Made by a program: the position numbers and the translations under genes
Notes under the pieces: model-generated
Databases searched by the model: none
Told to the model about the DNA's origin: nothing
What the model saw: the letters and a program-made list of their open reading frames with translations, nothing else
Part shown: positions 1 through 64,000 of the stretch, piece after piece
Numbering within the stretch: the stretch's first letter is position 1
Layout: each line of letters opens with the position of its first letter
IMG/VR virus record: IMGVR_UViG_3300049893_001204
Span: 1 to 64,000 of that record
Source: a virus
DNA: 64,000 nucleotides
Reading direction: 5' to 3' (one strand)

Positions 1-482
1 GGCGGTGATGCCAAGCCTGAGTAGGCCGCTGCATACCGGAGGCTGTTGACGCCTGGTGAGGTGTCATTAACAGCTTGCTCCGTCAGAGCGCCATCGTTCT
101 CAAGCAGAACTTCGGTATCGGGGATCGCCGTATTTGCGCCAGCGGTTACTGTTGCCGCTGACGCATACATCACCGTTGCGTTGTTGGTCCGGTTGACCGT
201 GATGGTCTGGTTGCCGGTACCAAGACCAGAGCCAAGGAAGAACGTGTCTGTTCTGCCTGGCTCACCCGCCGTGTCGATTGCTGCGGCGCCTGCAATACGG
301 GTTAGCGTCAACCCGCCATAGGTGACGCTAGTTACCGTATCGGTTGCGCTGATCGTGTGAACAAAGACCACCACACCCTGGGGCGTGCCGGTCTGTGTAT
401 GCGTCCAGCTGAAAGCTGCTTGGTTGGTTGAGCCTGTTGTCCCTGTATGGGACTCCGAGGCAGCACTATGGGCAACAGCCAT
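1..482 (-). CDS. Virion-type protein, 3' end beyond window
   Basis: This reading frame begins at an ATG whose first base is 482 and stays open to the left edge, so the C-terminus is missing. About 160 residues are visible. They start MAVAHSAASESHTGTTGS and are rich in Thr, Ser, Gly and Val, with the alternating pattern of an all-beta protein. A segment around residues 40-90 (VVVFVHTIS, then VTSVTYGGLTL) resembles adhesion or decoration domains seen in many phage structural genes. It lies 22 bases downstream of the 139-residue gene in the same late operon. Fibre or decoration protein is an inference from composition and position. Confidence 0.7.
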   Translation of the reverse strand, partial: MAVAHSAASESHTGTTGSTNQAAFSWTHTQTGTPQGVVVFVHTISATDTVTSVTYGGLTLTRIAGAAAIDTAGEPGRTDTFFLGSGLGTGNQTITVNRTNNATVMYASAATVTAGANTAIPDTEVLLENDGALTEQAVNDTSPGVNSLRYAAAYSGLASP

Positions 483-504
483 TGTCCTGCCTCCGCGTCA
501 GTTA

Positions 505-924
505 TCAGGCCAGAGTCAGGATGCCAGCAGCGTCCCAGGTGATCGTGAAGGTCTCGCCGTTCAGTAGGTCAACAGCGGCACCGTAGTCATACCAGCCGAT
601 TAGTTCGCCGCTTGCTGCAGTTGCGTTGTAGAGCACCACGTAGCGGAATTGAGGCACAGTGCCAGTAGCGGTAAGCACCAAGTCGTTGGCATCAAGCTTG
701 TAGGTGCCGCTCGTTTGCGCGGAAGTCACACCAGTCAGGTTGCGACCAGTGGTGGTGCCGTTCTGGATATTGGTGTAGGCAATTTGGGTGATGTTTGCAA
801 TCACCGTGTTGGTGTTAACGGGCACAGTGTTAGTCAGTGCTACCGTCAGCGTGTCAGAGCCGAGGTTATGAGTCTTCTCGGCAAGCGCTTCAACGAAAGA
901 GTTGAACTTATTAAAGGTTGCCAT
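505..924 (-). CDS. Small virion-associated protein (139 aa)
   Basis: The protein starts MATFNKFNSFVEALAEK and continues with a Thr/Asn-rich, beta-prone body ending ITWDAAGILTLA. This N-terminal pattern is common in small structural proteins of many tailed phages, but I cannot name a precise role. It sits between the collagen-like fibre gene and the truncated gene at the left edge, all on the minus strand, which suggests a fibre, head-decoration or accessory surface protein. GC content looks higher here than in the fibre gene just upstream. Confidence 0.75.
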   Translation of the reverse strand: MATFNKFNSFVEALAEKTHNLGSDTLTVALTNTVPVNTNTVIANITQIAYTNIQNGTTTGRNLTGVTSAQTSGTYKLDANDLVLTATGTVPQFRYVVLYNATAASGELIGWYDYGAAVDLLNGETFTITWDAAGILTLA

Positions 925-954
925 AGCTGTAGCTTACTTACCTATATCTTAGCG

Positions 955-2880
955 TCAAAATGCAATGGATACATTAAATTCGTCTACGGTTCCACTGACA
1001 TTAGTAATCTTAAGCCAGATATAATATCCGGAAGCAATCGGTTGGTTTTGAATTGCAGCCGAATCTCCCGTAGTTGAATTAGTTACTGTATCTGGAGCCA
1101 TGGCTAAAGTACCTGATGTACTCCGATCGCTAGCATAGCGTATTTCATAAGTAACACTAGGTGTTGAGCTCCCCTGCACTATTCCAATTACAGAAGAAAA
1201 CGTAATCTCTCTATCTGTTCTAAAAAGCGTAAAGCCATCACCAGTTTGTGGTGCAGCAATAGTAATGCTACGTGGAGAAGCATTTGGTAGCGTAATAGGT
1301 TGCCAGCGCTGAAAAGCTTCTGTCCAACCCAAGTATTGAAGATTAGAAGCACCTAGCCCAACATCAACATCATGACAGTCAGCAATGTTGCGACCCGTTT
1401 CAGCCCTTACAAAAAGAATGCCATTTGTAGGATGTGACTTAATAACAGCAGCAGCGGCAATCTTTAGATTTGGGGCTTCTGGTTCTGTTAATTGAAATTC
1501 ACCAGGATTTGTTGGGCTTAACCAAAGGACCGAATCTTCGGGAAAAGCACTCGTATCAACATTACGTACCTTGCCTAATGTTGTGACATACCCTACAGCA
1601 CCGATTGCAATAGGCTCTGTAGCCACGCCAAAAAATACATAGCCAGGCAAAGTGCCATCGGCTATCATGTGGGCTATTTCTATGTATCCAGTAGTTGAAT
1701 CTGCCCCCATGAACATGACGGCTTCACCATCCAGGATATTGTCAGCTGAGGTATTTTTACATTTGAACGATATTTCTTGACCCAGTTGATACGTTACACC
1801 TGGAGTTCCAAGGCGCACGGTTCCTTCTGTGGGATCCCAACTAAGCTCACCAGAACTTGGTGCTAAGTCTAAAGTTGTATTGATTGCCAGCTTGCTAACC
1901 GTTGGGGTTGCAGTCCAGACAGTTGTGTAGTCAGGACCGGCACCACGTGTTAACAGATCATTTACGTTACCTCCTGATGCAACTCCAGGGCCTACTGCAC
2001 CTGTGGCACCAGTAACACCAATAGGGCCTGTAGCACCTGTTACGCCAATAGGACCGGTAACTCCAGTTGCACCAGTAACACCAACGGGACCTGTAGCACC
2101 TGTTACACCAATGGGGCCTGTTTCACCAATTAGCCCAGTTGGACCTACTGCACCTGTGGCACCAGTAACACCTGTCGCGCCCGTAATGCCAATAGGACCT
2201 GTAGCCCCTGTAACACCAATAGGACCGATAGGGCCTGTGGGGCCAGTGACACCGATTGGTCCTGTTGGGCCAATGGCACCTGTGGCACCTACACCACCTG
2301 TATTACCAAGTGGTCCAGTGGCTCCTGTTACGCCAATAGGGCCTGTAGCACCAGTGACACCTGTTAAACCCTGTGGGCCTGTAGGTCCTTGAGTACCTGT
2401 TGGTCCTTGTACGCCAGTAGGACCTGTAACACCAATAGGACCTGTAGGACCCGTGGCACCTGTAGGGCCGCCAGCTGGGCCTGTAGGACCCGTAGGTCCA
2501 ATCATTGTATAAACTTTTTCTAAACCATTTGCTGCATATACTTTCCAGGTTCCATCCTGAACAAGACTCAGCTCTTCTTCTGTTGCTAAGTCACCTTGCC
2601 AAATTGTAGATACTGTTGTCCCATTATCATGATTAACTGTCAGTGTATTGGTACCAAGCCCTTCATTCTTCAGGTAAAGAGTACGTACGTTACGTTGTGT
2701 TGTAGTTGCACTAGGACTTGAAACAATAGTAGTTGTTGTTGCCGTAGAAATTAAGGTGTTTGCTCTACCTGGAACAACTTCACCGGCTACGTTATCAACA
2801 TAAGAAGCATGTACCTCAATAGCATCAGCACTGCTGGTAACCAGTAAAATACGATCTGATGTAGAGGTTAATAAAAGCAT
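955..2880 (-). CDS. Collagen-like tail fibre or head-fibre protein
   Basis: This 641-residue protein has three parts. Residues 1-125 are a beta-rich head domain. Residues about 127-297 are Gly-X-Y triplets dominated by GPTG, GATG and GVTG. The rest is a globular C-terminal domain ending FNVSIAF. Gly-X-Y tracts form a rod-like triple helix in phage fibres. The DNA of the tract (about 1985-2510) is internally repetitive. The gene lies in the late minus-strand block between a 545-residue structural candidate and the 139-residue gene. A role in host attachment or surface decoration is inferred. The opposite-strand open frame over the repeat is only its shadow. Confidence 0.85.
1985..2510 (-). repeat. 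Gly-X-Y coding repeat tract
   Basis: About 520 bases of imperfect 9-base units encode Gly-X-Y triplets, typically Gly-Pro-Thr, Gly-Ala-Thr and Gly-Val-Thr. Unit copies differ mostly at synonymous positions, so the tract has probably expanded and diverged as protein-coding sequence rather than being a recent DNA slippage product. Length variation between related phages would be expected here. Confidence 0.8.
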
Positions 2881-2921
2881 TACCTATATCGACCTGTGTT
2901 TTTCTATTTTACAGCAACTGG

Positions 2922-4559
2922 TTACGCCTGCGGCCGCTCACCGTTGGATGGAACATAGGAATTTCCATCCTTATCATACATAATAAAGCCTTGCATCAAA
3001 ATGAATGTAGATGGGATGTTAAACAATTTCTGCATCATCGGCATCATCATTGGAGATTGACAGTTGTAAGGAGGAACATCCATGTAAGACAAGGCTCTTG
3101 TTGTTAATGCTGATTGCCTTTCAACCTCTGTTTCTGCCTTTAACACAAGTTTCTGTTCCCATTCCACCATGCTTTCTTGTCCCATTGGGAAATCAGAAGG
3201 TTCAGGTGGGAACACATCTTCTCTAAACTTCATTGCATAGATGTGCTTGCAGTAACGCATCTCATCCAACAACGGAGCCCAATAGTCGTCAATACTTGTT
3301 ATCTCTCCTTCACTAGAAGTGTAGTCTTCATAAATAGGCATACCATCTGCCCTGGCACCAGGTAGAGAGGGGTCTGTACTAGACCGTAAATACATGGCAC
3401 CAAAATCTCTAAATACACCAGGATTATCTCGTGTGGTCCCAGGTACTGTAGAGGAGTTAGGAGTAATGGTAGGAGGAACGTTGTATTCAGGGGAAGGTGA
3501 CACAATCGTCATGTTTCTATTTGTGTTCCCCGGTGTCATTGCACTGTTGTCTACGTTATTCAAGCGATCTTTCATAATTTCGTAACGACCAGGCTTAAGA
3601 GAAGCAAGGCTGGTACGAGGAAATTTACGCTTGATACTATCTGTTAATGTTGTCATGTATGAATATTCTCTACGGCTAAAGTCTTGACAGGAGCAACAAT
3701 AACGTGTTCCAGTCATTAAGAACCTTCCAATAGAAGGTGGTCTTGTCGCAGGAGTTACTAGCGTAAGATCCGGTGTTGCTTCAACAGAACCTGCTTTGCG
3801 CAGTTTTAGTATGCCTGTAGAAGGATACGTTTCAACTAAAACTGCTTGAACGTAGCCATATCTTTTTTGTGTTTGTGGATCAATTGTATCGCGTGTTACA
3901 GGAACACCTCCTACAGTTAAGATTCGATCTTCTAGCACCTCACCATTGATTGCCTTGATTCCACCTGGAATACCCGGTACAGGCACATAAAGAGGAGGAG
4001 GTAAAGGAGTTGTTTCACTCCATCCACCAGCCAATTGCACATACCAATAATCAGCATCTTCTGTTACAGATTCAATAGATGCTGGTACTGTTGCAGAATG
4101 TGTTTCTTCATCAAAGAAAAGACCAGGGTTTTCGTAGTCTTCAAACTCTGAATCAGGCCAGTATTCTGTATCTAAGATTTTTGTATTGCGTATGTTATCT
4201 AAACGTAGACTGCCAGCTACACGAGTGCCTGCCCAATGCATGCCAAACTCTTTACAGGATGTAGGAAAGCCTTGGAAGAGTCCAGGAATTGTTGGGTAAT
4301 TACCTGTTATTGGCTGAACACCTGGTGGAAGTGGAATACGATAAGAAAAAGAGTATTCATAGTTGTTGTCCATTAAGGAAGAAACGGCTATCTCAAAGCC
4401 ACGGCGCCATCTTGTCCATGCCGCTTCCCTATTAACTGAATACAAAGAATCAGGGACAGAACCCTTGGAAAATTCTGTCGTGATTGGCTTTACAGGCCTT
4501 GGGTCAAATATGGTTGATCTTTGAAAATTACCAAAAGAGCTTCCACTCTTTTTTGCCAT
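2922..4559 (-). CDS. Structural protein candidate (545 aa), function unknown
   Basis: The protein begins MAKKSGSSFGNFQRSTIFDP and has no family I recognise. It is rich in Pro, Tyr and acidic residues, and carries a Cys cluster, RYCCSCQDFSRREYSY, near residue 285. Its C-terminus reads FIMYDKDGNSYVPSNGERPQ. It follows the 261-residue gene with only two bases between them and precedes the collagen-like gene, so it is almost certainly co-expressed with virion genes. Baseplate, neck or fibre-network protein are all possible. The CCSC motif could bind metal or form disulfides. Confidence 0.7.
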   Translation of the reverse strand: MAKKSGSSFGNFQRSTIFDPRPVKPITTEFSKGSVPDSLYSVNREAAWTRWRRGFEIAVSSLMDNNYEYSFSYRIPLPPGVQPITGNYPTIPGLFQGFPTSCKEFGMHWAGTRVAGSLRLDNIRNTKILDTEYWPDSEFEDYENPGLFFDEETHSATVPASIESVTEDADYWYVQLAGGWSETTPLPPPLYVPVPGIPGGIKAINGEVLEDRILTVGGVPVTRDTIDPQTQKRYGYVQAVLVETYPSTGILKLRKAGSVEATPDLTLVTPATRPPSIGRFLMTGTRYCCSCQDFSRREYSYMTTLTDSIKRKFPRTSLASLKPGRYEIMKDRLNNVDNSAMTPGNTNRNMTIVSPSPEYNVPPTITPNSSTVPGTTRDNPGVFRDFGAMYLRSSTDPSLPGARADGMPIYEDYTSSEGEITSIDDYWAPLLDEMRYCKHIYAMKFREDVFPPEPSDFPMGQESMVEWEQKLVLKAETEVERQSALTTRALSYMDVPPYNCQSPMMMPMMQKLFNIPSTFILMQGFIMYDKDGNSYVPSNGERPQA

Positions 4560-4561
4560 AA

Positions 4562-5347
4562 TTAGAAGAAACCACCTTGAGCAATTACGTGTGCGCCAGG
4601 GATGTAACCAGAGCTATTAGGACCATCTGGGAACACACCGACATAAATGCGATCACCACGCTCCAGGTAAATCCCTTTGTTGCGTAGAGGAGCAGTAGAG
4701 CCAAGGCCTGTGGTATTACCCCCAGCTGGCATTGGATATGCAAGTTGCGGCATTACATCACTGCAATCAACAGTACCACTGTTGGCGGGAACTGTTTTAG
4801 CAAACAGAAGACGGTAGTCACCAGAACCAGGAATTGGTGTAGTTGTACCACGTGTTTGATAGAAAGCAAAGGTTACAGCTGGCTGGTAGCCGTAAGCAAC
4901 ACCTTTGTAATCAAAACCACTCGCAATGCCACCGGAGTAGTTAAGGGCTGTATTGACGCCTGTGAGGGTGCTAGAGCCTGTGTAGGTGTAGTACCCGTAA
5001 CCGCTGAAAGGAGCGCCTCCACCGGTCAGTACGCCAGTGCTGGAGATGAATACGATCTGACCACTGACCAAGGAGATGGGTGTGCCAGAGGTTGATGCGT
5101 TAACTGTGTAATCAGCTGCACGATAAGCATCATTACGTACGATGGTGATGGAGTCAACAACACCACCAGAGTTTGTGTCTTCGCTTAGGGCAGCATCCAT
5201 GTCAACAAGGATGGATGGTGCCTGACCACCTTGCACAAACAGTGTATTTGTGGATGCACTACCAACTGTTTGTGTAGTGACACGCACCGAATCAAACAGT
5301 GGGCGATCACTAAATACGGGTTGTTTATTCGAGCTTGTCGACGACAC
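4562..5347 (-). CDS. Structural protein candidate (261 aa)
   Basis: The start is a GTG at 5347, giving (V/M)SSTSSNKQPVFSDRPLFDSV. The protein is Ser/Thr/Gly-rich and beta-prone, with an acidic segment (LVDMDAALSEDTNSGG) near residue 47 and a C-terminus ending GAHVIAQGGFF. Such composition is typical of phage fibre or decoration proteins. It is the first gene after a short AT-rich gap (5348-5396) in the late block and is almost contiguous with the 545-residue gene. No specific function can be assigned. Confidence 0.7.
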   Translation of the reverse strand: MSSTSSNKQPVFSDRPLFDSVRVTTQTVGSASTNTLFVQGGQAPSILVDMDAALSEDTNSGGVVDSITIVRNDAYRAADYTVNASTSGTPISLVSGQIVFISSTGVLTGGGAPFSGYGYYTYTGSSTLTGVNTALNYSGGIASGFDYKGVAYGYQPAVTFAFYQTRGTTTPIPGSGDYRLLFAKTVPANSGTVDCSDVMPQLAYPMPAGGNTTGLGSTAPLRNKGIYLERGDRIYVGVFPDGPNSSGYIPGAHVIAQGGFF

Positions 5348-5396
5348 TGTTACCGCTCAATATCTGTTAGTAGAAACATTCTAGTCTAATTTTTTC

Positions 5397-5663
5397 TTAT
5401 TGGCCAGCTTCGGCTAACCTGTTCATTAGTTGATACATGGCCGGAAGTTTAATGTTTTTAGATGCTATTGATTCAGGATTGCTCATCAAGTTTAAAAAGT
5501 TTTGAAAAGCGCCTCCTTTATCCGTTGGTTGGAATTTGAATTTTTTAGCCGTTAAGTATTGACCAGTAAGAAGAGGATTTTTTGCAAAGTATTCTGCATA
5601 ACCAGACCTCTGCACTTCTCCTGGGGTCACATCTGACTCTAAGTAGTCGGCGTAGCGTGCCAT
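5397..5663 (-). CDS. Small late protein (88 aa), unknown
   Basis: The protein starts MARYADYLESDVTPGEVQRS and is mainly helical and charged. Its ATG overlaps the stop of the 247-residue gene upstream (TAATG arrangement), which indicates translational coupling. The position among virion genes suggests a minor structural or assembly protein. I recognise no family. Confidence 0.65.
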   Translation of the reverse strand: MARYADYLESDVTPGEVQRSGYAEYFAKNPLLTGQYLTAKKFKFQPTDKGGAFQNFLNLMSNPESIASKNIKLPAMYQLMNRLAEAGQ

Positions 5664-6406
5664 TAGATTAGTGCAGACAGACCTTGGTTGTTTGTTGCTA
5701 AATCAAATAAGCCCATCCCACGCATACCTCCTTGTTTATCAATCATTTCATTTAAAAGTTGATTTGCCATATCATCTGCAAGTGCTTTTTTAATGCTTGT
5801 TGAACTTACAAGAGAGGACAAGGAAGATCCAGAGGGGGATGCAGGCATACCACCTTCAGATAACTGAGCAACAGAAGGATCTACCCCTGCGTCAAGTTCG
5901 CTACGTGGCCCAGTTCGCTCCCACCACGGTGTTGTAGCTGGGCGAGGTCTTTCATTAAAAAATGTATTTTCCCTTATATCTGGTTTAAGACCAGAACTAC
6001 GCAATTGCGCGGGGGTCATGAATACACGTTGACCATTTTGAATTGTTGGAATTAAGTTATCGGGATAATTAAATAAGTTACCAGTATCTCTTAAATGCTT
6101 TGTTGCTCTGAAGTCGGTAACCCCTCTTAGCTGTTGTCCACGTGTTATTAACTCTTGCAGACCAGCCGGTGTTTGCAATCGCGATCGTAGAGTAGCGCCT
6201 GCTCCACGGGGGATTCCATGCTGTAAAACTTCATATTGACTGGGGTTTAGCCAAGTCTGCCAGTTAGATCCGTAAGAAGAATTGTAATAGCGATTAAGCA
6301 TGGACGCAAGAGAGGAGACTCCGCCTTCCCGCTCAGCAATTGGAATTGCTCGGTTTAAAAACTGTTCAGGAACACCAAGAACACTAAAAAGAGGACGTGG
6401 GGCCAT
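5663..6406 (-). CDS. Late protein (247 aa), unknown
   Basis: The protein begins MAPRPLFSVLGVPEQFLNRA. A conserved-looking globular segment (YNSSYGSNWQTWLNPSQYEV) lies at residues about 41-60. A Ser/Pro-rich linker near 190 is followed by a C-terminal helix ending LATNNQGLSALI. The N-terminal 120 residues, with scattered Trp, Tyr and Gly, could be an enzyme-like or virion-internal domain, but no catalytic motif is evident. It is coupled to the 88-residue gene downstream. Confidence 0.7.
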   Translation of the reverse strand: MAPRPLFSVLGVPEQFLNRAIPIAEREGGVSSLASMLNRYYNSSYGSNWQTWLNPSQYEVLQHGIPRGAGATLRSRLQTPAGLQELITRGQQLRGVTDFRATKHLRDTGNLFNYPDNLIPTIQNGQRVFMTPAQLRSSGLKPDIRENTFFNERPRPATTPWWERTGPRSELDAGVDPSVAQLSEGGMPASPSGSSLSSLVSSTSIKKALADDMANQLLNEMIDKQGGMRGMGLFDLATNNQGLSALI

Positions 6407-6444
6407 GGATATTTCTTGTTGTTTGTTAGTTTCAGTTTGTTCGA

Positions 6445-7311
6445 CTAATTGATTAGAGTCCTACCCAATTCGCGCTGGCTCGCAAGGACGGAAGAATAAG
6501 GGTCATCACCAAAACCGCTAAGGGGACTTGTGTCTTGATTACTTGAGAGAAGCAAGCGTGCGATAAGAGCTTTTTTAAAGGCATTAGTCAAATAACTGGG
6601 GTCATCGGCCCCCGTGGATCCTTGAGATCCTTGTCCGACTGGCGCCGGCTCTCCAAAATCCTCTACAGGAATTCCAAAGATTTGTGCTGGCGGTTGGCTT
6701 TGCTGTGCTCCAAGTGGATCAACAGCTGGCTCTTCTATGTTAGTACGTACCCATCTTGAACCATCCCACCTGACTTCATTACCATTTAATTTGGCAAGTT
6801 GTCCTGGATTAGGAGGTAACTTGGTATTGTAAAGCGTGTTAAAACTTTCAGGAGATTGATACCCCCAATTTTCACCAGCCCAGTATTGCCCTTGTTCGTT
6901 CTTTAAACCAATACGATTTCCTCTTGGGCGAATATTAGGATTAGACAAAGAAGCGCGAGCAGCAGCGTCTAAAGTGCCAGGTGCAACTGAGGTTGCGCCT
7001 AAAACAGTAGTAGTTGCAATACGCGGAACCAAGCCTCCAGGTGTACCCATTAACAACTCAATATTTCCCTTAAGAGGACTGCTTTCAGGAATAAAAGAAG
7101 AAATTACACCTCCTGCTAAAATATTGCGAGCATTTAATGGGTTTAAAGGATTGAATAGCTTACCTGCTCTACCCAAGATACTGGTTGGCTGCCTGGTTGC
7201 TAAAGGATTTAGTGCGGTTGGCAATTGTCCAGCGGCGCGTTGCAGCCTAGCTGGGATTCTTTGCCGCGCTTGATCAAGCAATTGTTGCAAGAATTTATCC
7301 ATTAACGACAA
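6445..7311 (-). CDS. Late protein (288 aa), possible virion-internal
   Basis: The basic N-terminal 45 residues (MSLMDKFLQQLLDQARQRIP onward) precede an Ala/Gly/Val-rich stretch and a segment GLKNEQGQYWAGENWGYQSP near residues 136-155. The C-terminal half is Pro/Gln-rich and ends with a helix. The start overlaps the end of the 153-residue gene by ten bases. The mix of basic N-terminus, hydrophobic Ala/Gly segment and low-complexity tail recurs in several proteins of this block. I infer a virion-internal or ejected protein, without family support. Confidence 0.68.
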   Translation of the reverse strand: MSLMDKFLQQLLDQARQRIPARLQRAAGQLPTALNPLATRQPTSILGRAGKLFNPLNPLNARNILAGGVISSFIPESSPLKGNIELLMGTPGGLVPRIATTTVLGATSVAPGTLDAAARASLSNPNIRPRGNRIGLKNEQGQYWAGENWGYQSPESFNTLYNTKLPPNPGQLAKLNGNEVRWDGSRWVRTNIEEPAVDPLGAQQSQPPAQIFGIPVEDFGEPAPVGQGSQGSTGADDPSYLTNAFKKALIARLLLSSNQDTSPLSGFGDDPYSSVLASQRELGRTLIN

Positions 7312-7763
7312 ACCTCTCTTAAATAAATGCGTGAACCGACAGCTGTATCGGCGGGTCCAGGTAACGCCTGGATGAATTCAGCACCAGAACGTTCGTAACG
7401 GTATCTAGCCTGGAACGGATCCTTGTAGTTAGGAACATAAAGGATACCGGCTAAACGATTGGTTTCGTAGAGATAAATCTCATCCCAAACCTTTAGCGCT
7501 TCCTTGGCATTACTAGATCTGATCGTACGATCAACGTCACCAGCAATACTTTCAAGGCGGGTAGAAGGTGAAGTAGCAACCTCAGTTTTCTTTTCTGCTG
7601 TATCACAGCGTCCAAGTTGAATAGCAATCTTGTCGTAGAAATAAGAATCTGGGATGGTATTCATTGCTTCTTCCAACCTGGCATAGTCACCAGCTGGAAC
7701 AGAAACCGTGAAGTATCCGAGGTGATATCTCACCCTACTTTTATCAAAATCACTTAACTGCAC
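7302..7763 (-). CDS. Late protein (153 aa), head-to-tail connector candidate
   Basis: The protein starts MQLSDFDKSRVRYHLGYFTV and is compact, helical and charged, of the size of head-completion or neck proteins. It has an N-terminal R-Y-H-L-G-Y segment and a C-terminus ending GSRIYLREVCR. An assignment as connector protein is inferred from length and location between the permuted peptidase gene and structural genes. It could equally be another minor virion protein. Confidence 0.65.
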   Translation of the reverse strand: MQLSDFDKSRVRYHLGYFTVSVPAGDYARLEEAMNTIPDSYFYDKIAIQLGRCDTAEKKTEVATSPSTRLESIAGDVDRTIRSSNAKEALKVWDEIYLYETNRLAGILYVPNYKDPFQARYRYERSGAEFIQALPGPADTAVGSRIYLREVCR

Positions 7764-7787
7764 TTCCTTAACCCTTTATTGTTTTCA

Positions 7788-8453
7788 TTATAAGTTCTCA
7801 TAATCAAGCATGGGTCCAAAGCCAGGTACTTGTGAATAGATAGAAGAATCAGCCGATTTGTTTTTCTTTTTAAACAAAGCTTGTATCATTAACTCATTCA
7901 TGAAGTCACTTAAGGGATCACGAGGAGCAGGCTCGGGACCAGGTAAGACTGGCGCAGGGGGAGGAGGACCTGCAGCTCCGGCGCTTGCTTGGGAAGGAAG
8001 TGAATTAAGATGTAAAAAACGTAGATTAAAAGGCCTGTTGTCATGTGTTGTACCACTAAAACTTGCTATGTTACCTGCATTTTCAACGTTTGGAATAGCA
8101 GTTATACGTCCTGGGCCAAGGACTCTAAGTGCTGTGTTTTCTTGTAGAGAAAGATCATCGCCACCATGCCATACATTCCTTTGGCCTGTAACAGGATGAG
8201 TACCACGTACACCCATGGTGTCGGTTACGCGAACACCTGGATTAAGACCTAACTCCCCCCTGGGACCCGTAGGAAGGAATAAGCTTTGCCATTCATTTGC
8301 ACCAGGGGGCCTATATTGTATGCGTTGTCCAATGGATCTACCTGATTGAGTTATTGAAAATGGTTTACCATCTACTGTTAACTCAAGATGTAAATGAGGT
8401 CCTGTTACACGACCTGTTCTACCTACCGTTCCAGCATATGTTGCTTGGCTCAT
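7788..8453 (-). CDS. M23-type peptidase domain with permuted motif order
   Basis: The 221-residue protein carries the signature pieces of an M23/LytM zinc peptidase, which normally cleaves peptidoglycan cross-links, but in swapped order. The motif usually found at the domain's end, TGPHLHLE, is at residues 17-24. The usual first zinc motif, WHGGDD (H96, D100), follows it, and the FLHLNS histidine (H148) comes later. The likely zinc ligands are therefore H96, D100 and H22, as in a circular permutation. A Pro-rich linker and a basic tail follow from about residue 155. A virion-associated lysin for cell entry fits the late context. Catalytic competence is inferred from the retained residues. Confidence 0.75.
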   Translation of the reverse strand: MSQATYAGTVGRTGRVTGPHLHLELTVDGKPFSITQSGRSIGQRIQYRPPGANEWQSLFLPTGPRGELGLNPGVRVTDTMGVRGTHPVTGQRNVWHGGDDLSLQENTALRVLGPGRITAIPNVENAGNIASFSGTTHDNRPFNLRFLHLNSLPSQASAGAAGPPPPAPVLPGPEPAPRDPLSDFMNELMIQALFKKKNKSADSSIYSQVPGFGPMLDYENL

Positions 8454-8483
8454 TACAACACATAAATCTATATTTTCAATTCT

Positions 8484-8511
8484 AAAATAAAAACCCCTGG
8501 TTTCCCAGGGG
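8484..8511 (-). terminator. Rho-independent terminator
   Basis: On the minus strand a perfect 7-bp stem, CCCCTGG with CCAGGGG, closes a GAAA loop and is followed by TTTTTATTTT. It lies between the helix-hairpin-helix gene (ending 8530) and the M23-like gene (starting 8453), so it would end or attenuate transcription of the capsid unit. The plus-strand side has a weaker T-run, so it is best read as a minus-strand terminator. Confidence 0.85.
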
Positions 8512-8529
8512 CTTATTTTGCACTTTAGA

Positions 8530-8940
8530 TTACACTCGGATTAAATCAGCAGCGAGTACGGAATCCCAATCCACTCTTTTGATTTGTTTTAACTGCTCCA
8601 AGCTATTGAACTTTTCACCTGATAAAGACATCTGAAGGTCTTTAATCTCACGAGCAGTTTTAAGACCAATACCTTTGATGTGATCAGAGATCATTTGAGG
8701 TGTGGCCGTATTGACATTTAAACGCGTCTCAGGTGGAAAGGTACGGGGCTCTTCCTTCGCTGCTTTATCTTTTACCTGTAGAGTCTGCACTTTTTTAGTT
8801 GCAGCTTCATCAGGTAGCAGTTCAGTTTTGTAAGCAGTGTAGAGGCGACCGTCTTGATCTTCGACCATGAACCAATCGCCGTTATCCCACTCACTAACGA
8901 CTTTGACACGTGCACCCGTCTTTTTGTGCTGATAAAGCAT
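8530..8940 (-). CDS. Helix-hairpin-helix protein (ComEA-like motif)
   Basis: The N-terminal half (residues 1-50) has an SH3-like look: basic, with WDNGDWFMVEDQDGRLY. The C-terminal half reads LNVNTATPQMISDHIKGIGL followed by KTAREI. This is the LNxNxA-x-GIG pattern of tandem helix-hairpin-helix DNA-binding motifs related to ComEA. Non-specific DNA binding is therefore likely, and placement next to capsid genes suggests a virion DNA-end or packaging role. A perfect hairpin lies directly upstream of its ATG. Confidence 0.75.
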   Translation of the reverse strand: MLYQHKKTGARVKVVSEWDNGDWFMVEDQDGRLYTAYKTELLPDEAATKKVQTLQVKDKAAKEEPRTFPPETRLNVNTATPQMISDHIKGIGLKTAREIKDLQMSLSGEKFNSLEQLKQIKRVDWDSVLAADLIRV

Positions 8941-8941
8941 A

Positions 8942-8964
8942 AGGACCAGAATTACTCTGGTCCT
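8942..8964 (-). promoter_or_regulatory. Hairpin abutting the start codon of the HhH gene
   Basis: A perfect 9-bp inverted repeat (AGGACCAGA with TCTGGTCCT) closes a five-base loop and ends one base before the ATG at 8940. There is no T-run, so it is unlikely to be an intrinsic terminator. In the mRNA it would occupy the place of a ribosome-binding site, which suggests translational control or an RNA-processing site. Confidence 0.6.
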
Positions 8965-8976
8965 AGTTTAACCTAA

Positions 8977-9780
8977 TCAGCTAACAGTGCGACCTGTCAG
9001 GTAGCCATCAATATCTTCGTAGCCAGGAGCCACATCAGGTTGGATGTAGCACACTTCGACCACCAGGTAACCGGTCTTACCGGCACTTGCATCACCGCTG
9101 GAGATGTAGAAGCCACCAGACGTTGTAGTGCTGTTAGCTGTCTCCTTGGCATACACCTTGAGAGTGGTAGCAGCAGTGGCGGAGTAGTACACGTTACCGG
9201 CGGTCACACCAGCGGCACCAGAAGCGATGACGAAGGGGTTAGTGCCATAAGCAGCTGCGCCAGCAGCAAAGAAGATTTCACCTGCTTGGCTACCAGAGGT
9301 AGTGGAAGTCAGGTTGGCTTGAATCACGCCTTCACCCACGCCAGAAGCAGCGGTAGGGCTGCCACCATTATCGCGGCCAAAGGAGATGACGTTACCTGTG
9401 GCAGCGTAGATGCCAGATGCAACACGGCCATCGCCCCAGCCAGAAGCAACGGAGACGGTGGTGCGATACACGTAAGCAGGCAGAGTGCTGCTGCCAGAGA
9501 TCACCATGCCAGTGATGTCAGGACGGGTGTCGTCTTGACGATATGGCGAAGGAACAATTACACTGCCACTAGCTTGGGCACCAGCACCAGAGGTGGTTGT
9601 CACAGGGACATAACCACGCTGCTGGAAGTAACGATAGCCAGGAAGTGCAAGGACAGAAGTAGGGCCGCCTTTAGAGCTGTCATTGGTACCGCTATCATCG
9701 GTATCAATGTTTTTGTACCAGCCATTCAGGGGCTCAGCCCAGTTACCTGGGTAGATTTTCTTTGCGGACAAATAGGTCAT
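8977..9780 (-). CDS. Capsid-associated protein candidate (267 aa)
   Basis: The protein starts MTYLSAKKIYPGNWAEPLNG and is very rich in Ser, Thr, Gly and Ala with a beta-prone pattern. It is preceded by AAAGGA, a good ribosome-binding site. It lies immediately downstream of the major-capsid candidate with a short gap, a common position for head-decoration or cement proteins. No domain is recognised, so decoration protein is an inference from location and composition. Confidence 0.75.
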   Translation of the reverse strand: MTYLSAKKIYPGNWAEPLNGWYKNIDTDDSGTNDSSKGGPTSVLALPGYRYFQQRGYVPVTTTSGAGAQASGSVIVPSPYRQDDTRPDITGMVISGSSTLPAYVYRTTVSVASGWGDGRVASGIYAATGNVISFGRDNGGSPTAASGVGEGVIQANLTSTTSGSQAGEIFFAAGAAAYGTNPFVIASGAAGVTAGNVYYSATAATTLKVYAKETANSTTTSGGFYISSGDASAGKTGYLVVEVCYIQPDVAPGYEDIDGYLTGRTVS

Positions 9781-9815
9781 TTATCTTTCCTTTAGAGAGA
9801 TGTATTAGTTAACGA

Positions 9816-10979
9816 TCAGACGGTACCGTCATCTTGAACGTAGCTGAAGCCAGTGGTCACAAAGTCCTTATTCAGGATTTCAAAACCAGCATACAGCTGC
9901 CAAATGAGGATGATGAAGCGGCTGAAATCGTCGTTGTTGTTGATCAGCACCTGAGCGTTCGGGCCGCCGATACCAACGCCAACAGCTTGTGGACCAAAGA
10001 AGTAACCTTGAGCAACTTCCTTAGAAGCATAGGTGGAGCCACCATCAAAAGATGTGCTCACATTCTTAGTCGGGAAGTTAGTCGACTCAAAGAACTTCAC
10101 GCCTTCAAACTGGACACCAGTCGGCATCACAGGCTCACCAGCGAGGAAGTAAGCCTGACCAGCTTGAGGACCTTGGAAGAAGCTGGAGTTATTAGGCATC
10201 ATGGGGTTACCCATGTACATGCCTTGACCAGGATTACCAGCGTAACGGGCAATCTCACGGAAATCAGGGTCACGACGCAGGTGCATCATGAAGGTAGGAT
10301 CGCAAATGCAGCGATACAGACCATCACCATAGGTGGGGACGTTACGCTTGCGCAGATCCTTAACAACGGTCAGCAGGTCAGTGCGCACAGAGAACTGCTG
10401 CACTTCATTGCCATACTCAGTGCTGGTGTAAGAGATACGACCAGAAGAATCTTTGGTCTTTGCACCAGGGAAGTAGTAGCCACCTTGGCTAGTAGAAGCA
10501 GCGCCATTAGCTTCTGCTTTTGCAATTTCGTCAATGAAGACGCGATCACGCCAGCGGCGATAGTCGTCAAGCAGCGTCAGGCTACCGATCGACTGGTGGA
10601 ACATATTCAGGTTACCGGTGTCCAGCAGCAGACGCTGAGCAGTAACCAGAGTTTCGCGGGCAATCTTGAAGGTGCTGGGTTGAGTCGGGTCACCCGGATC
10701 AGCAGGGCCAGTGTATTCCTTAAGCACCACCAGGACTTTCTCCTTGGTGATGTTACGGCTGTTAGCGGTACCGATGGTTTGGTCGGCAATACGCTCACGG
10801 CTGTCCTTGGTACCAGGAGTAGCCCAGAACTTGTAGCGATCTAACTGAACGGTTTGACCAGGTTGACGAGTGAAGTCATGGACAACCACAGGCTCCACTG
10901 CCATTTCGGCAATATAGGCAGGGTGTGGACGGTAAAGTTCCGCACCAAGAATCTTTGGAAAGTCGGTATCGAGAAACAC
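9816..10979 (-). CDS. Major capsid protein (candidate)
   Basis: The 387-residue protein begins at GTG 10979 behind GGAGG (about 10 bases upstream). Its N-terminus, FLDTDFPKILGAELYRPHPA, precedes a mixed alpha/beta body and a C-terminus ending GFSYVQDDGTV. Length, lack of low-complexity sequence and the order portal, scaffold-like gene, small gene, this gene, decoration candidate match a classical head module. Codon choice is C-rich at third positions, as expected for a highly expressed gene. HK97-fold capsid is inferred; I see no diagnostic motif. Confidence 0.78.
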   Translation of the reverse strand: MFLDTDFPKILGAELYRPHPAYIAEMAVEPVVVHDFTRQPGQTVQLDRYKFWATPGTKDSRERIADQTIGTANSRNITKEKVLVVLKEYTGPADPGDPTQPSTFKIARETLVTAQRLLLDTGNLNMFHQSIGSLTLLDDYRRWRDRVFIDEIAKAEANGAASTSQGGYYFPGAKTKDSSGRISYTSTEYGNEVQQFSVRTDLLTVVKDLRKRNVPTYGDGLYRCICDPTFMMHLRRDPDFREIARYAGNPGQGMYMGNPMMPNNSSFFQGPQAGQAYFLAGEPVMPTGVQFEGVKFFESTNFPTKNVSTSFDGGSTYASKEVAQGYFFGPQAVGVGIGGPNAQVLINNNDDFSRFIILIWQLYAGFEILNKDFVTTGFSYVQDDGTV

Positions 10980-11084
10980 TTTAGTTTATCCTCCAGTGTC
11001 GCAGGAAGTGTTTTTTATCAGGTGAAAGATTCAGACAATTTATGTCTTATCTAACACAAATTTTAGCAGCCGGTAATTTATTTA
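10980..11084 (-). promoter_or_regulatory. Leader upstream of the capsid gene
   Basis: About 100 AT-rich bases separate the capsid start from the upstream gene, longer than most gaps in this block. On the minus strand it holds TTAGATAAGACATAAAT and, near the start codon, GGAGG. It is the best place in the head module for a dedicated promoter or a long 5' leader, but no clear -35/-10 pair is visible. Confidence 0.4.
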
Positions 11085-11570
11085 TTACGCGTACTGCATG
11101 GTTGGTGTTTTATACTGAGCACCAGGGGAATTGCTGGAGCCATAGGCCTCAGGATCTACAGCACCACCTTGGACAAAACCTGGTACACCCATCGAACCAG
11201 GAATAGCACCAAGTGCTACGCCACCAAGGCCAGCAGCAAGCGCAGAGACGGGAACAGTGGCGGCAGCTGCAGCTTTGCCAAGACCACGTGGTTGTAACTG
11301 ACCTGCTTTTTCAGCGGCGTTAAGCAATAAGGCTTGCCGCATTCCACCCTCACGGTTTTTAACAGCTGCGTCAAGTAGTTTACCCTGTGTCAAAACAGGA
11401 TCATACTTACCAGCAAGTTGACGAGCGCCAAGTAAACCTGCGGCTCCACCAAGGCCACCAGCAATACCTGCAAGTGCGGCAGAACCTGGATCTTCCCCTT
11501 GAGAAAGGGCGTACCCACCAGTAGCTAAGCCAGCGGCAAGAGGTACGCCATATTTAAGAGCTCCGCGCAT
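11085..11570 (-). CDS. Ala/Gly-rich hydrophobic late protein (161 aa)
   Basis: The protein starts MRGALKYGVPLAAGLATGGY and has two Ala/Gly-rich hydrophobic stretches (residues about 8-50 and 100-135) separated by a basic helix (KTLLDAAVKNREGG region). The tail is hydrophilic. The stretches could insert in membranes or form glycine-zipper packing. It lies between the scaffold-like gene and the capsid gene. Related composition is seen in several other late proteins here. Function is unknown; a minor capsid or ejection protein is possible. Confidence 0.65.
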   Translation of the reverse strand: MRGALKYGVPLAAGLATGGYALSQGEDPGSAALAGIAGGLGGAAGLLGARQLAGKYDPVLTQGKLLDAAVKNREGGMRQALLLNAAEKAGQLQPRGLGKAAAAATVPVSALAAGLGGVALGAIPGSMGVPGFVQGGAVDPEAYGSSNSPGAQYKTPTMQYA

Positions 11571-11574
11571 GGCA

Positions 11575-12540
11575 TCACTCCATTACAAACAGTTTGTTTG
11601 CCAGGACTTGAGGTTGAGCTTGGTTGATGACACGCCAAGCATTCTGGGGATCACGCTCCATCACTTCGTTAAAAGTGCCCCAGAAGTTTTCAGGCTGCTG
11701 AGGAGCAGCGGCAGCAGGAGGAGCAGGGAATTGACCGAGCTGTGGCTGCTGAACTGCTTGGGTTGGATACCCACGAGTCTCAAGTTGAGTCTCATTCTCG
11801 TACACAGGGTACGGGCCTTCTGGACCAAAGAACTTCAGCGTGTAATCGCTGAGGATATCTGGGTTGGTAAGGATCTCGTTATATGCCAGGTTCTCTTGAT
11901 GTTCGTTGGTAGCGAACTGGGCATAACCTTGGATTGTATTAGCGGCGCGGTTTCCCCACTCGACGGCGCTGTCCAGCATTGCCTCCAGATTCAGGGCGTA
12001 CCCGTTCAGAAGAGCTGGAGCTTCGATCCCGAACGCGTCCATCACCTGACGGCTTTCCTGGCTCATTCCCAGGTAATCCGCGATTTGCTCCAAGGAGGGA
12101 GTCGAGGAGGTTTGGGAAGAGTTGGGCGAGTAATCCTGGCTGGGAGACCAGGTCTGCGTCACCGATTGTTGCGTAGCTGGGCTGCTGACCTGACCGTAAT
12201 TGGCCGGGGTATACGCTGTCGCCGGAGTCGATGGTTGACCCTGGAACGGGGATTGAACTGGAGCGCTCAGCAGGTTCACTACCTTGTTGAACGCCGATTC
12301 CCATGGGTTCGCCTGTGGAGCTTCCGGTTGGGATTGGGGGGCGTACTGAGTAGGGGCTGATTGGTAGCTGGGGGCTGCCTGAGGTACCGCTTGGGGGTAG
12401 CTGGTACCCACCTGATACGCCACTGGAGCCGGCGCTTGTGTCGCCTGGTAGCTGGGGGCTGGTGCCACGTAGCTGCTCGGTGCGACGGCCGCTGGCACTT
12501 GGCTCGTCTGTGGGATCGATTGGACGGTAGCGTCCTGCAT
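11575..12540 (-). CDS. Scaffold-like protein overprinted on the portal gene
   Basis: The 321-residue frame starts at ATG 12540, preceded by AAAGGAGATGAGTT, a near-ideal ribosome-binding site inside the portal gene. The N-terminal half is Gln/Pro/Ala/Ser-rich (MQDATVQSIPQTSQVPAAVA). The C-terminal 120 residues are helical and charged and end with VLANKLFVME. Position between portal and capsid, low complexity and a helical tail fit a head scaffolding protein. Its first 602 bases overlap the 3' end of the portal in another frame, so both proteins are encoded there. Scaffold function is an inference. Confidence 0.75.
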   Translation of the reverse strand: MQDATVQSIPQTSQVPAAVAPSSYVAPAPSYQATQAPAPVAYQVGTSYPQAVPQAAPSYQSAPTQYAPQSQPEAPQANPWESAFNKVVNLLSAPVQSPFQGQPSTPATAYTPANYGQVSSPATQQSVTQTWSPSQDYSPNSSQTSSTPSLEQIADYLGMSQESRQVMDAFGIEAPALLNGYALNLEAMLDSAVEWGNRAANTIQGYAQFATNEHQENLAYNEILTNPDILSDYTLKFFGPEGPYPVYENETQLETRGYPTQAVQQPQLGQFPAPPAAAAPQQPENFWGTFNEVMERDPQNAWRVINQAQPQVLANKLFVME

Positions 12541-14290
12541 AACTCATCTCCTTTTGTAGAGCTTCTAAAGTGCGATACAGATATGGGGTTAAATCCAATC
12601 GCGGATCCGCAGCCATCGGTAGATCTGGTGACTGCGGGTGAGGGGTCTGCATCATTCCCCCCACAAGGCTGGCAAATTTAGAGTATGCACCCTGTAGTTC
12701 ACCTACCATCCTGAACGGGAACCCCGATAACATCGCGGCCCGCTCTTCATCCGTTTTTGACGGGAAGAGGTATTTCAGTGCTTCAATGCTATCAACACCT
12801 AACTCCTGCAGGTTGCGTACCACGATGGAGTTATTAAGAATATCTTGAGTTGACTCTTCATAAACAGGACCCAACCAGCGCCAGAGACAAGTAACATCGC
12901 CGTCTGGAATTAAACCAAGAACACCTGGTGGGATTTGTTCTGTCTTTAGACATGCCATCATAAGCTGTTTGACTTTATCTTCAAACATCTTCATGGCGTC
13001 GTTATACATCCGCATATCTTCATCTGTTGATTCCTCTGGTAGTTCCAGGGGGCGCTCAAGTCCTGCAGCTGCAGCAAGCGTTTCTTTAAACAAACGCTCT
13101 TCTTGATAAATAATCAATTCAAGGCAACGACAGATGCCATAGGTATAAATGGCATTTGCTTTCTTCTTGGCTGTAGCGGCAACACGACCAAACAATGATT
13201 TGTATTCAGTTGCAGTTACACCTGCAGAGATGGAAAGTTCATCAACGCCACCAAGTGCAGTACGAATTTCTTCTCGGTATTGACGTGCAAAAGAATTCTG
13301 GTCACCAGTGATTGCATCTGGGACGATGTAACCAACACGATCGTTTGGCTCCAGGTTTGCAATGACTCGTGGCACACGGATCTGGCCATCTACACCACGT
13401 GATACCGGATCTGATTTGAAGCGAGATTGAGATAAAGCTCCCATCCCAGTGAAGCCAGAGTTTGCTGCAATGGAAGGGCGTTGAACAACGGAATCACCAC
13501 CTGCTTCCATCAGGTCTGTCTTAGGCCTGGAAGAAAGAAGGGTCGGATTACCAAAGAATTGTACATTCTTACGCATGGTACGAACCATTTCATCATGCGT
13601 ACAAATGTGATTAGCAAGTGCGTCAAATTCACCCGTACCTTCTGTCGAGAAACCTTTGGGATTGTTAAAGATTTCAACGCAGGGAATGTATCCGAGTGTG
13701 TTTTTAAAAGTCTTTGTTTTACCAGTGGCTACTTGATAGTTTGTATCGAATGAAATCTCACCTTCTGAATGAGTTTCTTCAATTGTTTTACGCTTGATGG
13801 AAAGACGGATGTAGCGTTTAGCACCCCTTTGACCCATCATTTGTGGACCAGTAAGACTTGAGTTATCAATGTCCTGCTGGTAACCAAACCCTTGACGTAC
13901 GCGATAGCTGTAAATGATTACAACTTCATCAAGCTCGCCATCAACGTTGTAAAAGCTACGATATTCATGCTTACGAAAGTAATAAAGACGATAGTTATTT
14001 TGTGTGGGACGAACATAAAAGATACCCTGGCCATCACAAAGGAAGTAGTCCCAGATGGAATCTAAGCGTGTATCAATTTGATTGTATTTGAGTACACGAT
14101 CAATAAAGTCTTTGCGTTGATTGCCGAAGTTGTCTTGAGATGGAAAGAACTCAACCCCTTGGCGAATACCAAAGAGTTTCATTTGGGCAAGATGAGACGC
14201 AACAATGCCAGTATCAATTGCAGCCCCACCGTCCTTTTCAAGGTAGGAGTCAACAATTTCTTTAAGTCGAGATTTAGCGTCGCCAGCCAT
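11939..14290 (-). CDS. Portal protein
   Basis: The 783-residue protein (MAGDAKSRLKEIVDSYLEKD) has the size and mixed alpha/beta pattern of a tailed-phage portal, the dodecameric ring through which DNA is packaged. Recognisable stretches include an aromatic-rich segment (NNYRLYYFRKHEYRSFYN, about residues 98-115) and a long alpha region near 350-470. From about residue 585 the tail becomes Ser/Pro/Gly/Arg-rich and ends GQRRRVGKPRR. This tail coincides with the overprinted scaffold-like gene. It lies downstream of the terminase, separated by three small genes. Confidence 0.8.
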   Translation of the reverse strand: MAGDAKSRLKEIVDSYLEKDGGAAIDTGIVASHLAQMKLFGIRQGVEFFPSQDNFGNQRKDFIDRVLKYNQIDTRLDSIWDYFLCDGQGIFYVRPTQNNYRLYYFRKHEYRSFYNVDGELDEVVIIYSYRVRQGFGYQQDIDNSSLTGPQMMGQRGAKRYIRLSIKRKTIEETHSEGEISFDTNYQVATGKTKTFKNTLGYIPCVEIFNNPKGFSTEGTGEFDALANHICTHDEMVRTMRKNVQFFGNPTLLSSRPKTDLMEAGGDSVVQRPSIAANSGFTGMGALSQSRFKSDPVSRGVDGQIRVPRVIANLEPNDRVGYIVPDAITGDQNSFARQYREEIRTALGGVDELSISAGVTATEYKSLFGRVAATAKKKANAIYTYGICRCLELIIYQEERLFKETLAAAAGLERPLELPEESTDEDMRMYNDAMKMFEDKVKQLMMACLKTEQIPPGVLGLIPDGDVTCLWRWLGPVYEESTQDILNNSIVVRNLQELGVDSIEALKYLFPSKTDEERAAMLSGFPFRMVGELQGAYSKFASLVGGMMQTPHPQSPDLPMAADPRLDLTPYLYRTLEALQKEMSYAGRYRPIDPTDEPSASGRRTEQLRGTSPQLPGDTSAGSSGVSGGYQLPPSGTSGSPQLPISPYSVRPPIPTGSSTGEPMGIGVQQGSEPAERSSSIPVPGSTIDSGDSVYPGQLRSGQQPSYATIGDADLVSQPGLLAQLFPNLLDSLLGANRGLPGNEPGKPSGDGRVRDRSSSSSERVRPESGGNAGQRRRVGKPRR

Positions 14291-14320
14291 TATTGGTGCC
14301 TTTTATTAAATACTAGCAAA

Positions 14321-14518
14321 TTAAAAGACGGATTTACCAGTGAATCCACCTGGAATATTTTGAGATGCTACGCCCGCAACATTACCTACTCCTACAACAA
14401 AAGGACTTGGTGGAGCACCATAGCAAACTTGGCAGGGAGTTGGTGTCACCATAAGATTGCTACGAGTGAACAAATTACCTGGGGCACCAGGGACGTTTAC
14501 TTCTCCGCCGTATCGCAT
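14321..14518 (-). CDS. Small Gly/Pro-rich late protein (65 aa)
   Basis: The likely start is ATG 14518, giving MRYGGEVNVPGAPGNLFTRS. The peptide contains CQVCYGAPPSP and ends GGFTGKSVF. It sits 30 bases upstream of the portal gene and 24 bases downstream of the AbrB-like gene. The two cysteines are only three residues apart, so a small metal site is conceivable. No family is recognised. Confidence 0.55.
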   Translation of the reverse strand: MRYGGEVNVPGAPGNLFTRSNLMVTPTPCQVCYGAPPSPFVVGVGNVAGVASQNIPGGFTGKSVF

Positions 14519-14541
14519 GGCTATCAATGCTTTTTTGTATT

Positions 14542-14724
14542 CTACTCTTCTATGACTTCGTAGCCGTCAGCTGCATTCAACTTAGAAAGGATGATGCCAT
14601 TACCCTTGATATTCCATTCAAGTAAGTCTCCTTCTTTCCAGCCAACTTCTTCAAGGAGTTCATCTGGTAACTCGATGAAACAGTCACCGTTATCGGCTTC
14701 CTGTACTTCGATGATGTAGCTCAT
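14542..14724 (-). CDS. AbrB/SpoVT-like swapped-hairpin protein (60 aa)
   Basis: The sequence ELPDELLEEVGWKEGDLLEW matches the core of AbrB/MazE-type domains: IxLPxELxxxxGWxxGDxLxW, followed by a beta strand (GNGIILSKL). These domains dimerise and bind DNA. Related one-domain proteins occur in many cyanophages. It overlaps the upstream gene by four bases (ATGA). Its placement inside the packaging block suggests a regulator of late genes, though in phages its target is unknown. Confidence 0.75.
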   Translation of the reverse strand: MSYIIEVQEADNGDCFIELPDELLEEVGWKEGDLLEWNIKGNGIILSKLNAADGYEVIEE

Positions 14725-15014
14725 TTTGCTAAAAGCTTTTCAATAAGCTTATCAAGCTTATTGTTAATTTCACGAAAGTTATCATGCATTTCTTGAATTT
14801 CCCTTAAGAAGTCCACCTTAAGGACATAGTCCAAAGGCATGCGATTAATCTGCTCTTCCAAGGAATCAATCCTACGTTTTTGAGAGGACGTATAACTAAG
14901 ACTTTGCTGGATTTTTTCAGTATGCCTCTGAAGAATCTTGTTAGCTACCCAGGTACCAGCACCTGCTGCTGGCACTGCAATAGCAACAAGGATTGCTAGG
15001 TACTCTGGTCCCAC
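14721..15014 (-). CDS. Membrane-anchored coiled-coil protein (97 aa), holin candidate
   Basis: A GTG at 15014 starts the protein. Residues 5-25 are a hydrophobic segment (YLAILVAIAVPAAGAGTWVA). The rest is a charged coiled coil, including LEEQINRMPLDYVLKVDF and ending LDKLIEKLLAK. One N-terminal membrane helix plus a cytoplasmic or periplasmic coiled coil fits small lysis proteins such as single-helix holins or spanin-like proteins. Location next to terminase and portal is common for such genes. No lysin gene is adjacent, so lysis function is tentative. Confidence 0.6.
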   Translation of the reverse strand: MGPEYLAILVAIAVPAAGAGTWVANKILQRHTEKIQQSLSYTSSQKRRIDSLEEQINRMPLDYVLKVDFLREIQEMHDNFREINNKLDKLIEKLLAK

Positions 15015-15042
15015 CGCACTAAACTTTTCTTTTTATTCTAAA

Positions 15043-16569
15043 TCAATAATCCAGATGTAGTTGCCCTTTACGTGCAAGACCATTTACAAGCCAGACCAAA
15101 GCATCAACACAATCGTCGTGACTACTGATGCCAAAGTTAGTCAGCTCTTCAAACATGGTTGTGAAGTTGCGGAAACGATTGAAGATAATCTTGCGATCTT
15201 CAAACATGCCCATGATTCCACGGAAGCGAGCAAGTTTATCTGCTCGGAATCCTTTAACAGGATGCCAGATCAAGTTGTAGAGAGCTTCATTGTTTAGACA
15301 TACACGCTTGAAATCAGCTTCTAGTGATGCTTGGTATTGGACAGCTTCACTCCAGATGTCGCAAGTTGAATGAGTCGGAAAGTAATTGCCGTTATCATCG
15401 CGACCGAGAATAGACCAATCATTAAGCAATTCTTTAAGAGCGTCAAGCTTCTCCAAGTTACCCATGACACGCAGGCGCCTGTAGTCAATGATGTGGATAC
15501 GATCACCGATGCGGCCGCCCAAGACCATCACCGTATAGTCATTCTTCTCCTTGGTCCCAGCTGAGAGGTCAATACCAACACCAATAGTGTCGAATTCAGT
15601 TGAGATCTCTGCCTTAACCAACAGTTCTGGCGCCAGGGACAACTCGTTCTGTCTGACGACTTGATTCATGTACTGGAAAGAAAAAGCAATAGGTGCTTGC
15701 CTTTTCTTTTCTTTCAAGTAATCCAATGACCACATCTCAGGCCAATAGGAGTATTCATCGCCTGTTACAGGATCTGTCTGGATAGCAGAGAGTACAATCT
15801 GACGCCAGTTGTTTTGTTCGTTGAATGTGGTGGAGTGAATGTCATCATGCCTAAAGCGTGTGCCAAGACAGATTGCTCGTCCACCTTCAAACATGGTGGG
15901 AGCAATCACAGCATTCCAGTTATCTTGCATCTGTTTGCGGATATCTGGATTAGAAATATCTGCAGCAGATTTAATGGCGTCATCGATGATGACTAGATGA
16001 CTACGTTTAGATGTCACCGAACCTTTAAGGCCTGCAGCACAAAGCGTAAATTGCTCATCACCCGTGGTATCAATACCAGCAAACTTATGGTCAATAGACC
16101 AATACTCATTACTGTTTACATTCTTAAGAAGGCGAACAGTAGGAAATACTTCTTGGTATCGCTTGCTTTCAATGATGCGCTTGATTGTTGCCGACTTAGA
16201 GCGAGCAATATCAACCGTATAGGAAAGATAAAGAATCTGCAGAGGCTTCTTGGCAATGGTATGGATGCCGATAGCCCATGCCGTAAACAAACCTAAGATT
16301 GTGGACTTGGCTGAACCGCGTGGTGCCAAGAGATCAATGTTGGGTCCAGCAATATGTAGCAGACAGCTACTGTCTTCTTTCGTTACGAAGTGGCGATTCC
16401 ATTCTTTATGATGTGTAGCCGGTGGTTTATCTGCTACATACTCACAGAAGAAACCAAAGTCTTTTTGTGCCTTGGTGATGTTTTCTGCGTTACGTGGCTT
16501 ACGAATTTGTTGCCGCATGACAGCGGCCTTCGCGTTACGGCGGTAAGCAAGATGGGTATAGCTGGGCAC
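15043..16569 (-). CDS. terL: Terminase large subunit
   Basis: This 508-residue packaging motor has a Walker A motif (APRGSAKST, residues 82-90), a Walker B motif (HLVIIDDA, 191-198) and a coupling motif LGTRFRHDD near 235-243. The C-terminal RNase-H-like nuclease has GVGIDLSAG (D334) and a final acidic pair in HDDCVDALVW near residue 490. It cuts concatemers and pumps DNA through the portal using ATP. The start is GTG 16569, close behind a perfect hairpin (16582-16602). Length is typical for the family. Confidence 0.95.
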   Translation of the reverse strand: MPSYTHLAYRRNAKAAVMRQQIRKPRNAENITKAQKDFGFFCEYVADKPPATHHKEWNRHFVTKEDSSCLLHIAGPNIDLLAPRGSAKSTILGLFTAWAIGIHTIAKKPLQILYLSYTVDIARSKSATIKRIIESKRYQEVFPTVRLLKNVNSNEYWSIDHKFAGIDTTGDEQFTLCAAGLKGSVTSKRSHLVIIDDAIKSAADISNPDIRKQMQDNWNAVIAPTMFEGGRAICLGTRFRHDDIHSTTFNEQNNWRQIVLSAIQTDPVTGDEYSYWPEMWSLDYLKEKKRQAPIAFSFQYMNQVVRQNELSLAPELLVKAEISTEFDTIGVGIDLSAGTKEKNDYTVMVLGGRIGDRIHIIDYRRLRVMGNLEKLDALKELLNDWSILGRDDNGNYFPTHSTCDIWSEAVQYQASLEADFKRVCLNNEALYNLIWHPVKGFRADKLARFRGIMGMFEDRKIIFNRFRNFTTMFEELTNFGISSHDDCVDALVWLVNGLARKGQLHLDY

Positions 16570-16581
16570 AACAAAAGATCA

Positions 16582-16602
16582 GACGTACTTTAATAGTACG
16601 TC
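16582..16602 (-). promoter_or_regulatory. Hairpin upstream of terminase start
   Basis: A perfect 8-bp stem (GACGTACT with AGTACGTC) closes a five-base loop, 12 bases before the terminase GTG, and overlaps the stop of the 52-residue gene. The following bases lack a T-run on the minus strand, so it is more likely a processing or translational control element than a terminator. Confidence 0.6.
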
Positions 16603-16759
16603 ACTTTTTAGCTTTTTGCTTTTGATCTTTATATTTACGTGCTTTATCTAAGGCAGCTTTACGCTTTTCTTTATCTGACATCTCAGAACCATCCTCTTTC
16701 TTAGCTTCTTTTTTCTTGAGGTACTCAAGAAACTGAGGAGGCATTTTACCTTTGGCCAT
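16601..16759 (-). CDS. Lysine-rich small protein (52 aa)
   Basis: The frame starts at ATG 16759 with MAKGKMPPQFLEYLKKKEAK and ends KYKDQKQKAKK. It is highly basic and helical, as are many small cyanophage head or DNA-associated proteins. It lies between the 205-residue gene and terminase, so a packaging or nucleoid-binding role is plausible but unproven. It has good codon use and clean boundaries (stop at 16601-16603). Confidence 0.7.
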   Translation of the reverse strand: MAKGKMPPQFLEYLKKKEAKKEDGSEMSDKEKRKAALDKARKYKDQKQKAKK

Positions 16760-16807
16760 AAGAATATCTGGTTTAGATCCAGGGATTGTTCAATTCTACT
16801 ACGTTAT

Positions 16808-17425
16808 TTACTCTTCCATTTGCATGCGTGCCCACACACTCATGGCAGCTTCTTCCAATGCAATCTCCATCGGGTCATCTTTAAAGACAAGAAGAAGCTC
16901 ACGAATAGCACGATCAGCACCAGACATCAGGAGTCCTTTGCGATCACGATTTGACATGAAACGATCTAATTGATCGATGTGTCCACGAAGCTCACGTTGT
17001 ACGTTAGCGATGCGTGCAACACCTGCATCACGTTTGACAACAGTTTCTTCAATGGCTGTACGTAGCTTACGGATGTCCTCCTGCATCTCATCAATTTCAG
17101 ACAGGAGTTTCTTGCGCTGATCAGGCTTTGGGTAATTGGTATTGACCCAAAGTTCACACGCAGTAATAGGACCCTTGTAACCAAGGAACCTGGCATAGAT
17201 ATAGATCTCAATGACAGAGTTTACATCTGCGGCAAAACCACAGAATGAATCTTGGGTTGATGCATCAAGATTATCAACCCAATAATCAAAGAGCTCAATA
17301 TCGATATGCTCGTTGGGCCTGATTGTAGTCTCGTTCTTCGTCTTTTTGCTTGAACTGCTGGGCTTGTTCAGCAGAGGTACGTTGTTCTTCTGCGCCCTTG
17401 CCGATGGTTTCACGTTCTTGCTCAC
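16808..17425 (-). CDS. Coiled-coil protein (205 aa), terminase small subunit candidate
   Basis: The central region (about residues 108-170) is a charged coiled coil (MQEDIRKLRTAIEETVVKRD). It is preceded by a globular segment ELFDYWVDNLDASTQDSFCG and followed by a helical C-terminus ending MSVWARMQMEE. Location just upstream of terL and this coiled-coil layout are compatible with a small terminase, but I see no clear helix-turn-helix. The GTG start at 17425 makes its first 43 residues overlap the 82-residue gene in another frame, so the true start could be further downstream. Confidence 0.65.
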   Translation of the reverse strand: MSKNVKPSARAQKNNVPLLNKPSSSSKKTKNETTIRPNEHIDIELFDYWVDNLDASTQDSFCGFAADVNSVIEIYIYARFLGYKGPITACELWVNTNYPKPDQRKKLLSEIDEMQEDIRKLRTAIEETVVKRDAGVARIANVQRELRGHIDQLDRFMSNRDRKGLLMSGADRAIRELLLVFKDDPMEIALEEAAMSVWARMQMEE

Positions 17426-17543
17426 CAGCAGTCTCCATTTTCTTTTTAGAGAATTCGTAAGCCACGCCAGCAGCCTGGCGGTATTTGTCTAGATCAAACC
17501 AGTCATCGGCATCGGTTTGACCCGCCGGTACGCTAGAAGTCAT
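17295..17543 (-). CDS. Small late protein with PAGQT motif (82 aa)
   Basis: The N-terminus MTSSVPAGQTDADDWFDLDK is clearly related to that of the next upstream small gene. The remainder is a charged, Gln/Glu-rich helix ending NQAQRAYRY. It overlaps the start of the 205-residue gene by 131 bases. The conserved head and divergent helical tail suggest a shared docking peptide joined to different coiled coils. A minor head or assembly protein is inferred only from location. Confidence 0.7.
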   Translation of the reverse strand: MTSSVPAGQTDADDWFDLDKYRQAAGVAYEFSKKKMETAGEQERETIGKGAEEQRTSAEQAQQFKQKDEERDYNQAQRAYRY

Positions 17544-17569
17544 GGCTTAAGAAATTATAGAGGAATGGA

Positions 17570-17746
17570 TCAGAAGTTGCCCATCATGCTGGCAAGACCC
17601 TGAGCAAAGATGTCACGGCGACCTTCAGTGGACTTTTGACGCTGTTGACGACCTTTAGAGGCTTCCAGGCGATTGAGAAGCTGCTCAAACTTATTGATAT
17701 CAAAATAGTCGTCAGCTTCAGTTTGGCCAGCAGGAGTAGTAGTCAT
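17570..17746 (-). CDS. Small late protein with PAGQT motif (58 aa)
   Basis: The frame starts at ATG 17746 with MTTTPAGQTEADDYFDINKF. It shares the head motif PAGQT-(E/D)-ADD-(Y/W)-FD with the 82-residue neighbour, then diverges into a basic helix and ends LASMMGNF. The tandem arrangement indicates duplication of a short N-terminal module. Function is unknown. Confidence 0.7.
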   Translation of the reverse strand: MTTTPAGQTEADDYFDINKFEQLLNRLEASKGRQQRQKSTEGRRDIFAQGLASMMGNF

Positions 17747-17788
17747 TTATTTAGATGTTGACTCTTAAGTAATTATAGCAATTGATAC

Positions 17789-18682
17789 TTAGGACCAGAA
17801 GCCGGAGACAAGATTGGAATAGACATTGCCCATGGCACCAATCTTAGCAACTTCTTTAGTGCCTTCATTTTTTAACTTCTGTGTTTCTTTATCAATTTCT
17901 CCTTGGAGGTTAGTCAAACCTGCACTGTAAAGATACTGTCTGGTATCGCGAATATTTTGTGTCTGTTCTTCCAGCTCTGCCGGAGTCCCTTCAAACTGAT
18001 CTTTGAAATCTGGAATAGTAATTCCAGTACGTTGTTGAGTTGCTGCTGTGTAAGTGGGCAGTAAGCTCTTATCAAATTTGAAAGTACGTTTACCTGTTTT
18101 CTCACCAGCTGCATCAGTAAGCTGTTTGCCGTACTGAGTGTCGTAATAGTTATCAAGATAGCTTTGATTAAACTTCTTTTGATATTCAGGACTACGAGTA
18201 AGAGCGTCTCTCAGATCTTCATTGGTTTGATAATAGCCCTGGTTAAAACGCTCTTGTGCTTTTGAAAGTTCCTCAGGCGTGGCTTGACGGCCAAGAATTT
18301 CCTCATAAGCAGCAGAAACAGCGGTACCCCTTCGGCCTGGAAGCAACTCTTGTGTATAGATATTTGTAAGAGAAGAAACATCTTGCTCTGGTGGTGCTAG
18401 ATCATATTTTGCAGCATAGTCACGAAGTTGAGATGTGGCATCGCCATAGCTGATGAGCCCTTGTCGCAGCTGTGCTTCAATGCCACTACGAAGACCTGAA
18501 TAACCGGCAGCGCCAGCGGCTGTACGTGCGCTTTCTTTTGCTTTTGCTTCTGCTTCTTGAGCCGCAGCTTTAGCTTCTAGTGCCTGTTCGCGTTGCTGTT
18601 GATATGCAAGATAGTTTTTAAAACTATCATCACGCTCAATAGGAGGTGCTTTGTATTCAACGCGTGTGCCACCGCCACCCAT
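17789..18682 (-). CDS. Virion protein with DUF4214-like segment (297 aa)
   Basis: After a charged Ala/Glu-rich N-terminal coil (residues about 20-60), the segment YEEILGRQATPEELSKAQER with a following SPEYQKKF motif (about 125-170) resembles DUF4214. That module is found in fibres and surface-layer proteins, and its LGR pattern is characteristic. The C-terminal third is helical and ends VYSNLVSGFWS. It lies in the late block between two small-gene clusters. Structural role is inferred. Confidence 0.68.
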   Translation of the reverse strand: MGGGGTRVEYKAPPIERDDSFKNYLAYQQQREQALEAKAAAQEAEAKAKESARTAAGAAGYSGLRSGIEAQLRQGLISYGDATSQLRDYAAKYDLAPPEQDVSSLTNIYTQELLPGRRGTAVSAAYEEILGRQATPEELSKAQERFNQGYYQTNEDLRDALTRSPEYQKKFNQSYLDNYYDTQYGKQLTDAAGEKTGKRTFKFDKSLLPTYTAATQQRTGITIPDFKDQFEGTPAELEEQTQNIRDTRQYLYSAGLTNLQGEIDKETQKLKNEGTKEVAKIGAMGNVYSNLVSGFWS

Positions 18683-18692
18683 GATTTAACTC

Positions 18693-19244
18693 CTAGCTTG
18701 TAAAACGTCGAGAGAATGCAGTCGGACCAAAGGCTGCTTCCATAGGTGCAGCAACATCAAAACCTTTTCTACGCTTGTAATCCAACAGGTTTTGAAACAT
18801 CTCTTCTTTTGCTTTTGGATTAGTGCGTAATTCTTGACCCCTTTTTGCAACATCATATTGAAACTCAACTGCTTTAGGGTTAAAGATGTTTGCCTGCTCC
18901 ATGGCAGCCGTACGTTGTCTGCCTTGTTCAAGATTAGCAAACAAATCAGAAAAATTACGACCTGCTAAGTTTTCTCCTGATTGCGCATATAAACCTGTAA
19001 TTTGATTTGCCGTGTTTTGTCGTGTAGCCCAGTCAGCAGCTGCCAACTGAGCTTCCATCGCGCTTCTTTGAAACTCACGCTGCTTAGCTGCCTCTCTTAG
19101 TTGAAAAGGCATCCCAATAGCACCAAGGATGGCACCAGGTAAGGCCGCGCCTAAACCGCCGCCAAAACCTTCGCCAAATGCAGCACCAAAGCTAAGAGGA
19201 GTAGCGCGAGAGTTAAGAAGAGAAGATAAATCAGTCGCAGCCAT
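18693..19244 (-). CDS. Late protein (183 aa) with Gly-rich hydrophobic segment
   Basis: Residues 17-45 (LSFGAAFGEGFGGGLGAALP and following LGAIG) form a Gly/Ala-rich hydrophobic segment that could span or dock to a membrane. The rest is helical, with Gln, Arg and Ala, as in phage internal virion proteins. It follows the 260-residue gene and precedes the DUF4214-like gene with a ten-base gap. No enzymatic motif is seen. An ejection-protein role is inference. Confidence 0.65.
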   Translation of the reverse strand: MAATDLSSLLNSRATPLSFGAAFGEGFGGGLGAALPGAILGAIGMPFQLREAAKQREFQRSAMEAQLAAADWATRQNTANQITGLYAQSGENLAGRNFSDLFANLEQGRQRTAAMEQANIFNPKAVEFQYDVAKRGQELRTNPKAKEEMFQNLLDYKRRKGFDVAAPMEAAFGPTAFSRRFTS

Positions 19245-19276
19245 ATAACTTCTATGTTTAAATTATTCTACTATGT

Positions 19277-20059
19277 TTAACGATAGTAAGAATAGTTGGT
19301 TGGGTTAAAGCCTGCAGTGCGCGGCATCTCAATGGGGCGAACATTACTTGGTGATGTAATGTTTGCAATATTTGCGGTTACTTCTTGACTTAGTTGATAA
19401 GGCATAGGACTAAACGCACGTGGTACAGAGGTAAAGAGATTACCTAACTGCTGGAAAGTAAAGTTCCGGCCTTGCTCCCTAAGACTACGCGCTTCTTCCC
19501 TTTGTGATTTGCGAATTGATGCTGCTTCTTGCACTGCAAGATTCTCTAGAGCCATACGATTTGCCAGAGCTGCATTACTTGCAGTAAGTCCTGCCTGCAA
19601 AACAAGGTTACTTGGATCATTCATTGCAAAAGCAAGACCTGCAAGGTCTCCTCCTTTTTCTAAAGCTTTCCGCTTTAGTTCTGCCAACTCTTTAGCTTTA
19701 TCAGGTGATATAAAATCTTCAAAAGGATTTCTTCCTTGTTGTAAAAGCTCATATCGTTGATCCACGGTTAAAGCAGATCCTGGAGCTGGAGCAGTGGCTG
19801 CTGCAGAAGAAGCAGGAGCTGCTGGAGGAGTTGCTGCAGAAGACGCTGGAACAATCGGTTGAACAGGTGCTACTCCAGGGGGAGGGGTGCCTGGCTCTGT
19901 GGCAAGACCGCTGGAGGGAATAGGAAAAGGCTGTCCTGCGCCAGTTGTCTGTGCAATATCACCAAATTTTTTGCCTCTTTTTTGCAAGAAAGTTTCAAAA
20001 AATTTGGGGTTTACAGTGCCAGGTTGAAAATCAAAACCAGCAAGAGGGAAGTTAGCCAT
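19277..20059 (-). CDS. Late protein (260 aa), internal virion candidate
   Basis: I place the start at ATG 20059 (MANFPLAGFDFQPGTVNPKF), right after the stop of the upstream gene; a TTG at 20083 would add eight residues. An Ala/Pro-rich linker spans about residues 65-95. The central region is helical and Ala/Leu-rich with many Arg and Glu. The C-terminus ends GFNPTNYSYYR. Composition resembles other proteins of this block. Function is unknown. Confidence 0.65.
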   Translation of the reverse strand: MANFPLAGFDFQPGTVNPKFFETFLQKRGKKFGDIAQTTGAGQPFPIPSSGLATEPGTPPPGVAPVQPIVPASSAATPPAAPASSAAATAPAPGSALTVDQRYELLQQGRNPFEDFISPDKAKELAELKRKALEKGGDLAGLAFAMNDPSNLVLQAGLTASNAALANRMALENLAVQEAASIRKSQREEARSLREQGRNFTFQQLGNLFTSVPRAFSPMPYQLSQEVTANIANITSPSNVRPIEMPRTAGFNPTNYSYYR

Positions 20060-20060
20060 G

Positions 20061-21230
20061 TCAGTTGAAGGAGTACGGAGCAAGTGGCATCATGGCTGCT
20101 TTATAAGGACTGTTCTCTAATTGTGCACGACCCATTGCACCTGCTTCTGCCATGCCGCGCTCCAAGAGTTGAACCATGCCTGCAGTCTTAGTAAGACGTT
20201 GTGCAATAGCACCTTGTGTATTAAGTAATGCTTGTTGGCCAGCCAATTCTCTACGTTGAGCATCGGCAATAATTGGTGCCATGCCACGCATTAACTGCAA
20301 CTGGTTGTCACGTTGAAGGGCAGCCATTTGTGTAGCATACTGCAGATCCTGGGAATGAATAAAGCTTTGCTGCTTTTCCCATAATCCTTGTTCAGCTTTT
20401 ATGTCTTCAATGCGTTGCTCACGTTGGTATGCGGATTCCGCACGTCGTTGTGCACGCTCACCAATGGGGATTCTGCCTAAAAATGGAAGTGTTAACTCAA
20501 AGTCTTGAAGACTTGAACCAAGGCCCATGATTCCTCCGCCACCACCTGCAAGTTGAGGTGCATTACTGGACTGTTGAGGAGTGCCACGCATACCACGAGC
20601 AACACCTTGTTCAACAGCAGTACCAATAAAAGCAGGAGCTAAGTACCGAATAGCCATGCCCGCAGCTTTTGCCGGGCCAGGACCACTCATCAAGCCTTGT
20701 GTTAAGTTTGTAGTAAGTGCATTTGCAATACCACCTGCTGTTACACCAGCTGCTGTACTAACTGTGCCAGCTAATGGATTCTCAATAAAAGTACCTAAAC
20801 CTGAAAGAACTGCAGCAGAGCGTCCACCATGCGCCCTTCGATAATCACCTGCTTGAGTTTTAAACAGACCACCTGGTTGCAACAAATACTCTCTTGTTCC
20901 TGCTCTTGCTGCACGAAGAGATTCCCTTCCTTGATTGAATGTATTACGAATAGCTGACATCATGTCAGGAGCTGCTTCTTGAGCAACTTCTGCAGCAGCT
21001 GTGGCTGTGGCAGGTCCCGCAGAAGTAAAGAATGTTCTTCCAGGATCCCCGGACCTTACACGAGGCCTGACAGGAGGTTGCATGCCAGTTACAGCTGACC
21101 TCATGTTAGAAGCTGCTTCTTGCGCAACTTCTGCAGCAGCTCTGGCTGTGGCAGGTTCAACGGTATAACTAGAAGTGAATGGCTGTCCAGGAATGCCAAA
21201 AGGATAGTTAGGATAATCTGGCGGCAACAT
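20061..21230 (-). CDS. Late protein (389 aa) with hydrophobic core and coiled coil
   Basis: ATG 21230 is preceded by TAGGAGATATTG, a good ribosome-binding site. The first 90 residues contain two near-identical copies of an Ala-rich helix motif, (A/T)ARAAAEVAQEAA and ATAAAEVAQEAA. Residues about 150-210 are hydrophobic and Ala/Gly-rich. The C-terminal third is a charged coiled coil ending MMPLAPYSFN. This layout suits a virion-internal protein delivered to, or crossing, the envelope. No family is recognised. Confidence 0.68.
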   Translation of the reverse strand: MLPPDYPNYPFGIPGQPFTSSYTVEPATARAAAEVAQEAASNMRSAVTGMQPPVRPRVRSGDPGRTFFTSAGPATATAAAEVAQEAAPDMMSAIRNTFNQGRESLRAARAGTREYLLQPGGLFKTQAGDYRRAHGGRSAAVLSGLGTFIENPLAGTVSTAAGVTAGGIANALTTNLTQGLMSGPGPAKAAGMAIRYLAPAFIGTAVEQGVARGMRGTPQQSSNAPQLAGGGGGIMGLGSSLQDFELTLPFLGRIPIGERAQRRAESAYQREQRIEDIKAEQGLWEKQQSFIHSQDLQYATQMAALQRDNQLQLMRGMAPIIADAQRRELAGQQALLNTQGAIAQRLTKTAGMVQLLERGMAEAGAMGRAQLENSPYKAAMMPLAPYSFN

Positions 21231-21278
21231 CAATATCTCCTATTTAAATAAATTTTATCATCGGTATTTGAATACATT

Positions 21279-22223
21279 CTAACTCATTGGCAGTTGAGAA
21301 TTTAATTGTGTAGCAGCAAGTTGTTGGTTGTTGATATTGTTCTTGATGACTTGGTTAACGACGTTACCGGCACCAACGCCACCTAAGGAGCCGGCAAGGC
21401 CTCCAATGAGGCCACGCACTGCTTTTTGCCTTGGGGTACCAGGGGCTCTGGTAGCGAGGTTAGCGGCGACTGTACCGCCCGCAAAACCACCAACCATAGG
21501 GGCATTGACAGGGAAACCAAGCATGCGGATCTCAGGAGTACCCTGTAGGTTTTCCATGGTGCCCTTCACAATACCAAGACCAAGTAAACCTTTATCCTGG
21601 TACATGAAGTTCATGTAGTTTCCATAGCGCTGGGGAGTAAGATCTGGAATTTCTGCTTTGGCTGTAGCATATTTCAGAGGATCACCACTGCGTTGAAGAA
21701 CAAAACGTTCAAATATTTCTTGTACTGGTTGACCAGTTGTTCTGCGATCTTCTGCACCTTTTGGTGCATAGGATTGAGCAAAACCTTTTGGACGGCCTTG
21801 CTCATCTAAATTAGTGATGTCATATAAGCCAGTGGCAGCAATAGCTGGAACAGCAACACCTAAGCCAATAGCTGCACGTGCCGTAGGAGAAGCGAGCATA
21901 TCTTTATTAACACCTAAGCCAACCAACTTATCTGCAATAGCTAAAGGATGGTTAAAACGCCAGTAATATGAACGCGTTCCATCGTTAGCAACATCAATTA
22001 AAGCTCTGGATGTATAAGCACCAAGAAATTGCGCCGGTGTTTGACGTGCAGTAATTCCTTGTACGCCTAGTTCTTTTTTAAAGCCAGGACCTAAAATACT
22101 TTGCCCATAGGAAAGATTTTTTTCCTTGGCAGTGGCAATCATATCCTGCTGGATACGATCTGCTGTCTTAAAACCAGCTTTATAATCTCGTAAAAGCTGT
22201 TGTGCTTGCTGAAGAACATCCAT
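21279..22223 (-). CDS. Late protein (314 aa), structural/internal
   Basis: The likely start is ATG 22223 (MDVLQQAQQLLRDYKAG). Residues about 110-135 (ARAAIGLGVAVPAIAATGLY) and 230-300 are Ala/Gly/Val-rich hydrophobic regions. Between them lies a conserved-looking soluble segment rich in Tyr, Arg and Pro (PDLTPQRYGNYMNFMYQDKG). Two hydrophobic regions flanking a soluble domain suggest membrane association, for example in DNA ejection. This remains inference. Confidence 0.68.
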   Translation of the reverse strand: MDVLQQAQQLLRDYKAGFKTADRIQQDMIATAKEKNLSYGQSILGPGFKKELGVQGITARQTPAQFLGAYTSRALIDVANDGTRSYYWRFNHPLAIADKLVGLGVNKDMLASPTARAAIGLGVAVPAIAATGLYDITNLDEQGRPKGFAQSYAPKGAEDRRTTGQPVQEIFERFVLQRSGDPLKYATAKAEIPDLTPQRYGNYMNFMYQDKGLLGLGIVKGTMENLQGTPEIRMLGFPVNAPMVGGFAGGTVAANLATRAPGTPRQKAVRGLIGGLAGSLGGVGAGNVVNQVIKNNINNQQLAATQLNSQLPMS

Positions 22224-22225
22224 GA

Positions 22226-22810
22226 TCAAGCACTGGGTTGCATGAGTTCCCGCATCTCAGGAGGCAGGGTAATACCTGGGTAGTGGAACGCAGTTTGTTC
22301 AATGCCTTGCATTTGGAATTGTGTGCCAGGAGCTAAGGCTTGTTGTTGAAGTTGGTTAATCTGCTGACGTTGAAGAGCTTGTTGATATAGCTGTTGCTCT
22401 TGTGATTGTTGCGTCGGCTCAACTTGCGCAATCTGTTGTGCTTGCGGATATAACTTACCTTGTGTTGCAATATCAACTAAAGGTGCAGAAGCAAGGCTGG
22501 CAGCAAAGTTAACACCACTTTCAAGCTGAGATGGCATGTGTGGAATTTCTTTCTGAATAACCTGACCTGTTTTAGTGCGAATAGTAGCCATACCACCTGG
22601 TGTACCAGGGGCAATCTTGCGTGCTAAACCAACTAACGGGTAGTTAAGCAAGAAGTCACCTGCGGCATATGCAGCACCTGCAGCAGGGTTACCCGATAAT
22701 GCGCCAAGAGCAAAGTTAAGGCCTGCGCCAGGGAGCGCAGCAACTGCCGCACCACGAGAAGTTGGTCCTACTAATTTTCTAAATAGGTTACCTACAGATG
22801 AACTTGCCAT
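22226..22810 (-). CDS. Late protein (194 aa) with Gln-rich tail
   Basis: The N-terminal 65 residues are hydrophobic and Ala/Gly-rich (PGAGLNFALGALSGNPAAGA). The middle region contains KTGQVIQKEIPHM, and the C-terminal 60 residues are Gln-rich (QQSQEQQLYQQALQRQQINQ). It is almost contiguous with the downstream 314-residue gene. Similar hydrophobic heads occur in neighbouring proteins, so the set may act together in the virion. No family is assigned. Confidence 0.65.
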   Translation of the reverse strand: MASSSVGNLFRKLVGPTSRGAAVAALPGAGLNFALGALSGNPAAGAAYAAGDFLLNYPLVGLARKIAPGTPGGMATIRTKTGQVIQKEIPHMPSQLESGVNFAASLASAPLVDIATQGKLYPQAQQIAQVEPTQQSQEQQLYQQALQRQQINQLQQQALAPGTQFQMQGIEQTAFHYPGITLPPEMRELMQPSA

Positions 22811-22838
22811 GCGCCTCTTGCCATATTGCCATTTTAAA

Positions 22839-23486
22839 TCAAGTTGTCATTGGCTTAACACCAGTGTCTTGTTCTGTTTGTGTAGCAAGCTCTTCTCCTT
22901 CCCTGTCTTCTTTCTCTTTTTCTTTTTTACTAGCTGAAGTATCTTCTGTAAGTAAATCAGCAACAGACTTATTATCTTCTATTTCGTTCTTAGCGCGACT
23001 TTCAGCAGTTGTCATTAAATAGCCATTAGGATCCGGGTTGCGAAGACGTGGCATTGGATTTCTAGCTCGATCTTCTGGATTAAGAGTAGGACTTAATTTA
23101 TATGCTTCTACCCATTGAGGATTGAAATCAGGTTGATCTTGGGGCCTCTGAAATGTTTTAGGACGCCCTTCTTCAAAATCATAGTCTAGTCGTTTAAAGC
23201 GACCAAGACCAGCAAAAAGTTCATACTCTGGTGTTACCTCTTGATTGTTATCAAAAAAGGGTGCATTACCAACAAAATTCAAATCAGGGTTTAAGGTAAC
23301 CTTACGTGTCATTGCACGTTTTACAAGGTCTACCTGATCAAATCTTGATGGGTTCCAGGGATAATCACCTGTTTCTGGTTTGGAGCGAAACAGGTCATCA
23401 AAGTCTAGTTTTTTATTGTTGGCTGAGTTCTTGTTAAAGGGGTTACGAATGTAACGTCCTAGATCAAGCCTTGCGTCGCGAGCCAT
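22839..23486 (-). CDS. Late protein (215 aa), hydrophilic
   Basis: The protein starts MARDARLDLGRYIRNPFNKN and is rich in Asp, Arg, Asn and Pro, with few hydrophobic segments. The C-terminal 40 residues are strongly charged (TSASKKEKEKEDREGEELAT). Its ATG overlaps the stop of the 78-residue gene (TGATG), indicating coupling. It may be a disordered or scaffolding-type virion component, but nothing diagnostic is visible. Confidence 0.68.
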   Translation of the reverse strand: MARDARLDLGRYIRNPFNKNSANNKKLDFDDLFRSKPETGDYPWNPSRFDQVDLVKRAMTRKVTLNPDLNFVGNAPFFDNNQEVTPEYELFAGLGRFKRLDYDFEEGRPKTFQRPQDQPDFNPQWVEAYKLSPTLNPEDRARNPMPRLRNPDPNGYLMTTAESRAKNEIEDNKSVADLLTEDTSASKKEKEKEDREGEELATQTEQDTGVKPMTT

Positions 23487-23722
23487 CAGCTTTCAGCAGC
23501 TTTAGATTTCTTCTTACCGTGTAAGCCTACCAGCGTCTTACGTAACCTGGCTTGTTTAACAGTACGTTCATCATATTTCTCAGGATTAGACAAGACATTT
23601 TCTTGAAGTTGAGAAGTGGTAATGCCTTTACGCTTGGCTTTAGCAGTAAAGGCACCTTCCTTCATATCCATCCCCTGGATCCACTTCTTATCTTTTTTAT
23701 CTTTTTTGTTTTCTTCAGCCAT
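23486..23722 (-). CDS. Basic small late protein (78 aa)
   Basis: The protein begins MAEENKKDKKDKKWIQGMDM and has 20-25% Lys. The central motif is AFTAKAKRKGITTSQLQENV, a pattern seen in small basic head-associated proteins of several phages. It may bind DNA or the head interior. It starts just two bases after the stop of the 976-residue gene and is coupled to the next gene. Confidence 0.68.
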   Translation of the reverse strand: MAEENKKDKKDKKWIQGMDMKEGAFTAKAKRKGITTSQLQENVLSNPEKYDERTVKQARLRKTLVGLHGKKKSKAAES

Positions 23723-23724
23723 GA

Positions 23725-26655
23725 TTAACGCTTGCTACGTTTACCTAAGCGACGTTGTTTTTGTGCGTGCGCCTGACTAAGCGCATGTGCTATGCGCTCA
23801 GAAACCCGTTGATCATCGACAGAAAATGTTTCTGTTGTTCCAGGTGGTTCTATTTTAGCGCGTGCGGCTTGGCGTGCAGCTAATTCAGGATCAATTTCAA
23901 GAGCACGTGAGCTTTGAATGGCGGCCTCAATGTCTCCCCCGATAGTTTCTCCAAAATCATAAGCAGCTACAGTTTGAGCAACTTCTTCAGCAGGAGAAAT
24001 TCTATCCATAGCCGACAAGCCACGTCGACCTTCTTGCATCATTCGACCAGTGGCACGAGCTTGTCCAGAGCCTCTTGCAGATAACACCGCCTGCCGTTGA
24101 ACGTCTAGTGGATCTGCACCTTCTTGATTTGCAATATCTAAAGACATCTGCAAAAAGTCAGTACGCCTCATTGGCCGACCAGATCTTTCGCGATAGTCAA
24201 GCATTGCAGCAGCAAGTCGCCTACCACCTATTTCTTCAGGAGAAATTTCTTTATTTATTGTGCGATATTTTACTTGATCACCAATGTACTCCATTATCTC
24301 TTTTTCTTCATTCCATTCATAAACAGGCTCAGAAGATGCAGAAACCAAAGGAACAGTACGTTGCCTTGAAGGTAAAGTACGAGAAGGACGTTCAGAAACA
24401 CTAGCACCCAAACCATAACGCTCACTCAATTGGTCTGTTGCACCAGGTTCAAGAACTCGTTGGCGAGTAGGTTCCGCAACTTGCGTAATAGTATTTGCAA
24501 TTGTAAGTGCTTTATTTAAATAAGGGTTAGTAGAAGGTCCCCCAAGAAATTGACCACCTTTTTTCTGGTGAAGTGTAAGAGCAAGATCAAGATCTGCCAG
24601 CCTATTATTAGTTAGTGATTCGTATGCAGTTTGTACAGCCTGTAGATATTCATAATTATTACGCTTACCTTGTTGTAGGGTAGGTTCAAACTGACCAACA
24701 TGACCAAGACCAAGCGTCCACGCCTTTGTTTCTTGTTCATCAATAATTTCAGGAACAGAATAACGAGTTTGACGCAGATATTTAGCACCTTCTTCTGTTT
24801 GTGCTTCTTGAATCACGCCTTTTTGTAAAAGAATGTCTTGCATTTGAGAAGACAAAGTTGACTCATCAGTAGCAGACAAACGCTGATAAGGATCAACAAA
24901 AGTTTTACGCCGTCTTCCCGCTGGATCCGACAAAGCAACTTCTAAGGGGCCGCGATAAACTTCAGTTGTTTGAAGTTGTGTATTGATTTGTCCAAGTTGT
25001 TTTTGATTAAACTGTTCATGCACTTGATTTACAAACGCAGCAGCTTCTTCTGGTGATTGCCAGTATTTTCCAGTAACCGGATGTTTATAAAAGAAATTAC
25101 CATACTCTTGATCAAGTCTTGTTTGTAAACGAGAATCACCAACTAAAGAAACTGGTTTTACTTTTGCGTAGATATTACCATTTGAAGATTGGCCTACAAA
25201 TCCTTGCTGAATATGTTCATCTACAGATAAAACAGGTAAAGAATCAACCTCACCAGAAGTGCCAGCACCTGAGCTGCCTCCAAATTCTTTTACGCCGCCA
25301 ATGGCGTATCCAACACCCTGTCCTTTATAACGTTCAGTACCAGAACCTGTGGCACCAGGGGAGGCAACAAATTTAGCTACTTCTTCCCTAGGAACAAAAG
25401 CAACAGCTTGCCCTACTTCTTCTCCAATGCCGGTTCCCGTCGAAGCATCTGGTGTACCACTTGTACCAATATCCGATTTACGGATTAAATTACCATATTC
25501 ATCAAGATACAAAGGTTCGTAATCGCTAACGTCAAATTTGCCGGAAGCTCTCCTTGATATATTTACAACTTCAGGTTTGCCTTCTTCTCCTCTTTGCACA
25601 GTAACCACATCTGCTTGCGAGGCAGGTTTTGCAGACCAACCAAAACCACGCGATTGAATAGCTTGATAATCTCCTGGCTCTGTAACCAAATAATTTTTAA
25701 TAGAGTCTTGATAATCATGAGCTAAAAGATTTTCACGTACGTGACGAGTAGCTGTAAAAACAGCATTTGAATCTTTGAAGGAAAGAACATTTCCTCTAGC
25801 ATCTTTTATTGCACTAGACATTAATTGTTGTGCTATTGAACGAGGCACAACGTTATCATCTCCAAGATGATTAAGAATCACCTCGGTACGAAGCATGCCA
25901 CGATCATCAAATAGTTTTTGATTCCAATCGCGTGTTATTGGTGCTGGTTGACGTTGTTGCCTGCGTTCTTTTGCTTCATTTAATGCTTGTTGTGATGATT
26001 TACCAGCTGTTTCCACTTGTGGCGTAGATAAATCATACCCACTTTGCTCCTCTCCGCTAAGGAGAGCATTTCTTACAGTATTTGCAAGTTCTTGATTTTG
26101 TTGTGCACGAACAGCTTTCCGTTCATTTAGCTTTGAAATATAAGAGGGGGATTCTGGATTACGTTCTTCAGAACTTTCAAGCATTTGCCGTGCTACACGA
26201 TCGGCAATAGAACCAGGTCGATAAGGAGTTGTAGGACGTGGAATACTCCTAAGTTCTTCGCGTTCCCTTAAATCACGTAAAAACGAAGTAAGATTATCTT
26301 GCGCTCCAACAGGAGGCTCTTTGCTTGGTTGAACAGGCGTTTCCTTGTTAAGATTAGCAATTTCACGAACTGCTTCTTCACTTGATTGACGCCCGCTGAC
26401 CAATTCTTCTGCTGCCGCTGGCTGGCGACGCAGCAAACTCCTGGCACCAAAGGCTCCAAGACCTGCAAGACCTAAGCCTGCCGCCGCAAGACCAAGGTTT
26501 TGGAGGAGATTTGACTCTTCGCGGGGGGCAACAAGCTGATTACGGCGAAATGCAAGGACTTCTGGGGCCATCTGAGCCCTTTCTTCCGGATCTTCTGGTA
26601 CCGGGACACCTGTGGCACGGCTGTAGGCGTAGAAATCAGCAGGTGCAAGTACCAT
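23725..26655 (-). CDS. Largest late protein (976 aa), internal virion candidate
   Basis: This is the first gene of the minus-strand late block. Residues about 48-70 are a hydrophobic Leu/Gly/Ala helix (LLQNLGLAAAGLGLAGLGAF), preceded by a charged N-terminus. The rest is mostly hydrophilic, rich in Gln, Arg and Glu, with helical stretches and a basic end (HAQKQRRLGKRSKR). Size, single hydrophobic segment and company of other such proteins suggest a core or ejection protein. It is not a recognisable tape measure. The ATG has AAGG seven bases upstream. Confidence 0.72.
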   Translation of the reverse strand: MVLAPADFYAYSRATGVPVPEDPEERAQMAPEVLAFRRNQLVAPREESNLLQNLGLAAAGLGLAGLGAFGARSLLRRQPAAAEELVSGRQSSEEAVREIANLNKETPVQPSKEPPVGAQDNLTSFLRDLREREELRSIPRPTTPYRPGSIADRVARQMLESSEERNPESPSYISKLNERKAVRAQQNQELANTVRNALLSGEEQSGYDLSTPQVETAGKSSQQALNEAKERRQQRQPAPITRDWNQKLFDDRGMLRTEVILNHLGDDNVVPRSIAQQLMSSAIKDARGNVLSFKDSNAVFTATRHVRENLLAHDYQDSIKNYLVTEPGDYQAIQSRGFGWSAKPASQADVVTVQRGEEGKPEVVNISRRASGKFDVSDYEPLYLDEYGNLIRKSDIGTSGTPDASTGTGIGEEVGQAVAFVPREEVAKFVASPGATGSGTERYKGQGVGYAIGGVKEFGGSSGAGTSGEVDSLPVLSVDEHIQQGFVGQSSNGNIYAKVKPVSLVGDSRLQTRLDQEYGNFFYKHPVTGKYWQSPEEAAAFVNQVHEQFNQKQLGQINTQLQTTEVYRGPLEVALSDPAGRRRKTFVDPYQRLSATDESTLSSQMQDILLQKGVIQEAQTEEGAKYLRQTRYSVPEIIDEQETKAWTLGLGHVGQFEPTLQQGKRNNYEYLQAVQTAYESLTNNRLADLDLALTLHQKKGGQFLGGPSTNPYLNKALTIANTITQVAEPTRQRVLEPGATDQLSERYGLGASVSERPSRTLPSRQRTVPLVSASSEPVYEWNEEKEIMEYIGDQVKYRTINKEISPEEIGGRRLAAAMLDYRERSGRPMRRTDFLQMSLDIANQEGADPLDVQRQAVLSARGSGQARATGRMMQEGRRGLSAMDRISPAEEVAQTVAAYDFGETIGGDIEAAIQSSRALEIDPELAARQAARAKIEPPGTTETFSVDDQRVSERIAHALSQAHAQKQRRLGKRSKR

Positions 26656-26738
26656 GGCTAGCCTTATCTGTTTAATATGACCAATATTTGTATTTTAGGA
26701 TGGTATAGACTTAAAAGTACGCAGGAATTAGAAAACAA
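26656..26738. promoter_or_regulatory. Divergent intergenic region between late and early blocks
   Basis: Eighty-three AT-rich bases separate the 976-residue minus gene from the first plus gene. Because both blocks start here, promoters for each strand are expected. On the plus strand GGTATAGACTT could supply a -10 box, but I find no convincing -35 partner at the right distance. Confidence 0.45.
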
Positions 26739-26951
26739 ATGGACGCCGGTACCAGGCAGAAGCGAGTAGAAGGGCTAGAAGCTATTAAAAATAAGGCGAT
26801 GGAGATGGCAAAGTCCGGTAAAGACTCGCTAGAGGTACGTGATTTTGTTACAGAAGCAAGAAAAAGCCTTGCATACGAACTTCCTGATGAAGAATCCTTC
26901 CAAAAAGCGAAGCAAGCAACCCTTGCTTACCGCAGAAGCAAAGGTGAATAG
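26739..26951 (+). CDS. First plus-strand gene (70 aa), helical
   Basis: The protein MDAGTRQKRVEGLEAIKNKA and onward is almost entirely helical and charged, ending TLAYRRSKGE. It is transcribed divergently from the late block and is followed within 25 bases by a strong intrinsic terminator, so it forms a one-gene unit. Its small, charged nature is typical of early phage regulators or takeover proteins. No family is recognised. Confidence 0.7.
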   Translation: MDAGTRQKRVEGLEAIKNKAMEMAKSGKDSLEVRDFVTEARKSLAYELPDEESFQKAKQATLAYRRSKGE

Positions 26952-26976
26952 GGTATAAATACGATAAGTAATCAAC

Positions 26977-27001
26977 GCCGGGGATAACACCCCGGCTTTT
27001 T
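26977..27001 (+). terminator. Rho-independent terminator
   Basis: GCCGGGG pairs perfectly with CCCCGGC around a six-base ATAACA loop and is followed by TTTTT. It closes the single-gene unit 26739-26951. Confidence 0.9.
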
Positions 27002-27224
27002 GTTGAAAAGTTTGGGTAAGTCTGTATAAAACACTACATAAATAAAGGTTTTTATTTGGGAAGGGGCTCTTATATACCCCAAATAGGGAAAAAATTTATC
27101 TGGCGCTTCTCCCAACACCCACGCGAAGTGAAATGTGGGAAGAAAAAAAGAAAGGGTGGGTGGGTAAGTAAGAGTAACGGGGGCTGCGCATCCGTACCAC
27201 GCAGAGTTCCATCGCGTTCAGACA
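27002..27224 (+). promoter_or_regulatory. Non-coding leader with hairpin and purine-rich tract
   Basis: No credible gene is seen in these 223 bases. They hold an 8-bp stem, TATTTGGG (27053-27060) with CCCAAATA (27078-27085), and later a G/A-rich run around 27135-27180 (GGGAAGAAAAAAAGAAAGGG). As they lie between a terminator and the first gene of the long plus-strand unit, a promoter and 5' leader are expected, but no sigma-70 boxes are convincing. Confidence 0.45.
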
Positions 27225-27527
27225 ATGCAATTGACCAAGGAAGAGCAGAAGTCTTATGACTTCGATACTCGCTGCCAGATGGTGGCAAGTTACCTGCATG
27301 AAGGTAAGCCTGTATCCATGACTGCGAAGCAGCTAGCTTACTATGGCGTAACGCCGCACCAGGTTATAGCTGAGCTGGGTGGTTGGCTTCGCTCGGAAGA
27401 GCAAGAAGCCTGCTGGGAAGCTGAGCATTTATACGGCGGCAGCCGCCGCAAGCGAACATATGTTGTGTACTGCACCAAGGTGCAGGACAAGTATGTGTTC
27501 AAGGCTAAGGTAGCTGACTACGCTTGA
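27225..27527 (+). CDS. Early protein (100 aa), unknown
   Basis: The protein starts MQLTKEEQKSYDFDTRCQMV, is mixed alpha/beta and ends KYVFKAKVADYA. It includes a basic patch (GGSRRKRTYVVYC) near residues 71-83. There is no Shine-Dalgarno sequence. A GCAA-loop hairpin follows its stop. Small mixed-charge proteins in this place are usually host-takeover factors, but no family is recognised. Confidence 0.68.
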   Translation: MQLTKEEQKSYDFDTRCQMVASYLHEGKPVSMTAKQLAYYGVTPHQVIAELGGWLRSEEQEACWEAEHLYGGSRRKRTYVVYCTKVQDKYVFKAKVADYA

Positions 27528-27538
27528 AGGTTACCTCT

Positions 27539-27562
27539 ACCCCTGGGCAACCAGGGGTTTAT
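27539..27562 (+). terminator. GCAA-loop hairpin, terminator-like
   Basis: ACCCCTGG pairs with CCAGGGGT around a GCAA tetraloop and is followed by TTAT only. The stem is strong but the T-run is short, so it may be a partial terminator or a 3' stabilising hairpin for the 100-residue gene. Confidence 0.6.
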
Positions 27563-27595
27563 GTAGCCCTCACCCGCGTTTATTCCCCCATTTCT

Positions 27596-27620
27596 GATAC
27601 GAATTCGTATCGCGCGCGAT
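27596..27620. promoter_or_regulatory. Two overlapping perfect palindromes
   Basis: GATACGAATTCGTATC (27596-27611) is a perfect 16-base palindrome, and ATCGCGCGCGAT (27609-27620) is a perfect 12-base palindrome sharing three bases with it. Perfect dyads of this length with no loop suit binding of dimeric DNA-binding proteins better than RNA hairpins. Operator or replication-related site are both possible. Confidence 0.6.
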
Positions 27621-27746
27621 GGGTTTGGGTGTAAGGATGGTCTTCTGGAAGAAGACAGTCTATGCATTAGGTGCCAGATATTTTATCATAGGTACATGTC
27701 AAGCTGGACGTTAAACGTAGCAGACAACTTGGCGGTCGTTCACGAT

Positions 27747-27780
27747 CTTGGCAGCTGCAATTCCGCAGTGTAAGTCCAAG
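27747..27780 (+). ncRNA. Family A leader element, copy 1
   Basis: The outer stem CTTGG/CCAAG encloses CA, a bulged G, the upper stem CTGC/GCAG with loop AATTCC, then TG and the unpaired TAAGT. This fits the family pattern in which the outer stem always ends GG/CC and the 3' side carries TGTAAGT. It lies 17 bases before the GTG of the 65-residue gene, closer than in other copies. Confidence 0.65.
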
Positions 27781-27797
27781 CTCACCAGGAGAACATT

Positions 27798-27995
27798 GTG
27801 GACTACACCGTTAACATCATCGAGCTTGACAACAACTACTTCCTTCAGGAAGTTTTTGCTGTCACTGAGTTCCAGTACGTGGAACAGGTGACTGCAGGGC
27901 CGTTTCAGGCTCGATGGCAAGCAGACGTGCAACGTTCTGTTGCTTACCCCGCTTATCGGGGATTAACAGATGAGCATTGCCGTCTGCAACACTGA
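27798..27995 (+). CDS. Early protein (65 aa), unknown
   Basis: The start is GTG 27798 with AGGAGAA in good position, one of few early genes with a clear ribosome-binding site. The product (V/M)DYTVNIIELDNNYFLQEVF is acidic and ends LTDEHCRLQH. It lies between a family-A and a family-D RNA element. No family is recognised. Confidence 0.62.
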   Translation: MDYTVNIIELDNNYFLQEVFAVTEFQYVEQVTAGPFQARWQADVQRSVAYPAYRGLTDEHCRLQH

Positions 27996-28004
27996 GCTGT
28001 AGTA

Positions 28005-28070
28005 CTGCACATCTGTGCAGGGCCAGGTGCAACTCCTGGCCTCAGTTATTGCCTCCAGCGGAGATAGGCA
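28005..28070 (+). ncRNA. Family D leader element, copy 1
   Basis: Three hairpins follow each other. CTGCAC/GTGCAG has loop ATCT. GGCCAGG/CCTGGCC has loop TGCAACT. After the linker TCAGTTATT comes TGCC/GGCA with an inner CTCC/GGAG stem. The middle loop and the linker are nearly identical to copy 2 while the stems differ by compensating changes. It precedes the GTG at 28093. Confidence 0.65.
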
Positions 28071-28092
28071 CCGCACACACACGGAGAAACCC

Positions 28093-28338
28093 GTGAGCAA
28101 CCGCGACCAGCACCACCTTGCTCCGCTCAACGGAGACGGCAACCTCCCAACCAGGGAAGAAGCCGGCGAGTACGTCTTTAACCAGTGCAAGCACTGGATG
28201 GAAGAAGGTCACTCGCAGGTGTTAACCCGCGACCAAGGTCTTCAGATTGCCTGCTGGGCATTGAAGATCGCAGGAGCTCAAGAGCTTCTGACACACGTTA
28301 TTGCAGAGCTTGTTGAGCTTCCCGATAACTACTGCTGA
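28093..28338 (+). CDS. Early protein (81 aa), unknown
   Basis: I start at GTG 28093, which has GGAG nine bases upstream and lies beyond the family-D element; an in-frame ATG at 28015 falls inside that element and is unlikely. The product begins SNRDQHHLAPLNGDG and is helical after residue 15 (EEAGEYVFNQCKHWMEEGHS), ending AELVELPDNYC. Function is unknown. Confidence 0.65.
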   Translation: MSNRDQHHLAPLNGDGNLPTREEAGEYVFNQCKHWMEEGHSQVLTRDQGLQIACWALKIAGAQELLTHVIAELVELPDNYC

Positions 28339-28355
28339 TCCGTAACCAAGCGGGT

Positions 28356-28403
28356 GGGCAGGTGCAAACCCTGCCCCAGTTATTGCCACCCACTGAGGGT
28401 GGC
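28356..28403 (+). ncRNA. Family D leader element, copy 2
   Basis: GGGCAGG/CCTGCCC closes loop TGCAAAC. The linker CAGTTATT follows, then GCCACCC/GGGTGGC with loop ACTGA. The same loop and linker as copy 1 are kept with altered stems. It ends 13 bases before the ATG at 28417. Confidence 0.65.
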
Positions 28404-28416
28404 CTAGCTCAAGTCA

Positions 28417-28626
28417 ATGTCCATGATCAAGAACTGTTTCGTTGTTGTCTTCAACGGCAACGTTGTTGGTATGCATGCAACTGAGGAGGCAGCTGCTCAG
28501 CAAGTATTACAGTTAGCTGAGGAGTGGCAACTTCATGCCGACTGCGGAGCCGAAGTGCCAAAACCAGTATTGGTTGCAATGTCTTTCAATGAATGGATGC
28601 AGCACGAAAGTGTTGTTGTATTCTGA
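28417..28626 (+). CDS. Early protein (69 aa), unknown
   Basis: The product starts MSMIKNCFVVVFNGNVVGMH and looks like a beta-strand-rich N-terminus with a following helix (EEAAAQQVLQLAEEWQLHAD), ending MQHESVVVF. The ATG at 28423 is an alternative start. A family-D element lies upstream and a family-C element downstream. No family is recognised. Confidence 0.68.
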   Translation: MSMIKNCFVVVFNGNVVGMHATEEAAAQQVLQLAEEWQLHADCGAEVPKPVLVAMSFNEWMQHESVVVF

Positions 28627-28639
28627 TTTCTGCATCAAG

Positions 28640-28681
28640 CCCTGAGTAATCAGGGTTTCTTGCAGGACTCAACATCCTGTA
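28640..28681 (+). ncRNA. Family C leader element, copy 1
   Basis: Hairpin 1 (CCCTGA/TCAGGG, loop GTAA) is followed by TTTCT and hairpin 2 (TGCAGGA with TCCTGTA, one G-T pair, loop CTCAACA). A 21-base leader then leads to ATG 28703. The two-hairpin layout recurs three more times downstream. Confidence 0.7.
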
Positions 28682-28702
28682 TCCCACACCTCAAGTCAGT
28701 TC

Positions 28703-28888
28703 ATGACTGCACTCAACATTCGTAAGAACATTGGCGGTCTGCTCCATGCTACTGCATCAGCAGTGGAGCAGATCAAGGTACCTACCAAGCAGCAGCTTAA
28801 TGAGAAGGTAGATGAGTACCGCATTCGTGCGGCTGCACTCATCATGCCTAATGATGCTGCATTTGTTATTCCTGGAGCTAAGAAGTGA
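28703..28888 (+). CDS. Early protein (61 aa), helical
   Basis: The product MTALNIRKNIGGLLHATASA continues as a charged helix (EKVDEYRIRAAALIMPNDAA) and ends VIPGAKK. It has no Shine-Dalgarno sequence and follows a family-C element. Its stop overlaps the GTG of the next gene, so the two are coupled. Confidence 0.65.
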   Translation: MTALNIRKNIGGLLHATASAVEQIKVPTKQQLNEKVDEYRIRAAALIMPNDAAFVIPGAKK

Positions 28889-29091
28889 AGAACGATTTTA
28901 CTGGAGCAGTAGTTGCCATTGCTATTGGCAACGGACTAGGCTTTCTTCTGTCCATTGCTGGACAGAAGATGATCAACAAGCATCAGATAGCTGTATGTCC
29001 GAGCAAACCTAATCATTCACTTGTGATGGTTAGGAGTGTAGTTGGTGACAGCTACTACTGCATTGCTGATAAGTACTTAGACAAGCACTGA
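28885..29091 (+). CDS. Small membrane protein (68 aa)
   Basis: GTG 28885 overlaps the previous stop (GTGA). Residues 7-25 (GAVVAIAIGNGLGFLLSIAG) form one hydrophobic helix, and a polar C-terminus ends CIADKYLDKH. A single-pass membrane protein co-translated with the preceding soluble partner is suggested. Function is unknown. Confidence 0.65.
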   Translation: MKNDFTGAVVAIAIGNGLGFLLSIAGQKMINKHQIAVCPSKPNHSLVMVRSVVGDSYYCIADKYLDKH

Positions 29092-29103
29092 CGTTTGCAC
29101 ATT

Positions 29104-29146
29104 CCCTTGTGGTAACACAAGGGTTTCTGCAGACCTCACGTCTGCA
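29104..29146 (+). ncRNA. Family C leader element, copy 2
   Basis: Hairpin 1 is CCCTTGTG/CACAAGGG with loop GTAA, then TTTC. Hairpin 2 is TGCAGAC/GTCTGCA with the shorter loop CTCAC. Stems differ from copy 1 by compensating substitutions, while GTAA and CTCA are kept. It lies 27 bases before ATG 29174. Confidence 0.7.
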
Positions 29147-29173
29147 CCAATTCAACTCAACCCAACTAGGACT

Positions 29174-29425
29174 ATGTCTCCTGCAAGTGTTGAATATCTG
29201 TTGACCCAAGATGCCAGGTTGCTGGCACGCAGGGATTCAACGCCTGCCCATCCTGCTATCGATGCAGAGATTGAGGACTGCCGTCAGGCAGCACTTGATC
29301 TTTACTTCAAGTGGCAAGATGGGACAGCACAGTTCCAGGAACTTACACCCTTTGTGGTGATCTTGGAGCGCAAGGTTGAATTAAACCGTGCACTCATCAA
29401 GTGGTTGAAGAACCACGAGGATTGA
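29174..29425 (+). CDS. Early protein (83 aa), helical
   Basis: The product MSPASVEYLLTQDARLLARR is all-helical and charged and ends ALIKWLKNHED. It is flanked by family-C elements on both sides. No motif is recognised. Confidence 0.68.
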   Translation: MSPASVEYLLTQDARLLARRDSTPAHPAIDAEIEDCRQAALDLYFKWQDGTAQFQELTPFVVILERKVELNRALIKWLKNHED

Positions 29426-29436
29426 TTCCTGTACTT

Positions 29437-29491
29437 AACCCTACCTATTCCATGTGATAGGTGGGTTTTCTACAGGACTTAACATCCTGTA
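29437..29491 (+). ncRNA. Family C leader element, copy 3
   Basis: Hairpin 1 pairs AACCC and ACCTAT with ATAGGT and GGGTT around an eight-base loop, followed by TTC. Hairpin 2 is a perfect TACAGGA/TCCTGTA with loop CTTAACA. A G-poor leader leads to ATG 29518. Confidence 0.7.
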
Positions 29492-29517
29492 CACCACAGC
29501 ACAACTCAGCACTAAAC

Positions 29518-29916
29518 ATGACTGAAGCCATCAAGAAGTATGCAGACTTCCAGCAAGTCGTCTTTCACGGACGCATTGCATACATGGAAGCTGTCAACTA
29601 TGACGGCAAAGAATTTCTTGCTGTTACGTTGATGCACACGTTGTCTGAGACAACGGATCTACGGATTCGTTTTACGAATGGCAACGGTCTTTTAACTGCC
29701 TACCGCAACGGTAATCTTGTGGTTGGTCAGGAGCTTACCATCAGTGGTAACATCAAGGGCATCCGTGCTTTCTACATGAAAGAGGATGAGCTTGTGCCAC
29801 TGAAGCATCCTGAGCTACAGGTCCGTTGCATGGGTTATGTCTTTGGTTCCAAGCCAGAGCAGAAACCTGAGGCAGTAGCAACAGCTGTGCCAACGCTGGA
29901 AGAAATTCCATTCTGA
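29518..29916 (+). CDS. OB-fold SSB-like protein with EEIPF tail
   Basis: The start is ATG 29518; the longer frame would begin inside the RNA element. The 132-residue product has an OB-fold-like beta pattern (VFHGRIAYMEAVNYDGKEFL; later GQELTISGNIKGIRAFYM) and a disordered linker. It ends TLEEIPF, the acidic Ile/Pro-Phe tip typical of bacterial SSB tails that recruit partner proteins. Single-stranded DNA binding is likely. It would be a second SSB-type protein beside the larger one at 44074. Confidence 0.72.
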   Translation: MTEAIKKYADFQQVVFHGRIAYMEAVNYDGKEFLAVTLMHTLSETTDLRIRFTNGNGLLTAYRNGNLVVGQELTISGNIKGIRAFYMKEDELVPLKHPELQVRCMGYVFGSKPEQKPEAVATAVPTLEEIPF

Positions 29917-29927
29917 TTTCTGCACTA

Positions 29928-29980
29928 AACCCTGCCCATCGTTAGATGGGTGGGTTTTCTGCAGGACTCAACATCCTGCA
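29928..29980 (+). ncRNA. Family C leader element, copy 4
   Basis: Hairpin 1 pairs AACCC and CCCATC with GATGGG and GGGTT around GTTA, then TTC. Hairpin 2 is TGCAGGA/TCCTGCA with loop CTCAACA. Compared with copies 1 and 3, base pairs in hairpin 2 change in a coordinated way. ATG 30006 follows after 25 bases. Confidence 0.7.
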
Positions 29981-30005
29981 AACAGTCTACCCAACATCTC
30001 AACAC

Positions 30006-30269
30006 ATGCGATTATCAATTGATCAACATGATATCGACGAAGCTTGTGCTGAGTTCGGTATTTCTCAAAGCGACTATTACATAACGTGCACATCCAGTGC
30101 AATATATATGCACTGGGTAGCAACACCAGAGCAAATCAAGAAGTATTTTGAAACTGGACATTGTTGTTTATGCATAGATATAGGAGGTGAATGGATAATA
30201 TCTGATGAGGTAGAAGATTACAGAATGCCTAATCGTTTAACTGCATGCCGTTACATTCTTGATGCTTGA
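30006..30269 (+). CDS. Early protein (87 aa), unknown
   Basis: I start at ATG 30006, beyond the family-C element. The product MRLSIDQHDIDEACAEFGIS has a Cys pair in GHCCLCIDIGGEW near residue 52 and ends ACRYILDA. It is acidic and mixed alpha/beta. No family is recognised. Confidence 0.65.
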   Translation: MRLSIDQHDIDEACAEFGISQSDYYITCTSSAIYMHWVATPEQIKKYFETGHCCLCIDIGGEWIISDEVEDYRMPNRLTACRYILDA

Positions 30270-30270
30270 T

Positions 30271-30471
30271 ATGAAACACATAGTTTCACTAGGCAACAAC
30301 CGCTATGTACACCTCGATTCTTATGGTGAGTCTTCTAAGACTCGAGCCGTAAGTCAGGTGATGGTTGTTGCCTTTGCACTTGTCATTGCCTGCATTACAG
30401 TGCCTGCACTGGTAGGCATTGACATTACCAACATCAACTCAACACAGAACCATGACAACATTAAGCGTTAA
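30271..30471 (+). CDS. Small membrane protein (66 aa)
   Basis: ATG 30271 follows the previous stop by one base. The N-terminus is soluble (MKHIVSLGNNRYVHLDSYGE). Residues about 29-50 (QVMVVAFALVIACITVPALV) form one membrane helix. The 3' end overlaps the next gene's start by 20 bases. Function is unknown. Confidence 0.6.
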   Translation: MKHIVSLGNNRYVHLDSYGESSKTRAVSQVMVVAFALVIACITVPALVGIDITNINSTQNHDNIKR

Positions 30472-30802
30472 CACTGCACTAATTGAAGAACGTCTGCAGC
30501 AGCTTATTACTGCACTCATCAAACAGTTTGATGAATACAGCAGACGAAACTATGGACATCCAAGTGATACTCATTACTTGTCCTTTGAGATTGTCAAAGG
30601 TACCAAGTATTACAAGCTCATTATGAGGCAAGGTACTGGTACATCGGTGCATGCATTTATCAGTCGTCAGACTGGTGCCATGTACAAACCAGCTAGCTGG
30701 AAAGCACCTGCCAAGCACGTCCGGTACAATCTGCTGGATGACACATCATTTGCTGAGTGTCTACGCAGAGCTGACTGGGCTGGTGGGTATCTATACCTAT
30801 GA
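30452..30802 (+). CDS. Early protein (116 aa), unknown
   Basis: ATG 30452 lies inside the end of the previous gene. The product MTTLSVNTALIEERLQQLIT has an N-terminal helix, a central beta-like region (TKYYKLIMRQGTGTSVHAFI) and ends DWAGGYLYL. The pattern recalls small phage proteins of mixed fold, but I cannot name a family. Confidence 0.68.
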   Translation: MTTLSVNTALIEERLQQLITALIKQFDEYSRRNYGHPSDTHYLSFEIVKGTKYYKLIMRQGTGTSVHAFISRQTGAMYKPASWKAPAKHVRYNLLDDTSFAECLRRADWAGGYLYL

Positions 30803-30813
30803 GCTTTATCAGT

Positions 30814-30842
30814 ATTCCAGGTAACTAACGTTTACCAGGAAT
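30814..30842 (+). promoter_or_regulatory. Intergenic hairpin
   Basis: ATTCC and GGTAA pair with TTACC and GGAAT around a seven-base loop with one A/A mismatch. It lies between the 116-residue gene and the family-A element at 30853 and has no T-run, so it may be a 3' stabiliser or a processing signal. Confidence 0.5.
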
Positions 30843-30852
30843 CCAACTAACT

Positions 30853-30890
30853 GCTGGGCATCCATGGATATACATGGTGTAAGTCCCAGC
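30853..30890 (+). ncRNA. Family A leader element, copy 2
   Basis: The outer stem is GCTGGG/CCCAGC. After CAT comes the upper stem CCATG/CATGG with loop GATATA, then TG and the TAAGT bulge. The long upper stem distinguishes it from the short copies at 31287 and 38042. It ends 17 bases before ATG 30908. Confidence 0.75.
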
Positions 30891-30907
30891 AAATCACAAC
30901 TCCTCCT

Positions 30908-31285
30908 ATGAAGGGACGCATTTCAATCCTCAAAGAAGATCGCATCTGGCAGCTGAGAACACAAGGTTATTGCTATGACACAATCGCACAGATTGTCAAT
31001 TGCAAACCTGGTTCAGTTCCAGCTGCACTTAAACGTACAAGACAACGTCCACCACTGGCACAAGATCCAGTAAAACGTGGACGTGTACGTGGCTTTCTAT
31101 CTGATGATCAGATCTCTGACATCAGAAAACGCAAAGCACTAGGTGAAACATTACATTCCATTGCAGGTGACTATCACATTGAGATATCATCTGTGTGGAA
31201 TATTGTAACCTACAACTCTTACAAGGAACCATCAGGTGATTCTGGTTACCCATTCAAGTTTGGTAACCGCCTGATGCATGGTTAA
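30908..31285 (+). CDS. DNA-binding protein with two HTH-like segments (125 aa)
   Basis: Two helix-turn-helix-like segments are visible: LRTQGYCYDTIAQIVNCKPG (about residues 16-35) and RKRKALGETLHSIAGDYHIE (about 76-95). A basic linker (KRTRQRPPLAQDPVKRGRVR) joins them. The organisation resembles resolvase or homeodomain-like HTH pairs found in phage regulators and homing-associated proteins, without a nuclease domain. A transcription regulator of the plus-strand block is a reasonable inference. Confidence 0.72.
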   Translation: MKGRISILKEDRIWQLRTQGYCYDTIAQIVNCKPGSVPAALKRTRQRPPLAQDPVKRGRVRGFLSDDQISDIRKRKALGETLHSIAGDYHIEISSVWNIVTYNSYKEPSGDSGYPFKFGNRLMHG

Positions 31286-31286
31286 T

Positions 31287-31318
31287 ACCTGGGCATCCTT
31301 ATGGTGTAAGTCCCAGGT
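31287..31318 (+). ncRNA. Family A leader element, copy 3
   Basis: The outer stem ACCTGGG/CCCAGGT starts one base after the stop of the upstream gene. The upper hairpin is minimal: CC, loop TTAT, GG, followed by TGTAAGT. A 28-base leader leads to ATG 31347. Confidence 0.75.
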
Positions 31319-31346
31319 TGTTTACAACTCACACAAGTTTACTGCA

Positions 31347-31478
31347 ATGGACTCAAATCAATTTGAAAATGACATTCCTTCTGATGCATTAGATGCATTA
31401 GCTGATCTTGCCTATGAGCAAGAAGAAGCAATGAGGGAAGAACTTAACCAACCGGAGGTTTATGATGACCAAACATGA
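31347..31478 (+). CDS. Acidic small protein (43 aa)
   Basis: ATG 31347 gives MDSNQFENDIPSDALDALAD, ending QPEVYDDQT. It is strongly acidic (about one third Asp/Glu), which recalls DNA-mimic or regulator-binding peptides, although that is only a resemblance. It follows a family-A element and overlaps the next start. Confidence 0.6.
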   Translation: MDSNQFENDIPSDALDALADLAYEQEEAMREELNQPEVYDDQT

Positions 31479-31959
31479 CTACACCTTTGAGCAGGCATGG
31501 GATGATGGCGACATCATCATCATTCTGCTCACAATCATTTCACTTATCATCACGGAAATTGGATCATGTCTAGTGCCAAGCACTCAACAGCAACAGCACG
31601 TAAGTGGATTGCTGTCTACAACACATTCAAAGAGTGTGTTGGCAGAGAACCAACCACCATCTGTGTCTACGAATGCAGCACTGCATATGGAGGACCACAA
31701 GAAGGAGGTTGGTACTACGAAACCGGCTGGCCGCTCAAGACGATCTGCGTCTTCTCCAAAAAGCAAGCCATCCGTGAAGCCATCCGAGCGGAAGCGGAAA
31801 CCGAAGAGCAACTTGGTAATCGCAAAGACTATCTCGGATGGAACGCCTGGTGTGTTAACTTCGACGTTGAGTACGCCAAGCCGTACCCAGAAGAACGTCC
31901 TTACTATTGCTGATACCAATGCAAACAATTGGACAGAATCTCACAATCAACCAGCGTAA
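31465..31959 (+). CDS. Membrane-anchored frame overlapping the 115-aa gene
   Basis: ATG 31465 has GGAGG in ideal position. Residues 16-36 (GDIIIILLTIISLIITEIGS) are a hydrophobic helix after an acidic head. From residue 35 on the frame coincides with the 115-residue gene in another frame and becomes Ser/Thr/Lys/Pro-rich, like an overprinted or non-selected sequence. The short membrane peptide is probably real; whether the full 164 residues are functional is uncertain. Confidence 0.45.
   Translation: MTKHDYTFEQAWDDGDIIIILLTIISLIITEIGSCLVPSTQQQQHVSGLLSTTHSKSVLAENQPPSVSTNAALHMEDHKKEVGTTKPAGRSRRSASSPKSKPSVKPSERKRKPKSNLVIAKTISDGTPGVLTSTLSTPSRTQKNVLTIADTNANNWTESHNQPA
31566..31913 (+). CDS. Early protein (115 aa), unknown
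   Basis: The product MSSAKHSTATARKWIAVYNT is compact, with many Trp and Tyr (EGGWYYETGWPLKTICVFSK) and ends YPEERPYYC. It reads as a folded domain with normal codon use. The upstream frame from 31465 covers the same DNA in another phase. No family is recognised. Confidence 0.66.
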   Translation: MSSAKHSTATARKWIAVYNTFKECVGREPTTICVYECSTAYGGPQEGGWYYETGWPLKTICVFSKKQAIREAIRAEAETEEQLGNRKDYLGWNAWCVNFDVEYAKPYPEERPYYC

Positions 31960-32152
31960 TCTATATCTGTATTACTTGAATCATAAGAAGAAGAACAAGA
32001 ATGCCGTATGCTTTGTTCCAAAGATGCCAATGCAATCAACCCGCATGCAAGACTACTTGCGTGCGATAGAAGCTTTAGAAGAGAAGAAGCTTATAGCTGT
32101 GGACAGAAGCTCAGATAATTACACTGGCTGGATCATTCGAGATCCAAAATAA
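31919..32152 (+). CDS. Winged-helix-like small protein (77 aa)
   Basis: ATG 31919 is five bases after the preceding stop. The product MQTIGQNLTINQRNLYLYYL contains MQDYLRAIEALEEKKLIAVD followed by a beta-turn segment (SSDNYTGWIIRDPK). This is the helix, recognition-helix and wing order of many winged-helix DNA-binding proteins. The assignment is tentative, as the core helices are short. Confidence 0.6.
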   Translation: MQTIGQNLTINQRNLYLYYLNHKKKNKNAVCFVPKMPMQSTRMQDYLRAIEALEEKKLIAVDRSSDNYTGWIIRDPK

Positions 32153-32156
32153 TTAC

Positions 32157-32188
32157 CAGGTAATGCCAGATAGATACTGGCCTACCTG
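32157..32188 (+). promoter_or_regulatory. Intergenic hairpin before the 93-aa gene
   Basis: CAGGTA and GCCAG pair with CTGGC and TACCTG around a seven-base loop with a small internal loop. It is followed by a G-poor leader to ATG 32221, matching the leader style of the A-D families although loop sequence differs. Confidence 0.55.
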
Positions 32189-32220
32189 CTACACAACCCA
32201 CTGCTATTTAACACAACACC

Positions 32221-32502
32221 ATGGCATTATCCCTTGAGCAACAACTGATTGGTGATCTGATGGGATACCAGCCCATGACACCAGAAGAAGCTGCAAAACC
32301 AGCGGACACATCACTGTGCAACCGTAAGGTTGAGATGCGTGATGGCTGGCCTCACATCATGTGGCGTAAGGAATGGACTCCAGTTCCAACGATGGAAGAG
32401 TTGGAGGAATGGACGTTTGATTCCGTATGTTTGACACCAGATGAAGATGAGGTGGAACCAGATGATGTACACTCGTGGCTTAGTATTCTTGGTTTAATCT
32501 AA
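32221..32502 (+). CDS. Acidic early protein (93 aa)
   Basis: The product MALSLEQQLIGDLMGYQPMT contains PHIMWRKEWTPVPTMEELEE and ends DVHSWLSILGLI. It is acidic overall. Its stop overlaps the next ATG (TAATG), so it is coupled to the HNH gene, which may be a later insertion. No family is recognised. Confidence 0.66.
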   Translation: MALSLEQQLIGDLMGYQPMTPEEAAKPADTSLCNRKVEMRDGWPHIMWRKEWTPVPTMEELEEWTFDSVCLTPDEDEVEPDDVHSWLSILGLI

Positions 32503-32882
32503 TGCCTTATAAAGATCCGGACAAAAAGCGTGAGTATGATCGCATACGTCGTCAAACTCACAAAGACCAGATCGCCGGTAATAAACGTAAATGGTCAAAT
32601 GAAAATCGTGACAAGGTACGTTTAAGAAGTCAACGGCGACGAAAAGAGGATCCAGATTATTTTAAAAGATATCATGCAAATCAAGACCCTATTAAACGCA
32701 AAGCTAGGCACATGATTACAAATCGTGTGCGATCTGGCAAAATGCCAAGTTGTTCAGTATTTACTTGTGCAGATTGCAACAAGAAAGCTGAACATTACCA
32801 TCATGAATCGTATGAACAATGGTGGGCTGTTGTTGCTTTGTGTCAAGAGTGTCATTACCGTAGACACCAAAAACCAATTTGA
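32502..32882 (+). CDS. HNH endonuclease-like protein (126 aa)
   Basis: The N-terminal 70 residues are very basic (MPYKDPDKKREYDRIRRQTH). The C-terminal zinc-site pattern is CADCNKK, then YHHESY, then CQECHYRRH. This is the CxxC...HH...CxxCHxxxH arrangement of HNH nucleases common in phages. It probably nicks DNA as a free-standing homing endonuclease. It is inserted directly behind the 93-residue gene and lacks its own RNA leader element. Confidence 0.82.
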   Translation: MPYKDPDKKREYDRIRRQTHKDQIAGNKRKWSNENRDKVRLRSQRRRKEDPDYFKRYHANQDPIKRKARHMITNRVRSGKMPSCSVFTCADCNKKAEHYHHESYEQWWAVVALCQECHYRRHQKPI

Positions 32883-32949
32883 TATTAGCAACAACTACGT
32901 GAGCCAGATCATCCGCATAGCTGGCTGCGTATACTGGGCATGATCTAAC

Positions 32950-33000
32950 ACTTAGGCATTCACATTATCACACTAGTGTTATGTGATGTAAGTCCTAAGT
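32950..33000 (+). ncRNA. Family A leader element, copy 4
   Basis: The outer stem is ACTTAGG/CCTAAGT, replacing the CTGGG/CCCAG seen in other copies while keeping all pairs. The upper arm is the longest in the family: TCACAT/ATGTGA with an inner ACAC/GTGT. The fixed parts GGCAT and TGTAAGTCC are unchanged. It is strong evidence for RNA-level conservation. ATG 33028 follows after 27 bases that contain only one G. Confidence 0.8.
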
Positions 33001-33027
33001 ACACAGCTAACACAACACAACAACACC

Positions 33028-33384
33028 ATGGGACGTAGCAAGAAATCTGATGGGCCCTCACCAGATTATCCCCAAGGTCTACACAATGTCACATTTAAAG
33101 ACATTAGCGAAGATGATTGGTGGTTAATCATTCATCTGTTTGAAGGACGCATTGAATACTTTCAACGGAGGTTGAATGACATCATGCAGACTGGAGACCC
33201 TGACTTGATGGATAACACAACTCAGTGGTACAGAGAATCAATTGCACGTCTGACCAAGAGACTAACTGAGTTTGAAGATCAGATTAGTCCTGTTTACTTC
33301 AGACGTAAACGTGCAGAGAAAGCTGCGCGATGCAAGCAGTACAACCTACCTATTGACAAGAACGATCTAACAACTAGAACTTGA
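33028..33384 (+). CDS. Early protein (118 aa), helical
   Basis: The product MGRSKKSDGPSPDYPQGLHN continues with charged helices (WWLIIHLFEGRIEYFQRRLN) and a basic end (KRAEKAARCKQYNLPIDKND). It has no Shine-Dalgarno sequence and lies between two family-A elements. No family is recognised. Confidence 0.68.
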   Translation: MGRSKKSDGPSPDYPQGLHNVTFKDISEDDWWLIIHLFEGRIEYFQRRLNDIMQTGDPDLMDNTTQWYRESIARLTKRLTEFEDQISPVYFRRKRAEKAARCKQYNLPIDKNDLTTRT

Positions 33385-33388
33385 TAAG

Positions 33389-33418
33389 CCTGGGCATCCG
33401 TAAGGTGTAAGTCCCAGG
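33389..33418 (+). ncRNA. Family A leader element, copy 5
   Basis: The outer stem is CCTGGG/CCCAGG; the upper hairpin is CC, loop GTAA, GG; the TAAGT bulge is conserved. It starts four bases after the previous stop and ends 31 bases before ATG 33450. Confidence 0.75.
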
Positions 33419-33449
33419 GTTTACAATCTATTCACAACATAACAACACC

Positions 33450-33776
33450 ATGCCGCAAGATCAACTGCATTTTGAACCAGAGGTATTCCGTTCTTATAAC
33501 GGTAATGAGGTTGTGCTTCAGATGAATGAAGCCAAACGCATTGACCTAATCATCAAAGAACTGCAGGCTATCTATGCAAGAGAGGAGAAACGTAATCACA
33601 TGTACCTGCATTTTCCATATGAAGCACCAGAGCTTTTGTTGGAAGCCATTGAGCTGCTTGAGAAAGCAACTGAGTGGGGTGAACCATCAGATGGTTATCT
33701 GACAGGTGAACCACCACTGACTGCAGATGAAATGCACACAGCAGCATGGAAGCAGCACCAGGAGTTGCACTCATAA
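33450..33776 (+). CDS. Early protein (108 aa), helical
   Basis: The product MPQDQLHFEPEVFRSYNGNE is acidic, with long helices (ELLLEAIELLEKATEWGEPS), and ends AAWKQHQELHS. It is the last gene before a strong terminator at 33807. No family is recognised. Confidence 0.66.
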   Translation: MPQDQLHFEPEVFRSYNGNEVVLQMNEAKRIDLIIKELQAIYAREEKRNHMYLHFPYEAPELLLEAIELLEKATEWGEPSDGYLTGEPPLTADEMHTAAWKQHQELHS

Positions 33777-33806
33777 GTTGAGTAGTATTACTCACAGCAT
33801 GAGTAG

Positions 33807-33857
33807 AGGGTGTACCCCCAGACCCCCAGAGGGTACCAGGGGGGCACCCTTATTTCT
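33807..33857 (+). terminator. Long stem terminator
   Basis: AGGGTG and CCCCC pair with GGGGG and CACCCT over a 19-base loop region, followed by TTATTTCT. It probably ends the transcript containing the 27.8-33.8 kb genes or attenuates it. Confidence 0.75.
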
Positions 33858-33955
33858 ATAAGGTAAACCTATGTATCTAACCATTACACATTAGATACAA
33901 CCCTTGACTACCCTGATAGACTACCCTCGTTCACTCATCTAACTTCACTTCACTT
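33858..33955 (+). promoter_or_regulatory. Possible promoter region after terminator
   Basis: The 98 bases hold a direct repeat of GACTACCCT (in TTGACTACCCT, then AGACTACCCT) and a C/T-rich G-poor leader before ATG 33956. TTGACT could act as a -35 box. The region follows a terminator, so a new promoter is plausible but no clear -10 is seen. Confidence 0.4.
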
Positions 33956-34159
33956 ATGTCTGATCAATTACGTATTCCTGATTCAATAGATAACCAACGA
34001 CTTGCTGCTATGCGTTTAGTTGCTCACCTTAAAGAGCAAGCAGATAAGTCAGGTGTTGGATTCATTGGGGGCTTTATTGCCCCCAATGGAGAAAAGTTTG
34101 TCATGTCCAATATGGATGATGAGGACATGCAGATGTTACTTCCTGATGAACTTCAGTGA
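33956..34159 (+). CDS. Early protein (67 aa)
   Basis: The product MSDQLRIPDSIDNQRLAAMR contains VGFIGGFIAPNGEKFVMSNM and ends QMLLPDELQ. The mixture of an N-terminal helix and a beta-hairpin is compact. It is the first gene behind the 33807 terminator. No family is recognised. Confidence 0.65.
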   Translation: MSDQLRIPDSIDNQRLAAMRLVAHLKEQADKSGVGFIGGFIAPNGEKFVMSNMDDEDMQMLLPDELQ

Positions 34160-34164
34160 CAACC

Positions 34165-34464
34165 ATGACAACTACACACAAACTTATTGAACAAGTCATC
34201 AGCTCTTTCGAATTTGAAAAAGTGTTAATCACTATGCAAGCATTGGATTGGAAATGGAGAGATCCAAATACTAAAGAGATGCATGTACCTACTATTGCTC
34301 GCATGAAAGCAATGGCAACAAACCTGTTGTTCTCATCGATAGAAAACACATGCTGTGGCTCTGGTGGTTTTGAAGCTACATACACAGAACCAACAGAGCA
34401 TGAGCCAGAGTCATTTGAACTCAAGTTTATTGTTACCGAAATGAACACAAATTCCAATGCCTAA
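34165..34464 (+). CDS. Early protein (99 aa)
   Basis: ATG 34165 follows the previous stop by five bases; an in-frame GTG at 34156 is less likely. The product MTTTHKLIEQVISSFEFEKV contains ALDWKWRDPNTKEMHVPTIA and a Cys-Cys-Gly turn (ENTCCGSGGFEATYT), ending VTEMNTNSNA. No family is recognised. It overlaps the DUF4236-like gene. Confidence 0.66.
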   Translation: MTTTHKLIEQVISSFEFEKVLITMQALDWKWRDPNTKEMHVPTIARMKAMATNLLFSSIENTCCGSGGFEATYTEPTEHEPESFELKFIVTEMNTNSNA

Positions 34465-34654
34465 GAAATCATCAATCAATTTCGACAAGACAATCCTGGG
34501 ATTTAACATTACAGAACATGGTGTTAAGTCTTATACCAAGTCGATCAAGCTTGGTCCATTCCAGGTAACATTGAATGCACGTGACTCAGGTGTACGTGCG
34601 TCAGTAGCATTGCCTGGTACAGGATTGTCTAAACGAAACATTAAATTATTCTAA
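34457..34654 (+). CDS. DUF4236-like protein (65 aa)
   Basis: The segment YTKSIKLGPFQVTLNARDSG followed by VRASVALPGTGLSKR matches the DUF4236 pattern (KSIKLGPGxxxNxSxSGxSxSxGxPGxG), a small beta-domain of unknown function common in bacteria and phages. It starts inside the end of the previous gene, and its stop abuts the family-A element at 34655. Confidence 0.65.
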   Translation: MPKKSSINFDKTILGFNITEHGVKSYTKSIKLGPFQVTLNARDSGVRASVALPGTGLSKRNIKLF

Positions 34655-34690
34655 AGATCTGGGCATCCTTACGGTGTAAGTCCCAGGTCT
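34655..34690 (+). ncRNA. Family A leader element, copy 6
   Basis: The outer stem has nine pairs, AGATCTGGG with CCCAGGTCT, one of them a T-G wobble. The upper hairpin is CC, loop TTAC, GG, then TGTAAGT. It begins directly at the stop of the preceding gene and lies 22 bases before ATG 34713. Confidence 0.78.
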
Positions 34691-34712
34691 GTTCACCTAC
34701 CAATTCAATTCC

Positions 34713-34898
34713 ATGGATCAAATCACTTTGTTTGACAGAGTTAATCTTGCTAACTGCGCAATGCGCAGGGCAGAGGAGCATCTCTCAGATGCTGAACGCT
34801 TTACTGCGGAGTTTCAGACGGTACGTGCTTGGACTAAATACCGTTGCAACATCTACAAGTACGACAATCGTATTGTTGCTTACACGGAGTCAAACTGA
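34713..34898 (+). CDS. Early protein (61 aa), helical
   Basis: The product MDQITLFDRVNLANCAMRRA is a charged helical peptide ending YDNRIVAYTESN. Its stop overlaps the next ATG (TGATG). No Shine-Dalgarno sequence is seen. No family is recognised. Confidence 0.62.
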   Translation: MDQITLFDRVNLANCAMRRAEEHLSDAERFTAEFQTVRAWTKYRCNIYKYDNRIVAYTESN

Positions 34899-35161
34899 TG
34901 GCATGCACTGTCCTTGCAATTGAAGAGACTACGATCAATGGATCTGATGTCACAGTTACAGCAATGGTTGAAGACATGCGTCTTCTATACCGTGCAACAT
35001 ATACAGATCCTGAGGAATGGGCTCCTGCATTATGCAGAGCTTCTTTCCAGCTGGCTGATGACGAACAGATTCCTACTGATGAAGATGGCTTCTGCCATTT
35101 CTTGTATCAGTTGGATCTTGAATGGCAACTGGTTGACACATCTGATTGGAGTTTAGACTAA
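34898..35161 (+). CDS. Acidic early protein (87 aa)
   Basis: The start ATG 34898 overlaps the previous stop. The product MACTVLAIEETTINGSDVTV is acidic and beta-rich at the start, and ends QLVDTSDWSLD. It is coupled to the next gene through TAATG. No family is recognised. Confidence 0.65.
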   Translation: MACTVLAIEETTINGSDVTVTAMVEDMRLLYRATYTDPEEWAPALCRASFQLADDEQIPTDEDGFCHFLYQLDLEWQLVDTSDWSLD

Positions 35162-35379
35162 TGCTTGGCTTTTCAATAGAATTCAAACGCTGGTACATTG
35201 TACTGCGTGGCCCCAGGGGTAGGGTTTACCTTGCCACTGGGTTTGCTAAGCAGTTGCCATTTTATGTATCACCAACACAAGCTGCAGCATTCGATGCTGC
35301 AGTAGATGATACACATTGTGCAATACTTGCAGATGAATGGCGTGAAGACGATAATGAAGATGAAGAAATAGAGAACTGA
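35161..35379 (+). CDS. Acidic-tail early protein (72 aa)
   Basis: ATG 35161 overlaps the previous stop. The product starts with a beta-rich segment (MLGFSIEFKRWYIVLRGPRG) and ends in an acidic tail (EWREDDNEDEEIEN). The tail could act in protein binding or nucleic-acid mimicry. No family is recognised. Confidence 0.65.
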   Translation: MLGFSIEFKRWYIVLRGPRGRVYLATGFAKQLPFYVSPTQAAAFDAAVDDTHCAILADEWREDDNEDEEIEN

Positions 35380-35384
35380 TCACA

Positions 35385-35414
35385 CGTCCTAGGTCATGAC
35401 GTTAAACTGACCTA
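35385..35414 (+). ncRNA. Family B leader element, copy 1
   Basis: The tag CGTCC is followed by a perfect seven-pair stem, TAGGTCA with TGACCTA, around the loop TGACGTTAAAC. It starts six bases after a stop codon, and a 26-base leader with no G leads to ATG 35441. Confidence 0.78.
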
Positions 35415-35440
35415 CACTACAAACTCAATCCACACCAACC

Positions 35441-37189
35441 ATGCAATTCCGTCTGCCTGACAATCTGCAAACTGAGCTGCTTGCTTATGACCCAAGCCTT
35501 AAGACATTGGCTAAGCAACAGAAAGCTGCTGCTTCAGCAACTAAGAAGACAACACATCCACTTGGTAACCCATATGATTTAATCCCAGTGGATATTGTAT
35601 CTAAAGATACACTTGCTACTGCAATTGAACGTATTAATCGCATGGCTGCTAAGTTTCGTTATTATGTGTTTAATAGGTTTGAAACAATTGATAACCAACC
35701 TATACAGATTACTTATGCCATTATCTATTACTACGCACAATGTTGGTATGCAGCATGGCTTCCACCTGCTGACCAACGTGATAAGTATGTATATGGTTAT
35801 CGATATGCATTCAAGAATACTGAGGCTGCACGCAAAGCTATGTCGCATGCAGTAAAAGGTAAGATAGATCAACATCAAGAAATTAAGTATGGTCGCTCAA
35901 CCTTTTACATTTATGGTGAGACGGTTACCTTAGAGCAGATCAAGACAACACCATCAAACGAACTGCAATACGGATGGAACCTAGCTGGTGTGCCAACGTA
36001 TTACCAAAAGTCTGGTGAGATGCGACGCGCTTGTATCAATGAATTCTACAAGTCATTGTCATTGTTTATACCTACGTGGCAAGATAGCCGTGAAATCTTT
36101 GAGCGTGTTCGTAATCAACATTGCATTGCATCATTGTTGATTAGTTATTCAGACCTTAACATTTCCTATTGGGATACAGTTGACAAGAATACTTGGGTAC
36201 CATCACATGAATCATTGCTTAACTTGATTGACTACAATGTAATCTATGCAGAAAACCTGGGTTATAGCAGAGGCTATGAGTATAAAAGATTACACAAGAT
36301 CAAGCACATTATTAATACACCATTCTTTAAGAAATGGATAGAAGAACAATGTGCATTAGTTATGACGCGTATTAACGATAGTTCAATTACAGATTCAAAG
36401 CTAGTTGCTGCGCCATGGAAAACAATCATTGCTTTGTTGACTGCAATATATGGCATTCATAGTGTATGGGATGACTGTCCTATTGATTACTATCAATCAC
36501 ATATGTCTGCATTGATTGCTAGTGGTAATTGTTTTTCATACGCAAGTAACCTAGTTCAGAAGTGGTTGAAAGATAACATGCCTGTTGCATCATTCTTTAA
36601 GATAGTTGAGAAGTCATACGTTAAAGAATTAGCAGGCAATATGTATTTTGATAGAGATATTCAACATCACACGTATCGTTTGCATGAATGGCGTGACACT
36701 ATGAACATGCTAACTAATATACTTAACAAGCAAGATACATTTGATCCGCCTAGCCGCTGGCGTATTGAAGAGTTCCATGACCATGTGCAATCAACTGCAT
36801 GGAAACTAAACAATGAGAACCAATCATTACCACAAGATTTGTTTCCAACACCAATTAAGATTTCACTTGGTGAATCAACATGGACATTCTTCCAGCCCAT
36901 TGATACACATCAACTTGCAGCTTGGGGCCAGGCCGTACGTAACTGCGTTGGCTCTGCATCAGGCTATGCAGAAGGTGTACGCAAGAAGAAACATTTCATT
37001 GTACTGTGCATGATTGATAACAAGCCTGTGTTTACCATCCAGCTAGATGTCAACAATGGCGTCATGAATGTTAATCAAATTAAGGGGGTATCCAACACAT
37101 CACTTAAACCTGAACAACAAGAATTGTATACAACTGCATTCAGTCAGGCATTGAAAGCCAGGGATGCTGAGCTAGCATCTAAGAGCTGA
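35441..37189 (+). CDS. PcfJ-like protein (582 aa)
   Basis: The C-terminal 90 residues contain AWGQAVRNCVGSASGYAEGV, then KPVFTIQLDVNNGVMNVNQI and KGVSNTSLKPEQQ. This matches the PcfJ pattern (hCvg..Y, T.el....i.Q..G..N.....e) found on conjugative plasmids and in some phages. The role is unknown. The N-terminal 480 residues are Tyr/Trp-rich and not recognised. It follows a family-B element, and a terminator directly follows its stop. Confidence 0.75.
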   Translation: MQFRLPDNLQTELLAYDPSLKTLAKQQKAAASATKKTTHPLGNPYDLIPVDIVSKDTLATAIERINRMAAKFRYYVFNRFETIDNQPIQITYAIIYYYAQCWYAAWLPPADQRDKYVYGYRYAFKNTEAARKAMSHAVKGKIDQHQEIKYGRSTFYIYGETVTLEQIKTTPSNELQYGWNLAGVPTYYQKSGEMRRACINEFYKSLSLFIPTWQDSREIFERVRNQHCIASLLISYSDLNISYWDTVDKNTWVPSHESLLNLIDYNVIYAENLGYSRGYEYKRLHKIKHIINTPFFKKWIEEQCALVMTRINDSSITDSKLVAAPWKTIIALLTAIYGIHSVWDDCPIDYYQSHMSALIASGNCFSYASNLVQKWLKDNMPVASFFKIVEKSYVKELAGNMYFDRDIQHHTYRLHEWRDTMNMLTNILNKQDTFDPPSRWRIEEFHDHVQSTAWKLNNENQSLPQDLFPTPIKISLGESTWTFFQPIDTHQLAAWGQAVRNCVGSASGYAEGVRKKKHFIVLCMIDNKPVFTIQLDVNNGVMNVNQIKGVSNTSLKPEQQELYTTAFSQALKARDAELASKS

Positions 37190-37198
37190 AGCCACAGC

Positions 37199-37237
37199 AA
37201 GGCCATCGTATGCTTGGCATAGGTGGCCTTTTCTTTC
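37199..37237 (+). terminator. Terminator abutting the next start codon
   Basis: AAGGCCA and TATGC pair with GCATA and TGGCCTT around TTG, followed by TTCTTTC and immediately ATG 37238. It would end the PcfJ-like transcript or act as a leader hairpin of the next gene, since translation would start right beside it. Confidence 0.75.
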
Positions 37238-37477
37238 ATGCCTGACTACACTGATGAACAGCTGCTTGCCATGGCAATGGCAAACATTGGTGAATACATT
37301 CATGATCACTCACCACACTATGTACTGATTGAAGATCCTCGTAATGAGGATGACTATGATACATGGGATTATGGTACTGAGCCATTACCTCATGATCACA
37401 CTTGGCATTCAACTGCAATCACAGTTGATGTAAGTCCAAGTGATGCCGGCGTAGCCCAATCGGAAGAAGGCAAGTGA
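37238..37477 (+). CDS. Acidic protein whose 3' end runs into a tRNA
   Basis: The product MPDYTDEQLLAMAMANIGEY is strongly acidic in the middle (EDPRNEDDYDTWDYGTEPLP). Its last 26 codons lie within the family-A element at 37399 and the first 33 bases of the tRNA-Leu gene. The reading frame probably lost an earlier stop, or the RNA features invaded its 3' end. Residues up to about 52 look like genuine protein; the tail VDVSPSDAGVAQSEEGK is likely incidental. Confidence 0.5.
   Translation: MPDYTDEQLLAMAMANIGEYIHDHSPHYVLIEDPRNEDDYDTWDYGTEPLPHDHTWHSTAITVDVSPSDAGVAQSEEGK
37399..37442 (+). ncRNA. Family A element, copy 7, directly before tRNA-Leu
   Basis: The outer stem CACTTGG/CCAAGTG and upper stem TCAACTG/CAGTTGA with loop CAATCA are both perfect; GGCAT and TGTAAGTCC are conserved. 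It ends two bases before the tRNA acceptor stem, the only copy placed before an RNA gene, which favours a processing role. Confidence 0.78.
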
Positions 37478-37519
37478 CTTAAAATCACTCAAGTACGAGT
37501 TCGAATCTCGTCGCCGGCA
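37445..37519 (+). tRNA. tRNA-Leu (anticodon TAA) with short variable loop
   Basis: The acceptor stem GCCGGCG/CGCCGGC is perfect. The D-arm has GCC/GGC. The anticodon stem AGTGA/TCACT closes loop CTTAAAA with anticodon TAA (decodes TTA). The T-arm ACGAG/CTCGT closes TTCGAAT. The discriminator is A, and no CCA is encoded in the DNA. The variable region between anticodon and T arms is only CAAGT, five bases, whereas bacterial tRNA-Leu normally has a long variable arm. The identity is read from the anticodon. Confidence 0.85.
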
Positions 37520-37531
37520 GTCTTTCTTTTT

Positions 37532-38038
37532 ATGTTTATGAGCCAAGCTAAAGCTGCTTTAATACAAGCTTATGAAAAAGGTTATCGAGTTAAAGATAAC
37601 GTTGTTTATGGGATTGTTAAAAAGCAACCATTAAAACTCAGTTGCTCTAAGTCTGGCTATCTATTTTTTAATGTAAAGTTTGGTTCAAAAACAGTTAAAG
37701 TATTTCTGCATCGTTTAGTTGCATATGAAAAGTATCAAGACAAATTGCTTGAGCCGGGTATCTTGGTTCGACATTTAAACGGCAATAGCAAAGATAATTC
37801 ATTTGGAAATATTTGCATTGGAACTCAAACTGAAAACATGTTAGATAGAAGTCCGGAAGAACGTTTGAATCATGCTATTAAGGCATCTAGTTCTATACGT
37901 AAATTTACAAATGAGAAAGTAAATCAAATTAAACTTGACCATTCAAATGGTTTAGGTTATAAAGCTTTAATGGAAAAGTATGGCATTACTTCTAAAGGAA
38001 CCTTGCATTATATTCTTACTCATGAATATGTAACGTAA
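37532..38038 (+). CDS. HNH homing endonuclease-like protein (168 aa)
   Basis: Residues about 62-115 include VFLHRLVAYEKYQ, then RHLNGNSKDNSFGNICIGTQ and TENML. This is the HNH_3-type H...N...N pattern of free-standing phage homing nucleases. The C-terminal 50 residues look like a helix-turn-helix DNA-binding tail (LGYKALMEKYGITSKGTLHY). It lies 12 bases after tRNA-Leu. ATG 37538 is an alternative start. Codon use is more AT-rich than its neighbours, consistent with mobility. Confidence 0.82.
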   Translation: MFMSQAKAALIQAYEKGYRVKDNVVYGIVKKQPLKLSCSKSGYLFFNVKFGSKTVKVFLHRLVAYEKYQDKLLEPGILVRHLNGNSKDNSFGNICIGTQTENMLDRSPEERLNHAIKASSSIRKFTNEKVNQIKLDHSNGLGYKALMEKYGITSKGTLHYILTHEYVT

Positions 38039-38041
38039 ACA

Positions 38042-38069
38042 CTGGGCATCCTTATGGTGTAAGTCCCAG
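38042..38069 (+). ncRNA. Family A leader element, copy 8
   Basis: The outer stem is CTGGG/CCCAG, the upper hairpin CC, loop TTAT, GG, then TGTAAGT. It starts four bases after the HNH stop. The leader to ATG 38099 is A/C-rich with two Gs. Confidence 0.75.
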
Positions 38070-38098
38070 CCACCAACCCACACAGCAACTTCAACATC

Positions 38099-38461
38099 AT
38101 GTCAATTTTTGCTTGCTTTAAGTACATCATTCCTGAGTTCCATGCCTTCAGTGATGAAGACAAGCGCTACAACGTAGGTGCGACATGGACTGCACAAGAT
38201 GGACTTAAGGATTACCACAACATTGAGTTGCGGTACGTCCACAACTCAGAACGTCTTGCGCTCCAAGGTGATCCACAACCTGATGGCAGCTGGCGTTATG
38301 TAGAACCCAATGGCAATGTCCATACCATCTCAGCTGATCGAGCTAAACACTTTATGGAGCAGACACAGTTGCATGCCACCATCATGGTTGAGATGCTAGA
38401 CAAGCTTAAGGAATCTGGTACAGGGCAGCCGCCCATTGACACTAGTGTCCAGCCTGCTTAA
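38099..38461 (+). CDS. Early protein (120 aa)
   Basis: The product MSIFACFKYIIPEFHAFSDE contains RYVHNSERLALQGDPQPDGS, a beta-like middle, and a helical C-terminus ending PPIDTSVQPA. It follows family-A copy 8 and is closed by an intrinsic terminator. No family is recognised. Confidence 0.68.
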   Translation: MSIFACFKYIIPEFHAFSDEDKRYNVGATWTAQDGLKDYHNIELRYVHNSERLALQGDPQPDGSWRYVEPNGNVHTISADRAKHFMEQTQLHATIMVEMLDKLKESGTGQPPIDTSVQPA

Positions 38462-38485
38462 GCTACACTTGAACTGCTGACAGAT

Positions 38486-38514
38486 CCCCGGCGCAAGCTG
38501 GGGTCTTTTCTTTT
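38486..38514 (+). terminator. Rho-independent terminator
   Basis: CCCCGGC pairs with GCTGGGG (one G-T pair) around a GCAA tetraloop and is followed by TCTTTTCTTTT. It ends the 38099 gene's transcript. Confidence 0.88.
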
Positions 38515-38515
38515 G

Positions 38516-38587
38516 ATGGACACATTGCTAATCATTTTTATTATCTGTGGTATTTCATTTATTGTTGTTTCTGTAGTTTATGACTGA
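38516..38587 (+). CDS. Possible 23-residue membrane peptide
   Basis: An ATG immediately behind the terminator opens a 23-codon frame, MDTLLIIFIICGISFIVVSV, that is almost entirely hydrophobic. Tiny single-helix peptides are common in phages, but there is no ribosome-binding site and the start lies on the terminator's T-run, so the call is weak. Confidence 0.3.
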   Translation: MDTLLIIFIICGISFIVVSVVYD

Positions 38588-38621
38588 CCCAAACGAAGAA
38601 ACTCATCAAGGAGTTAGACCA

Positions 38622-38930
38622 ATGACTGACATCACCCCACCGCCGGAGCTACTGGATAAGTGGGACAACTTACCAATAAGTACCCAGGAAATCTTTGTAA
38701 TTGCCGTCCAATGGGGCGCCAACCAGGAATTGGAGGCGTGCTGTGAGTGGCTTGACGATTACCTCTTGGCTCCTAAGTCAACTCAGCTTCGCGCCGCCCG
38801 CCGCCCCAAGCCACCGAGCTTGAAGGAGCAAAGCCTTGCCCTGATTGATCTCATCCAAGGCAACAAGAAATCCTGGGACCTCAGAGACTTGGATGTTGTC
38901 CGCCACGCACTGGAGCAACTCGATGCCTGA
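38622..38930 (+). CDS. Early protein (102 aa), GC-rich island
   Basis: ATG 38622 has AAGGAG eight bases upstream; an in-frame ATG at 38580 has no such signal. The product MTDITPPPELLDKWDNLPIS resembles small proteins found in many marine cyanophages, with a C-terminal helix RHALEQLDA. Its base composition is clearly more GC-rich than flanking genes, as is the following gene, suggesting recent acquisition of the pair. Confidence 0.7.
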   Translation: MTDITPPPELLDKWDNLPISTQEIFVIAVQWGANQELEACCEWLDDYLLAPKSTQLRAARRPKPPSLKEQSLALIDLIQGNKKSWDLRDLDVVRHALEQLDA

Positions 38931-39195
38931 CCTCTCCCCCGCCGCGCAAGCAGTGTTGGATGCCTTTGAGCGGGCTCGTGATGCCGCGCTTGATGAGGAC
39001 GACATGCTTGGTCTTGCCGCCGCCCTTATTGCGCTAGCGGATCAGGTGGTGCCGCACCAGTCAGATCCACCCAGTGGCGATGGTGAACCATGGCCTCGCG
39101 GCTACGCACTTCTTAGCGACGGATGGTGGGAACAGCGCCAAATGACACGCGCCGAGATCCTCGCCATTGCCGCCGAGCTGGAGGGTGAGCAATGA
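38923..39195 (+). CDS. Early protein (90 aa), GC-rich island
   Basis: ATG 38923 overlaps the end of the preceding gene. The product MPDLSPAAQAVLDAFERARD is Ala-rich and helical, then has a Pro/Trp region (SDPPSGDGEPWPRGYALLSD) and a final helix ending AAELEGEQ. Similar layouts, an Ala-rich helix followed by a helical tail, occur in small cyanophage proteins. It is coupled to the next gene by ATGA. Function is unknown. Confidence 0.7.
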   Translation: MPDLSPAAQAVLDAFERARDAALDEDDMLGLAAALIALADQVVPHQSDPPSGDGEPWPRGYALLSDGWWEQRQMTRAEILAIAAELEGEQ

Positions 39196-39557
39196 CTGAC
39201 TCAATTAATTTAGACCTTGTTGATCAAGTTGTTTCTGTAATTCCTACAGAAGCGTGGCCTGTTGTTAACACTGCATTGATTAATGCCATTGTTGATAACA
39301 TGCCATCTACTGTACTGGAGCAATTAACAAATGATCCGTGTGGGTTTGATGAAGCTCAGCATATCCTTACTAACTACTACAGTAAAGATGGGTATGAACG
39401 TGAGTTAATCATTGACTCATTTAAGATCCTTGGAGATAGTTACGTTTGTAGCATCCTTGATTCTTTAGAACTTTACAAACATGTCATTCACGAAGGGACA
39501 GGTACCTCACTGCAATCAATGCAAGACGGGGAGGATGTTAGTCAAGGAATCTCGTAA
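39192..39557 (+). CDS. Early protein (121 aa), acidic
   Basis: The product MTDSINLDLVDQVVSVIPTE is acidic and helical, without a recognised domain. Base composition returns to the AT-rich level of the block. Its last 77 bases overlap the zinc-ribbon gene in another frame. No family is recognised. Confidence 0.65.
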   Translation: MTDSINLDLVDQVVSVIPTEAWPVVNTALINAIVDNMPSTVLEQLTNDPCGFDEAQHILTNYYSKDGYERELIIDSFKILGDSYVCSILDSLELYKHVIHEGTGTSLQSMQDGEDVSQGIS

Positions 39558-39852
39558 GGTTGATTCATACATGCGACGCAGGCGCATGTGTGATCATTGT
39601 GGTTATAGAGATACCACATATGAAGTACCAATCGAATTCTTTGAACAAGCTAAAGCCAATCAACAAATTGTTGCAAAGCTAACCCAGCTTGTTACTGGTA
39701 CTGCTACCCTGCAACCACTCCCACTTCAACAGGAGATCAAATGTATTAGATGTCATTTCAATAACAGAACATCATGTTCTTTTGAGTTACCTGAGTACAA
39801 CACTCAGGATGCATTTGATTGTGTTCATTTTTCTTTGCCTTATGCCAACTAA
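39481..39852 (+). CDS. NrdR-like zinc-ribbon protein (123 aa)
   Basis: The N-terminal segment HCNQCKTGRMLVKESRKVDS followed by YMRRRRMCDHCGYRDTTYE reproduces the zinc ribbon of NrdR, the repressor of ribonucleotide reductase genes (CxxC...SR...RRRxCxxCxxRxTTyE). The ATP-cone that follows in NrdR is absent. Instead there is a second Cys-rich stretch, IKCIRCHFNNRTSCSF. It lies two genes upstream of thyX, so a role in nucleotide metabolism control is possible, but the target is unknown. Confidence 0.68.
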   Translation: MSFTKGQVPHCNQCKTGRMLVKESRKVDSYMRRRRMCDHCGYRDTTYEVPIEFFEQAKANQQIVAKLTQLVTGTATLQPLPLQQEIKCIRCHFNNRTSCSFELPEYNTQDAFDCVHFSLPYAN

Positions 39853-40141
39853 AGCTAAGTTTAAATACAGCATTGGTGATCGCGTAGCTGAACGCCCCAA
39901 GCTACGTGGTGTCTTTGCACGCACTCAAGAGACACGTGATCGCATTGCGCAGCATCGTAACCAACGCTATGGCACAGTAGTTGGCTTTGATTCCAAGCGT
40001 AATGTAGATGGTCGTACCATGCAGTTCTTAGTTATTCAGTGGGATCATTTGACATCACCAACAGCTCATGCTCAGATGCGTATTTGTCCTATTGATCAGT
40101 TACAAGAACTGACGAATCAAATCATTGTGCCTGGAGAATGA
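39842..40141 (+). CDS. Basic early protein (99 aa)
   Basis: The start ATG 39842 overlaps the end of the zinc-ribbon gene. The product MPTKAKFKYSIGDRVAERPK contains YGTVVGFDSKRNVDGRTMQF and reads as an SH3- or KOW-like small beta barrel (GDRV...GTVVG...IQWD). It ends LTNQIIVPGE. It is coupled to thyX by ATGA. Nucleic-acid binding is plausible for such a fold. Confidence 0.65.
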   Translation: MPTKAKFKYSIGDRVAERPKLRGVFARTQETRDRIAQHRNQRYGTVVGFDSKRNVDGRTMQFLVIQWDHLTSPTAHAQMRICPIDQLQELTNQIIVPGE

Positions 40142-40833
40142 TCATGAATGTCAAGTTGATCTGGGTAACCCCCAACGCAGAGGAGCTAATTACTTATATG
40201 GCACGTGTCAGTGCCCCAAAAAATCAGGAGAATATGGAGACTGCTCCTAAGTTGTTGCGTTATTTAATTCAACATAAGCATTGGTCTCCTTATGAGATGG
40301 CTAACATGTGTGTTGAAATTAACACAACCCGTGCAATATCTGCACAGATTATTAGACATCGCTCATTTAGTTTCCAGGAGTTTAGTGCTCGCTATGCAGA
40401 TGTCAGTGAACTAGGTTCTGCTGTCATCCCACACTTGCGTAGACAAGATCATAAGAACAGACAAAATAGTATTGATGATTTAGATACAGAGATGGTTGGT
40501 AGTTATTACCGACGTATCAGTCAACTTTTTGAGGATGCTGAACATCTCTATCGTGAGATGATAAGCACTGGTGTTGCTAAAGAGTGCGCCAGGAACATTC
40601 TGCCAATGGCAGCTCAGACTAGAATCTATATGCAAGGATCCTTGCGGTCATGGATCCATTACTTACAGCTACGTTGTGACAACGGAACTCAAGCAGAACA
40701 CCGACAAATTGCAGAAGAAATCAAACGAATCTTCTGTCAACAATTCCCAGTCACTGGAGAAGTTGCCTTCTCAGGAGAAGACAACACAACGCAACCACCT
40801 GAGGAACAACGCATTAGTCGTTTGTTTTTCTAA
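40138..40833 (+). CDS. thyX: Flavin-dependent thymidylate synthase ThyX
   Basis: The 231-residue protein carries the ThyX signature RHRSFSFQEFSARY (RHRxxSxxxxSxRY) at residues 73-86. It makes dTMP from dUMP using methylene-tetrahydrofolate, FAD and NADPH. Further family features are the N-terminal segment PYEMANMCVEINTTRAISAQ and a C-terminal Arg-rich region. Length is normal. Phages use it to boost dTTP supply. It overlaps the preceding gene by four bases; ATG 40144 is an alternative start. Confidence 0.95.
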   Translation: MIMNVKLIWVTPNAEELITYMARVSAPKNQENMETAPKLLRYLIQHKHWSPYEMANMCVEINTTRAISAQIIRHRSFSFQEFSARYADVSELGSAVIPHLRRQDHKNRQNSIDDLDTEMVGSYYRRISQLFEDAEHLYREMISTGVAKECARNILPMAAQTRIYMQGSLRSWIHYLQLRCDNGTQAEHRQIAEEIKRIFCQQFPVTGEVAFSGEDNTTQPPEEQRISRLFF

Positions 40834-40937
40834 GAGGGTGTGACCTCACGGTGATCAAGCCGCAAGGTCATTCGTTTACTAGCCAGGGGAAGCAGCAGAA
40901 ACCCTGACTCCCTCGGGACTGACGCTGCTCTTCTGCG
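40834..40937 (+). ncRNA. Structured non-coding RNA, pseudoknot-capable
   Basis: The 104 bases after thyX hold no gene but fold well. TGACC pairs with GGTCA enclosing CGG/CCG. GAAGCAGC pairs with GCTGCTCTTC with one bulge. CAGGG upstream of that stem pairs with CCCTG inside its loop, giving an H-type pseudoknot. GAGGG can close with CCCTC. I recognise no riboswitch class, and the region differs from the A-D leader families. A family-B element follows it at 40960. Confidence 0.5.
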
Positions 40938-40959
40938 TCCCACAACAGTCTACTTGACA

Positions 40960-40985
40960 CGTCCTAAGCATGACGTTAAACTGCT
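40960..40985 (+). ncRNA. Family B leader element, copy 2
   Basis: The tag CGTCC is followed by stem AGCA/TGCT around loop TGACGTTAAAC, the shortest stem in the family. The following 20 bases before ATG 41009 contain no G. An ATG inside the loop (40970) is in frame with the gene but is not its start, since the same ATGAC occurs in every copy. Confidence 0.72.
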
Positions 40986-41008
40986 CCACACCAACTCACT
41001 ACAACATC

Positions 41009-41797
41009 ATGAAACTTCTTAAGTTTTCTACTGGGAACGGCAAGCTCAAGAATCGTTTGATCTTTTCGTTGCCAGCGGGTTATGCATGCCCACATGCTGG
41101 TGTATGCAAGACCTTTGCAGATCGTGTCACAGGTAACATTACTGACTTACCTCAGCACACTGGTACTACAGCGGATGAGTTCCGCTGCTTTGCTGCAATG
41201 GCAGAGACTAGGCCAACCGTACGTGATGCACGTTGGCATAACTGGGATCTGCTGCGTAATACCATCCATCTCAATGGCAATCAGTCAATGCTGATGCGTG
41301 ATCTGATTGACATGTCGTTGTTGATGGAACCAGAGAAGGAACTTGTACGCATCCATGAGAGTGGTGACTTCTGGATTGAAACCTACATGCGTGCATGGGC
41401 AATGGTTGCAGCACAGCGACCTAAGCAGAAGTTCTATGCCTATACCAAGTCTCTTGGCATGTGGTTGAACTTACGTGATCAGCTGCCATCTAACTTCTAT
41501 CTCACTGCATCTTACGGTGGTACGCTTGACTATCTCTTGCCAAAGTATCCAGATGTGTTCAAGCGTATTGCTTATGTGGTATACACAGAAGATGAAGCTA
41601 AAGAGCGTGGTCTAGAGATTGACCATGACGACAGCCATTGCTTTGGCAACAAGCCGTTTGCACTCCTTGTGCATGGCAGCCAACGCGCTGGATCAGACGC
41701 CATGAAAGCTTTGTCTCAACGTAAGAAAGACAAGGGATTCGTTGGGTACGGTAAAACATTCCAAAAAGAATCCGTACCTATTAACGTCTTTGCTTAG
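41009..41797 (+). CDS. GP88-like phage protein (262 aa)
   Basis: The start is ATG 41009, beyond the family-B element. The N-terminal part, NGKLKNRLIFSLPAGYACPH followed by AGVCKTFAD and FRCFAAMAE, matches the mycobacteriophage gene product 88 family (NaKL...FSLPAG.SCP.A..C......RCyA). Further conserved parts are RIHESGDFW and KFYAYTKS. The family's role is unknown; its conserved Cys and His suggest metal binding. Confidence 0.8.
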   Translation: MKLLKFSTGNGKLKNRLIFSLPAGYACPHAGVCKTFADRVTGNITDLPQHTGTTADEFRCFAAMAETRPTVRDARWHNWDLLRNTIHLNGNQSMLMRDLIDMSLLMEPEKELVRIHESGDFWIETYMRAWAMVAAQRPKQKFYAYTKSLGMWLNLRDQLPSNFYLTASYGGTLDYLLPKYPDVFKRIAYVVYTEDEAKERGLEIDHDDSHCFGNKPFALLVHGSQRAGSDAMKALSQRKKDKGFVGYGKTFQKESVPINVFA

Positions 41798-41833
41798 ACC
41801 CGCTACTATCAGTTAGTTATACCTAACTGATTA

Positions 41834-42061
41834 ATGGCTTATCTGCTGGCATGTTGGAAGTCTGGTACACCATATGGTGTCCGGGCTTCCACTGATTCTT
41901 TTGAGTTGATTCCGTTAGACTCGGAAACAGCATTAGGAAAAGTCTTTAGTCATCCGTATCGCTCAGGTGCACAAAAGATTTTGTCCTGGATCCAGCAGAA
42001 TGATCATGTCCTCAATCGTGAAGAACTCTCAATTCAAGATTGCGCCAGGTTCCAGCGATGA
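41834..42061 (+). CDS. Early protein (75 aa)
   Basis: The product MAYLLACWKSGTPYGVRAST precedes the polymerase gene and overlaps its start region. It has an N-terminal beta-like segment and a helical end (LSIQDCARFQR). No family is recognised. The overlap suggests coupling to the polymerase. Confidence 0.58.
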   Translation: MAYLLACWKSGTPYGVRASTDSFELIPLDSETALGKVFSHPYRSGAQKILSWIQQNDHVLNREELSIQDCARFQR

Positions 42062-43862
42062 ACGTTGGCTCATCTTTGATTTGGAATCGGATGGGTTGTA
42101 TGACGTTGTATCCGTTATCCATTGCATTGTCATCTATGACATTGGAGCCAACCAAACTTTTACTTATGGGCCTGATTGCATTGCTATTGCTCTTGATCAT
42201 TTGGCAACCGCTGATGTTTTGATAGGGCACAACATCATCTTTTATGATCTGCCTGTTCTGCAAAAGTTGCATTCATTTGTCTGCAAAAGTCGGATTGTAG
42301 ACACACTTATTTGCACTCGATTGATCTGGCCTAAGGAGGTACTCTATGACCTTGACACAGAACAATATCCGCAGGTTCCAGAAAAGAACCGTGGATCCGC
42401 ATCACTTAAGGCTTGGGGATGGCGCTTGGCCAATCACAAGATCGACTTCAAAGACTTCAGTGAATACAGCCAAGAGATGTTGGACTACTGTGTCCAGGAT
42501 GTTGTTGTCACCCTTAGCCTTTGGCAATTCATTGTCAAACAAAACTATCCGCAAGCAGCTTACAAACTTGAACACGACTTTGCTATTGCCATTAACAAAC
42601 AAATTAGAGCAGGCATTCCTTTTGACGTTGATGCATCTCTTGATCTTGTGGATGGTCTTAGAACAAAACAAAAAGAACTCGAAGTTCATTTAAAAAAAAT
42701 CTTTCCACCTATCAAACATGAGACTACCTTTATCCCCAAGGTTAACAACTCCACGAAGGGTTACGTTAAAGGCCAAGCTTTTACTAAAGTACATTGGGAG
42801 GAATTTAATCCTGGCTCTCGTGAGCAGATTGTACAAAGGCTACAAGCAAAGTACGGATGGACCCCTGAAACAACTACGGAGAAAGGTAATCCAATTCTTA
42901 ATGACGATATACTTGCGGCACTTCCATATCCCGAGGCAATTCAGTTATCCGAATACATGTTGGTTAAGAAGCGTCTTGGCCAAATAGCAGATGGTCGTAA
43001 CGCATGGCTCAAGCTTGTTAACAATGACACTGGTCGTATGCATGGTGATCTAGTAACCAATGGTTGCATCACAGGTCGTTGTGCTCACCGCAACCCAAAC
43101 ATGGGTCAAGTACCAGCAAGCTATTCACCTTATGGTCATGAGTGCCGTAGTTTGTTCCATGCCCCGCAAGGTTGGGATCTTATTGGTATTGATGCCAAAG
43201 CATTGGAGCTGCGTTGTTTAGCTGGTTATCTTGCCCTCTGGGATGATGGTGAGTATGCATCAATGGTTATTAATCCAGAAGTAGATATCCATAGCTATAA
43301 CCAAGAGCAATTTGGTGTAGCAACCAGGGACATAAGCAAACGTCTTTTATATGGGCTTCTATACGGGTGTGGTGCAATTAAAGCAGGTACTATCATCAAT
43401 GCAGAAGAGAAAGATCCTGAGGTACTTGCAACTTTAGGGCGTAATGCTATCGATGGTTTTATGCGTGGTGTACCAGCACTGAAAAAGCTTAAACAAAAGA
43501 TTGAAGAGACTATTGGAACTCGTGGTTATCTTATTGGTCTTGATGGTCGCACTCTACATTGTCGTTCCGCTTTTAAAGGATTGAATGTTTTGTTGCAATC
43601 CAGTGGTGCAATCATCATGAAACAAGTTGTAATTAATATGCACAACAACATTGAACAAAACCTGGCTTTACCACATGGTCAGGAGTGGGAACAAATGCTT
43701 ATGATCCATGACGAAGTCCAGTTGGCATGCAAGCCTGAGCACACAGAACACATCCGTGAACAAGCATTGCAAGCCTTCCCCCAAGCAGGTGCGTTCTTTG
43801 GATTTAAATGTACAATTGAAGGCGACTCCCGCGTTGGCAAGACGTGGGCTGATACACATTAA
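42000..43862 (+). CDS. polA: DNA polymerase I-type (family A) polymerase
   Basis: The about 620-residue enzyme has a proofreading domain: ExoI FDLESDG near residue 26, ExoII IGHNIIFYDLP near 76, ExoIII YCVQDVVVT near 161. The polymerase domain has motif A IDAKALELR near 399, motif B KRLLYGLLYG near 446, and motif C IHDEVQL near 567. All catalytic acidic residues are present. It is the phage replicative polymerase, T7-like in size. ATG 42000 or 42006 may be the start; the frame is open further upstream. Confidence 0.95.
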   Translation: MIMSSIVKNSQFKIAPGSSDERWLIFDLESDGLYDVVSVIHCIVIYDIGANQTFTYGPDCIAIALDHLATADVLIGHNIIFYDLPVLQKLHSFVCKSRIVDTLICTRLIWPKEVLYDLDTEQYPQVPEKNRGSASLKAWGWRLANHKIDFKDFSEYSQEMLDYCVQDVVVTLSLWQFIVKQNYPQAAYKLEHDFAIAINKQIRAGIPFDVDASLDLVDGLRTKQKELEVHLKKIFPPIKHETTFIPKVNNSTKGYVKGQAFTKVHWEEFNPGSREQIVQRLQAKYGWTPETTTEKGNPILNDDILAALPYPEAIQLSEYMLVKKRLGQIADGRNAWLKLVNNDTGRMHGDLVTNGCITGRCAHRNPNMGQVPASYSPYGHECRSLFHAPQGWDLIGIDAKALELRCLAGYLALWDDGEYASMVINPEVDIHSYNQEQFGVATRDISKRLLYGLLYGCGAIKAGTIINAEEKDPEVLATLGRNAIDGFMRGVPALKKLKQKIEETIGTRGYLIGLDGRTLHCRSAFKGLNVLLQSSGAIIMKQVVINMHNNIEQNLALPHGQEWEQMLMIHDEVQLACKPEHTEHIREQALQAFPQAGAFFGFKCTIEGDSRVGKTWADTH

Positions 43863-43864
43863 CC

Positions 43865-44020
43865 ATGTACTTACTTGTAAAATTACTTAACGAATTACTT
43901 ACTCTTGGTGTTTATTCAACATTGATTAAATGTGCATTTGACTTTACTTGGTATCAAGGATTTGCTCTTGGTTATTTGTTTTGGATTTTACGTGATGCCT
44001 GTAAAAATCCCAACAAATGA
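43865..44020 (+). CDS. Small membrane-associated protein (51 aa)
   Basis: ATG 43865 lies two bases after the polymerase stop. The product MYLLVKLLNELLTLGVYSTL has an amphipathic N-terminus and a hydrophobic aromatic helix (FTWYQGFALGYLFWILRD), ending CKNPNK. It may be a small membrane protein. No family is recognised. Confidence 0.6.
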   Translation: MYLLVKLLNELLTLGVYSTLIKCAFDFTWYQGFALGYLFWILRDACKNPNK

Positions 44021-44025
44021 TTATT

Positions 44026-44052
44026 CGTCCCAGGTATGACGTTAAACTGCCT
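44026..44052 (+). ncRNA. Family B leader element, copy 3
   Basis: The tag CGTCC and one C are followed by stem AGGTA/TGCCT (one T-G pair) around loop TGACGTTAAAC. It begins six bases after the previous stop and lies 21 bases before ATG 44074 of the SSB gene. Confidence 0.75.
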
Positions 44053-44073
44053 TAACACCTTGCATCTGTACTC

Positions 44074-44889
44074 ATGAACTTTGCTTCTGTCTGCGCTCAA
44101 ACTAACGAAACTCCACGGGAAGTATTTATTAGTGCAACAGCTACAGCTATCCGCTGTTCGGTAACATTGCCTCCTGTTGGCAAGAAAGCTCCTACTGTAC
44201 TTGAACTCAATGTATATGGAAAAAACGCAGAGCGTTTTGTCCAAGCACCCAAAGGATCCCTCATCTACATTCACGGCGCCAAGCTACGTCACGATCTTGA
44301 CACCAAAACGTTTTTGTTACATGGAGGAATTATTGCTCCGGTTACGGAACAATTCCCGATCTTTAATACAATCATCTTGAGTGGTCGTTGTATTAAAGAC
44401 ATTGACCACGATGACGCACGTGCATTTCGTACAACACCAGATGGTTTGATGATTTGCAATCAAACACTATCTGTTAGCACTGGTCGCAATCAAGCTGATC
44501 TCTTCAACTTCTTTGCGATGAACAATGCACAGGACAAACTTAACAATGCCGAATTGTTAGTTAACTTCACACGCAAGGGAACTGGTCTAACCATTAACGG
44601 TCGCCTTGTAACAGATACATGGATTGACCGTGAAACAAAAGAAAAGAAATCTCAGACCAAGATCCAGCTGGTTAATATGACCCTGGCTCCCAAGGGATCT
44701 GTTGAACCGCAGCCAATTACACCGCAAACCACCGTTGCCTCTACTGAGAATGTTGCCACGCTTTGGGGTGGCCGCACTGCTGACGAAACTCCTGATCCCT
44801 GGAACAAAGCCTCAGGTGGTGGTCTGCCTGATCTCCCTGGACACTATGGCCCTGCTCCAACTGAAATCGATGAAGAGGTTCCGTTCTGA
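44074..44889 (+). CDS. Single-stranded DNA-binding protein, two OB-fold regions
   Basis: The 271-residue protein has an N-terminal beta region (about 1-90) and a classical SSB-like segment from about 100 to 210: NTIILSGRCIKDIDHDD, later FFAMNNAQDKLNNA and KGTGLTINGRLVTDTWIDRE. A disordered linker leads to the end TEIDEEVPF, an acidic tip like bacterial SSB. It coats replication intermediates and recruits partners. It sits right after polymerase behind a family-B element, and its stop overlaps the next start. Confidence 0.82.
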   Translation: MNFASVCAQTNETPREVFISATATAIRCSVTLPPVGKKAPTVLELNVYGKNAERFVQAPKGSLIYIHGAKLRHDLDTKTFLLHGGIIAPVTEQFPIFNTIILSGRCIKDIDHDDARAFRTTPDGLMICNQTLSVSTGRNQADLFNFFAMNNAQDKLNNAELLVNFTRKGTGLTINGRLVTDTWIDRETKEKKSQTKIQLVNMTLAPKGSVEPQPITPQTTVASTENVATLWGGRTADETPDPWNKASGGGLPDLPGHYGPAPTEIDEEVPF

Positions 44890-45209
44890 TGTCTGATCAC
44901 ACTCCTGTCAAGCCACTGAAAAGTGAGTTTTGTTTTCTACATGAAGACTCAGATGGTACTGAAACCATTGTTAAGTTTGACCAGGTTTTTACCGACAAGA
45001 TCATTGAGAACTTCATTCAGTTCTTAAGGGGTTGCGGTCACCATGACATTTGTATTTACACTGCATTGCAATTTTTTGCAGAAGAATACTTTCAATCCAT
45101 GGAGTCTATGGATCTTGTAGAGATCCATGAAGATAACAAAGAAATGTTAAAAGACCTTAGAAAGAAAAAGAAGAAGGGAGTTAAGCAAGAAGCTGATGAC
45201 TTAAACTGA
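44889..45209 (+). CDS. Early protein (106 aa), basic tail
   Basis: ATG 44889 overlaps the SSB stop (TGATG). The product MSDHTPVKPLKSEFCFLHED has a globular start, a helical middle (FIQFLRGCGHHDICIYTALQ) and a Lys-rich C-terminus (LKDLRKKKKKGVKQ). Coupled translation with SSB suggests a replication accessory role, but no family is recognised. Confidence 0.68.
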   Translation: MSDHTPVKPLKSEFCFLHEDSDGTETIVKFDQVFTDKIIENFIQFLRGCGHHDICIYTALQFFAEEYFQSMESMDLVEIHEDNKEMLKDLRKKKKKGVKQEADDLN

Positions 45210-45214
45210 TGGCC

Positions 45215-45241
45215 CGTCCTGGGATGACGTTAAACTCATCC
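45215..45241 (+). ncRNA. Family B leader element, copy 4
   Basis: The tag CGTCC is followed by stem GGATGA/TCATCC around the shorter loop CGTTAAAC; here the TGA that is loop in other copies is paired. A near-copy of the core, ATGACTTAAACTGATG, lies just upstream at 45195. ATG 45264 follows after 22 bases. Confidence 0.72.
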
Positions 45242-45263
45242 ACTAACCCACTCGGAACTGACC

Positions 45264-46367
45264 ATGACTTCAACTCCGATTGACATCTTGAGTGATTCCT
45301 GGATGGATGAAATCCAACCTGAAACAACTTCTGCACCACTCCCTGCTTCTACCAACAAAATGACCATGAAGAAAACCTCTTCCCTTGCCAAGCGTGACAT
45401 TGCTTCTTTCCAAATTTTCCAATCTAAGGAATTTGTTTCTGGGTACCAGAACCTCGTCACAATTCAACCTCTTAACAAGTCCAAGACACGAGGTTGGTTC
45501 GTGCGGAAGTCAGACCTGGACACTTGCGGATGGAGTGCCACTGAAAGTGACTTTGCTACAGGTTCAGTTATCTGGAACTACAAGCAAACTTTTGGCATGG
45601 CTCCCAACACTTCAGTGGAAGAAGGACTCAATTTTACTGAGCCTCGTATTCAAATCCTTCTACGTTCTCCCCTCATGGTTGAGGAAACCACAGGGATGAG
45701 GCAAACGATTGGTACGTTTGATAACCCTGAGGTTAAGGAATTGTTTGAAGCCGATAAGGTTGCATCTGATCTTGCCGGCAGCAAAGGTGAGCTGTACAAG
45801 CGCAAGTACAGTGTGCGGACCAAATACCTGATCTACCTGCTGACCAAAGACAACAAGCGTGCCCATAATATTCCTATGGTGCTGACGCTGAAAGGTCTTA
45901 ATGGTACAGATGTATCTGATAAGGTACGTATCTATGAGCGTGAGATGTCTAAGTGTCTGAGCAAAGCTCTGGATACTGAGATTCCTCTGAGCTTCAATGA
46001 GAAGTTCTATGCCACTACAGTGTTCTCTCCTGTGTTGGCTAATGAGATGCGTGGTGCTAACAACGTAGAGATCTGCGCTGTTGAATCATTTGACATTCCT
46101 GATTACAGCACACAAGAAGATGCGATTGAATCTTTGAATCGTTTGTCGATTCCAGATGAAGATCGTGAATCAACTTGGAAGTACCAGGAACTGTTCTTTG
46201 ATTACATCAACATCCATGCCAAGCAGGATGCACAGAAACTGGGTGGTGCCTATGGTATGAAAGATGGTGTAGAAGTATTGCCTGCTTCTCGTACCACAGA
46301 TGCCATTGAGGTTAAGGCATTGCCTTCTCGTAACCCCATCACTGGTGAGGATTCTGATCTGAGCTAA
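45264..46367 (+). CDS. Cyanophage protein (367 aa), DUF5895-like
   Basis: The product MTSTPIDILSDSWMDEIQPE contains KSKTRGWFVRKSDLDTCGWS and SVRTKYLIYLLTKDNKRAHN. These resemble the DUF5895 family seen in cyanobacterial plasmids and phages, of unknown function. The C-terminal region is acidic and flexible. It lies behind a family-B element in the replication gene cluster, so a DNA-metabolism role is possible. Family match is by memory of pattern only. Confidence 0.62.
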   Translation: MTSTPIDILSDSWMDEIQPETTSAPLPASTNKMTMKKTSSLAKRDIASFQIFQSKEFVSGYQNLVTIQPLNKSKTRGWFVRKSDLDTCGWSATESDFATGSVIWNYKQTFGMAPNTSVEEGLNFTEPRIQILLRSPLMVEETTGMRQTIGTFDNPEVKELFEADKVASDLAGSKGELYKRKYSVRTKYLIYLLTKDNKRAHNIPMVLTLKGLNGTDVSDKVRIYEREMSKCLSKALDTEIPLSFNEKFYATTVFSPVLANEMRGANNVEICAVESFDIPDYSTQEDAIESLNRLSIPDEDRESTWKYQELFFDYINIHAKQDAQKLGGAYGMKDGVEVLPASRTTDAIEVKALPSRNPITGEDSDLS

Positions 46368-46632
46368 CACTAACAGAAGGATTAGCTAGGTCATTCGGAT
46401 TGATAATCACTTGATTAAAGATCCGAATGTCCTTTACTAAACCTTTAATAATTCCTTGACGTTGAGTGGCAATCCTCGCCAAGAGGGTTGCCATCTCTTT
46501 TAGTTCACTAACGGAATTACATTCAGCAATGGAGCGTTTGATCTTTTCTTCCCAGAACTTATCATCAATTGATGGTTCAATTTCAAACGCATGCAATGGA
46601 GTGTACTCAAGTTCTTGTGTAGATTCTTCCAT
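46339..46632 (-). CDS. Minus-strand small protein (97 aa) inside plus block
   Basis: The product MEESTQELEYTPLHAFEIEP contains KIKRSIAECNSVSELKEMAT and KGLVKDIRIFNQ, a helical pattern I recall from small cyanophage proteins. It is convergent with the 367-residue gene and overlaps its 3' end by 29 bases. It is the only minus-strand gene within the early block and may act independently. Function is unknown. Confidence 0.68.
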   Translation of the reverse strand: MEESTQELEYTPLHAFEIEPSIDDKFWEEKIKRSIAECNSVSELKEMATLLARIATQRQGIIKGLVKDIRIFNQVIINPNDLANPSVSVSSDQNPHQ

Positions 46633-46684
46633 TGTTTATGTAATTGTTAGTGACATTCTACTCAAAAACAATCAGAGATTCAAA

Positions 46685-46888
46685 ATGAAACCTGAAGAAA
46701 AAGCTGCATTACAGACAGGTGCCATTGCTGCTGGGCTAGGAAGCCTAGTAGCTCTGGTCGTAAGCAGCCCCATTACCTGGGGTGTGCTGGCCTACGGCAC
46801 CTATCGAATCAGTCGTCAGGCGTACCAGCGGACCAAGTACCGTGGTAAGCTGAAGCCTATCCCTGAGGAAGACACCTGGGGGATCTGA
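46685..46888 (+). CDS. Small membrane protein (67 aa)
   Basis: The product MKPEEKAALQTGAIAAGLGS has a Gly/Ala-rich membrane segment (GLGSLVALVVSSPITWGVLA, about 17-36) and a basic C-terminus (YQRTKYRGKLKPIPEEDTWG). It lies between the convergent minus gene and the 46925 frame. Function is unknown. Confidence 0.65.
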   Translation: MKPEEKAALQTGAIAAGLGSLVALVVSSPITWGVLAYGTYRISRQAYQRTKYRGKLKPIPEEDTWGI

Positions 46889-46924
46889 TTCCAACTCAAC
46901 TCAAACCACAACACACTATTAGCC

Positions 46925-47866
46925 ATGACAACTGCTCAACTTACAGAACTCAATGAAGGTCAGAAACTTATCTACACACGCACGAATATTGGCCGTGCGT
47001 TCCATGGGTTTGATGACACCGAAATTGCTGGCATTTATTTGCGAGATGATGATTGTTGCGTGGTGCGCCGCGATGGTAGCCAGCAGACTTACAACAGGGA
47101 ACTGATAAGAAAAGCTTATATATGCCACAAGGGTAGGCTTAAGGATTTCTTTTCATATTTAGGTCCTAACTATAGGGGTCCTAGCATATGGCGTAACAAC
47201 GCCTATGTTCTTTTCAAAGGATGGAACTATGTCCATGCACTCGGACACACAACACCCAACGCAAAGTTACAAAACCACTGGGCAGACAAATTTATACACC
47301 TATCAGATCAACACAAACTCACAACCCTCCTTCAATCTGACCAAACAGACCTGGGGCATCTGGTTGCGCCGGACGGGTTGCGGTCTACAGATCGGCCCAT
47401 TGATCTGGACTCTGAGTTGGTGGAAGACGAGAGTACCCTTCCGACATGTGAACCTTGGTGTTCATGCGGGTCCTTTCAGCGTCAGCTCCACAATCTTCCT
47501 CTGCTCAGACAAGAAGCAGAAGGAATCATGCCCTGGTGCATCCACCTGAGTTGGTTTATTAAGTACAGGCAACTGCTATGCAAGCGCACAGAGGTACGTA
47601 ATGCAGCACCATCTGGTACACCAGATAAATGCGTGGCTTGGTTTTATGCTCCACCGGTAGATGCAACCAGTGACGGTAAGTTTGTATTGCTGCATACCAA
47701 GCATGGGTCACAGGCACCGCTAACACACTGGCGTACCTACAAGAAAGATGAAGTCTTTACGCAAGCTGATGCATGGGCTTTGTTTGACAGTATGCTAGAT
47801 GCTGGTTATGTGCCATACCCTGGCACTTCTTTGCCACAACTTAAGACTGCACTCAAGAAACAATGA
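46925..47866 (+). CDS. Composite 313-codon frame, central part doubtful
   Basis: The first 70 residues (MTTAQLTELNEGQKLIYTRT) and the last 110 (MPWCIHLSWFIKYRQLLCKR to LPQLKTALKKQ) look like two normal proteins with good codon use. In between (about 47150-47527) codon use is poor, a hairpin with a TTCTTTTC tail lies at 47187-47217, and another frame is more protein-like. The ATG at 47528 may start an independent gene. I report the open frame but suspect two genes joined by chance or by an insertion. Confidence 0.5.
   Translation: MTTAQLTELNEGQKLIYTRTNIGRAFHGFDDTEIAGIYLRDDDCCVVRRDGSQQTYNRELIRKAYICHKGRLKDFFSYLGPNYRGPSIWRNNAYVLFKGWNYVHALGHTTPNAKLQNHWADKFIHLSDQHKLTTLLQSDQTDLGHLVAPDGLRSTDRPIDLDSELVEDESTLPTCEPWCSCGSFQRQLHNLPLLRQEAEGIMPWCIHLSWFIKYRQLLCKRTEVRNAAPSGTPDKCVAWFYAPPVDATSDGKFVLLHTKHGSQAPLTHWRTYKKDEVFTQADAWALFDSMLDAGYVPYPGTSLPQLKTALKKQ
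47229..47549 (+). CDS. Embedded gene in an alternative frame (106 aa)
   Basis: ATG 47229 has AAAGGA seven bases upstream. The product MSMHSDTQHPTQSYKTTGQT contains FNLTKQTWGIWLRRTGCGLQ and LIWTLSWWKTRVPFRHVNLG, a Trp-rich beta-type pattern like small phage proteins of unknown function. Third codon positions are C-rich as in real genes, better than in the overlapping 313-codon frame. A terminator-like hairpin just upstream fits a leader for this gene. Confidence 0.58.
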   Translation: MSMHSDTQHPTQSYKTTGQTNLYTYQINTNSQPSFNLTKQTWGIWLRRTGCGLQIGPLIWTLSWWKTRVPFRHVNLGVHAGPFSVSSTIFLCSDKKQKESCPGAST

Positions 47867-48030
47867 CACCAACCCAACGTTATGATCTGGACATTCCAGA
47901 AGACACCCATTGGGCACTTGTTAAGTTAGCTGCAGAACTTAAGATGCATCATGAAGACTATGCACAAAACATTCTGATTGGTCATGTCGAACACGAATTG
48001 GATCGACAAGCTGCAGCTAACAACGATTGA
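47863..48030 (+). CDS. Ribbon-helix-helix-like protein (55 aa)
   Basis: ATG 47863 overlaps the preceding stop (ATGA). The product MTPTQRYDLDIPEDTHWALV continues KLAAELKMHHEDYAQNILIG and ends DRQAAANND. A short beta strand (RYDLDIP) followed by two helices is the ribbon-helix-helix layout of Arc/MetJ-type DNA-binding proteins. A regulator is plausible. It is not an obvious antitoxin, as no toxin is adjacent. Confidence 0.6.
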   Translation: MTPTQRYDLDIPEDTHWALVKLAAELKMHHEDYAQNILIGHVEHELDRQAAANND

Positions 48031-48184
48031 AGAACCTGATGGGTCTTTGACAATTCAGATTGACTGGGATCCAGAAGATCCGGAGTTAGCTCTTTGGACT
48101 TCATGGGGTGAGGAAAAACAAAAACAACTTTTCCTCGATGCTTTAACCAAAACTCTTGACAAGGAAATTGACAATGACTATTGA
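47984..48184 (+). CDS. Acidic early protein (66 aa)
   Basis: ATG 47984 lies within the preceding small gene and overlaps it by 47 bases. The product MSNTNWIDKLQLTTIEEPDG is acidic, with IQIDWDPEDPELALWTSWGE, and ends TLDKEIDNDY. It overlaps the next gene. No family is recognised. Confidence 0.6.
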   Translation: MSNTNWIDKLQLTTIEEPDGSLTIQIDWDPEDPELALWTSWGEEKQKQLFLDALTKTLDKEIDNDY

Positions 48185-48512
48185 TCAGTATGGCTTGAAT
48201 GATCCAGAGTATACCAAGCTGTTCCTTAAGAATGCAGATCAACTAATTGATCTGTACTATAGGTTTAGCAATAAGCTAACGGCTGGTTACCAAATGGGTG
48301 TGCCAGAGGATGTTAAGCGTCAGCTCTTTGATGATGTTGTTTACAGAACCAATGACTGCGCTCGTGAGAAACATAAAGAAGAACATCCTGAAAGCATTGA
48401 ACTATATGTAAGTAATACAGAGTTGAAGAAAGAGATTGATTCTCTTAAAACAATTCTTCTTAATTTAGTTGAAGTATTGATTGCAGCCGAAGAAAATAAA
48501 CCGATGGAATAA
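48174..48512 (+). CDS. Early protein (112 aa), helical
   Basis: The likely start is ATG 48174. The product MTIDQYGLNDPEYTKLFLKN is charged and helical, with a C-terminal coil (NTELKKEIDSLKTILLNLVE) ending AAEENKPME. A family-B element begins six bases after its stop. No family is recognised. Confidence 0.63.
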   Translation: MTIDQYGLNDPEYTKLFLKNADQLIDLYYRFSNKLTAGYQMGVPEDVKRQLFDDVVYRTNDCAREKHKEEHPESIELYVSNTELKKEIDSLKTILLNLVEVLIAAEENKPME

Positions 48513-48517
48513 TAGTG

Positions 48518-48545
48518 CGTCCTGGTCATGACGTTAAACTGACCA
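48518..48545 (+). ncRNA. Family B leader element, copy 5
   Basis: The tag CGTCC is followed by stem TGGTCA/TGACCA around loop TGACGTTAAAC. Relative to copy 1 the outer pairs change (TA to none, A-T to T-A) while the loop is identical. The leader to ATG 48572 contains a single G. Confidence 0.78.
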
Positions 48546-48571
48546 CAACCCATCTCAATTAAATCAAGTTC

Positions 48572-48691
48572 ATGTTTGAATCCATCCTTGGTGCCATTGC
48601 TCCAGTGCTTAAAGATTTGCTGTGGGCTGCAGCTGGTATGCTGCTGTCCTACTGCATCAACAAACTCCAAGCTCACTTCAACCTCATCTGA
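48572..48691 (+). CDS. Small membrane peptide (39 aa)
   Basis: The frame encodes MFESILGAIAPVLKDLLWAA followed by AGMLLSYCINKLQAHFNLI. It is a mostly hydrophobic, possibly amphipathic membrane helix. The existence of a dedicated family-B leader immediately upstream supports that it is a real gene. Function is unknown; a small holin-like or membrane-regulatory peptide is possible. Confidence 0.6.
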   Translation: MFESILGAIAPVLKDLLWAAAGMLLSYCINKLQAHFNLI

Positions 48692-48694
48692 GTC

Positions 48695-49393
48695 ATGACA
48701 CAAATTACTTCAACAAAACTCAATACGCTAAACATCATTCAGCTCTATGAGCACTATGCTGCTCTGGAACGCTCTCTTCCTTTGCTCACTCCTCAGTCCC
48801 AGGAGATGGCAAAAGCAGAGCTGGAAATTTGTGCTAACCTCCGATCAGAAAAGATTGATCGCATCCATTACGCAATGGCATCCCATGAAGATGCTATTGA
48901 ACGCATCAAGAAAGAATCAGAGATGATTGCGGATTCCAAACGCCATCACGAATCTCAAATCAAGTCTCTCAAGGGATTGCTAAGCTGGTTACGTCGCGCT
49001 CTGCCCAACGACTCCAATAAAATTACAGGGCGCAACTATCAGTTCACCTTAGTCAAGAAGAAGGAGTTAACCGTTGAAGTCACGTCGGACCCTAACCTTT
49101 GGGACACTGAACAAAAATCTAAATTCTGCATCGAACAAGAAACAACCACAACTAGAAGAACCGTGGTACGTTCAATATCAGGAGAAGTCCTATCCGACAG
49201 GACAGAACCTAAAACCAAACTTGAAATCCTCCCTAACGTCGATGCAATCCGTAACGCCTACCAAACCGGGCAACAACTACCACAAGGAGTCAAAGTTGCA
49301 CAAGAATATTCCATCCGTACACGACGACTTTTCTCCAACCGGTTGGAGATGGATGCATCCGAATATGCAGGAGAACTTCTACCAGAAGCTTGA
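48695..49393 (+). CDS. Siphovirus Gp157-like protein (232 aa)
   Basis: Residues about 50-115 form a charged coiled coil (HYAMASHEDAIERIKKESEM) followed by a beta-type domain that starts ITGRNYQFTLVKKKELTVEV. This layout, coiled coil then nucleic-acid-like beta domain, matches the siphovirus Gp157 family. That family has been linked to phage resistance and DNA-metabolism contexts, but its molecular role is unclear. It lies four bases after the 39-residue gene. Confidence 0.75.
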   Translation: MTQITSTKLNTLNIIQLYEHYAALERSLPLLTPQSQEMAKAELEICANLRSEKIDRIHYAMASHEDAIERIKKESEMIADSKRHHESQIKSLKGLLSWLRRALPNDSNKITGRNYQFTLVKKKELTVEVTSDPNLWDTEQKSKFCIEQETTTTRRTVVRSISGEVLSDRTEPKTKLEILPNVDAIRNAYQTGQQLPQGVKVAQEYSIRTRRLFSNRLEMDASEYAGELLPEA

Positions 49394-49646
49394 ACCTCCT
49401 GTTGACATCGAAGATGCACGCATCAAGATGGCATGTCATAACCACAGCGTAGAAGACTTTGATCTACAGCTGGAAATGAATGCTCTTGAGATGGGTATGC
49501 TATGCGATGGTGCTGAGCCCCTCCCTTACCAACAAGATAAAGCAGAGGATCTTGAACAAAAGAAACTTAAGCTTCTTCTTGGTAAACGTTTTCATCAGAA
49601 CGCAGCACGGTGTTACTGGTACTGGATTGCTAAGTCTGAAAAATAA
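49353..49646 (+). CDS. Early protein (97 aa)
   Basis: ATG 49353 has GGAG in good position and lies within the Gp157-like gene's end. The product MHPNMQENFYQKLEPPVDIE is acidic and helical (EDFDLQLEMNALEMGMLCDG), ending RCYWYWIAKSEK. No family is recognised. Confidence 0.62.
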   Translation: MHPNMQENFYQKLEPPVDIEDARIKMACHNHSVEDFDLQLEMNALEMGMLCDGAEPLPYQQDKAEDLEQKKLKLLLGKRFHQNAARCYWYWIAKSEK

Positions 49647-49682
49647 CTTCACATACAATTGAATAATACATAGAGGTGTACC

Positions 49683-49943
49683 ATGGCTGATGAAAACCTG
49701 ATCCGTTTATTGGCAGGGTTCACCAGTGATGGTACACCCCTTTCTGCAACGATTGGTTCCAAGATGGAGCATGGTGTTGTCATCTTGACAGCTGCCATGT
49801 TAAGCAATGAAAACCTTGCTGCATCTATGGATGCAGAAGAGATGGTTGATGCTGCTGTTACTTACTACAATCTCATTCAAAAACGACTTGGTTACTACCA
49901 GGAATGTCAAGCACATTCTTTAGAGCGTCTCCTAAACAGCTAA
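49683..49943 (+). CDS. Early protein (86 aa), helical
   Basis: The product MADENLIRLLAGFTSDGTPL is preceded by GAGG and is helical in its second half (MDAEEMVDAAVTYYNLIQKR), ending SLERLLNS. No family is recognised. Confidence 0.66.
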   Translation: MADENLIRLLAGFTSDGTPLSATIGSKMEHGVVILTAAMLSNENLAASMDAEEMVDAAVTYYNLIQKRLGYYQECQAHSLERLLNS

Positions 49944-49978
49944 TTACTGCTATGGTAAGAGGGTCTTAAATCCTAGCG

Positions 49979-50179
49979 ATGGATCCAATTCCTGTACCAA
50001 AGCTTACCGTCTCCTTTGCTGTTGAGGTAGACATTGAATACAACTCGTTTGGTGGTCGTACCAAACAAGACATTGCTATTGCTCTAGCAGATGATGTCGA
50101 AAACCTTATCTATGAGGTAACACCAGACATCAAAGCTGTTTTTGTTTCTATTACTGGAATTGATTCCGATGACAACTGA
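49979..50179 (+). CDS. Early protein (66 aa)
   Basis: The product MDPIPVPKLTVSFAVEVDIE starts beta-like, then continues KQDIAIALADDVENLIYEVT, and ends VSITGIDSDDN. It overlaps the next gene's start by 11 bases. It is a compact alpha/beta peptide with no recognised family. Confidence 0.63.
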   Translation: MDPIPVPKLTVSFAVEVDIEYNSFGGRTKQDIAIALADDVENLIYEVTPDIKAVFVSITGIDSDDN

Positions 50180-50471
50180 TCTTAAAACAAAACTTAATAC
50201 TGCTGGTGCTTTTGATACCCCCTGGCTTAAGGAGCAACTCCTTAGGTGGGACGCAAAGGCCGAGCAACGCAAGGCAGACTTCACCGAGCACATGTACCGC
50301 TGCAGTAACAGGACAGACCCCGCTCACCCCATGCACAGCCTCTACACAGGCCTCTGGCATGACTTCTGCATCCGTGAAGCAGGGCCCATCATGCGTGATA
50401 GGTTCTTTGAAATGATGGCAGCCATTGACCTTTATGAGCAAGGTCTGCTGACACCAGAGCTTGCTTCTTAA
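50169..50471 (+). CDS. Early protein (100 aa)
   Basis: ATG 50169 overlaps the end of the previous gene. The product MTTDLKTKLNTAGAFDTPWL continues with charged helices and a Cys/His-containing turn (EHMYRCSNRTDPAHPMHSLY), ending EQGLLTPELAS. The Cys and His are not arranged as a clear zinc site. GC content is slightly raised. No family is recognised. Confidence 0.66.
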   Translation: MTTDLKTKLNTAGAFDTPWLKEQLLRWDAKAEQRKADFTEHMYRCSNRTDPAHPMHSLYTGLWHDFCIREAGPIMRDRFFEMMAAIDLYEQGLLTPELAS

Positions 50472-50495
50472 GGTTTCTTTCTTGCACATCTTGTT

Positions 50496-50523
50496 AGGAC
50501 GGGCCACCATAGTGGAACGTCCT
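50496..50523 (+). ncRNA. Leader hairpin before the 131-aa gene
   Basis: AGGACG pairs with CGTCCT and, across a GG/AA internal loop, CCAC pairs with GTGG around CATA. It ends eight bases before ATG 50532 and includes the CGTCC tag seen in family B, although the loop differs. It is possibly a distant relative. Confidence 0.5.
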
Positions 50524-50531
50524 TCCTACTT

Positions 50532-50927
50532 ATGGAATCTACTGACCCCGGCTGGACTAAAAACGCACCCATGGATGCGATTAAAGATTGGCAAATCTGG
50601 TACAAACAACACCGCGTTGTTGCTGAAATGGATGAGCCCCTGGTAACAAAAGACTCACGCGAAAAACTTCATGACACCACTAATGCAACTAATTCTCAAT
50701 TAGAGGATTGGCGTTCCAGCCTTGGGTACCAAGATTGTTATTTCAAGTCAGCTGTTGAGCACTTTAGTGATACGTTAGCTGAGTTTGCTAATGAACTTAC
50801 TGCTGCTCAAATGTATGAAGCTTTCTTGTATGCTGCAATGGATTCAGTAAAACAAATAAAACAAGACTATGAGAATGCTCAAGAACTTGTTGATCTGATT
50901 AAAGGAGAAAAAAACAATGACAAATAA
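50532..50927 (+). CDS. Early protein (131 aa), helical
   Basis: The product MESTDPGWTKNAPMDAIKDW is acidic and mainly helical in the second half (EFANELTAAQMYEAFLYAAM), ending LIKGEKNNDK. It overlaps the next gene by 11 bases. No family is recognised. Confidence 0.66.
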   Translation: MESTDPGWTKNAPMDAIKDWQIWYKQHRVVAEMDEPLVTKDSREKLHDTTNATNSQLEDWRSSLGYQDCYFKSAVEHFSDTLAEFANELTAAQMYEAFLYAAMDSVKQIKQDYENAQELVDLIKGEKNNDK

Positions 50928-51189
50928 ACCTGTAATTATGAACCCTATTCCTTACCCAGAATGGGTTTGTCATACCTGTGGCATGGACTTTGGTGGCTGG
51001 TATAAAAAAGGTGTGTACACTGGACCAACACATCACTGCTCAACACACCACATGGGTACATGTGGTGTTTGCGGTGCAACAGATGTAAGTGTCACAGAGC
51101 CCAGGGACTATGGTCACCTGCGTAAGGACTGGCGACATGCTGCCTATGAAGCTAAGAAAAAATCAACCCCCAGCAGCAAGGCTGAATAA
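50917..51189 (+). CDS. Small zinc-finger protein (90 aa)
   Basis: Residues 18-60 contain CHTCG, then HHCSTHHMGTCGVCG, a set of Cys and His pairs likely to bind one or two zinc ions. The C-terminus is basic (DWRHAAYEAKKKSTPSS). Such small zinc proteins often bind nucleic acid or regulators. It is the last gene of the long plus-strand block, and its 3' end overlaps the convergent minus gene by 27 bases. Confidence 0.68.
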   Translation: MTNKPVIMNPIPYPEWVCHTCGMDFGGWYKKGVYTGPTHHCSTHHMGTCGVCGATDVSVTEPRDYGHLRKDWRHAAYEAKKKSTPSSKAE

Positions 51190-51504
51190 AACTGTTGCAT
51201 TGGTACCACCTGCTTCTGATACAAAGACAGGTTGAACGTATTTAACCGGGTGGTTTGCTACGTTGTAATGGGTGGTGCCATTTGCAGTAATAGTTTGGTT
51301 TGCAATAACCTTAGACCAATTGGTGCCATCAATTGAACCATTTAGTGCCACAACAACGTTGGTATCAACTGTTGCAACGGTAACAAACAATACATAGTTC
51401 TTGGTTACAAGCTTAGGCGGTAGTTGTACTACAGTCGATACACCAGATGCAGGTGCAGTTAAAACTGGATAGTTAATGAATAGATTTTCTTCTTGGTTAG
51501 CCAT
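51163..51504 (-). CDS. Virion-type protein (113 aa)
   Basis: The product MANQEENLFINYPVLTAPAS is a Val/Thr/Asn-rich beta protein, with VVALNGSIDGTNWSKVIANQ, and ends TVLFSLAAGG. It resembles small fibre or decoration proteins and is on the minus strand like the late genes, convergent with the early block. Structural function is inferred from composition. Confidence 0.68.
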   Translation of the reverse strand: MANQEENLFINYPVLTAPASGVSTVVQLPPKLVTKNYVLFVTVATVDTNVVVALNGSIDGTNWSKVIANQTITANGTTHYNVANHPVKYVQPVFVSEAGGTNATVLFSLAAGG

Positions 51505-51543
51505 AACACCATTGGTTTTTACTCATTCTAATTGAATGACTAG

Positions 51544-52362
51544 TTAAAACTTATCCAACATGGAGTTAACATACTTGCTAGTCCAATCTTGTACTTCCTT
51601 TGTTTTTTGTTGGAACGATGGATCAAGAGCTAACCCTAAAGGTGTTCCTGTTTGCCTAGCAAAAATTCTTGTTGCTGGTTGATCCAAAGCATCTGTAGGA
51701 TTTGTAGTTTGATATTGTGGAATGCTTAAACCATAAATGTCTTGAATAGTTTCATCTGCATAAGAGGAAGGATAGCCTTTAAACCATGGATCTGTTTCAA
51801 AAGATTTAGTGTCAATTCCTAGATTAGGATTTAATGATGCATATTCTCTTACTGTTTTTGCACCATACCGCTGAGCTTCTGTTTCAGCTTTTACGTTTGG
51901 TTGTATTTGATTGGTAAAAAGATGTTGTAAATAATCTGTTGGTGTGTCAAAAAATCTTGTTTGAGCAGTTCTTTGTTGGGCATTTAACATGCGTAAATCT
52001 GGATCTCTGGTATGACCAACTTCATGCGCTAATGTCTCATAGCTTGCTCCTGGTGCAAGGAACACGTTACGTTCATTGCTTTTGTTTGGTGGGTTAAATA
52101 GGCCACCAGTAGGATGCTCTGGAAAAAATGCCCCGAGTGTATTTGGATTTCCTTGTGGAAACTGTTGATTGAATGGTTGAACAATGATATTTTTTCCGGT
52201 TTTATTCTGTAAGTAGTTTAAGTAATTACCAAAATCATTGGGTGTTATTTTTGTGCCTGTTGCAGGTCTTTCTTTAGAAAGAATGTTTTCTAGAAAGGGG
52301 TTAAGACTAACTGCAGTATCTCTAACAAGATTAGAAACACCTCTAAGATTTGGAGCTACCAT
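51544..52362 (-). CDS. HEVGH metallopeptidase-like protein (272 aa)
   Basis: The motif LAHEVGHTRD (H113, E114, H117) is a zincin HExxH site, and a downstream AETEAQRYG (about 166-174) may give the third zinc ligand. The N-terminal region (NDFGNYLNYLQNKTGKNIIV) precedes it and the C-terminus is helical. The plus-strand 362-residue protein at 52986 has HELGH and EIQADRHG, so the two may be distant relatives. A phage zinc protease for host or virion proteins is plausible. It is divergent from the Dps gene. Confidence 0.7.
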   Translation of the reverse strand: MVAPNLRGVSNLVRDTAVSLNPFLENILSKERPATGTKITPNDFGNYLNYLQNKTGKNIIVQPFNQQFPQGNPNTLGAFFPEHPTGGLFNPPNKSNERNVFLAPGASYETLAHEVGHTRDPDLRMLNAQQRTAQTRFFDTPTDYLQHLFTNQIQPNVKAETEAQRYGAKTVREYASLNPNLGIDTKSFETDPWFKGYPSSYADETIQDIYGLSIPQYQTTNPTDALDQPATRIFARQTGTPLGLALDPSFQQKTKEVQDWTSKYVNSMLDKF

Positions 52363-52391
52363 CTAACATGTTGCCATTATGTTTATTTTAA

Positions 52392-52420
52392 TTGCATTAC
52401 TTCAGTGATAAACTTGTATT
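52392..52420 (+). promoter_or_regulatory. Possible sigma-70-type promoter for the Dps gene
   Basis: TTGCAT and TGTATT are separated by 17 bases, 14 bases upstream of ATG 52435. Spacing is ideal and the hexamers match the consensus at about four of six positions. It lies in the divergent region, so it would drive the Dps and metallopeptidase-like genes. The distance to the ATG implies a very short leader. Confidence 0.35.
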
Positions 52421-52434
52421 AGTGCAAGAAATCT

Positions 52435-52986
52435 ATGTATACCCCTGCTCCTCAAGCGCCTGCTCAGCCTGAACTTACTGTTGTTCAACAGTTGCCGCAA
52501 GAGCAAGCAAAGCCCAAGGCTCCTGCTAAATCCAAAGGGACTGATGTTGGATCCTTTATCCAGCAGTGCATCTCTCTGTGCTCGTATCTAAAGGATCTTG
52601 AGACCCAGAGTCACTTAATCCATTTAAACTACGAGGGTGCAAACTTTCTTGGGGTGCATGCCTTCCTTAAAGAGCAGTATGAAGCGCACCTAGAGCAGTT
52701 TGATACCCTTGCTGAGTTTGTACGCAGCATGGATTACCTGATGCCAATGTGTGGTTGTGGTTTAGCTGATGCTTCTCCAGGGCTCCAGAAAGTAACTAGC
52801 TATAAAGGTAATGATCAGCTAGCGGTGTACTACAAGAATCTTGAAGAGTTAGCCAATAAAGCTAAGAAATTAGAACCTATTGCTGCCAAGGTAGGTGCTA
52901 TTGATATCCAAAACTACATGGCAGATCTTGTTGGTCAAGCTTTTAAAGCCGCTTGGTTTGTTAAAGCTACTTTGAGGAATGGGTGA
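52435..52986 (+). CDS. dps: Dps-type ferritin (DNA-protection) protein
   Basis: The 183-residue protein has the ferroxidase residues of Dps with the right spacing: H63, H75, D90 and E94 (12, 15 and 4 residues apart, as in E. coli H51, H63, D78, E82). Flanking motifs are NYEGANFLGVHAFLKEQYEA and FDTLAEFVRSMD. A Pro/Ala/Lys-rich N-terminal extension (residues 1-36) could bind DNA, as in bacterial Dps. It would oxidise and store iron and protect DNA from peroxide. It overlaps the metallopeptidase-like gene and is divergent from the other. Confidence 0.85.
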   Translation: MYTPAPQAPAQPELTVVQQLPQEQAKPKAPAKSKGTDVGSFIQQCISLCSYLKDLETQSHLIHLNYEGANFLGVHAFLKEQYEAHLEQFDTLAEFVRSMDYLMPMCGCGLADASPGLQKVTSYKGNDQLAVYYKNLEELANKAKKLEPIAAKVGAIDIQNYMADLVGQAFKAAWFVKATLRNG

Positions 52987-54071
52987 TGAATTTATTCCAG
53001 AAACTATTAAATACATATAGACGTGCTGATAAATCTTTGGGTGGCTGGTTGCCAGGTGGTGGAACTGCTAATCCTTTAAGCAGAACAGTTTCTAGTATTA
53101 ATCCTCAAGATGCACTTGGTTATTTGGTAACAACAACAGCTCAACCTGTTCAATCAAGAATAAAGAGAGAAGTCCAAAACATTGCTAACTCAGGTAGCTG
53201 GGGAACAACGCTTAGAGAAGTGCCAAGACTAATGTCTGCGGCAACTAAACAAATGAATCGACTTGGTCTTCCTGGTGTTTGGTCTACAGATTTTGCAAAC
53301 ACAACACCAAAAAATTTAGGACAAGGAACGCTTCCTGCTGGAGTTCGAGTTGATGCAACTGGTGCTTATAATATGTTCTCAAGTATGGGTCCGCATTATG
53401 ACATTGAAGGTAAAGTTGTAAGTACAGGTCCAAGGACTCCTTCGTGGATTGTTGCACATGAATTAGGACATGCTGTTGACGTAGCAAGACGACCGCAAAA
53501 TTTTGCATTTATTAACAACCCAGATATTTTTAAATCAGTTATAAAAAATGAACCTTTACGACAAGCATCGCCAGGTGCATTGGTAGTTGGAGCAGGTACA
53601 CTTAAAGATTCAAATCAAGATCAATCATTATTAAGTGCAGGCATCGAAGGTGCTTTAGCTGGACTTGGCGCTGGCCAGCACATATTAAATGCAGAAATAC
53701 AAGCCGATCGTCATGGCATGCCAATAGCAAGAAGAGCAGGTGTTCAATGGAATCACCCACAGAATCTATGGGCTAAAGGAAGTTATGTTTCAACTTTTGC
53801 ATACCCAGGATTTGCTCAAGGAGTTATAGGTGAATTAGGAAACCGTGCTGTTAATACAATAGGTGGGTTATTTAATGCAGCAACCAGGGCTTTAAAAGGA
53901 CCTGGTCTTTCGGAAACAGAACAAGCCTTAACAAAATACGGATACAATCCACTAGAATATAAAATGGAACTAAACAATAATGAAGTAAGACTAAACAGAC
54001 GAAGCAGACAAGAACAAGCCTTGTATGATTTTATAAGCAATCCAGAACAAAAGGTTCAAAAAGGATATTGA
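52986..54071 (+). CDS. HELGH metallopeptidase-like protein (361 aa)
   Basis: ATG 52986 overlaps the Dps stop. The protein has WIVAHELGHAVDV (a zincin HExxH) near residue 161 and NAEIQADRHGMPIARRAG further on, which may hold the third ligand. The N-terminal 120 residues include QSRIKREVQNIANSGSWGTT, and the C-terminal half has a hydrophobic Gly/Ala segment (GIEGALAGLGAGQHILNAEI). Cell-entry or virion maturation protease is possible. It is on the plus strand beside Dps, separate from the late operon. Confidence 0.7.
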   Translation: MNLFQKLLNTYRRADKSLGGWLPGGGTANPLSRTVSSINPQDALGYLVTTTAQPVQSRIKREVQNIANSGSWGTTLREVPRLMSAATKQMNRLGLPGVWSTDFANTTPKNLGQGTLPAGVRVDATGAYNMFSSMGPHYDIEGKVVSTGPRTPSWIVAHELGHAVDVARRPQNFAFINNPDIFKSVIKNEPLRQASPGALVVGAGTLKDSNQDQSLLSAGIEGALAGLGAGQHILNAEIQADRHGMPIARRAGVQWNHPQNLWAKGSYVSTFAYPGFAQGVIGELGNRAVNTIGGLFNAATRALKGPGLSETEQALTKYGYNPLEYKMELNNNEVRLNRRSRQEQALYDFISNPEQKVQKGY

Positions 54072-54088
54072 TTTACTGAATAACTACA

Positions 54089-54202
54089 ATGGCTAAATCT
54101 AAAAACAAAAAGAAGAAAGGTGCAGCAGCAAAGCAAAACGCTAAGCAGAATGCTGGCAATGCTACGGCCAAGAAAGCAAAGAATGGTGGGAAAAAGAAAT
54201 AA
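54089..54202 (+). CDS. Lysine-rich peptide (37 aa)
   Basis: The frame from ATG 54089 encodes MAKSKNKKKKGAAAKQNAKQ followed by NAGNATAKKAKNGGKKK. Roughly 40% of residues are Lys and most others Ala, Asn or Gly. Such histone-like, disordered peptides bind DNA or RNA non-specifically. It follows the metallopeptidase-like gene by 17 bases. Function is unknown. Confidence 0.6.
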   Translation: MAKSKNKKKKGAAAKQNAKQNAGNATAKKAKNGGKKK

Positions 54203-54284
54203 ATTAGTGAGTTTTCATCCAGTCCTGCCCTTCTCTAGCTTCACCAGTAAAAGGACACCTTAACTTGAAGAAGAAGTAGAAACC

Positions 54285-55886
54285 ATGCCAGTAGCTCCAA
54301 GCGATTCCGGATTTTTTAACACTATTGGACAAAAGGTCGATCAATACTTAACTAATTACCTGCGCAGTACAACTACTGATCAGGAAATTTTAGATTTTTA
54401 TGGCGAAGGTAATGTCGTAGGTCGCAAAGGAATACCTGCAAATGATGAAGACCTGATTAAATCAGTCGAAGCTGCTCATCGCAATCCTTCCTATAGACCA
54501 GATACTGGTAGGAAAGATTTTAGAGTTGGCAGTATTGACCAAGAGATTGGCTATAACTATTCAACTAAAGACATCCCAGGAGCAGTTTCTCCTGACACTG
54601 GACGGCCTTGGCAAATGACCTTTGGGGTACTGCCAAAAGATTTTGGGGCTAGTTCATTAACACCAGCGGCCAGACAATTCTTAGAAGATTTTCGTATTCC
54701 TAAAAACGCAGGCAACGATTACAGCTTTGCAACAGGACCAAATATACAAGACAGAATTAATTTTGAAACGCAACAGTTAATTGAAAATGATCCTTACTAT
54801 GGTAAACAACCAGAAAAATTAAATCAAAAACTTGAAGAGATACGAAACCAATCCAATCGTATTGGTGACTTTAGCGGGCAACCCGTAACGCCAACAACCT
54901 GGAGAGAACGTGGATACATACAACAAAAACCTGAAGGTTTCAAAGAAAAGACATTAAACGAATTCAGGAATCGAATTTTTCAAGAGCAAGGGCCTTTTGG
55001 TGGCGTTTCTACACTGACGCCAGTGGAACACCGTAGCGCAGAAAATCCAACTTGGCGTGCAAATTTGTATGAAACAGAAGGGTTGGCAGGACCGCTGAGC
55101 GAACAAGGGTACTCAAGCGGGTATGGTGCCGGATCAAGAGATGTACAACGGTTTACAACTGGTTCTGAACGCACGCTTCCATTACAACCGTACACAGAAT
55201 TTTTTCAAAAGATAAGTGGTGCTACAGAGCCAAGCTCACTCGGAACAGTGCCTGCACCTGACTTCACGCCTCTCCAAAAGTTTATTGGAACAAGGAATTA
55301 TCTAATTGGAAAAAATATTCTTGAGGGTCGAGGACATTTAGGAGCCGGGTTTAATGCGACAGCTGATCTTACTGGATCTATCCCATTGTTTGATCCTAAG
55401 TTCAGGGAAGCTGTTGAAAAAGGTGACGTGGGAGCAGCAGCTAGACAAGTTGGTACTGAGTATGTAGCAGGAACGTTGGCAGCACCTGTTGTCGGTGCTG
55501 GCATGGGAGTTCTGCAACGCGTAGCTCCTAGGGCCGCAGCAGCTGCTATCACTGGTCTTAATGCTGTCCGCATAGCAAATCCTGTTGCAGTTGTCTCACA
55601 GCTTGGTGGAGATGCGCCGCAACCAAGAGCTGTTGGCACTTACAACGGCTCGACTGTTTACCGGAATCCACAAGGAGCATTTGTAGCTGCGCCTTTAAAC
55701 GGTCGTCCGATTCGTCTAGGCACAGCTGTCAGAGGCGGGCGGCAAACCTTTGTTCCTTGGGGATCCGTCGCTGGCGAGCGCCGCGTTGGACCGAAGACAG
55801 TTGGTCGGCCTTGGTGGGATGTTCTTGGATCTAAATTTGAAGACGCATTAAACCGCTTTAACTCCGGAAAAATTATCGGACGTTAA
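54285..55886 (+). CDS. Structural/accessory protein (533 aa), unknown
   Basis: The product MPVAPSDSGFFNTIGQKVDQ is hydrophilic with many Arg, Gln and Asn in its first 360 residues. A Gly/Ala/Val-rich hydrophobic region follows at about 390-440 (VAGTLAAPVVGAGMGVLQRV), and the C-terminus is basic. This hydrophobic segment plus basic tail recalls the internal virion candidates of the minus block, though it lies on the plus strand. GAAG lies upstream of the ATG. No family is recognised. Confidence 0.66.
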   Translation: MPVAPSDSGFFNTIGQKVDQYLTNYLRSTTTDQEILDFYGEGNVVGRKGIPANDEDLIKSVEAAHRNPSYRPDTGRKDFRVGSIDQEIGYNYSTKDIPGAVSPDTGRPWQMTFGVLPKDFGASSLTPAARQFLEDFRIPKNAGNDYSFATGPNIQDRINFETQQLIENDPYYGKQPEKLNQKLEEIRNQSNRIGDFSGQPVTPTTWRERGYIQQKPEGFKEKTLNEFRNRIFQEQGPFGGVSTLTPVEHRSAENPTWRANLYETEGLAGPLSEQGYSSGYGAGSRDVQRFTTGSERTLPLQPYTEFFQKISGATEPSSLGTVPAPDFTPLQKFIGTRNYLIGKNILEGRGHLGAGFNATADLTGSIPLFDPKFREAVEKGDVGAAARQVGTEYVAGTLAAPVVGAGMGVLQRVAPRAAAAAITGLNAVRIANPVAVVSQLGGDAPQPRAVGTYNGSTVYRNPQGAFVAAPLNGRPIRLGTAVRGGRQTFVPWGSVAGERRVGPKTVGRPWWDVLGSKFEDALNRFNSGKIIGR

Positions 55887-56131
55887 TCCGCCCAGTGCTC
55901 AAGCCGGTGGCAGTTGCAGCACAGTGGAATGCATTTATTAATCTCTTCTTTGATTTTGTTCCAGCTATATCCATGGTTCACCATGTTTGATATGTTGTGA
56001 TCCTTATCACCTACGTGGTGAAATTCAAGAATACGATGGTCATCTATCCCACAGTTACTGCAAGATAAAGTCTTCTTGTACTCCAAGAACTTGTTTCGAT
56101 TCTCTTGAAGCCTTGGCTTGGAACTTGGCAC
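55883..56131 (-). CDS. HNH endonuclease-like protein (82 aa)
   Basis: I start at GTG 56131; the open frame continues upstream only through the tRNA genes. The product contains CSNCGIDDHRILEFHHVGDK and ends CIPLCCNCHRLEHWAD. This is the CxxC...EFHH...CxxCH pattern of small HNH nucleases. It is 45 bases downstream of tRNA-Thr, matching the tRNA-HNH arrangement at 37445-38038. It overlaps the 533-residue gene end by four bases on the opposite strand. Confidence 0.78.
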   Translation of the reverse strand: MPSSKPRLQENRNKFLEYKKTLSCSNCGIDDHRILEFHHVGDKDHNISNMVNHGYSWNKIKEEINKCIPLCCNCHRLEHWAD

Positions 56132-56175
56132 TAATATCAACAATTCACTGCAATAACTATAACTAACTTTTGAAA

Positions 56176-56247
56176 AGCTGGATAACAGATTTGAACTGTT
56201 GGCCTGAGATTTACAAAATCCCTGCTCTACCACTGAGCTAATCCAGC
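56176..56247 (-). tRNA. tRNA-Thr (anticodon TGT)
   Basis: Acceptor GCTGGAT/ATCCAGC is perfect. The D-arm has GCTC/GAGC. The anticodon stem GGGAT/ATCTC (one G-T pair) closes TTTGTAA, giving anticodon TGT (reads ACA). The T-arm AACAG/CTGTT closes TTCAAAT. CCA is not encoded. It follows tRNA-Pro by three bases and precedes the HNH gene. Confidence 0.9.
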
Positions 56248-56250
56248 ACA

Positions 56251-56324
56251 TCGGAATGGTAGGATTTGAACCTACGGCATGTACGTCCCAAACGTACCGC
56301 TCTACCAAACTGAGCTACATCCCG
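56251..56324 (-). tRNA. tRNA-Pro (anticodon TGG)
   Basis: Acceptor CGGGATG/CATTCCG (one G-T pair), D-arm GCTC/GAGC, anticodon stem GTACG/CGTAC closing TTTGGGA with anticodon TGG (reads CCA), and T-arm GTAGG/CCTAC closing TTCAAAT all fit. The discriminator is A and CCA is not encoded. It is the first of two adjacent tRNA genes on the minus strand. Confidence 0.92.
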
Positions 56325-56340
56325 AACTTAAATAGTCTAC

Positions 56341-56376
56341 AGCACCCAGGGAGGATTTGAACCCCCATCGCCATAT
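56341..56376 (-). other. tRNA-like 3' half (T-arm and acceptor strand)
   Basis: On the minus strand GGGGG/CCTCC closes the canonical loop TTCAAAT, followed by CTGGGTGCT, which looks like a 3' acceptor strand. The sequence CACCCAG about 85 bases upstream could pair with CTGGGTG, but D and anticodon arms do not fold, and the 5' part overlaps a protein gene. It may be a degenerate or remodelled tRNA. Confidence 0.4.
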
Positions 56377-56418
56377 CCACTGAAAGCATTGCGTCCAATA
56401 CCCAGGCTGGTGGCCGCA

Positions 56419-56586
56419 CTATCCAATTGTTTCGGACTGGGTGGATCTGTACGGTTCCGTAAGTTCACAGTTCTCGTCAATTATGCCAGCATCTTGCAAG
56501 AACTTCTTACATGCCTCAGGATCTTTAAGCATTTTATCCAACCATGGTTGGAGTTTTTCGTGAGTTAATCTTTCTATCTTGTACAT
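56419..56586 (-). CDS. Small cyanophage-type protein (55 aa)
   Basis: ATG 56586 opens MYKIERLTHEKLQPWLDKML, followed by DPEACKKFLQDAGIIDENCE and the end LTEPYRSTQSETIG. The pattern, an N-terminal helix then FLxxAGIIDENxELTxPY, recalls short proteins frequent in marine phages. It starts two bases after the 69-residue gene's stop. Function is unknown. Confidence 0.7.
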   Translation of the reverse strand: MYKIERLTHEKLQPWLDKMLKDPEACKKFLQDAGIIDENCELTEPYRSTQSETIG

Positions 56587-56588
56587 AA

Positions 56589-56798
56589 TTATGGGCGACA
56601 GTATCCACCTACGATCACCTTAGCAGTGCGTTTACGTTGTGGCTTAGGGGACTGTTCGTTTAATACAACGTTCCTTGTTGTACCCAAATAGTTGCCTGGG
56701 GAACCACCCCAGGACTTGCGCCTTATCTGCTGCAGCAGAGTTTGGCTGGTGTGAGTCCATCTCTCACGTGGTCTGATTGTCAATCCCCCTACAGACAT
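56589..56798 (-). CDS. Basic small protein (69 aa)
   Basis: ATG 56798 lies six bases after GGAGGG, which sits in a hairpin with CCTCC. The product MSVGGLTIRPRERWTHTSQT is very basic (PKPQRKRTAKVIVGGYCRP at the end) and Thr/Arg-rich. Codon use looks genuine. No family is recognised; nucleic-acid binding is likely from charge. Confidence 0.58.
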   Translation of the reverse strand: MSVGGLTIRPRERWTHTSQTLLQQIRRKSWGGSPGNYLGTTRNVVLNEQSPKPQRKRTAKVIVGGYCRP

Positions 56799-56804
56799 CG
56801 GGAA

Positions 56805-56820
56805 CCCTCCAAGCGGGAGG
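56805..56820 (-). promoter_or_regulatory. Ribosome-binding-site-sequestering hairpin
   Basis: On the minus strand CCTCC pairs with GGAGG around CGCTT (16 bases with the extra C and G). The GGAGGG is the only plausible ribosome-binding site of the 69-residue gene and is fully inside the stem, so translation may be switchable by temperature, ligand or an RNA-binding protein. Confidence 0.55.
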
Positions 56821-57064
56821 ATAACGCTGTTCCAGATTCATGGGGAACATTGCCACGGCCACCAACTTTGCTGGTTAAGGGTGGTGGTGCGCTCCACCCA
56901 AGGGAATCATACACCAGATTGAGGGGTCGTGCCGGAATCAAACCGACTTTCTGTGTGGCTTGTCGCCCTGTCCTTATCAATGGACTACCGACCCAGTGAC
57001 CCCCAGGTTTGTGCATCGTTGAGAGGCATAGGGGGTATTGCTGTACACAGTATAACAGCTTAAA
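56821..57064 (-). other. Non-coding stretch with tRNA-like fold
   Basis: No credible gene is found. At about 56924-56996 the minus strand has an acceptor GGGTCG/CGACCC, a D-arm GTCC/GGAC, and a T-arm-like GTCGG/CCGGC around TTTGATT, but no anticodon arm with a U33 folds. CCACCA/TGGTGG and GTTCC/GGAAC stems lie between 56830 and 56890. It is either a decayed tRNA cluster or an unrecognised structured RNA. Confidence 0.4.
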
Positions 57065-57226
57065 TTACTTTGGTTTCTTTGTTGTCTTAGCTGAGTCTTT
57101 AAATGCTTTGGCAGTAGGTGCTCCCTTATCACCAGGCTTGCGCATCTTTTCACCGCTACCTGCAGCAATGCGTTCACGCTTGGCGTTGATGTTCGCATAA
57201 AGACCAGGCTTCTTCTTCTCTGCCAT
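57065..57226 (-). CDS. DUF6321-like small basic protein (53 aa)
   Basis: The frame from ATG 57226 encodes MAEKKKPGLYANINAKRERI followed by AAGSGEKMRKPGDKGAPTAK and the end FKDSAKTTKKPK. The pattern LYANIxAKRERIxxGSGExMRKPGxKGAPT is a very common phage protein (DUF6321), usually near head genes. It probably binds DNA or helps assembly; its role is unproven. It overlaps the 66-residue frame upstream by 53 bases. Confidence 0.85.
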   Translation of the reverse strand: MAEKKKPGLYANINAKRERIAAGSGEKMRKPGDKGAPTAKAFKDSAKTTKKPK

Positions 57227-57374
57227 CTTCTAATAACCGTTTGCGTTCTTCTAGTATTTTAGCGTACTTACATGGCTTAGCACTCCTGGCCCAATTAGGG
57301 CCAGGATTTGGAATCATTGTTTCTAGTTTCCAGAAGTAATCTTGGAGACGTTGTTCTTCTGTGATACGTGCCAC
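57174..57374 (-). CDS. Small protein (66 aa), helical
   Basis: GTG 57374 overlaps the preceding stop. The product (V/M)ARITEEQRLQDYFWKLETM contains GPNWARSAKPCKYAKILEER and ends EEEAWSLCEHQRQA. It is charged and helical. Its 3' end overlaps the DUF6321-like gene by 53 bases. No family is recognised. Confidence 0.58.
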   Translation of the reverse strand: MARITEEQRLQDYFWKLETMIPNPGPNWARSAKPCKYAKILEERKRLLEDGREEEAWSLCEHQRQA

Positions 57375-57580
57375 TAGCTCAGGGTTGTTGGTGTGTCCTT
57401 GGTTTGACTGAACCGCTGCATGAATTCATCCATGTGCTCCAGGGAATCCAGGCGGCATAGAACGTCAGTGAGGCTGCTGATGGTAATGGGATGTTCGGTG
57501 CGGGCGGCAAAGGCTAGCGCATCACGCAGGTGGCCGGCAGCAGCATCAACAGATTCTTTGACTTGAGAAGACAGAGACAT
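57374..57580 (-). CDS. Small protein (68 aa), helical
   Basis: ATG 57580 has AAGGA seven bases upstream; the in-frame ATG at 57625 lacks a ribosome-binding site and lies at the hairpin. The product MSLSSQVKESVDAAAGHLRD continues as helices and ends QTKDTPTTLS. No family is recognised. Confidence 0.64.
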   Translation of the reverse strand: MSLSSQVKESVDAAAGHLRDALAFAARTEHPITISSLTDVLCRLDSLEHMDEFMQRFSQTKDTPTTLS

Positions 57581-57624
57581 TTCAGATTCCTTGGGGTTAC
57601 GTAAGAGGGGAGCAATAACAAACA

Positions 57625-57661
57625 TTGTAGTTCATGTGTCTAGTAATAGTATGAACTACAA
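57625..57661. promoter_or_regulatory. Long perfect inverted repeat
   Basis: TTGTAGTTCAT and ATGAACTACAA form a perfect 11-bp stem around 15 bases, in the gap between the methyltransferase stop and the 68-residue gene. There is no T-run. It could be a processing site, an operator or a 3' stabiliser. Confidence 0.55.
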
Positions 57662-57705
57662 GTCATGAGTAGAAAAGTAAGGTAAACACAACAGGTAGGT
57701 TGGGA

Positions 57706-58296
57706 TTACTCGTCATCAAAGTCGGTCCAGATCCAGCCAATTTGATAGTCATCAAACAAAGGATCAATGCCAATGGCATCCATGACTTCGTAGATTAAAC
57801 GACCTTTGCCGTTGCGCTTACCTTTGAGTATAAGATTGTCGTCAACAACGATCAAAGTGCCAGGGCAAATGATGTCTTTGGCGGCAAACAGTTCCTTTAG
57901 GTGGTGGGATGCTGCTTCCCAGTCGTCTGCCCAATTAGTAATGTTGAAAGAATCTAGGTAGAGTAGGGCAACATTGCCGCTCAAGCTGGAGAGATACTCA
58001 ACGGAATCTGATTGGATGATTTCTGTTTTGGAGCTGGTGTTGCTGCGGGCAAGTTTGCAGGCAACAGGATCAATATCAATTGAAATCAGGTGGCCTCCAT
58101 TGTGTTGGATGTAGTTGTCAAAGAGAAGGGTTGAGCAACCATCGCCCGTGTAGTTGTCCTGTTCTCGGTAAGTACCTGTCTCAACAATGATGGGATGATT
58201 GGTGGAATCTAGAAACTTAAAGATTTGATCAAAGGTCTTTTCTCGGGCACCAAGGCGGCCTTTGATCCCTTCGTAGTATTCAGTCCAACCGCTCAT
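57706..58296 (-). CDS. Class I methyltransferase-like protein (196 aa)
   Basis: Residues about 36-50 (IIVETGTYREQDNYTGDGCS) and GHLISIDIDPVACKLARSNT fit the SAM-binding beta1 and beta2 regions of class I methyltransferases. NVALLYLDSFN and IVVDDNLILKGK give the following strands and acidic residues. Substrate is unknown; the family includes enzymes acting on sugars and small molecules. It lies downstream of the Hli gene in the same minus-strand group. Confidence 0.75.
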   Translation of the reverse strand: MSGWTEYYEGIKGRLGAREKTFDQIFKFLDSTNHPIIVETGTYREQDNYTGDGCSTLLFDNYIQHNGGHLISIDIDPVACKLARSNTSSKTEIIQSDSVEYLSSLSGNVALLYLDSFNITNWADDWEAASHHLKELFAAKDIICPGTLIVVDDNLILKGKRNGKGRLIYEVMDAIGIDPLFDDYQIGWIWTDFDDE

Positions 58297-58304
58297 GGTG
58301 TGTG

Positions 58305-58442
58305 CTATAAATCAATCCGAGTATAGGTGATTTCTTTTGACTGGAGTTCCTTCTCTTTTTCTTCAGCTTCAATAGTTTCTACATCTTCTACCACAGGCCA
58401 CTCCTCAATGTCGTAATAGAACCTTGTCAAATTACAAGACAC
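58305..58442 (-). CDS. Acidic small protein (45 aa) coupled to Hli
   Basis: I place the start at GTG 58442, which overlaps the end of the Hli gene. The product (V/M)SCNLTRFYYDIEEWPVVED continues with an acidic Glu/Lys helix (ETIEAEEKEKELQSKEITYT). The frame is open further upstream over the Hli gene, but that part is likely a shadow. Function is unknown. Confidence 0.55.
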   Translation of the reverse strand: MSCNLTRFYYDIEEWPVVEDVETIEAEEKEKELQSKEITYTRIDL

Positions 58443-58680
58443 CGATGAGACTCCAGATGGATTGTTTGTGGAACAGCTCCCAGTACATGATGAACATGAC
58501 CGCAAGCATGGCGACTCTTCCATTCCAGCGCTCTGCAAACCACATATAGTCATTTGGATGTGTTGGAATCTTGAATAAGTTTAGGTCTGGGCAATACTCG
58601 TTAATCATTTCTTTGGCTAACCAGGCAAGGCACATAGCCATTCCTTGGATGAAAAGCAACGTCTTCATGAATCCGTTCAT
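58432..58680 (-). CDS. hli: High-light-inducible protein (Hli)
   Basis: The 82-residue protein has an N-terminal hydrophobic stretch (KTLLFIQGMAMCLAWLAKEM) and, at residues 49-66, AERWNGRVAMLAVMFIMY, the chlorophyll-binding ExxNGRxAM motif of Hli proteins (E50, N53, R55). A following ELFHKQS replaces the usual ELxTGxG. Hli proteins bind pigment and protect photosystem II in the thylakoid membrane. Cyanophages use them to keep the host's photosynthesis running. The extra N-terminal hydrophobic helix is unusual. Confidence 0.88.
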   Translation of the reverse strand: MNGFMKTLLFIQGMAMCLAWLAKEMINEYCPDLNLFKIPTHPNDYMWFAERWNGRVAMLAVMFIMYWELFHKQSIWSLIGVL

Positions 58681-58781
58681 TGTCTTGCCAGGAGTTCGCG
58701 GATGAAAATGAAGGCATCAATGCCTGTGATTAGGAGGATAGCACCCAAGATGCTGGCAATGGCATAGACAAAACCATTCAT
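58677..58781 (-). CDS. Small membrane peptide (34 aa) before Hli
   Basis: The frame starts at ATG 58781 with MNGFVYAIASILGAILLITG and ends FIFIRELLARQ. It is a single hydrophobic helix and overlaps the Hli start by four bases (ATGA). Its first residues, MNGF, match those of the Hli protein. A thylakoid-membrane partner is possible, but unproven. Confidence 0.58.
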   Translation of the reverse strand: MNGFVYAIASILGAILLITGIDAFIFIRELLARQ

Positions 58782-58807
58782 CGCAAAAAGGAAAATACCT
58801 GGTACAT

Positions 58808-58830
58808 TGAGGTTAATATACAAAACCTCA
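58808..58830. promoter_or_regulatory. Inverted repeat between divergent genes
   Basis: TGAGGTT and AACCTCA form a perfect 7-bp dyad around AATATACAA. It lies between the minus-strand 34-residue gene (start 58781) and the plus-strand nuclease gene (start 58832), one base before the latter's ATG. It could be an operator acting on both sides, or a leader hairpin of the nuclease mRNA. Confidence 0.55.
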
Positions 58831-58831
58831 G

Positions 58832-59686
58832 ATGGTTGCTAAAGTAGACATATCCAAACCTTGGATTCAAGTCCAGGATAAGCAGCCAGATATAATGCGG
58901 AACCTTAATAAGGCCGCAACTAGGGTTTCAATCAATGGTAGGCGGCATTACAGCACTCCGCTACCCGTTAACTTTGCTCCCTCAGTTACCACAATATTAA
59001 GTGAGACTGCATCTGAGGCAAACAAACGTAAGCTGGAGATGTGGTCAAAAGCAAATCCAGGTGTTAAGGAGGCTGCTGCTGAGCGTGGAACAGCTATCCA
59101 CTATGGCATGGAGCAGTATCTCAAAGGGAATAAGGAGCCCAGTATTCCGGAAGAGTATCAAGATTTTTGGTGTGGTATGCCGCCAATCTTGGATCAGTTC
59201 CAGGAGGTCTTATGGGCTGAAACTCCAGTGGATCCTAAGTTTGATTTTACTGTTGGTGCTGATGACGTGGCTCGTGTGTGGGGTTGCGATGCTGACGGGA
59301 GGGCATGGGCTGGTGCTCCCGATATTATTGGCGTGGTTAATAATAAGCTCACTCTTGCTGACTTGAAAACCAGTGTCAAGCCTTATAGCCGCAACTGGCC
59401 TAAAGACTTAGAGAAAGGCTCAGTTGAATGGCGTGATCTACTGGGTGGTCATATGAAGTTTAAAAAAACCTGTAAACAGTTAGCTGCGTATGACATTGCA
59501 ATTGAACAGACTCTTGGGATGACAGTACAACAAGCAGCTATTTTGGTATCAACGCCAACACGTACACAGGTATTTAAGATTTCCAGGAATTTCTTGAATA
59601 TGTTAAGGGAAGATTGGTATAAGATTCTTGAGTCTTACTATAATCAAGTAGAAGAGTTTGGGGAGTCAGACCCAGATCTGATTTGA
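58832..59686 (+). CDS. PD-(D/E)XK nuclease (RecB/Cas4-type, 284 aa)
   Basis: The motifs GTAIHYGMEQYL, APDIIG and LADLKT, followed by KQLAAYDIAIEQ, match the RecB-type nuclease core (RGTxxH, E, PDx, DxKT, QLxxY). It probably digests or processes DNA ends during replication or recombination. It lies directly upstream of the primase-helicase cluster. Residues needed for catalysis (D and K of LADLK) are present. Confidence 0.85.
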   Translation: MVAKVDISKPWIQVQDKQPDIMRNLNKAATRVSINGRRHYSTPLPVNFAPSVTTILSETASEANKRKLEMWSKANPGVKEAAAERGTAIHYGMEQYLKGNKEPSIPEEYQDFWCGMPPILDQFQEVLWAETPVDPKFDFTVGADDVARVWGCDADGRAWAGAPDIIGVVNNKLTLADLKTSVKPYSRNWPKDLEKGSVEWRDLLGGHMKFKKTCKQLAAYDIAIEQTLGMTVQQAAILVSTPTRTQVFKISRNFLNMLREDWYKILESYYNQVEEFGESDPDLI

Positions 59687-59689
59687 ATT

Positions 59690-59896
59690 ATGGATGGCGC
59701 CCCAGATGAACAACTTGAGAAATTGAGAATGGCTTGGAATCCAGAAGATCCGATTGAGAAACAAAAGCGTATCGCGTGGGCGGTGGCAACATCAACAGCT
59801 ATTGAGACCAGGGAGGATCCTGTGCTGATTTATGAAAGGTTGATGAAACAACCAGTGTTAATGGGCGTCTCACTTAGTGACGCAGATAAGACATAA
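59690..59896 (+). CDS. Small acidic protein (68 aa)
   Basis: The product MDGAPDEQLEKLRMAWNPED is helical and acidic, with KQKRIAWAVATSTAIETRED, and ends VSLSDADKT. It lies three bases behind the nuclease gene, so it is likely co-expressed. No family is recognised. Confidence 0.63.
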   Translation: MDGAPDEQLEKLRMAWNPEDPIEKQKRIAWAVATSTAIETREDPVLIYERLMKQPVLMGVSLSDADKT

Positions 59897-59908
59897 AGAT
59901 TTCAACTT

Positions 59909-59946
59909 TTTATCCCGGCCTTTTGGATTCCCGGAAGTAGGATAAA
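59909..59946 (+). terminator. Hairpin, weak terminator candidate
   Basis: TTTATCC pairs with GGATAAA and the interior holds inverted CCGG motifs. There is only a weak T-run after it, so termination is uncertain. It separates the nuclease pair from the primase-helicase operon. Confidence 0.45.
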
Positions 59947-59972
59947 TAGACATCCAAAACCACACCTCCGTC

Positions 59973-60155
59973 ATGGACATTCATCATGTCTTTGTCGGTG
60001 AGTGGATGAATACGCTCCAATGCCTCATGTCTAATGCGGCAGATGGGGATGTTTTTTGTCTACCCACACCGATGCATCTTCATGCTTTCCTTCTTGTTAA
60101 GGAGAATTTTCCTGAACGAGACTTTAAAGTAGAAGTGCTCCAGGGGGATTGCTGA
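59973..60155 (+). CDS. Small protein (60 aa) coupled to primase-helicase
   Basis: ATG 59973 opens MDIHHVFVGEWMNTLQCLMS, ending FKVEVLQGDC. Its stop overlaps the primase-helicase ATG (TGATG). It is helical then beta-like. No family is recognised; translational coupling suggests a replication role. Confidence 0.63.
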   Translation: MDIHHVFVGEWMNTLQCLMSNAADGDVFCLPTPMHLHAFLLVKENFPERDFKVEVLQGDC

Positions 60156-62794
60156 TGTCTAGTACGCAGAAACTGTCGCTGTCGCCAGGAGAGATTCGCC
60201 TTGACTATATTCCCATTGAATGGCCGCTTACACCGCTGGGTGGCAACAAGGATCCCTACATCGTTGGTTGGCAGAATCAACCATTTACGGTACGTGAAAT
60301 TGAGGAAGAAATTATTAGTGGCAAATGCAAAGCTGTTGGCCTGCATTCTGGTCCTGTTTACAACTATCCATATGGTCTTATCTGGGTCGACGTGGATGGA
60401 CCAACGGTTTATGAACTGGTCAAGCAGCTTTCAAACCTTGAATTTTCTGATGCACTCCCCAGTACCTTAACCATTCTCAGTGGCAAGGAAGGGAGAGAGC
60501 GTAAGTTATACAAGATTGATCGAGAAAAACACAAGCATCTTGTAAGGAACAAGTACACCTGGACTGCAGGTGGCAATAAAGAAAAGCTTGAGATTCTTTG
60601 GCGTCGGCACCAAGGTGTGCTAATGGGGTTGCATCCGGATACGGATGGTTACTACACGGCACAAGATCAAGGGTTTGAGTGGATCCAGCAGTTGCCTGAA
60701 TTTCCGGATTGGTTGCTGAATCAGATCATCAATAAGAATGTCAAGCAAGGGGTACCTGCTCGGCAAACAACACGGGTTGTTGGTCCAGGGTTTGTAGTTA
60801 ATGCTCAGATCGATTTAGATCGTGACATTAAAAAGGCAGCAGAGGCAATGTGGAAATTACCTCAAGCTGCCGTAGATGATTACGACATCTGGATTGCTAT
60901 TGGTCAGTCGCTCCATTCATTGGATGAATCCCTGCTAGAGCAATGGGATGAATGGTCTAAGCAATCAGATAAGTATAGAGAAGGTGAATGCCACAGGCGC
61001 TGGCTTTCGTTTACTAAAGGTGGTGGCAGAGGCATCGGTACTATTCTGCATATTGCTCAGGAGAATGGTGTCCGACTCTCTGATGATTCCCGTGTACTTC
61101 CTGTTGATGATGCGCTGTTAGATCACCAGGCACAACTCCTTTCTCAATATGAAGGTGAATCCATGGAAGCTGTTCATGTTTCTGAAGTCCTTGCTCCCAA
61201 TTTGGGACAGACGTTTGCCGAAGCGCCGCATCAGCAGAAGCGTGCAAAGCGCAAGCAAGGAGACAAGGAAACAAGACAAGGGAACTATTCATGCAACCAG
61301 ATTGCTGACAGAGTCATGCAAGAGTTTAAGGGGGATGTGGTCTACAGTCAAGCCCGTGATTCCTTCTTTTACTACGGACGTAAGTCAAAAGGTGTTTGGT
61401 CCCAGCTGTCTGATACAGAAATTAAGGGGGCCATTAAGGAGGTTGTGGATCGCGTCAGTGGAGAAATGTTGCCTAGTGGGTATGGTATTAACTTGATTAA
61501 TAATCTTACGGAGCTAATTAAGATTGAGCTGTGCTCAGATGAGTGGTACGAAAGTAATGATCTGTTGTTGTTTACGAATGGTGTGTTGAATGTGGCAACA
61601 AGGCAACTGATGCCTTTTGATCGGGAGCTGCGCATGACACAGCAACTGCCATATGACTATGACGCAGGTGCTACTTGTGAGCCAATCATTAAGTGGCTGA
61701 AGAATGCACAGGAAAATAACTGGGGTAGGGTCCAGGTGCTTAGGGCTTGGTTACGTGCAGTGCTGTTGAGTTACTCTGATATTCAAAAGTTTGTTGAGAT
61801 TGTGGGACCTGGTAAGTCTGGTAAGTCCACATATTCAAATTTGGCGCATGCACTGGTTGGTGATGACAATGCCATGATCTCGTCATTGGAGCATCTTGAA
61901 AAGAATAGGTTTGAGACGGCAAACCTCTATAAGAAAAAGCTGTTGCTCTTCAATGATGTTGAACGGTATGGCGGATCTGTCTCCGTGCTCAAGGCTATTA
62001 CTGGTCGTGACCTGATCCGTAATGAACGTAAGTTTCAAGCTGGGTCCCAGAAGCCGTTTAAGTTCAATGGCCTGGTTATGATCACGGCTAATGAACCCAT
62101 CCAAACTACTGATCCGACTTCTGGTCTGGCTCGTCGTCGGCTCACCATTCCTTTTGACAAGCCTTTTACTGGCAATTCTGCAGAACAACGCACACTTATT
62201 GACATGGACGATAACGGTCGTCCTTTCGGTGAGTTTGCTGCTCTCATTCCAGGGCTTGTGAATTGGGTGCTGGATATGTCAGAAGAAGAGATGAGGGAAT
62301 ATCTGATGGAAACAAATAATAAGGTTGACTTCTTTGCTAAGCACCACAGGGATCAGATCCTTAAATCCAATCAGATCATGGATTGGATGGAGCATTGTGT
62401 GGTGTTTGATCCAGGGGTGTCAACGGCAGTGGGCTTGGCTAAGCGGGCAACGGGTGGTGCATCTAATGTGTATGCAGGCTGGGATACAATGCTCTACGCC
62501 AGCTACTGCGAGTTTGCCTGTGCTTCCAATAGCAACATCTTGGGTAGGACTCGTTTTGAGACTCTGTTAATGGATGTGTGTATCCACCAGCTGGGGCTGA
62601 ACGTCTACAAATTCAAGAACAGGAAAGGTATGCGTGCTGTCAACATTGCATGCCGTGCTTCTGATCAGAAGTACACAAGCTTTCCTTCCATTGTGGAAGT
62701 GGGCTTGAATAAAGAAGAGTGGAGAGTTTACTACGGAAATGTACTGGATAAGCAGATGGATGAGAAAATAGAATCTGCAGAGGAAATCCAGTGA
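60155..62794 (+). CDS. Primase-polymerase / SF3 helicase fusion (879 aa)
   Basis: Domains in order are as follows. An AEP-type primase-polymerase region (about 1-200) has the catalytic WVDVDG acid pair near residue 77 and a later LEILWRRHQG. A PriCT_2-like helical domain spans about 225-300. A D5_N-type linker follows. An SF3 helicase has Walker A GPGKSGKST near residue 551, Walker B LLLFNDVE near 598, sensor ITANE and an arginine finger near 658 (RRRLTIPF). The protein opens the duplex and primes replication. It is the phage's main replisome initiator together with PolA. Confidence 0.92.
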   Translation: MSSTQKLSLSPGEIRLDYIPIEWPLTPLGGNKDPYIVGWQNQPFTVREIEEEIISGKCKAVGLHSGPVYNYPYGLIWVDVDGPTVYELVKQLSNLEFSDALPSTLTILSGKEGRERKLYKIDREKHKHLVRNKYTWTAGGNKEKLEILWRRHQGVLMGLHPDTDGYYTAQDQGFEWIQQLPEFPDWLLNQIINKNVKQGVPARQTTRVVGPGFVVNAQIDLDRDIKKAAEAMWKLPQAAVDDYDIWIAIGQSLHSLDESLLEQWDEWSKQSDKYREGECHRRWLSFTKGGGRGIGTILHIAQENGVRLSDDSRVLPVDDALLDHQAQLLSQYEGESMEAVHVSEVLAPNLGQTFAEAPHQQKRAKRKQGDKETRQGNYSCNQIADRVMQEFKGDVVYSQARDSFFYYGRKSKGVWSQLSDTEIKGAIKEVVDRVSGEMLPSGYGINLINNLTELIKIELCSDEWYESNDLLLFTNGVLNVATRQLMPFDRELRMTQQLPYDYDAGATCEPIIKWLKNAQENNWGRVQVLRAWLRAVLLSYSDIQKFVEIVGPGKSGKSTYSNLAHALVGDDNAMISSLEHLEKNRFETANLYKKKLLLFNDVERYGGSVSVLKAITGRDLIRNERKFQAGSQKPFKFNGLVMITANEPIQTTDPTSGLARRRLTIPFDKPFTGNSAEQRTLIDMDDNGRPFGEFAALIPGLVNWVLDMSEEEMREYLMETNNKVDFFAKHHRDQILKSNQIMDWMEHCVVFDPGVSTAVGLAKRATGGASNVYAGWDTMLYASYCEFACASNSNILGRTRFETLLMDVCIHQLGLNVYKFKNRKGMRAVNIACRASDQKYTSFPSIVEVGLNKEEWRVYYGNVLDKQMDEKIESAEEIQ

Positions 62795-63165
62795 GCAATG
62801 GTAAGCACTTAATCCTAGATCTTTATGGCTGTGATCCAGAGCTGTTGAATAACTATGAGATGTTGGAAGAGTGGTTGCAAACCGCTCTTCTGATGGCTAA
62901 GGCTACGATCTTGCGCATTATTGGTGAGAAGTTTAAGCCGCAAGGAGTTACGTTACTTGCGTTGTTGGCTGAATCGCATGCCTCTGTGCATACGTGGCCT
63001 GAGATGGAATACTGTGCAATTGATCTCTATACGTGTGGTGCCACGACTGATGGGAAGAAGGCAGCTGATTTTTTGAAGTACAAGTTAAAAGCTCAACTAT
63101 CAGAAGAACGTGAGCTTATTAGGTCTGTTACACCTGTTATCGGTGGTCAATCAACTGATCAATAG
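62791..63165 (+). CDS. speD: S-adenosylmethionine decarboxylase proenzyme (SpeD)
   Basis: The 124-residue protein starts at GTG 62791, overlapping the helicase stop (GTGA). It has the processing site ESHASVHTWPE (S62 would become the pyruvoyl group, H67 follows) and YCAIDLYTCG (catalytic Cys). The enzyme decarboxylates SAM for spermidine synthesis; polyamines neutralise packaged DNA. SpeD is a known auxiliary gene of cyanophages. The coupling to the replication gene is unusual. Confidence 0.9.
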   Translation: MSNGKHLILDLYGCDPELLNNYEMLEEWLQTALLMAKATILRIIGEKFKPQGVTLLALLAESHASVHTWPEMEYCAIDLYTCGATTDGKKAADFLKYKLKAQLSEERELIRSVTPVIGGQSTDQ

Positions 63166-63440
63166 TACCGATTACCTAACTGTTGCTGGAGTTGCTCAAT
63201 CTTTTTATCTTTGTCACTTTTAATTCCTAGTGCTCCAGCAGCTACTCCACCTAAGCCCATGCCTGTAAGAACACCTATTTCATCTCCAATAAAACGACCT
63301 GCAGCTCTCCCAACATGCTCACCTGTGATATCCTTTGCTGGCTTTAAAAGAGATTCAAATACAGTTCCCATATTCACATCTACACCAGGAATTGTTTCAT
63401 TTTTATGTTTAGCGGCTGCATAAGCAAGGCCTTCATCCAT
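63159..63440 (-). CDS. C-terminal piece of an interrupted structural gene (93 aa)
   Basis: The frame begins MDEGLAYAAAKHKNETIPGV and ends IEQLQQQLGNRYY. It lies in the same reading frame as the gene at 63504, separated by one in-frame TAA and 20 sense codons that continue its helical pattern. A Gly/Ala-rich hydrophobic segment (IGVLTGMGLGGVAAGALGIK) resembles those of the other internal virion candidates. It overlaps speD by seven bases on the opposite strand. Confidence 0.6.
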   Translation of the reverse strand: MDEGLAYAAAKHKNETIPGVDVNMGTVFESLLKPAKDITGEHVGRAAGRFIGDEIGVLTGMGLGGVAAGALGIKSDKDKKIEQLQQQLGNRYY

Positions 63441-63503
63441 TTTTCCTGCTGCTTGCTTGGCGATTAACTGTTCAACTTGACCATATCCTTCTTTAAGCTT
63501 CCC

Positions 63504-64000
63504 TTATATTTGTTCTTTAATTGCTTGTTTTTCTGCTGTTCCTAAGGTTTCATAAGTTTCTAAACCAGCCTTAAGGCGACCTCCTTGTTTAACAAGAGGT
63601 GCATGTTTTTGAAAAGTTTCAGCATCTATGCCGTAGCGCCCTGCAAATTGAACTGGATTTTCTAGAGCCTCATGCATTAAACGCGCAGATGTTTGCTCCA
63701 TTAATTCTTGTTTAATTCCTGCTTTTCCATATCTTGCCATCTCAGCAGCACCTGAAGCAAGTGTTTTTTGACCTGCAAGACGACCAACTTGTGACAATAA
63801 ACTATTTTGATTTTTAAGTGCTTGTGAGTGTAAAGCTTCACCAATACGTGCGCCAATACGTGTTCCTAACAAACCAAGCCCAACACCTCCGACCATTCCA
63901 CCCAACGTTTGAAGAGCGACTTGTGGAAGGGGTGTGTTTGTACCTAGCAATCCTAAGCCTGCTAAAGCGCCTCCCATCACACCTTCTTGTGCTTCTTGAA
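63504..64000 (-). CDS. N-terminal piece of an interrupted gene, runs off window
   Basis: The frame is open to the right edge (QEAQEGV upstream of MGGALAGLGLLG), so the 5' end is missing. It has a Gly/Leu-rich hydrophobic segment (VALQTLGGMVGGVGLGLLGT) followed by charged helices, like the late internal proteins. It stops at TAA 63504-63506, but the frame resumes at once as GKLKEGYGQVEQLIAKQAAG into the 93-residue piece. A nonsense mutation, sequencing error or read-through are all possible. Confidence 0.65.
   Translation of the reverse strand, partial: QEAQEGVMGGALAGLGLLGTNTPLPQVALQTLGGMVGGVGLGLLGTRIGARIGEALHSQALKNQNSLLSQVGRLAGQKTLASGAAEMARYGKAGIKQELMEQTSARLMHEALENPVQFAGRYGIDAETFQKHAPLVKQGGRLKAGLETYETLGTAEKQAIKEQI

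Follow-up and report, generated by a model that had tools for sequence, protein, structure and literature searches.

Within a 64,000-nucleotide stretch of viral DNA (the window; positions 1 to 64,000 of IMG/VR record IMGVR_UViG_3300049893_001204), we found eight copies of a small, previously undescribed RNA hairpin, here called element A. Both of its helices covary, and it is nearly always placed at a seam between RNA units, i.e. between two genes, between a gene and a tRNA, or between a gene and a guide RNA. This placement suggests that element A flags the points at which viral RNAs are cut or begin. It is probably an RNA-processing module, a "cut here" mark that stands in for a tRNA, with cleavage as the step that we infer.

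The original prediction had listed eight elements, seven before start codons and one before tRNA-Leu, and all of them were present as described. The pattern GGCAN{4,34}TGTAAGTCC matches the window eight times, always on the plus strand, where 0.05 matches are expected, and no further match occurs in the whole 77,678-base record. The first copy (27747..27780) pairs CTTGG with CCAAG, has a G bulge and a 4-bp upper stem, and is followed by a GTG start at 27798. Downstream of the second (30852..30891; TGCTGGG/CCCAGCA) is an ATG at 30908, while the third (31287..31318; ACCTGGG/CCCAGGT) has the stop of the ORF at 30908-31285 1 nt upstream and an ATG at 31347 downstream. The fourth (32950..33000; ACTTAGG/CCTAAGT) carries a long upper helix and is flanked by an upstream HNH-like ORF (32502-32882) and a downstream ATG at 33028. 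The fifth (33389..33418) comes 4 nt after the stop of the ORF at 33028-33384 and precedes an ATG at 33450, and the sixth (34655..34690; AGATCTGGG/CCCAGGTCT) abuts the stop of the ORF at 34457-34654, ahead of an ATG at 34713. Only 2 nt separate the seventh copy (37399..37442) from the first base of tRNA-Leu(UAA) (37445..37519, plus strand). Between this tRNA and the gene starting at 38099 (gene 38099; 38099..38461, plus strand) lies an HNH endonuclease-like ORF (37532..38038, plus strand), and the eighth copy (38042..38069) has the stop of this ORF 3 nt upstream and the ATG at 38099 downstream.

All eight copies were recovered by a covariance model (E 2e-12 to 1e-4), with E-values that are rough and a model of 47 elements that includes some of the window's own short copies. 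The record itself, 77.7 kb in length, is related to Synechococcus phage S-EIV1, with a terminase that is 81.5% identical. In line with the original view that the pattern belongs to no known RNA class, a search of Rfam 15 returned no family at any of the eight elements, even with E up to 10, and the Rfam models of the hammerhead and other known self-cleaving ribozyme cores gave no match in element A. In the literature, the core sequence was without mention in a relevant context.

Unbiased scans define the core as a helix, C-A-K opposite N-R-UAAG-N, and a second helix. With the helices fixed and the bulge left free at 3-8 nt, we obtained UAAGU 58 times, UAAGC 21 times, UAAGG twice and one unrelated sequence; of the fixed TAAGT bulge claimed originally, UAAG is kept, but the last base varies. 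With the bulge fixed instead, the free 5' side read CA in 76 cases, CG in 4 and CT in 3, and the 3' side read TG (64), CG (7), AG (6) or TA (6). Given this 3'-side variation, CA/UG, the A/U neighbors, are not strict pairs. A T-loop reading (UGUAA) was dropped, since the unbiased scan showed U, C and A at position U1.

The claim that paired bases change together holds also when search bias is removed. When the outer arms and the core were the sole fixed parts of the search, so that the upper region was free, the upper helix reached 3.07 consecutive pairs on average, compared to 1.03 with swapped 3' arms and a maximum of 1.35 in 500 shuffles. For the outer stem, the search was restricted to GGG/CCC plus the inner two upper pairs, and in the loci so obtained outer pairs 4, 5 and 6 formed at frequencies of 0.95, 0.89 and 0.62, each above all 500 shuffles, while the same test gave no excess over shuffles beyond pair 6. 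In the 47-sequence alignment, 57 cells had changed on both sides versus 19.8 when shuffled (0 of 500 shuffles as high), a signal that was lost when partners were slid; as this alignment is partly ascertained, the arm-swap and outer-pair tests on free regions are the cleaner ones. The conserved RNA structure that had been predicted is thus borne out in both stems. Most of the window copies fold as expected, with modest z-scores of -0.4 to -3.7 that are unremarkable for some.

The upper helix spans from 2 to more than 10 pairs, and the short forms consist of 5-7 outer pairs, CA/UG and two upper pairs. The RNase III sites of T7 are likewise intergenic phage hairpins with two helices and an asymmetric internal loop. 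An RNase III site calls for a near-continuous duplex of ~20 bp, however, and the short forms of element A have too few pairs for this (~9-11 in total); their loop sequence is, moreover, fixed.

Nor is element A peculiar to the window phage, on which the original prediction was based. A strict pattern, GGGCATCC-n2..12-GGTGTAAGTCCC, was found in at least 119 IMG/VR stretches, which belong to several phage groups without relationship to each other, and copies within one record nearly all share a strand. The loci were gathered by pattern scans, by which rare core variants are under-sampled, and near-duplicates in IMG/VR with similar flanks were removed for the counts called non-redundant. Among the carriers are relatives of S-CBWM1/S-TIM5, a T5-like group and a pelagiphage-like contig, with hosts assigned from the nearest relatives only. 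A distribution restricted to cyanophages was rejected, since the latter two also carry the element. Related phages have it at the same junctions, a point on which the claim of a conserved element could have failed. S-EIV1 (KJ410740) has two copies according to the covariance model (41437-41477 and 40727-40786; E 1e-7 to 7e-7) and one further UAAGC variant, short BLAST queries gave nothing convincing in other cultured phages, and S-CBWM1 itself is without element A. In 84,980 bacterial and archaeal genomes the strict pattern matched three times against a chance estimate of ~5 for 20 defined bases in this amount of sequence, i.e. element A occurs in cellular genomes at chance level only. Together with its covarying stems, this sets it apart from REP/BIME, which are bulged hairpins found after stop codons inside operons, as is element A, but which have sequence-conserved stems and are host-encoded.

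Between genes, element A starts 0-9 nt past the upstream stop codon, with the core mostly 4-6 nt from the stop, and the upstream genes belong to more than 20 unrelated families. In phages related to that of the window, the next start codon is usually found 22-32 nt downstream, with a G-poor leader in between. Leaders of this G-poor, CA-rich kind also precede genes without element A in S-EIV1-like phages; the 5-nt periodicity of CUCAA leaders was therefore rejected as a part of the element and treated as a general leader feature. Sixteen elements end 1-4 nt ahead of a tRNA as called by ARAGORN (15 Leu, 1 Asn). The name leader RNA, used in the original prediction, is hence appropriate before start codons but too narrow, as the element also stands ahead of tRNAs and of the guide RNAs (vrRNAs) treated below.

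A position directly behind stop codons and ahead of G-poor leaders would also suit a hairpin that is never cut, and that either shields RNA ends arising at other sites or stops ribosomes or exonucleases at the junction. REP-type 3' stabilisers have a comparable placement. We regard such a stabilising or insulating role as rather unlikely, since plain stability has no need for an invariant UAAG loop and leaves both the 1-4 nt spacing to tRNAs and the register with vrRNA pentamers unexplained.

Another alternative is that the conserved entity is DNA, in the form of a promoter or of a site at which homing endonucleases or recombination act. Several copies do lie directly behind HNH or GIY-YIG-like ORFs, and homing genes appear to favor the position immediately 5' of element A, as exemplified by the two HNH ORFs of the window, but HNH genes are absent at most copies. 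Upstream of 169 non-redundant sites we found no promoter motif (at most 0.21 bit), neither a -10/-35 motif nor other conserved DNA. The lack of conserved upstream sequence combined with the covarying stems disfavors a promoter, and with variable arm lengths and nearly all copies of a record on one strand, a DNA element of any kind is highly improbable.

Two further observations concern capsid genes. At one capsid junction (L077, position 1105), a GIY-YIG-like ORF is situated directly upstream of element A. In a class of loci from S-CBWM1/S-TIM5-like contigs (L025, L029, L037, L047 and others), the major capsid gene has element A ahead of it, and directly behind element A comes another covarying hairpin (TGGTT..AACCA, TGTGT..ACACA), in which UUUGAAGWC is conserved.

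Exchange between element A and tRNAs was tested at the conserved junction upstream of gene 38099. Among 43 loci with homologs of this gene, element A was the nearest upstream element 12 times and a tRNA 25 times. These proportions are not population frequencies, as the loci were fetched for carrying element A somewhere, and it is the occurrence of the exchange that counts. Element A is accordingly a tRNA-equivalent in the sense of occupying the same junction. The distances to the start are similar, mostly 23-30 nt for element A and 14-23 nt for the tRNA; in nine of the 25 tRNA loci, element A is found on the far side of the tRNA. The order in the window is tRNA, HNH ORF, element A and gene 38099. 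In S-EIV1, no tRNA was found ahead of the homolog of gene 38099, and the UAAGC variant of element A stands directly before the gene. For the gene at 34713, 26 of 28 homologous loci have element A as the closest element to the start.

A similar alternation was seen with another hairpin, motif D, which precedes the same genes as element A in other loci (loci with element A/motif D: gene 41012, 8/8; gene 44074, 7/9; gene 35441, 7/20). Motif D, present in the window at ~35386-35412, ~40985, ~44045 and ~45225, consists of a hairpin with the loop CYKRGYAU followed by UUAAACUG, and its stems also vary together between phages (CGTC/GACG, GGAC/GTCC, TGTC/GACA).

Polycistronic transcripts are punctuated by tRNAs in mitochondria and in phage tRNA operons, and the tRNA ends are cut by RNase P and RNase Z. 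Element A resembles such punctuation by being located at gene boundaries and by holding the same junction as tRNA-Leu before one gene, but it is not a tRNA: it is ~28-50 nt long and has two helices with a UAAGN bulge.

Of the three roles originally offered, RNA processing fits best, whereas a protein-binding site fits poorly with copies before tRNAs and before each vrRNA of an array, and put-like antitermination with one copy per unit and with the exchange with tRNAs. The put antiterminators of lambdoid phages are RNA hairpins with a fixed bulge and variable stems, which is also true of element A, and a put-like element would modify RNA polymerase during its own transcription. In its favor, the element of G-rich VIPR loci precedes a long non-coding stretch, and strong hairpins lie in this stretch ahead of the following genes. 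A put site, however, is expected in one or two copies near the start of an operon, acting on downstream terminators. Element A is a single hairpin with many internal copies, up to eight within ~10 kb, located directly ahead of tRNAs and vrRNAs and swapping with tRNAs, all of which makes this role very unlikely.

The third setting of element A is that of VIPR guide RNAs. According to a 2026 preprint (PMC13142463), the phage RAMP protein Vipr goes with vrRNAs in which 9-16 GGY/NN repeats are followed by a 3' tail; some of the arrays are hammerhead-interspersed, and related consensus forms are mentioned. Element A is found 0-2 nt ahead of most well-bounded vrRNA repeat tracts, among loci that were all fetched for element A and that therefore give the probability of vipr given A, not that of A given vipr. 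In a G-rich group of 17 non-redundant sequences, identity in the region following the element was 0.54, 0.55 and 0.54 at lags 5, 10 and 15 (z ~+17), and element A mostly comes 0-5 nt after the stop of a gene of the phrog_4652 family. The AlphaFold model of the phrog_4652 protein (pLDDT 89) was matched by Foldseek to Csm3/Cas7 RAMP subunits in PDB (best E 4e-6), and relatives in cultured Felix O1-like, Gordonia, Mycobacterium and Pseudomonas phages adjoin non-coding pentameric tracts. We equate this combination with the VIPR system of the preprint, and by their architecture and neighbor gene, the pentameric tracts beside this family are identified as putative VIPR vrRNAs.

Tandem vrRNA-like units were furthermore found in seven marine loci (L204, L229 at 2912-3640, L233, L236, L242, L243 and L246). 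Each unit comprises a single element A, a pentameric tract of 49-114 nt with the consensus YTTNN rather than GGYNN, and a tail hairpin (GYCTGTACTTAACAGRC), with 9-11 nt from the tail to the next element A. Tract length equals 4 mod 5 in 11 of 14 tracts, some of which are related and thus not fully independent, and this places the edge of element A in register with the pentamers.

VIPR is nevertheless only one setting. No vipr homolog was found in the window phage or in S-EIV1, and none of the eight window copies is followed by a vrRNA pentamer tract, from which we conclude that element A is not a part of VIPR as such. The vipr neighborhoods of five cultured phages are also without it. Other boundary structures take its place elsewhere: in two actinophage vipr loci (L302, 2870-3250; L304, 3640-4030), tRNA-like acceptor/T-arm minihelices (e.g. 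GCTCGG..GGTGGGGTTCGACTCCTCACCCGAGC), which received no Rfam call, lie between the pentamer tracts. In the arrays described in PMC13142463, hammerheads have the slot between vrRNA units that element A has here, although element A lacks a hammerhead core and is also found before mRNAs and tRNAs. That other VIPR units are separated by hammerheads or by tRNA-like minihelices favors processing as the function of element A. The supplement of the same preprint may already show the element.

In each of the three settings, the 3' edge of element A coincides with or shortly precedes the start of an RNA unit, and a tRNA can take the place of the element; processing is the simplest common function. On a long phage transcript, the element would fold into a two-helix hairpin with the asymmetric loop CAK / NRUAAGN and mark a division point, in the simplest case by a cut at or near its 3' edge. 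Made before a gene, such a cut would yield an mRNA whose leader is short, G-poor and unstructured; made before a tRNA, a precursor within a few bases of the mature 5' end; and made in a VIPR array, a vrRNA beginning at its repeat tract. The element would thereby replace a tRNA, or the hammerhead of other VIPR arrays, as the boundary. Against this, a protective or protein-binding hairpin that is not cut would look much alike if placed at the same seams. The conserved unpaired bases are, moreover, few for a ribozyme, and the upper helix differs widely in length, which no nuclease known to us measures.

Binding by a regulatory protein of phage or host, for translation control or as a regulon tag, would agree with a fixed loop between free helices, which is typical of protein sites, and with the fairly constant distance to the start codon in leaders. 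It is less easily reconciled with copies ahead of untranslated tRNAs and vrRNAs, the downstream genes are unrelated, and four unrelated carriers (the window phage, G022, G029 and G030) have no protein family in common except in part ThyX, as judged by blastp at 1e-4, which misses distant or very small proteins, in records that are perhaps incomplete. We consider a regulatory protein site quite unlikely. For the processing module, a phage-encoded partner in all carriers was rejected on the same comparison. With no phage partner apparent, a host enzyme or self-cleavage is left, and the cutter would be a widely conserved host nuclease or the RNA itself.

In a bolder version of the processing reading, unrelated phages would all employ element A to have their mRNAs, tRNAs and VIPR guide RNAs cut, with the element acting as a self-cleaving ribozyme of a new, very small class or being recognized by a single nuclease that is widely conserved. 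This we find unlikely.

Element A is an undescribed structured RNA, present in more than 100 viral sequences, that is tied to VIPR guide-RNA arrays and would join the short list of phage transcript dividers. Since the cultured phage S-EIV1 has copies, cleavage is directly testable, and a confirmed cut would make the element a minimal (~28-nt) RNA-processing tag.

Additional structured RNAs were noticed in the window. A second leader hairpin family (~28640-28690, 29100-29140, 29440-29490 and 29930-29985) is situated ~25 nt ahead of start codons and consists of a terminator-like hairpin ending in GGGTTTYT, followed by a short hairpin with the loop CUYAACA (e.g. GCAGGACTCAACATCCTGC). Lastly, the minus strand at 56999-57035 matches the Rfam abiF RNA with 52.2 bits, above the gathering score, here in a phage genome.
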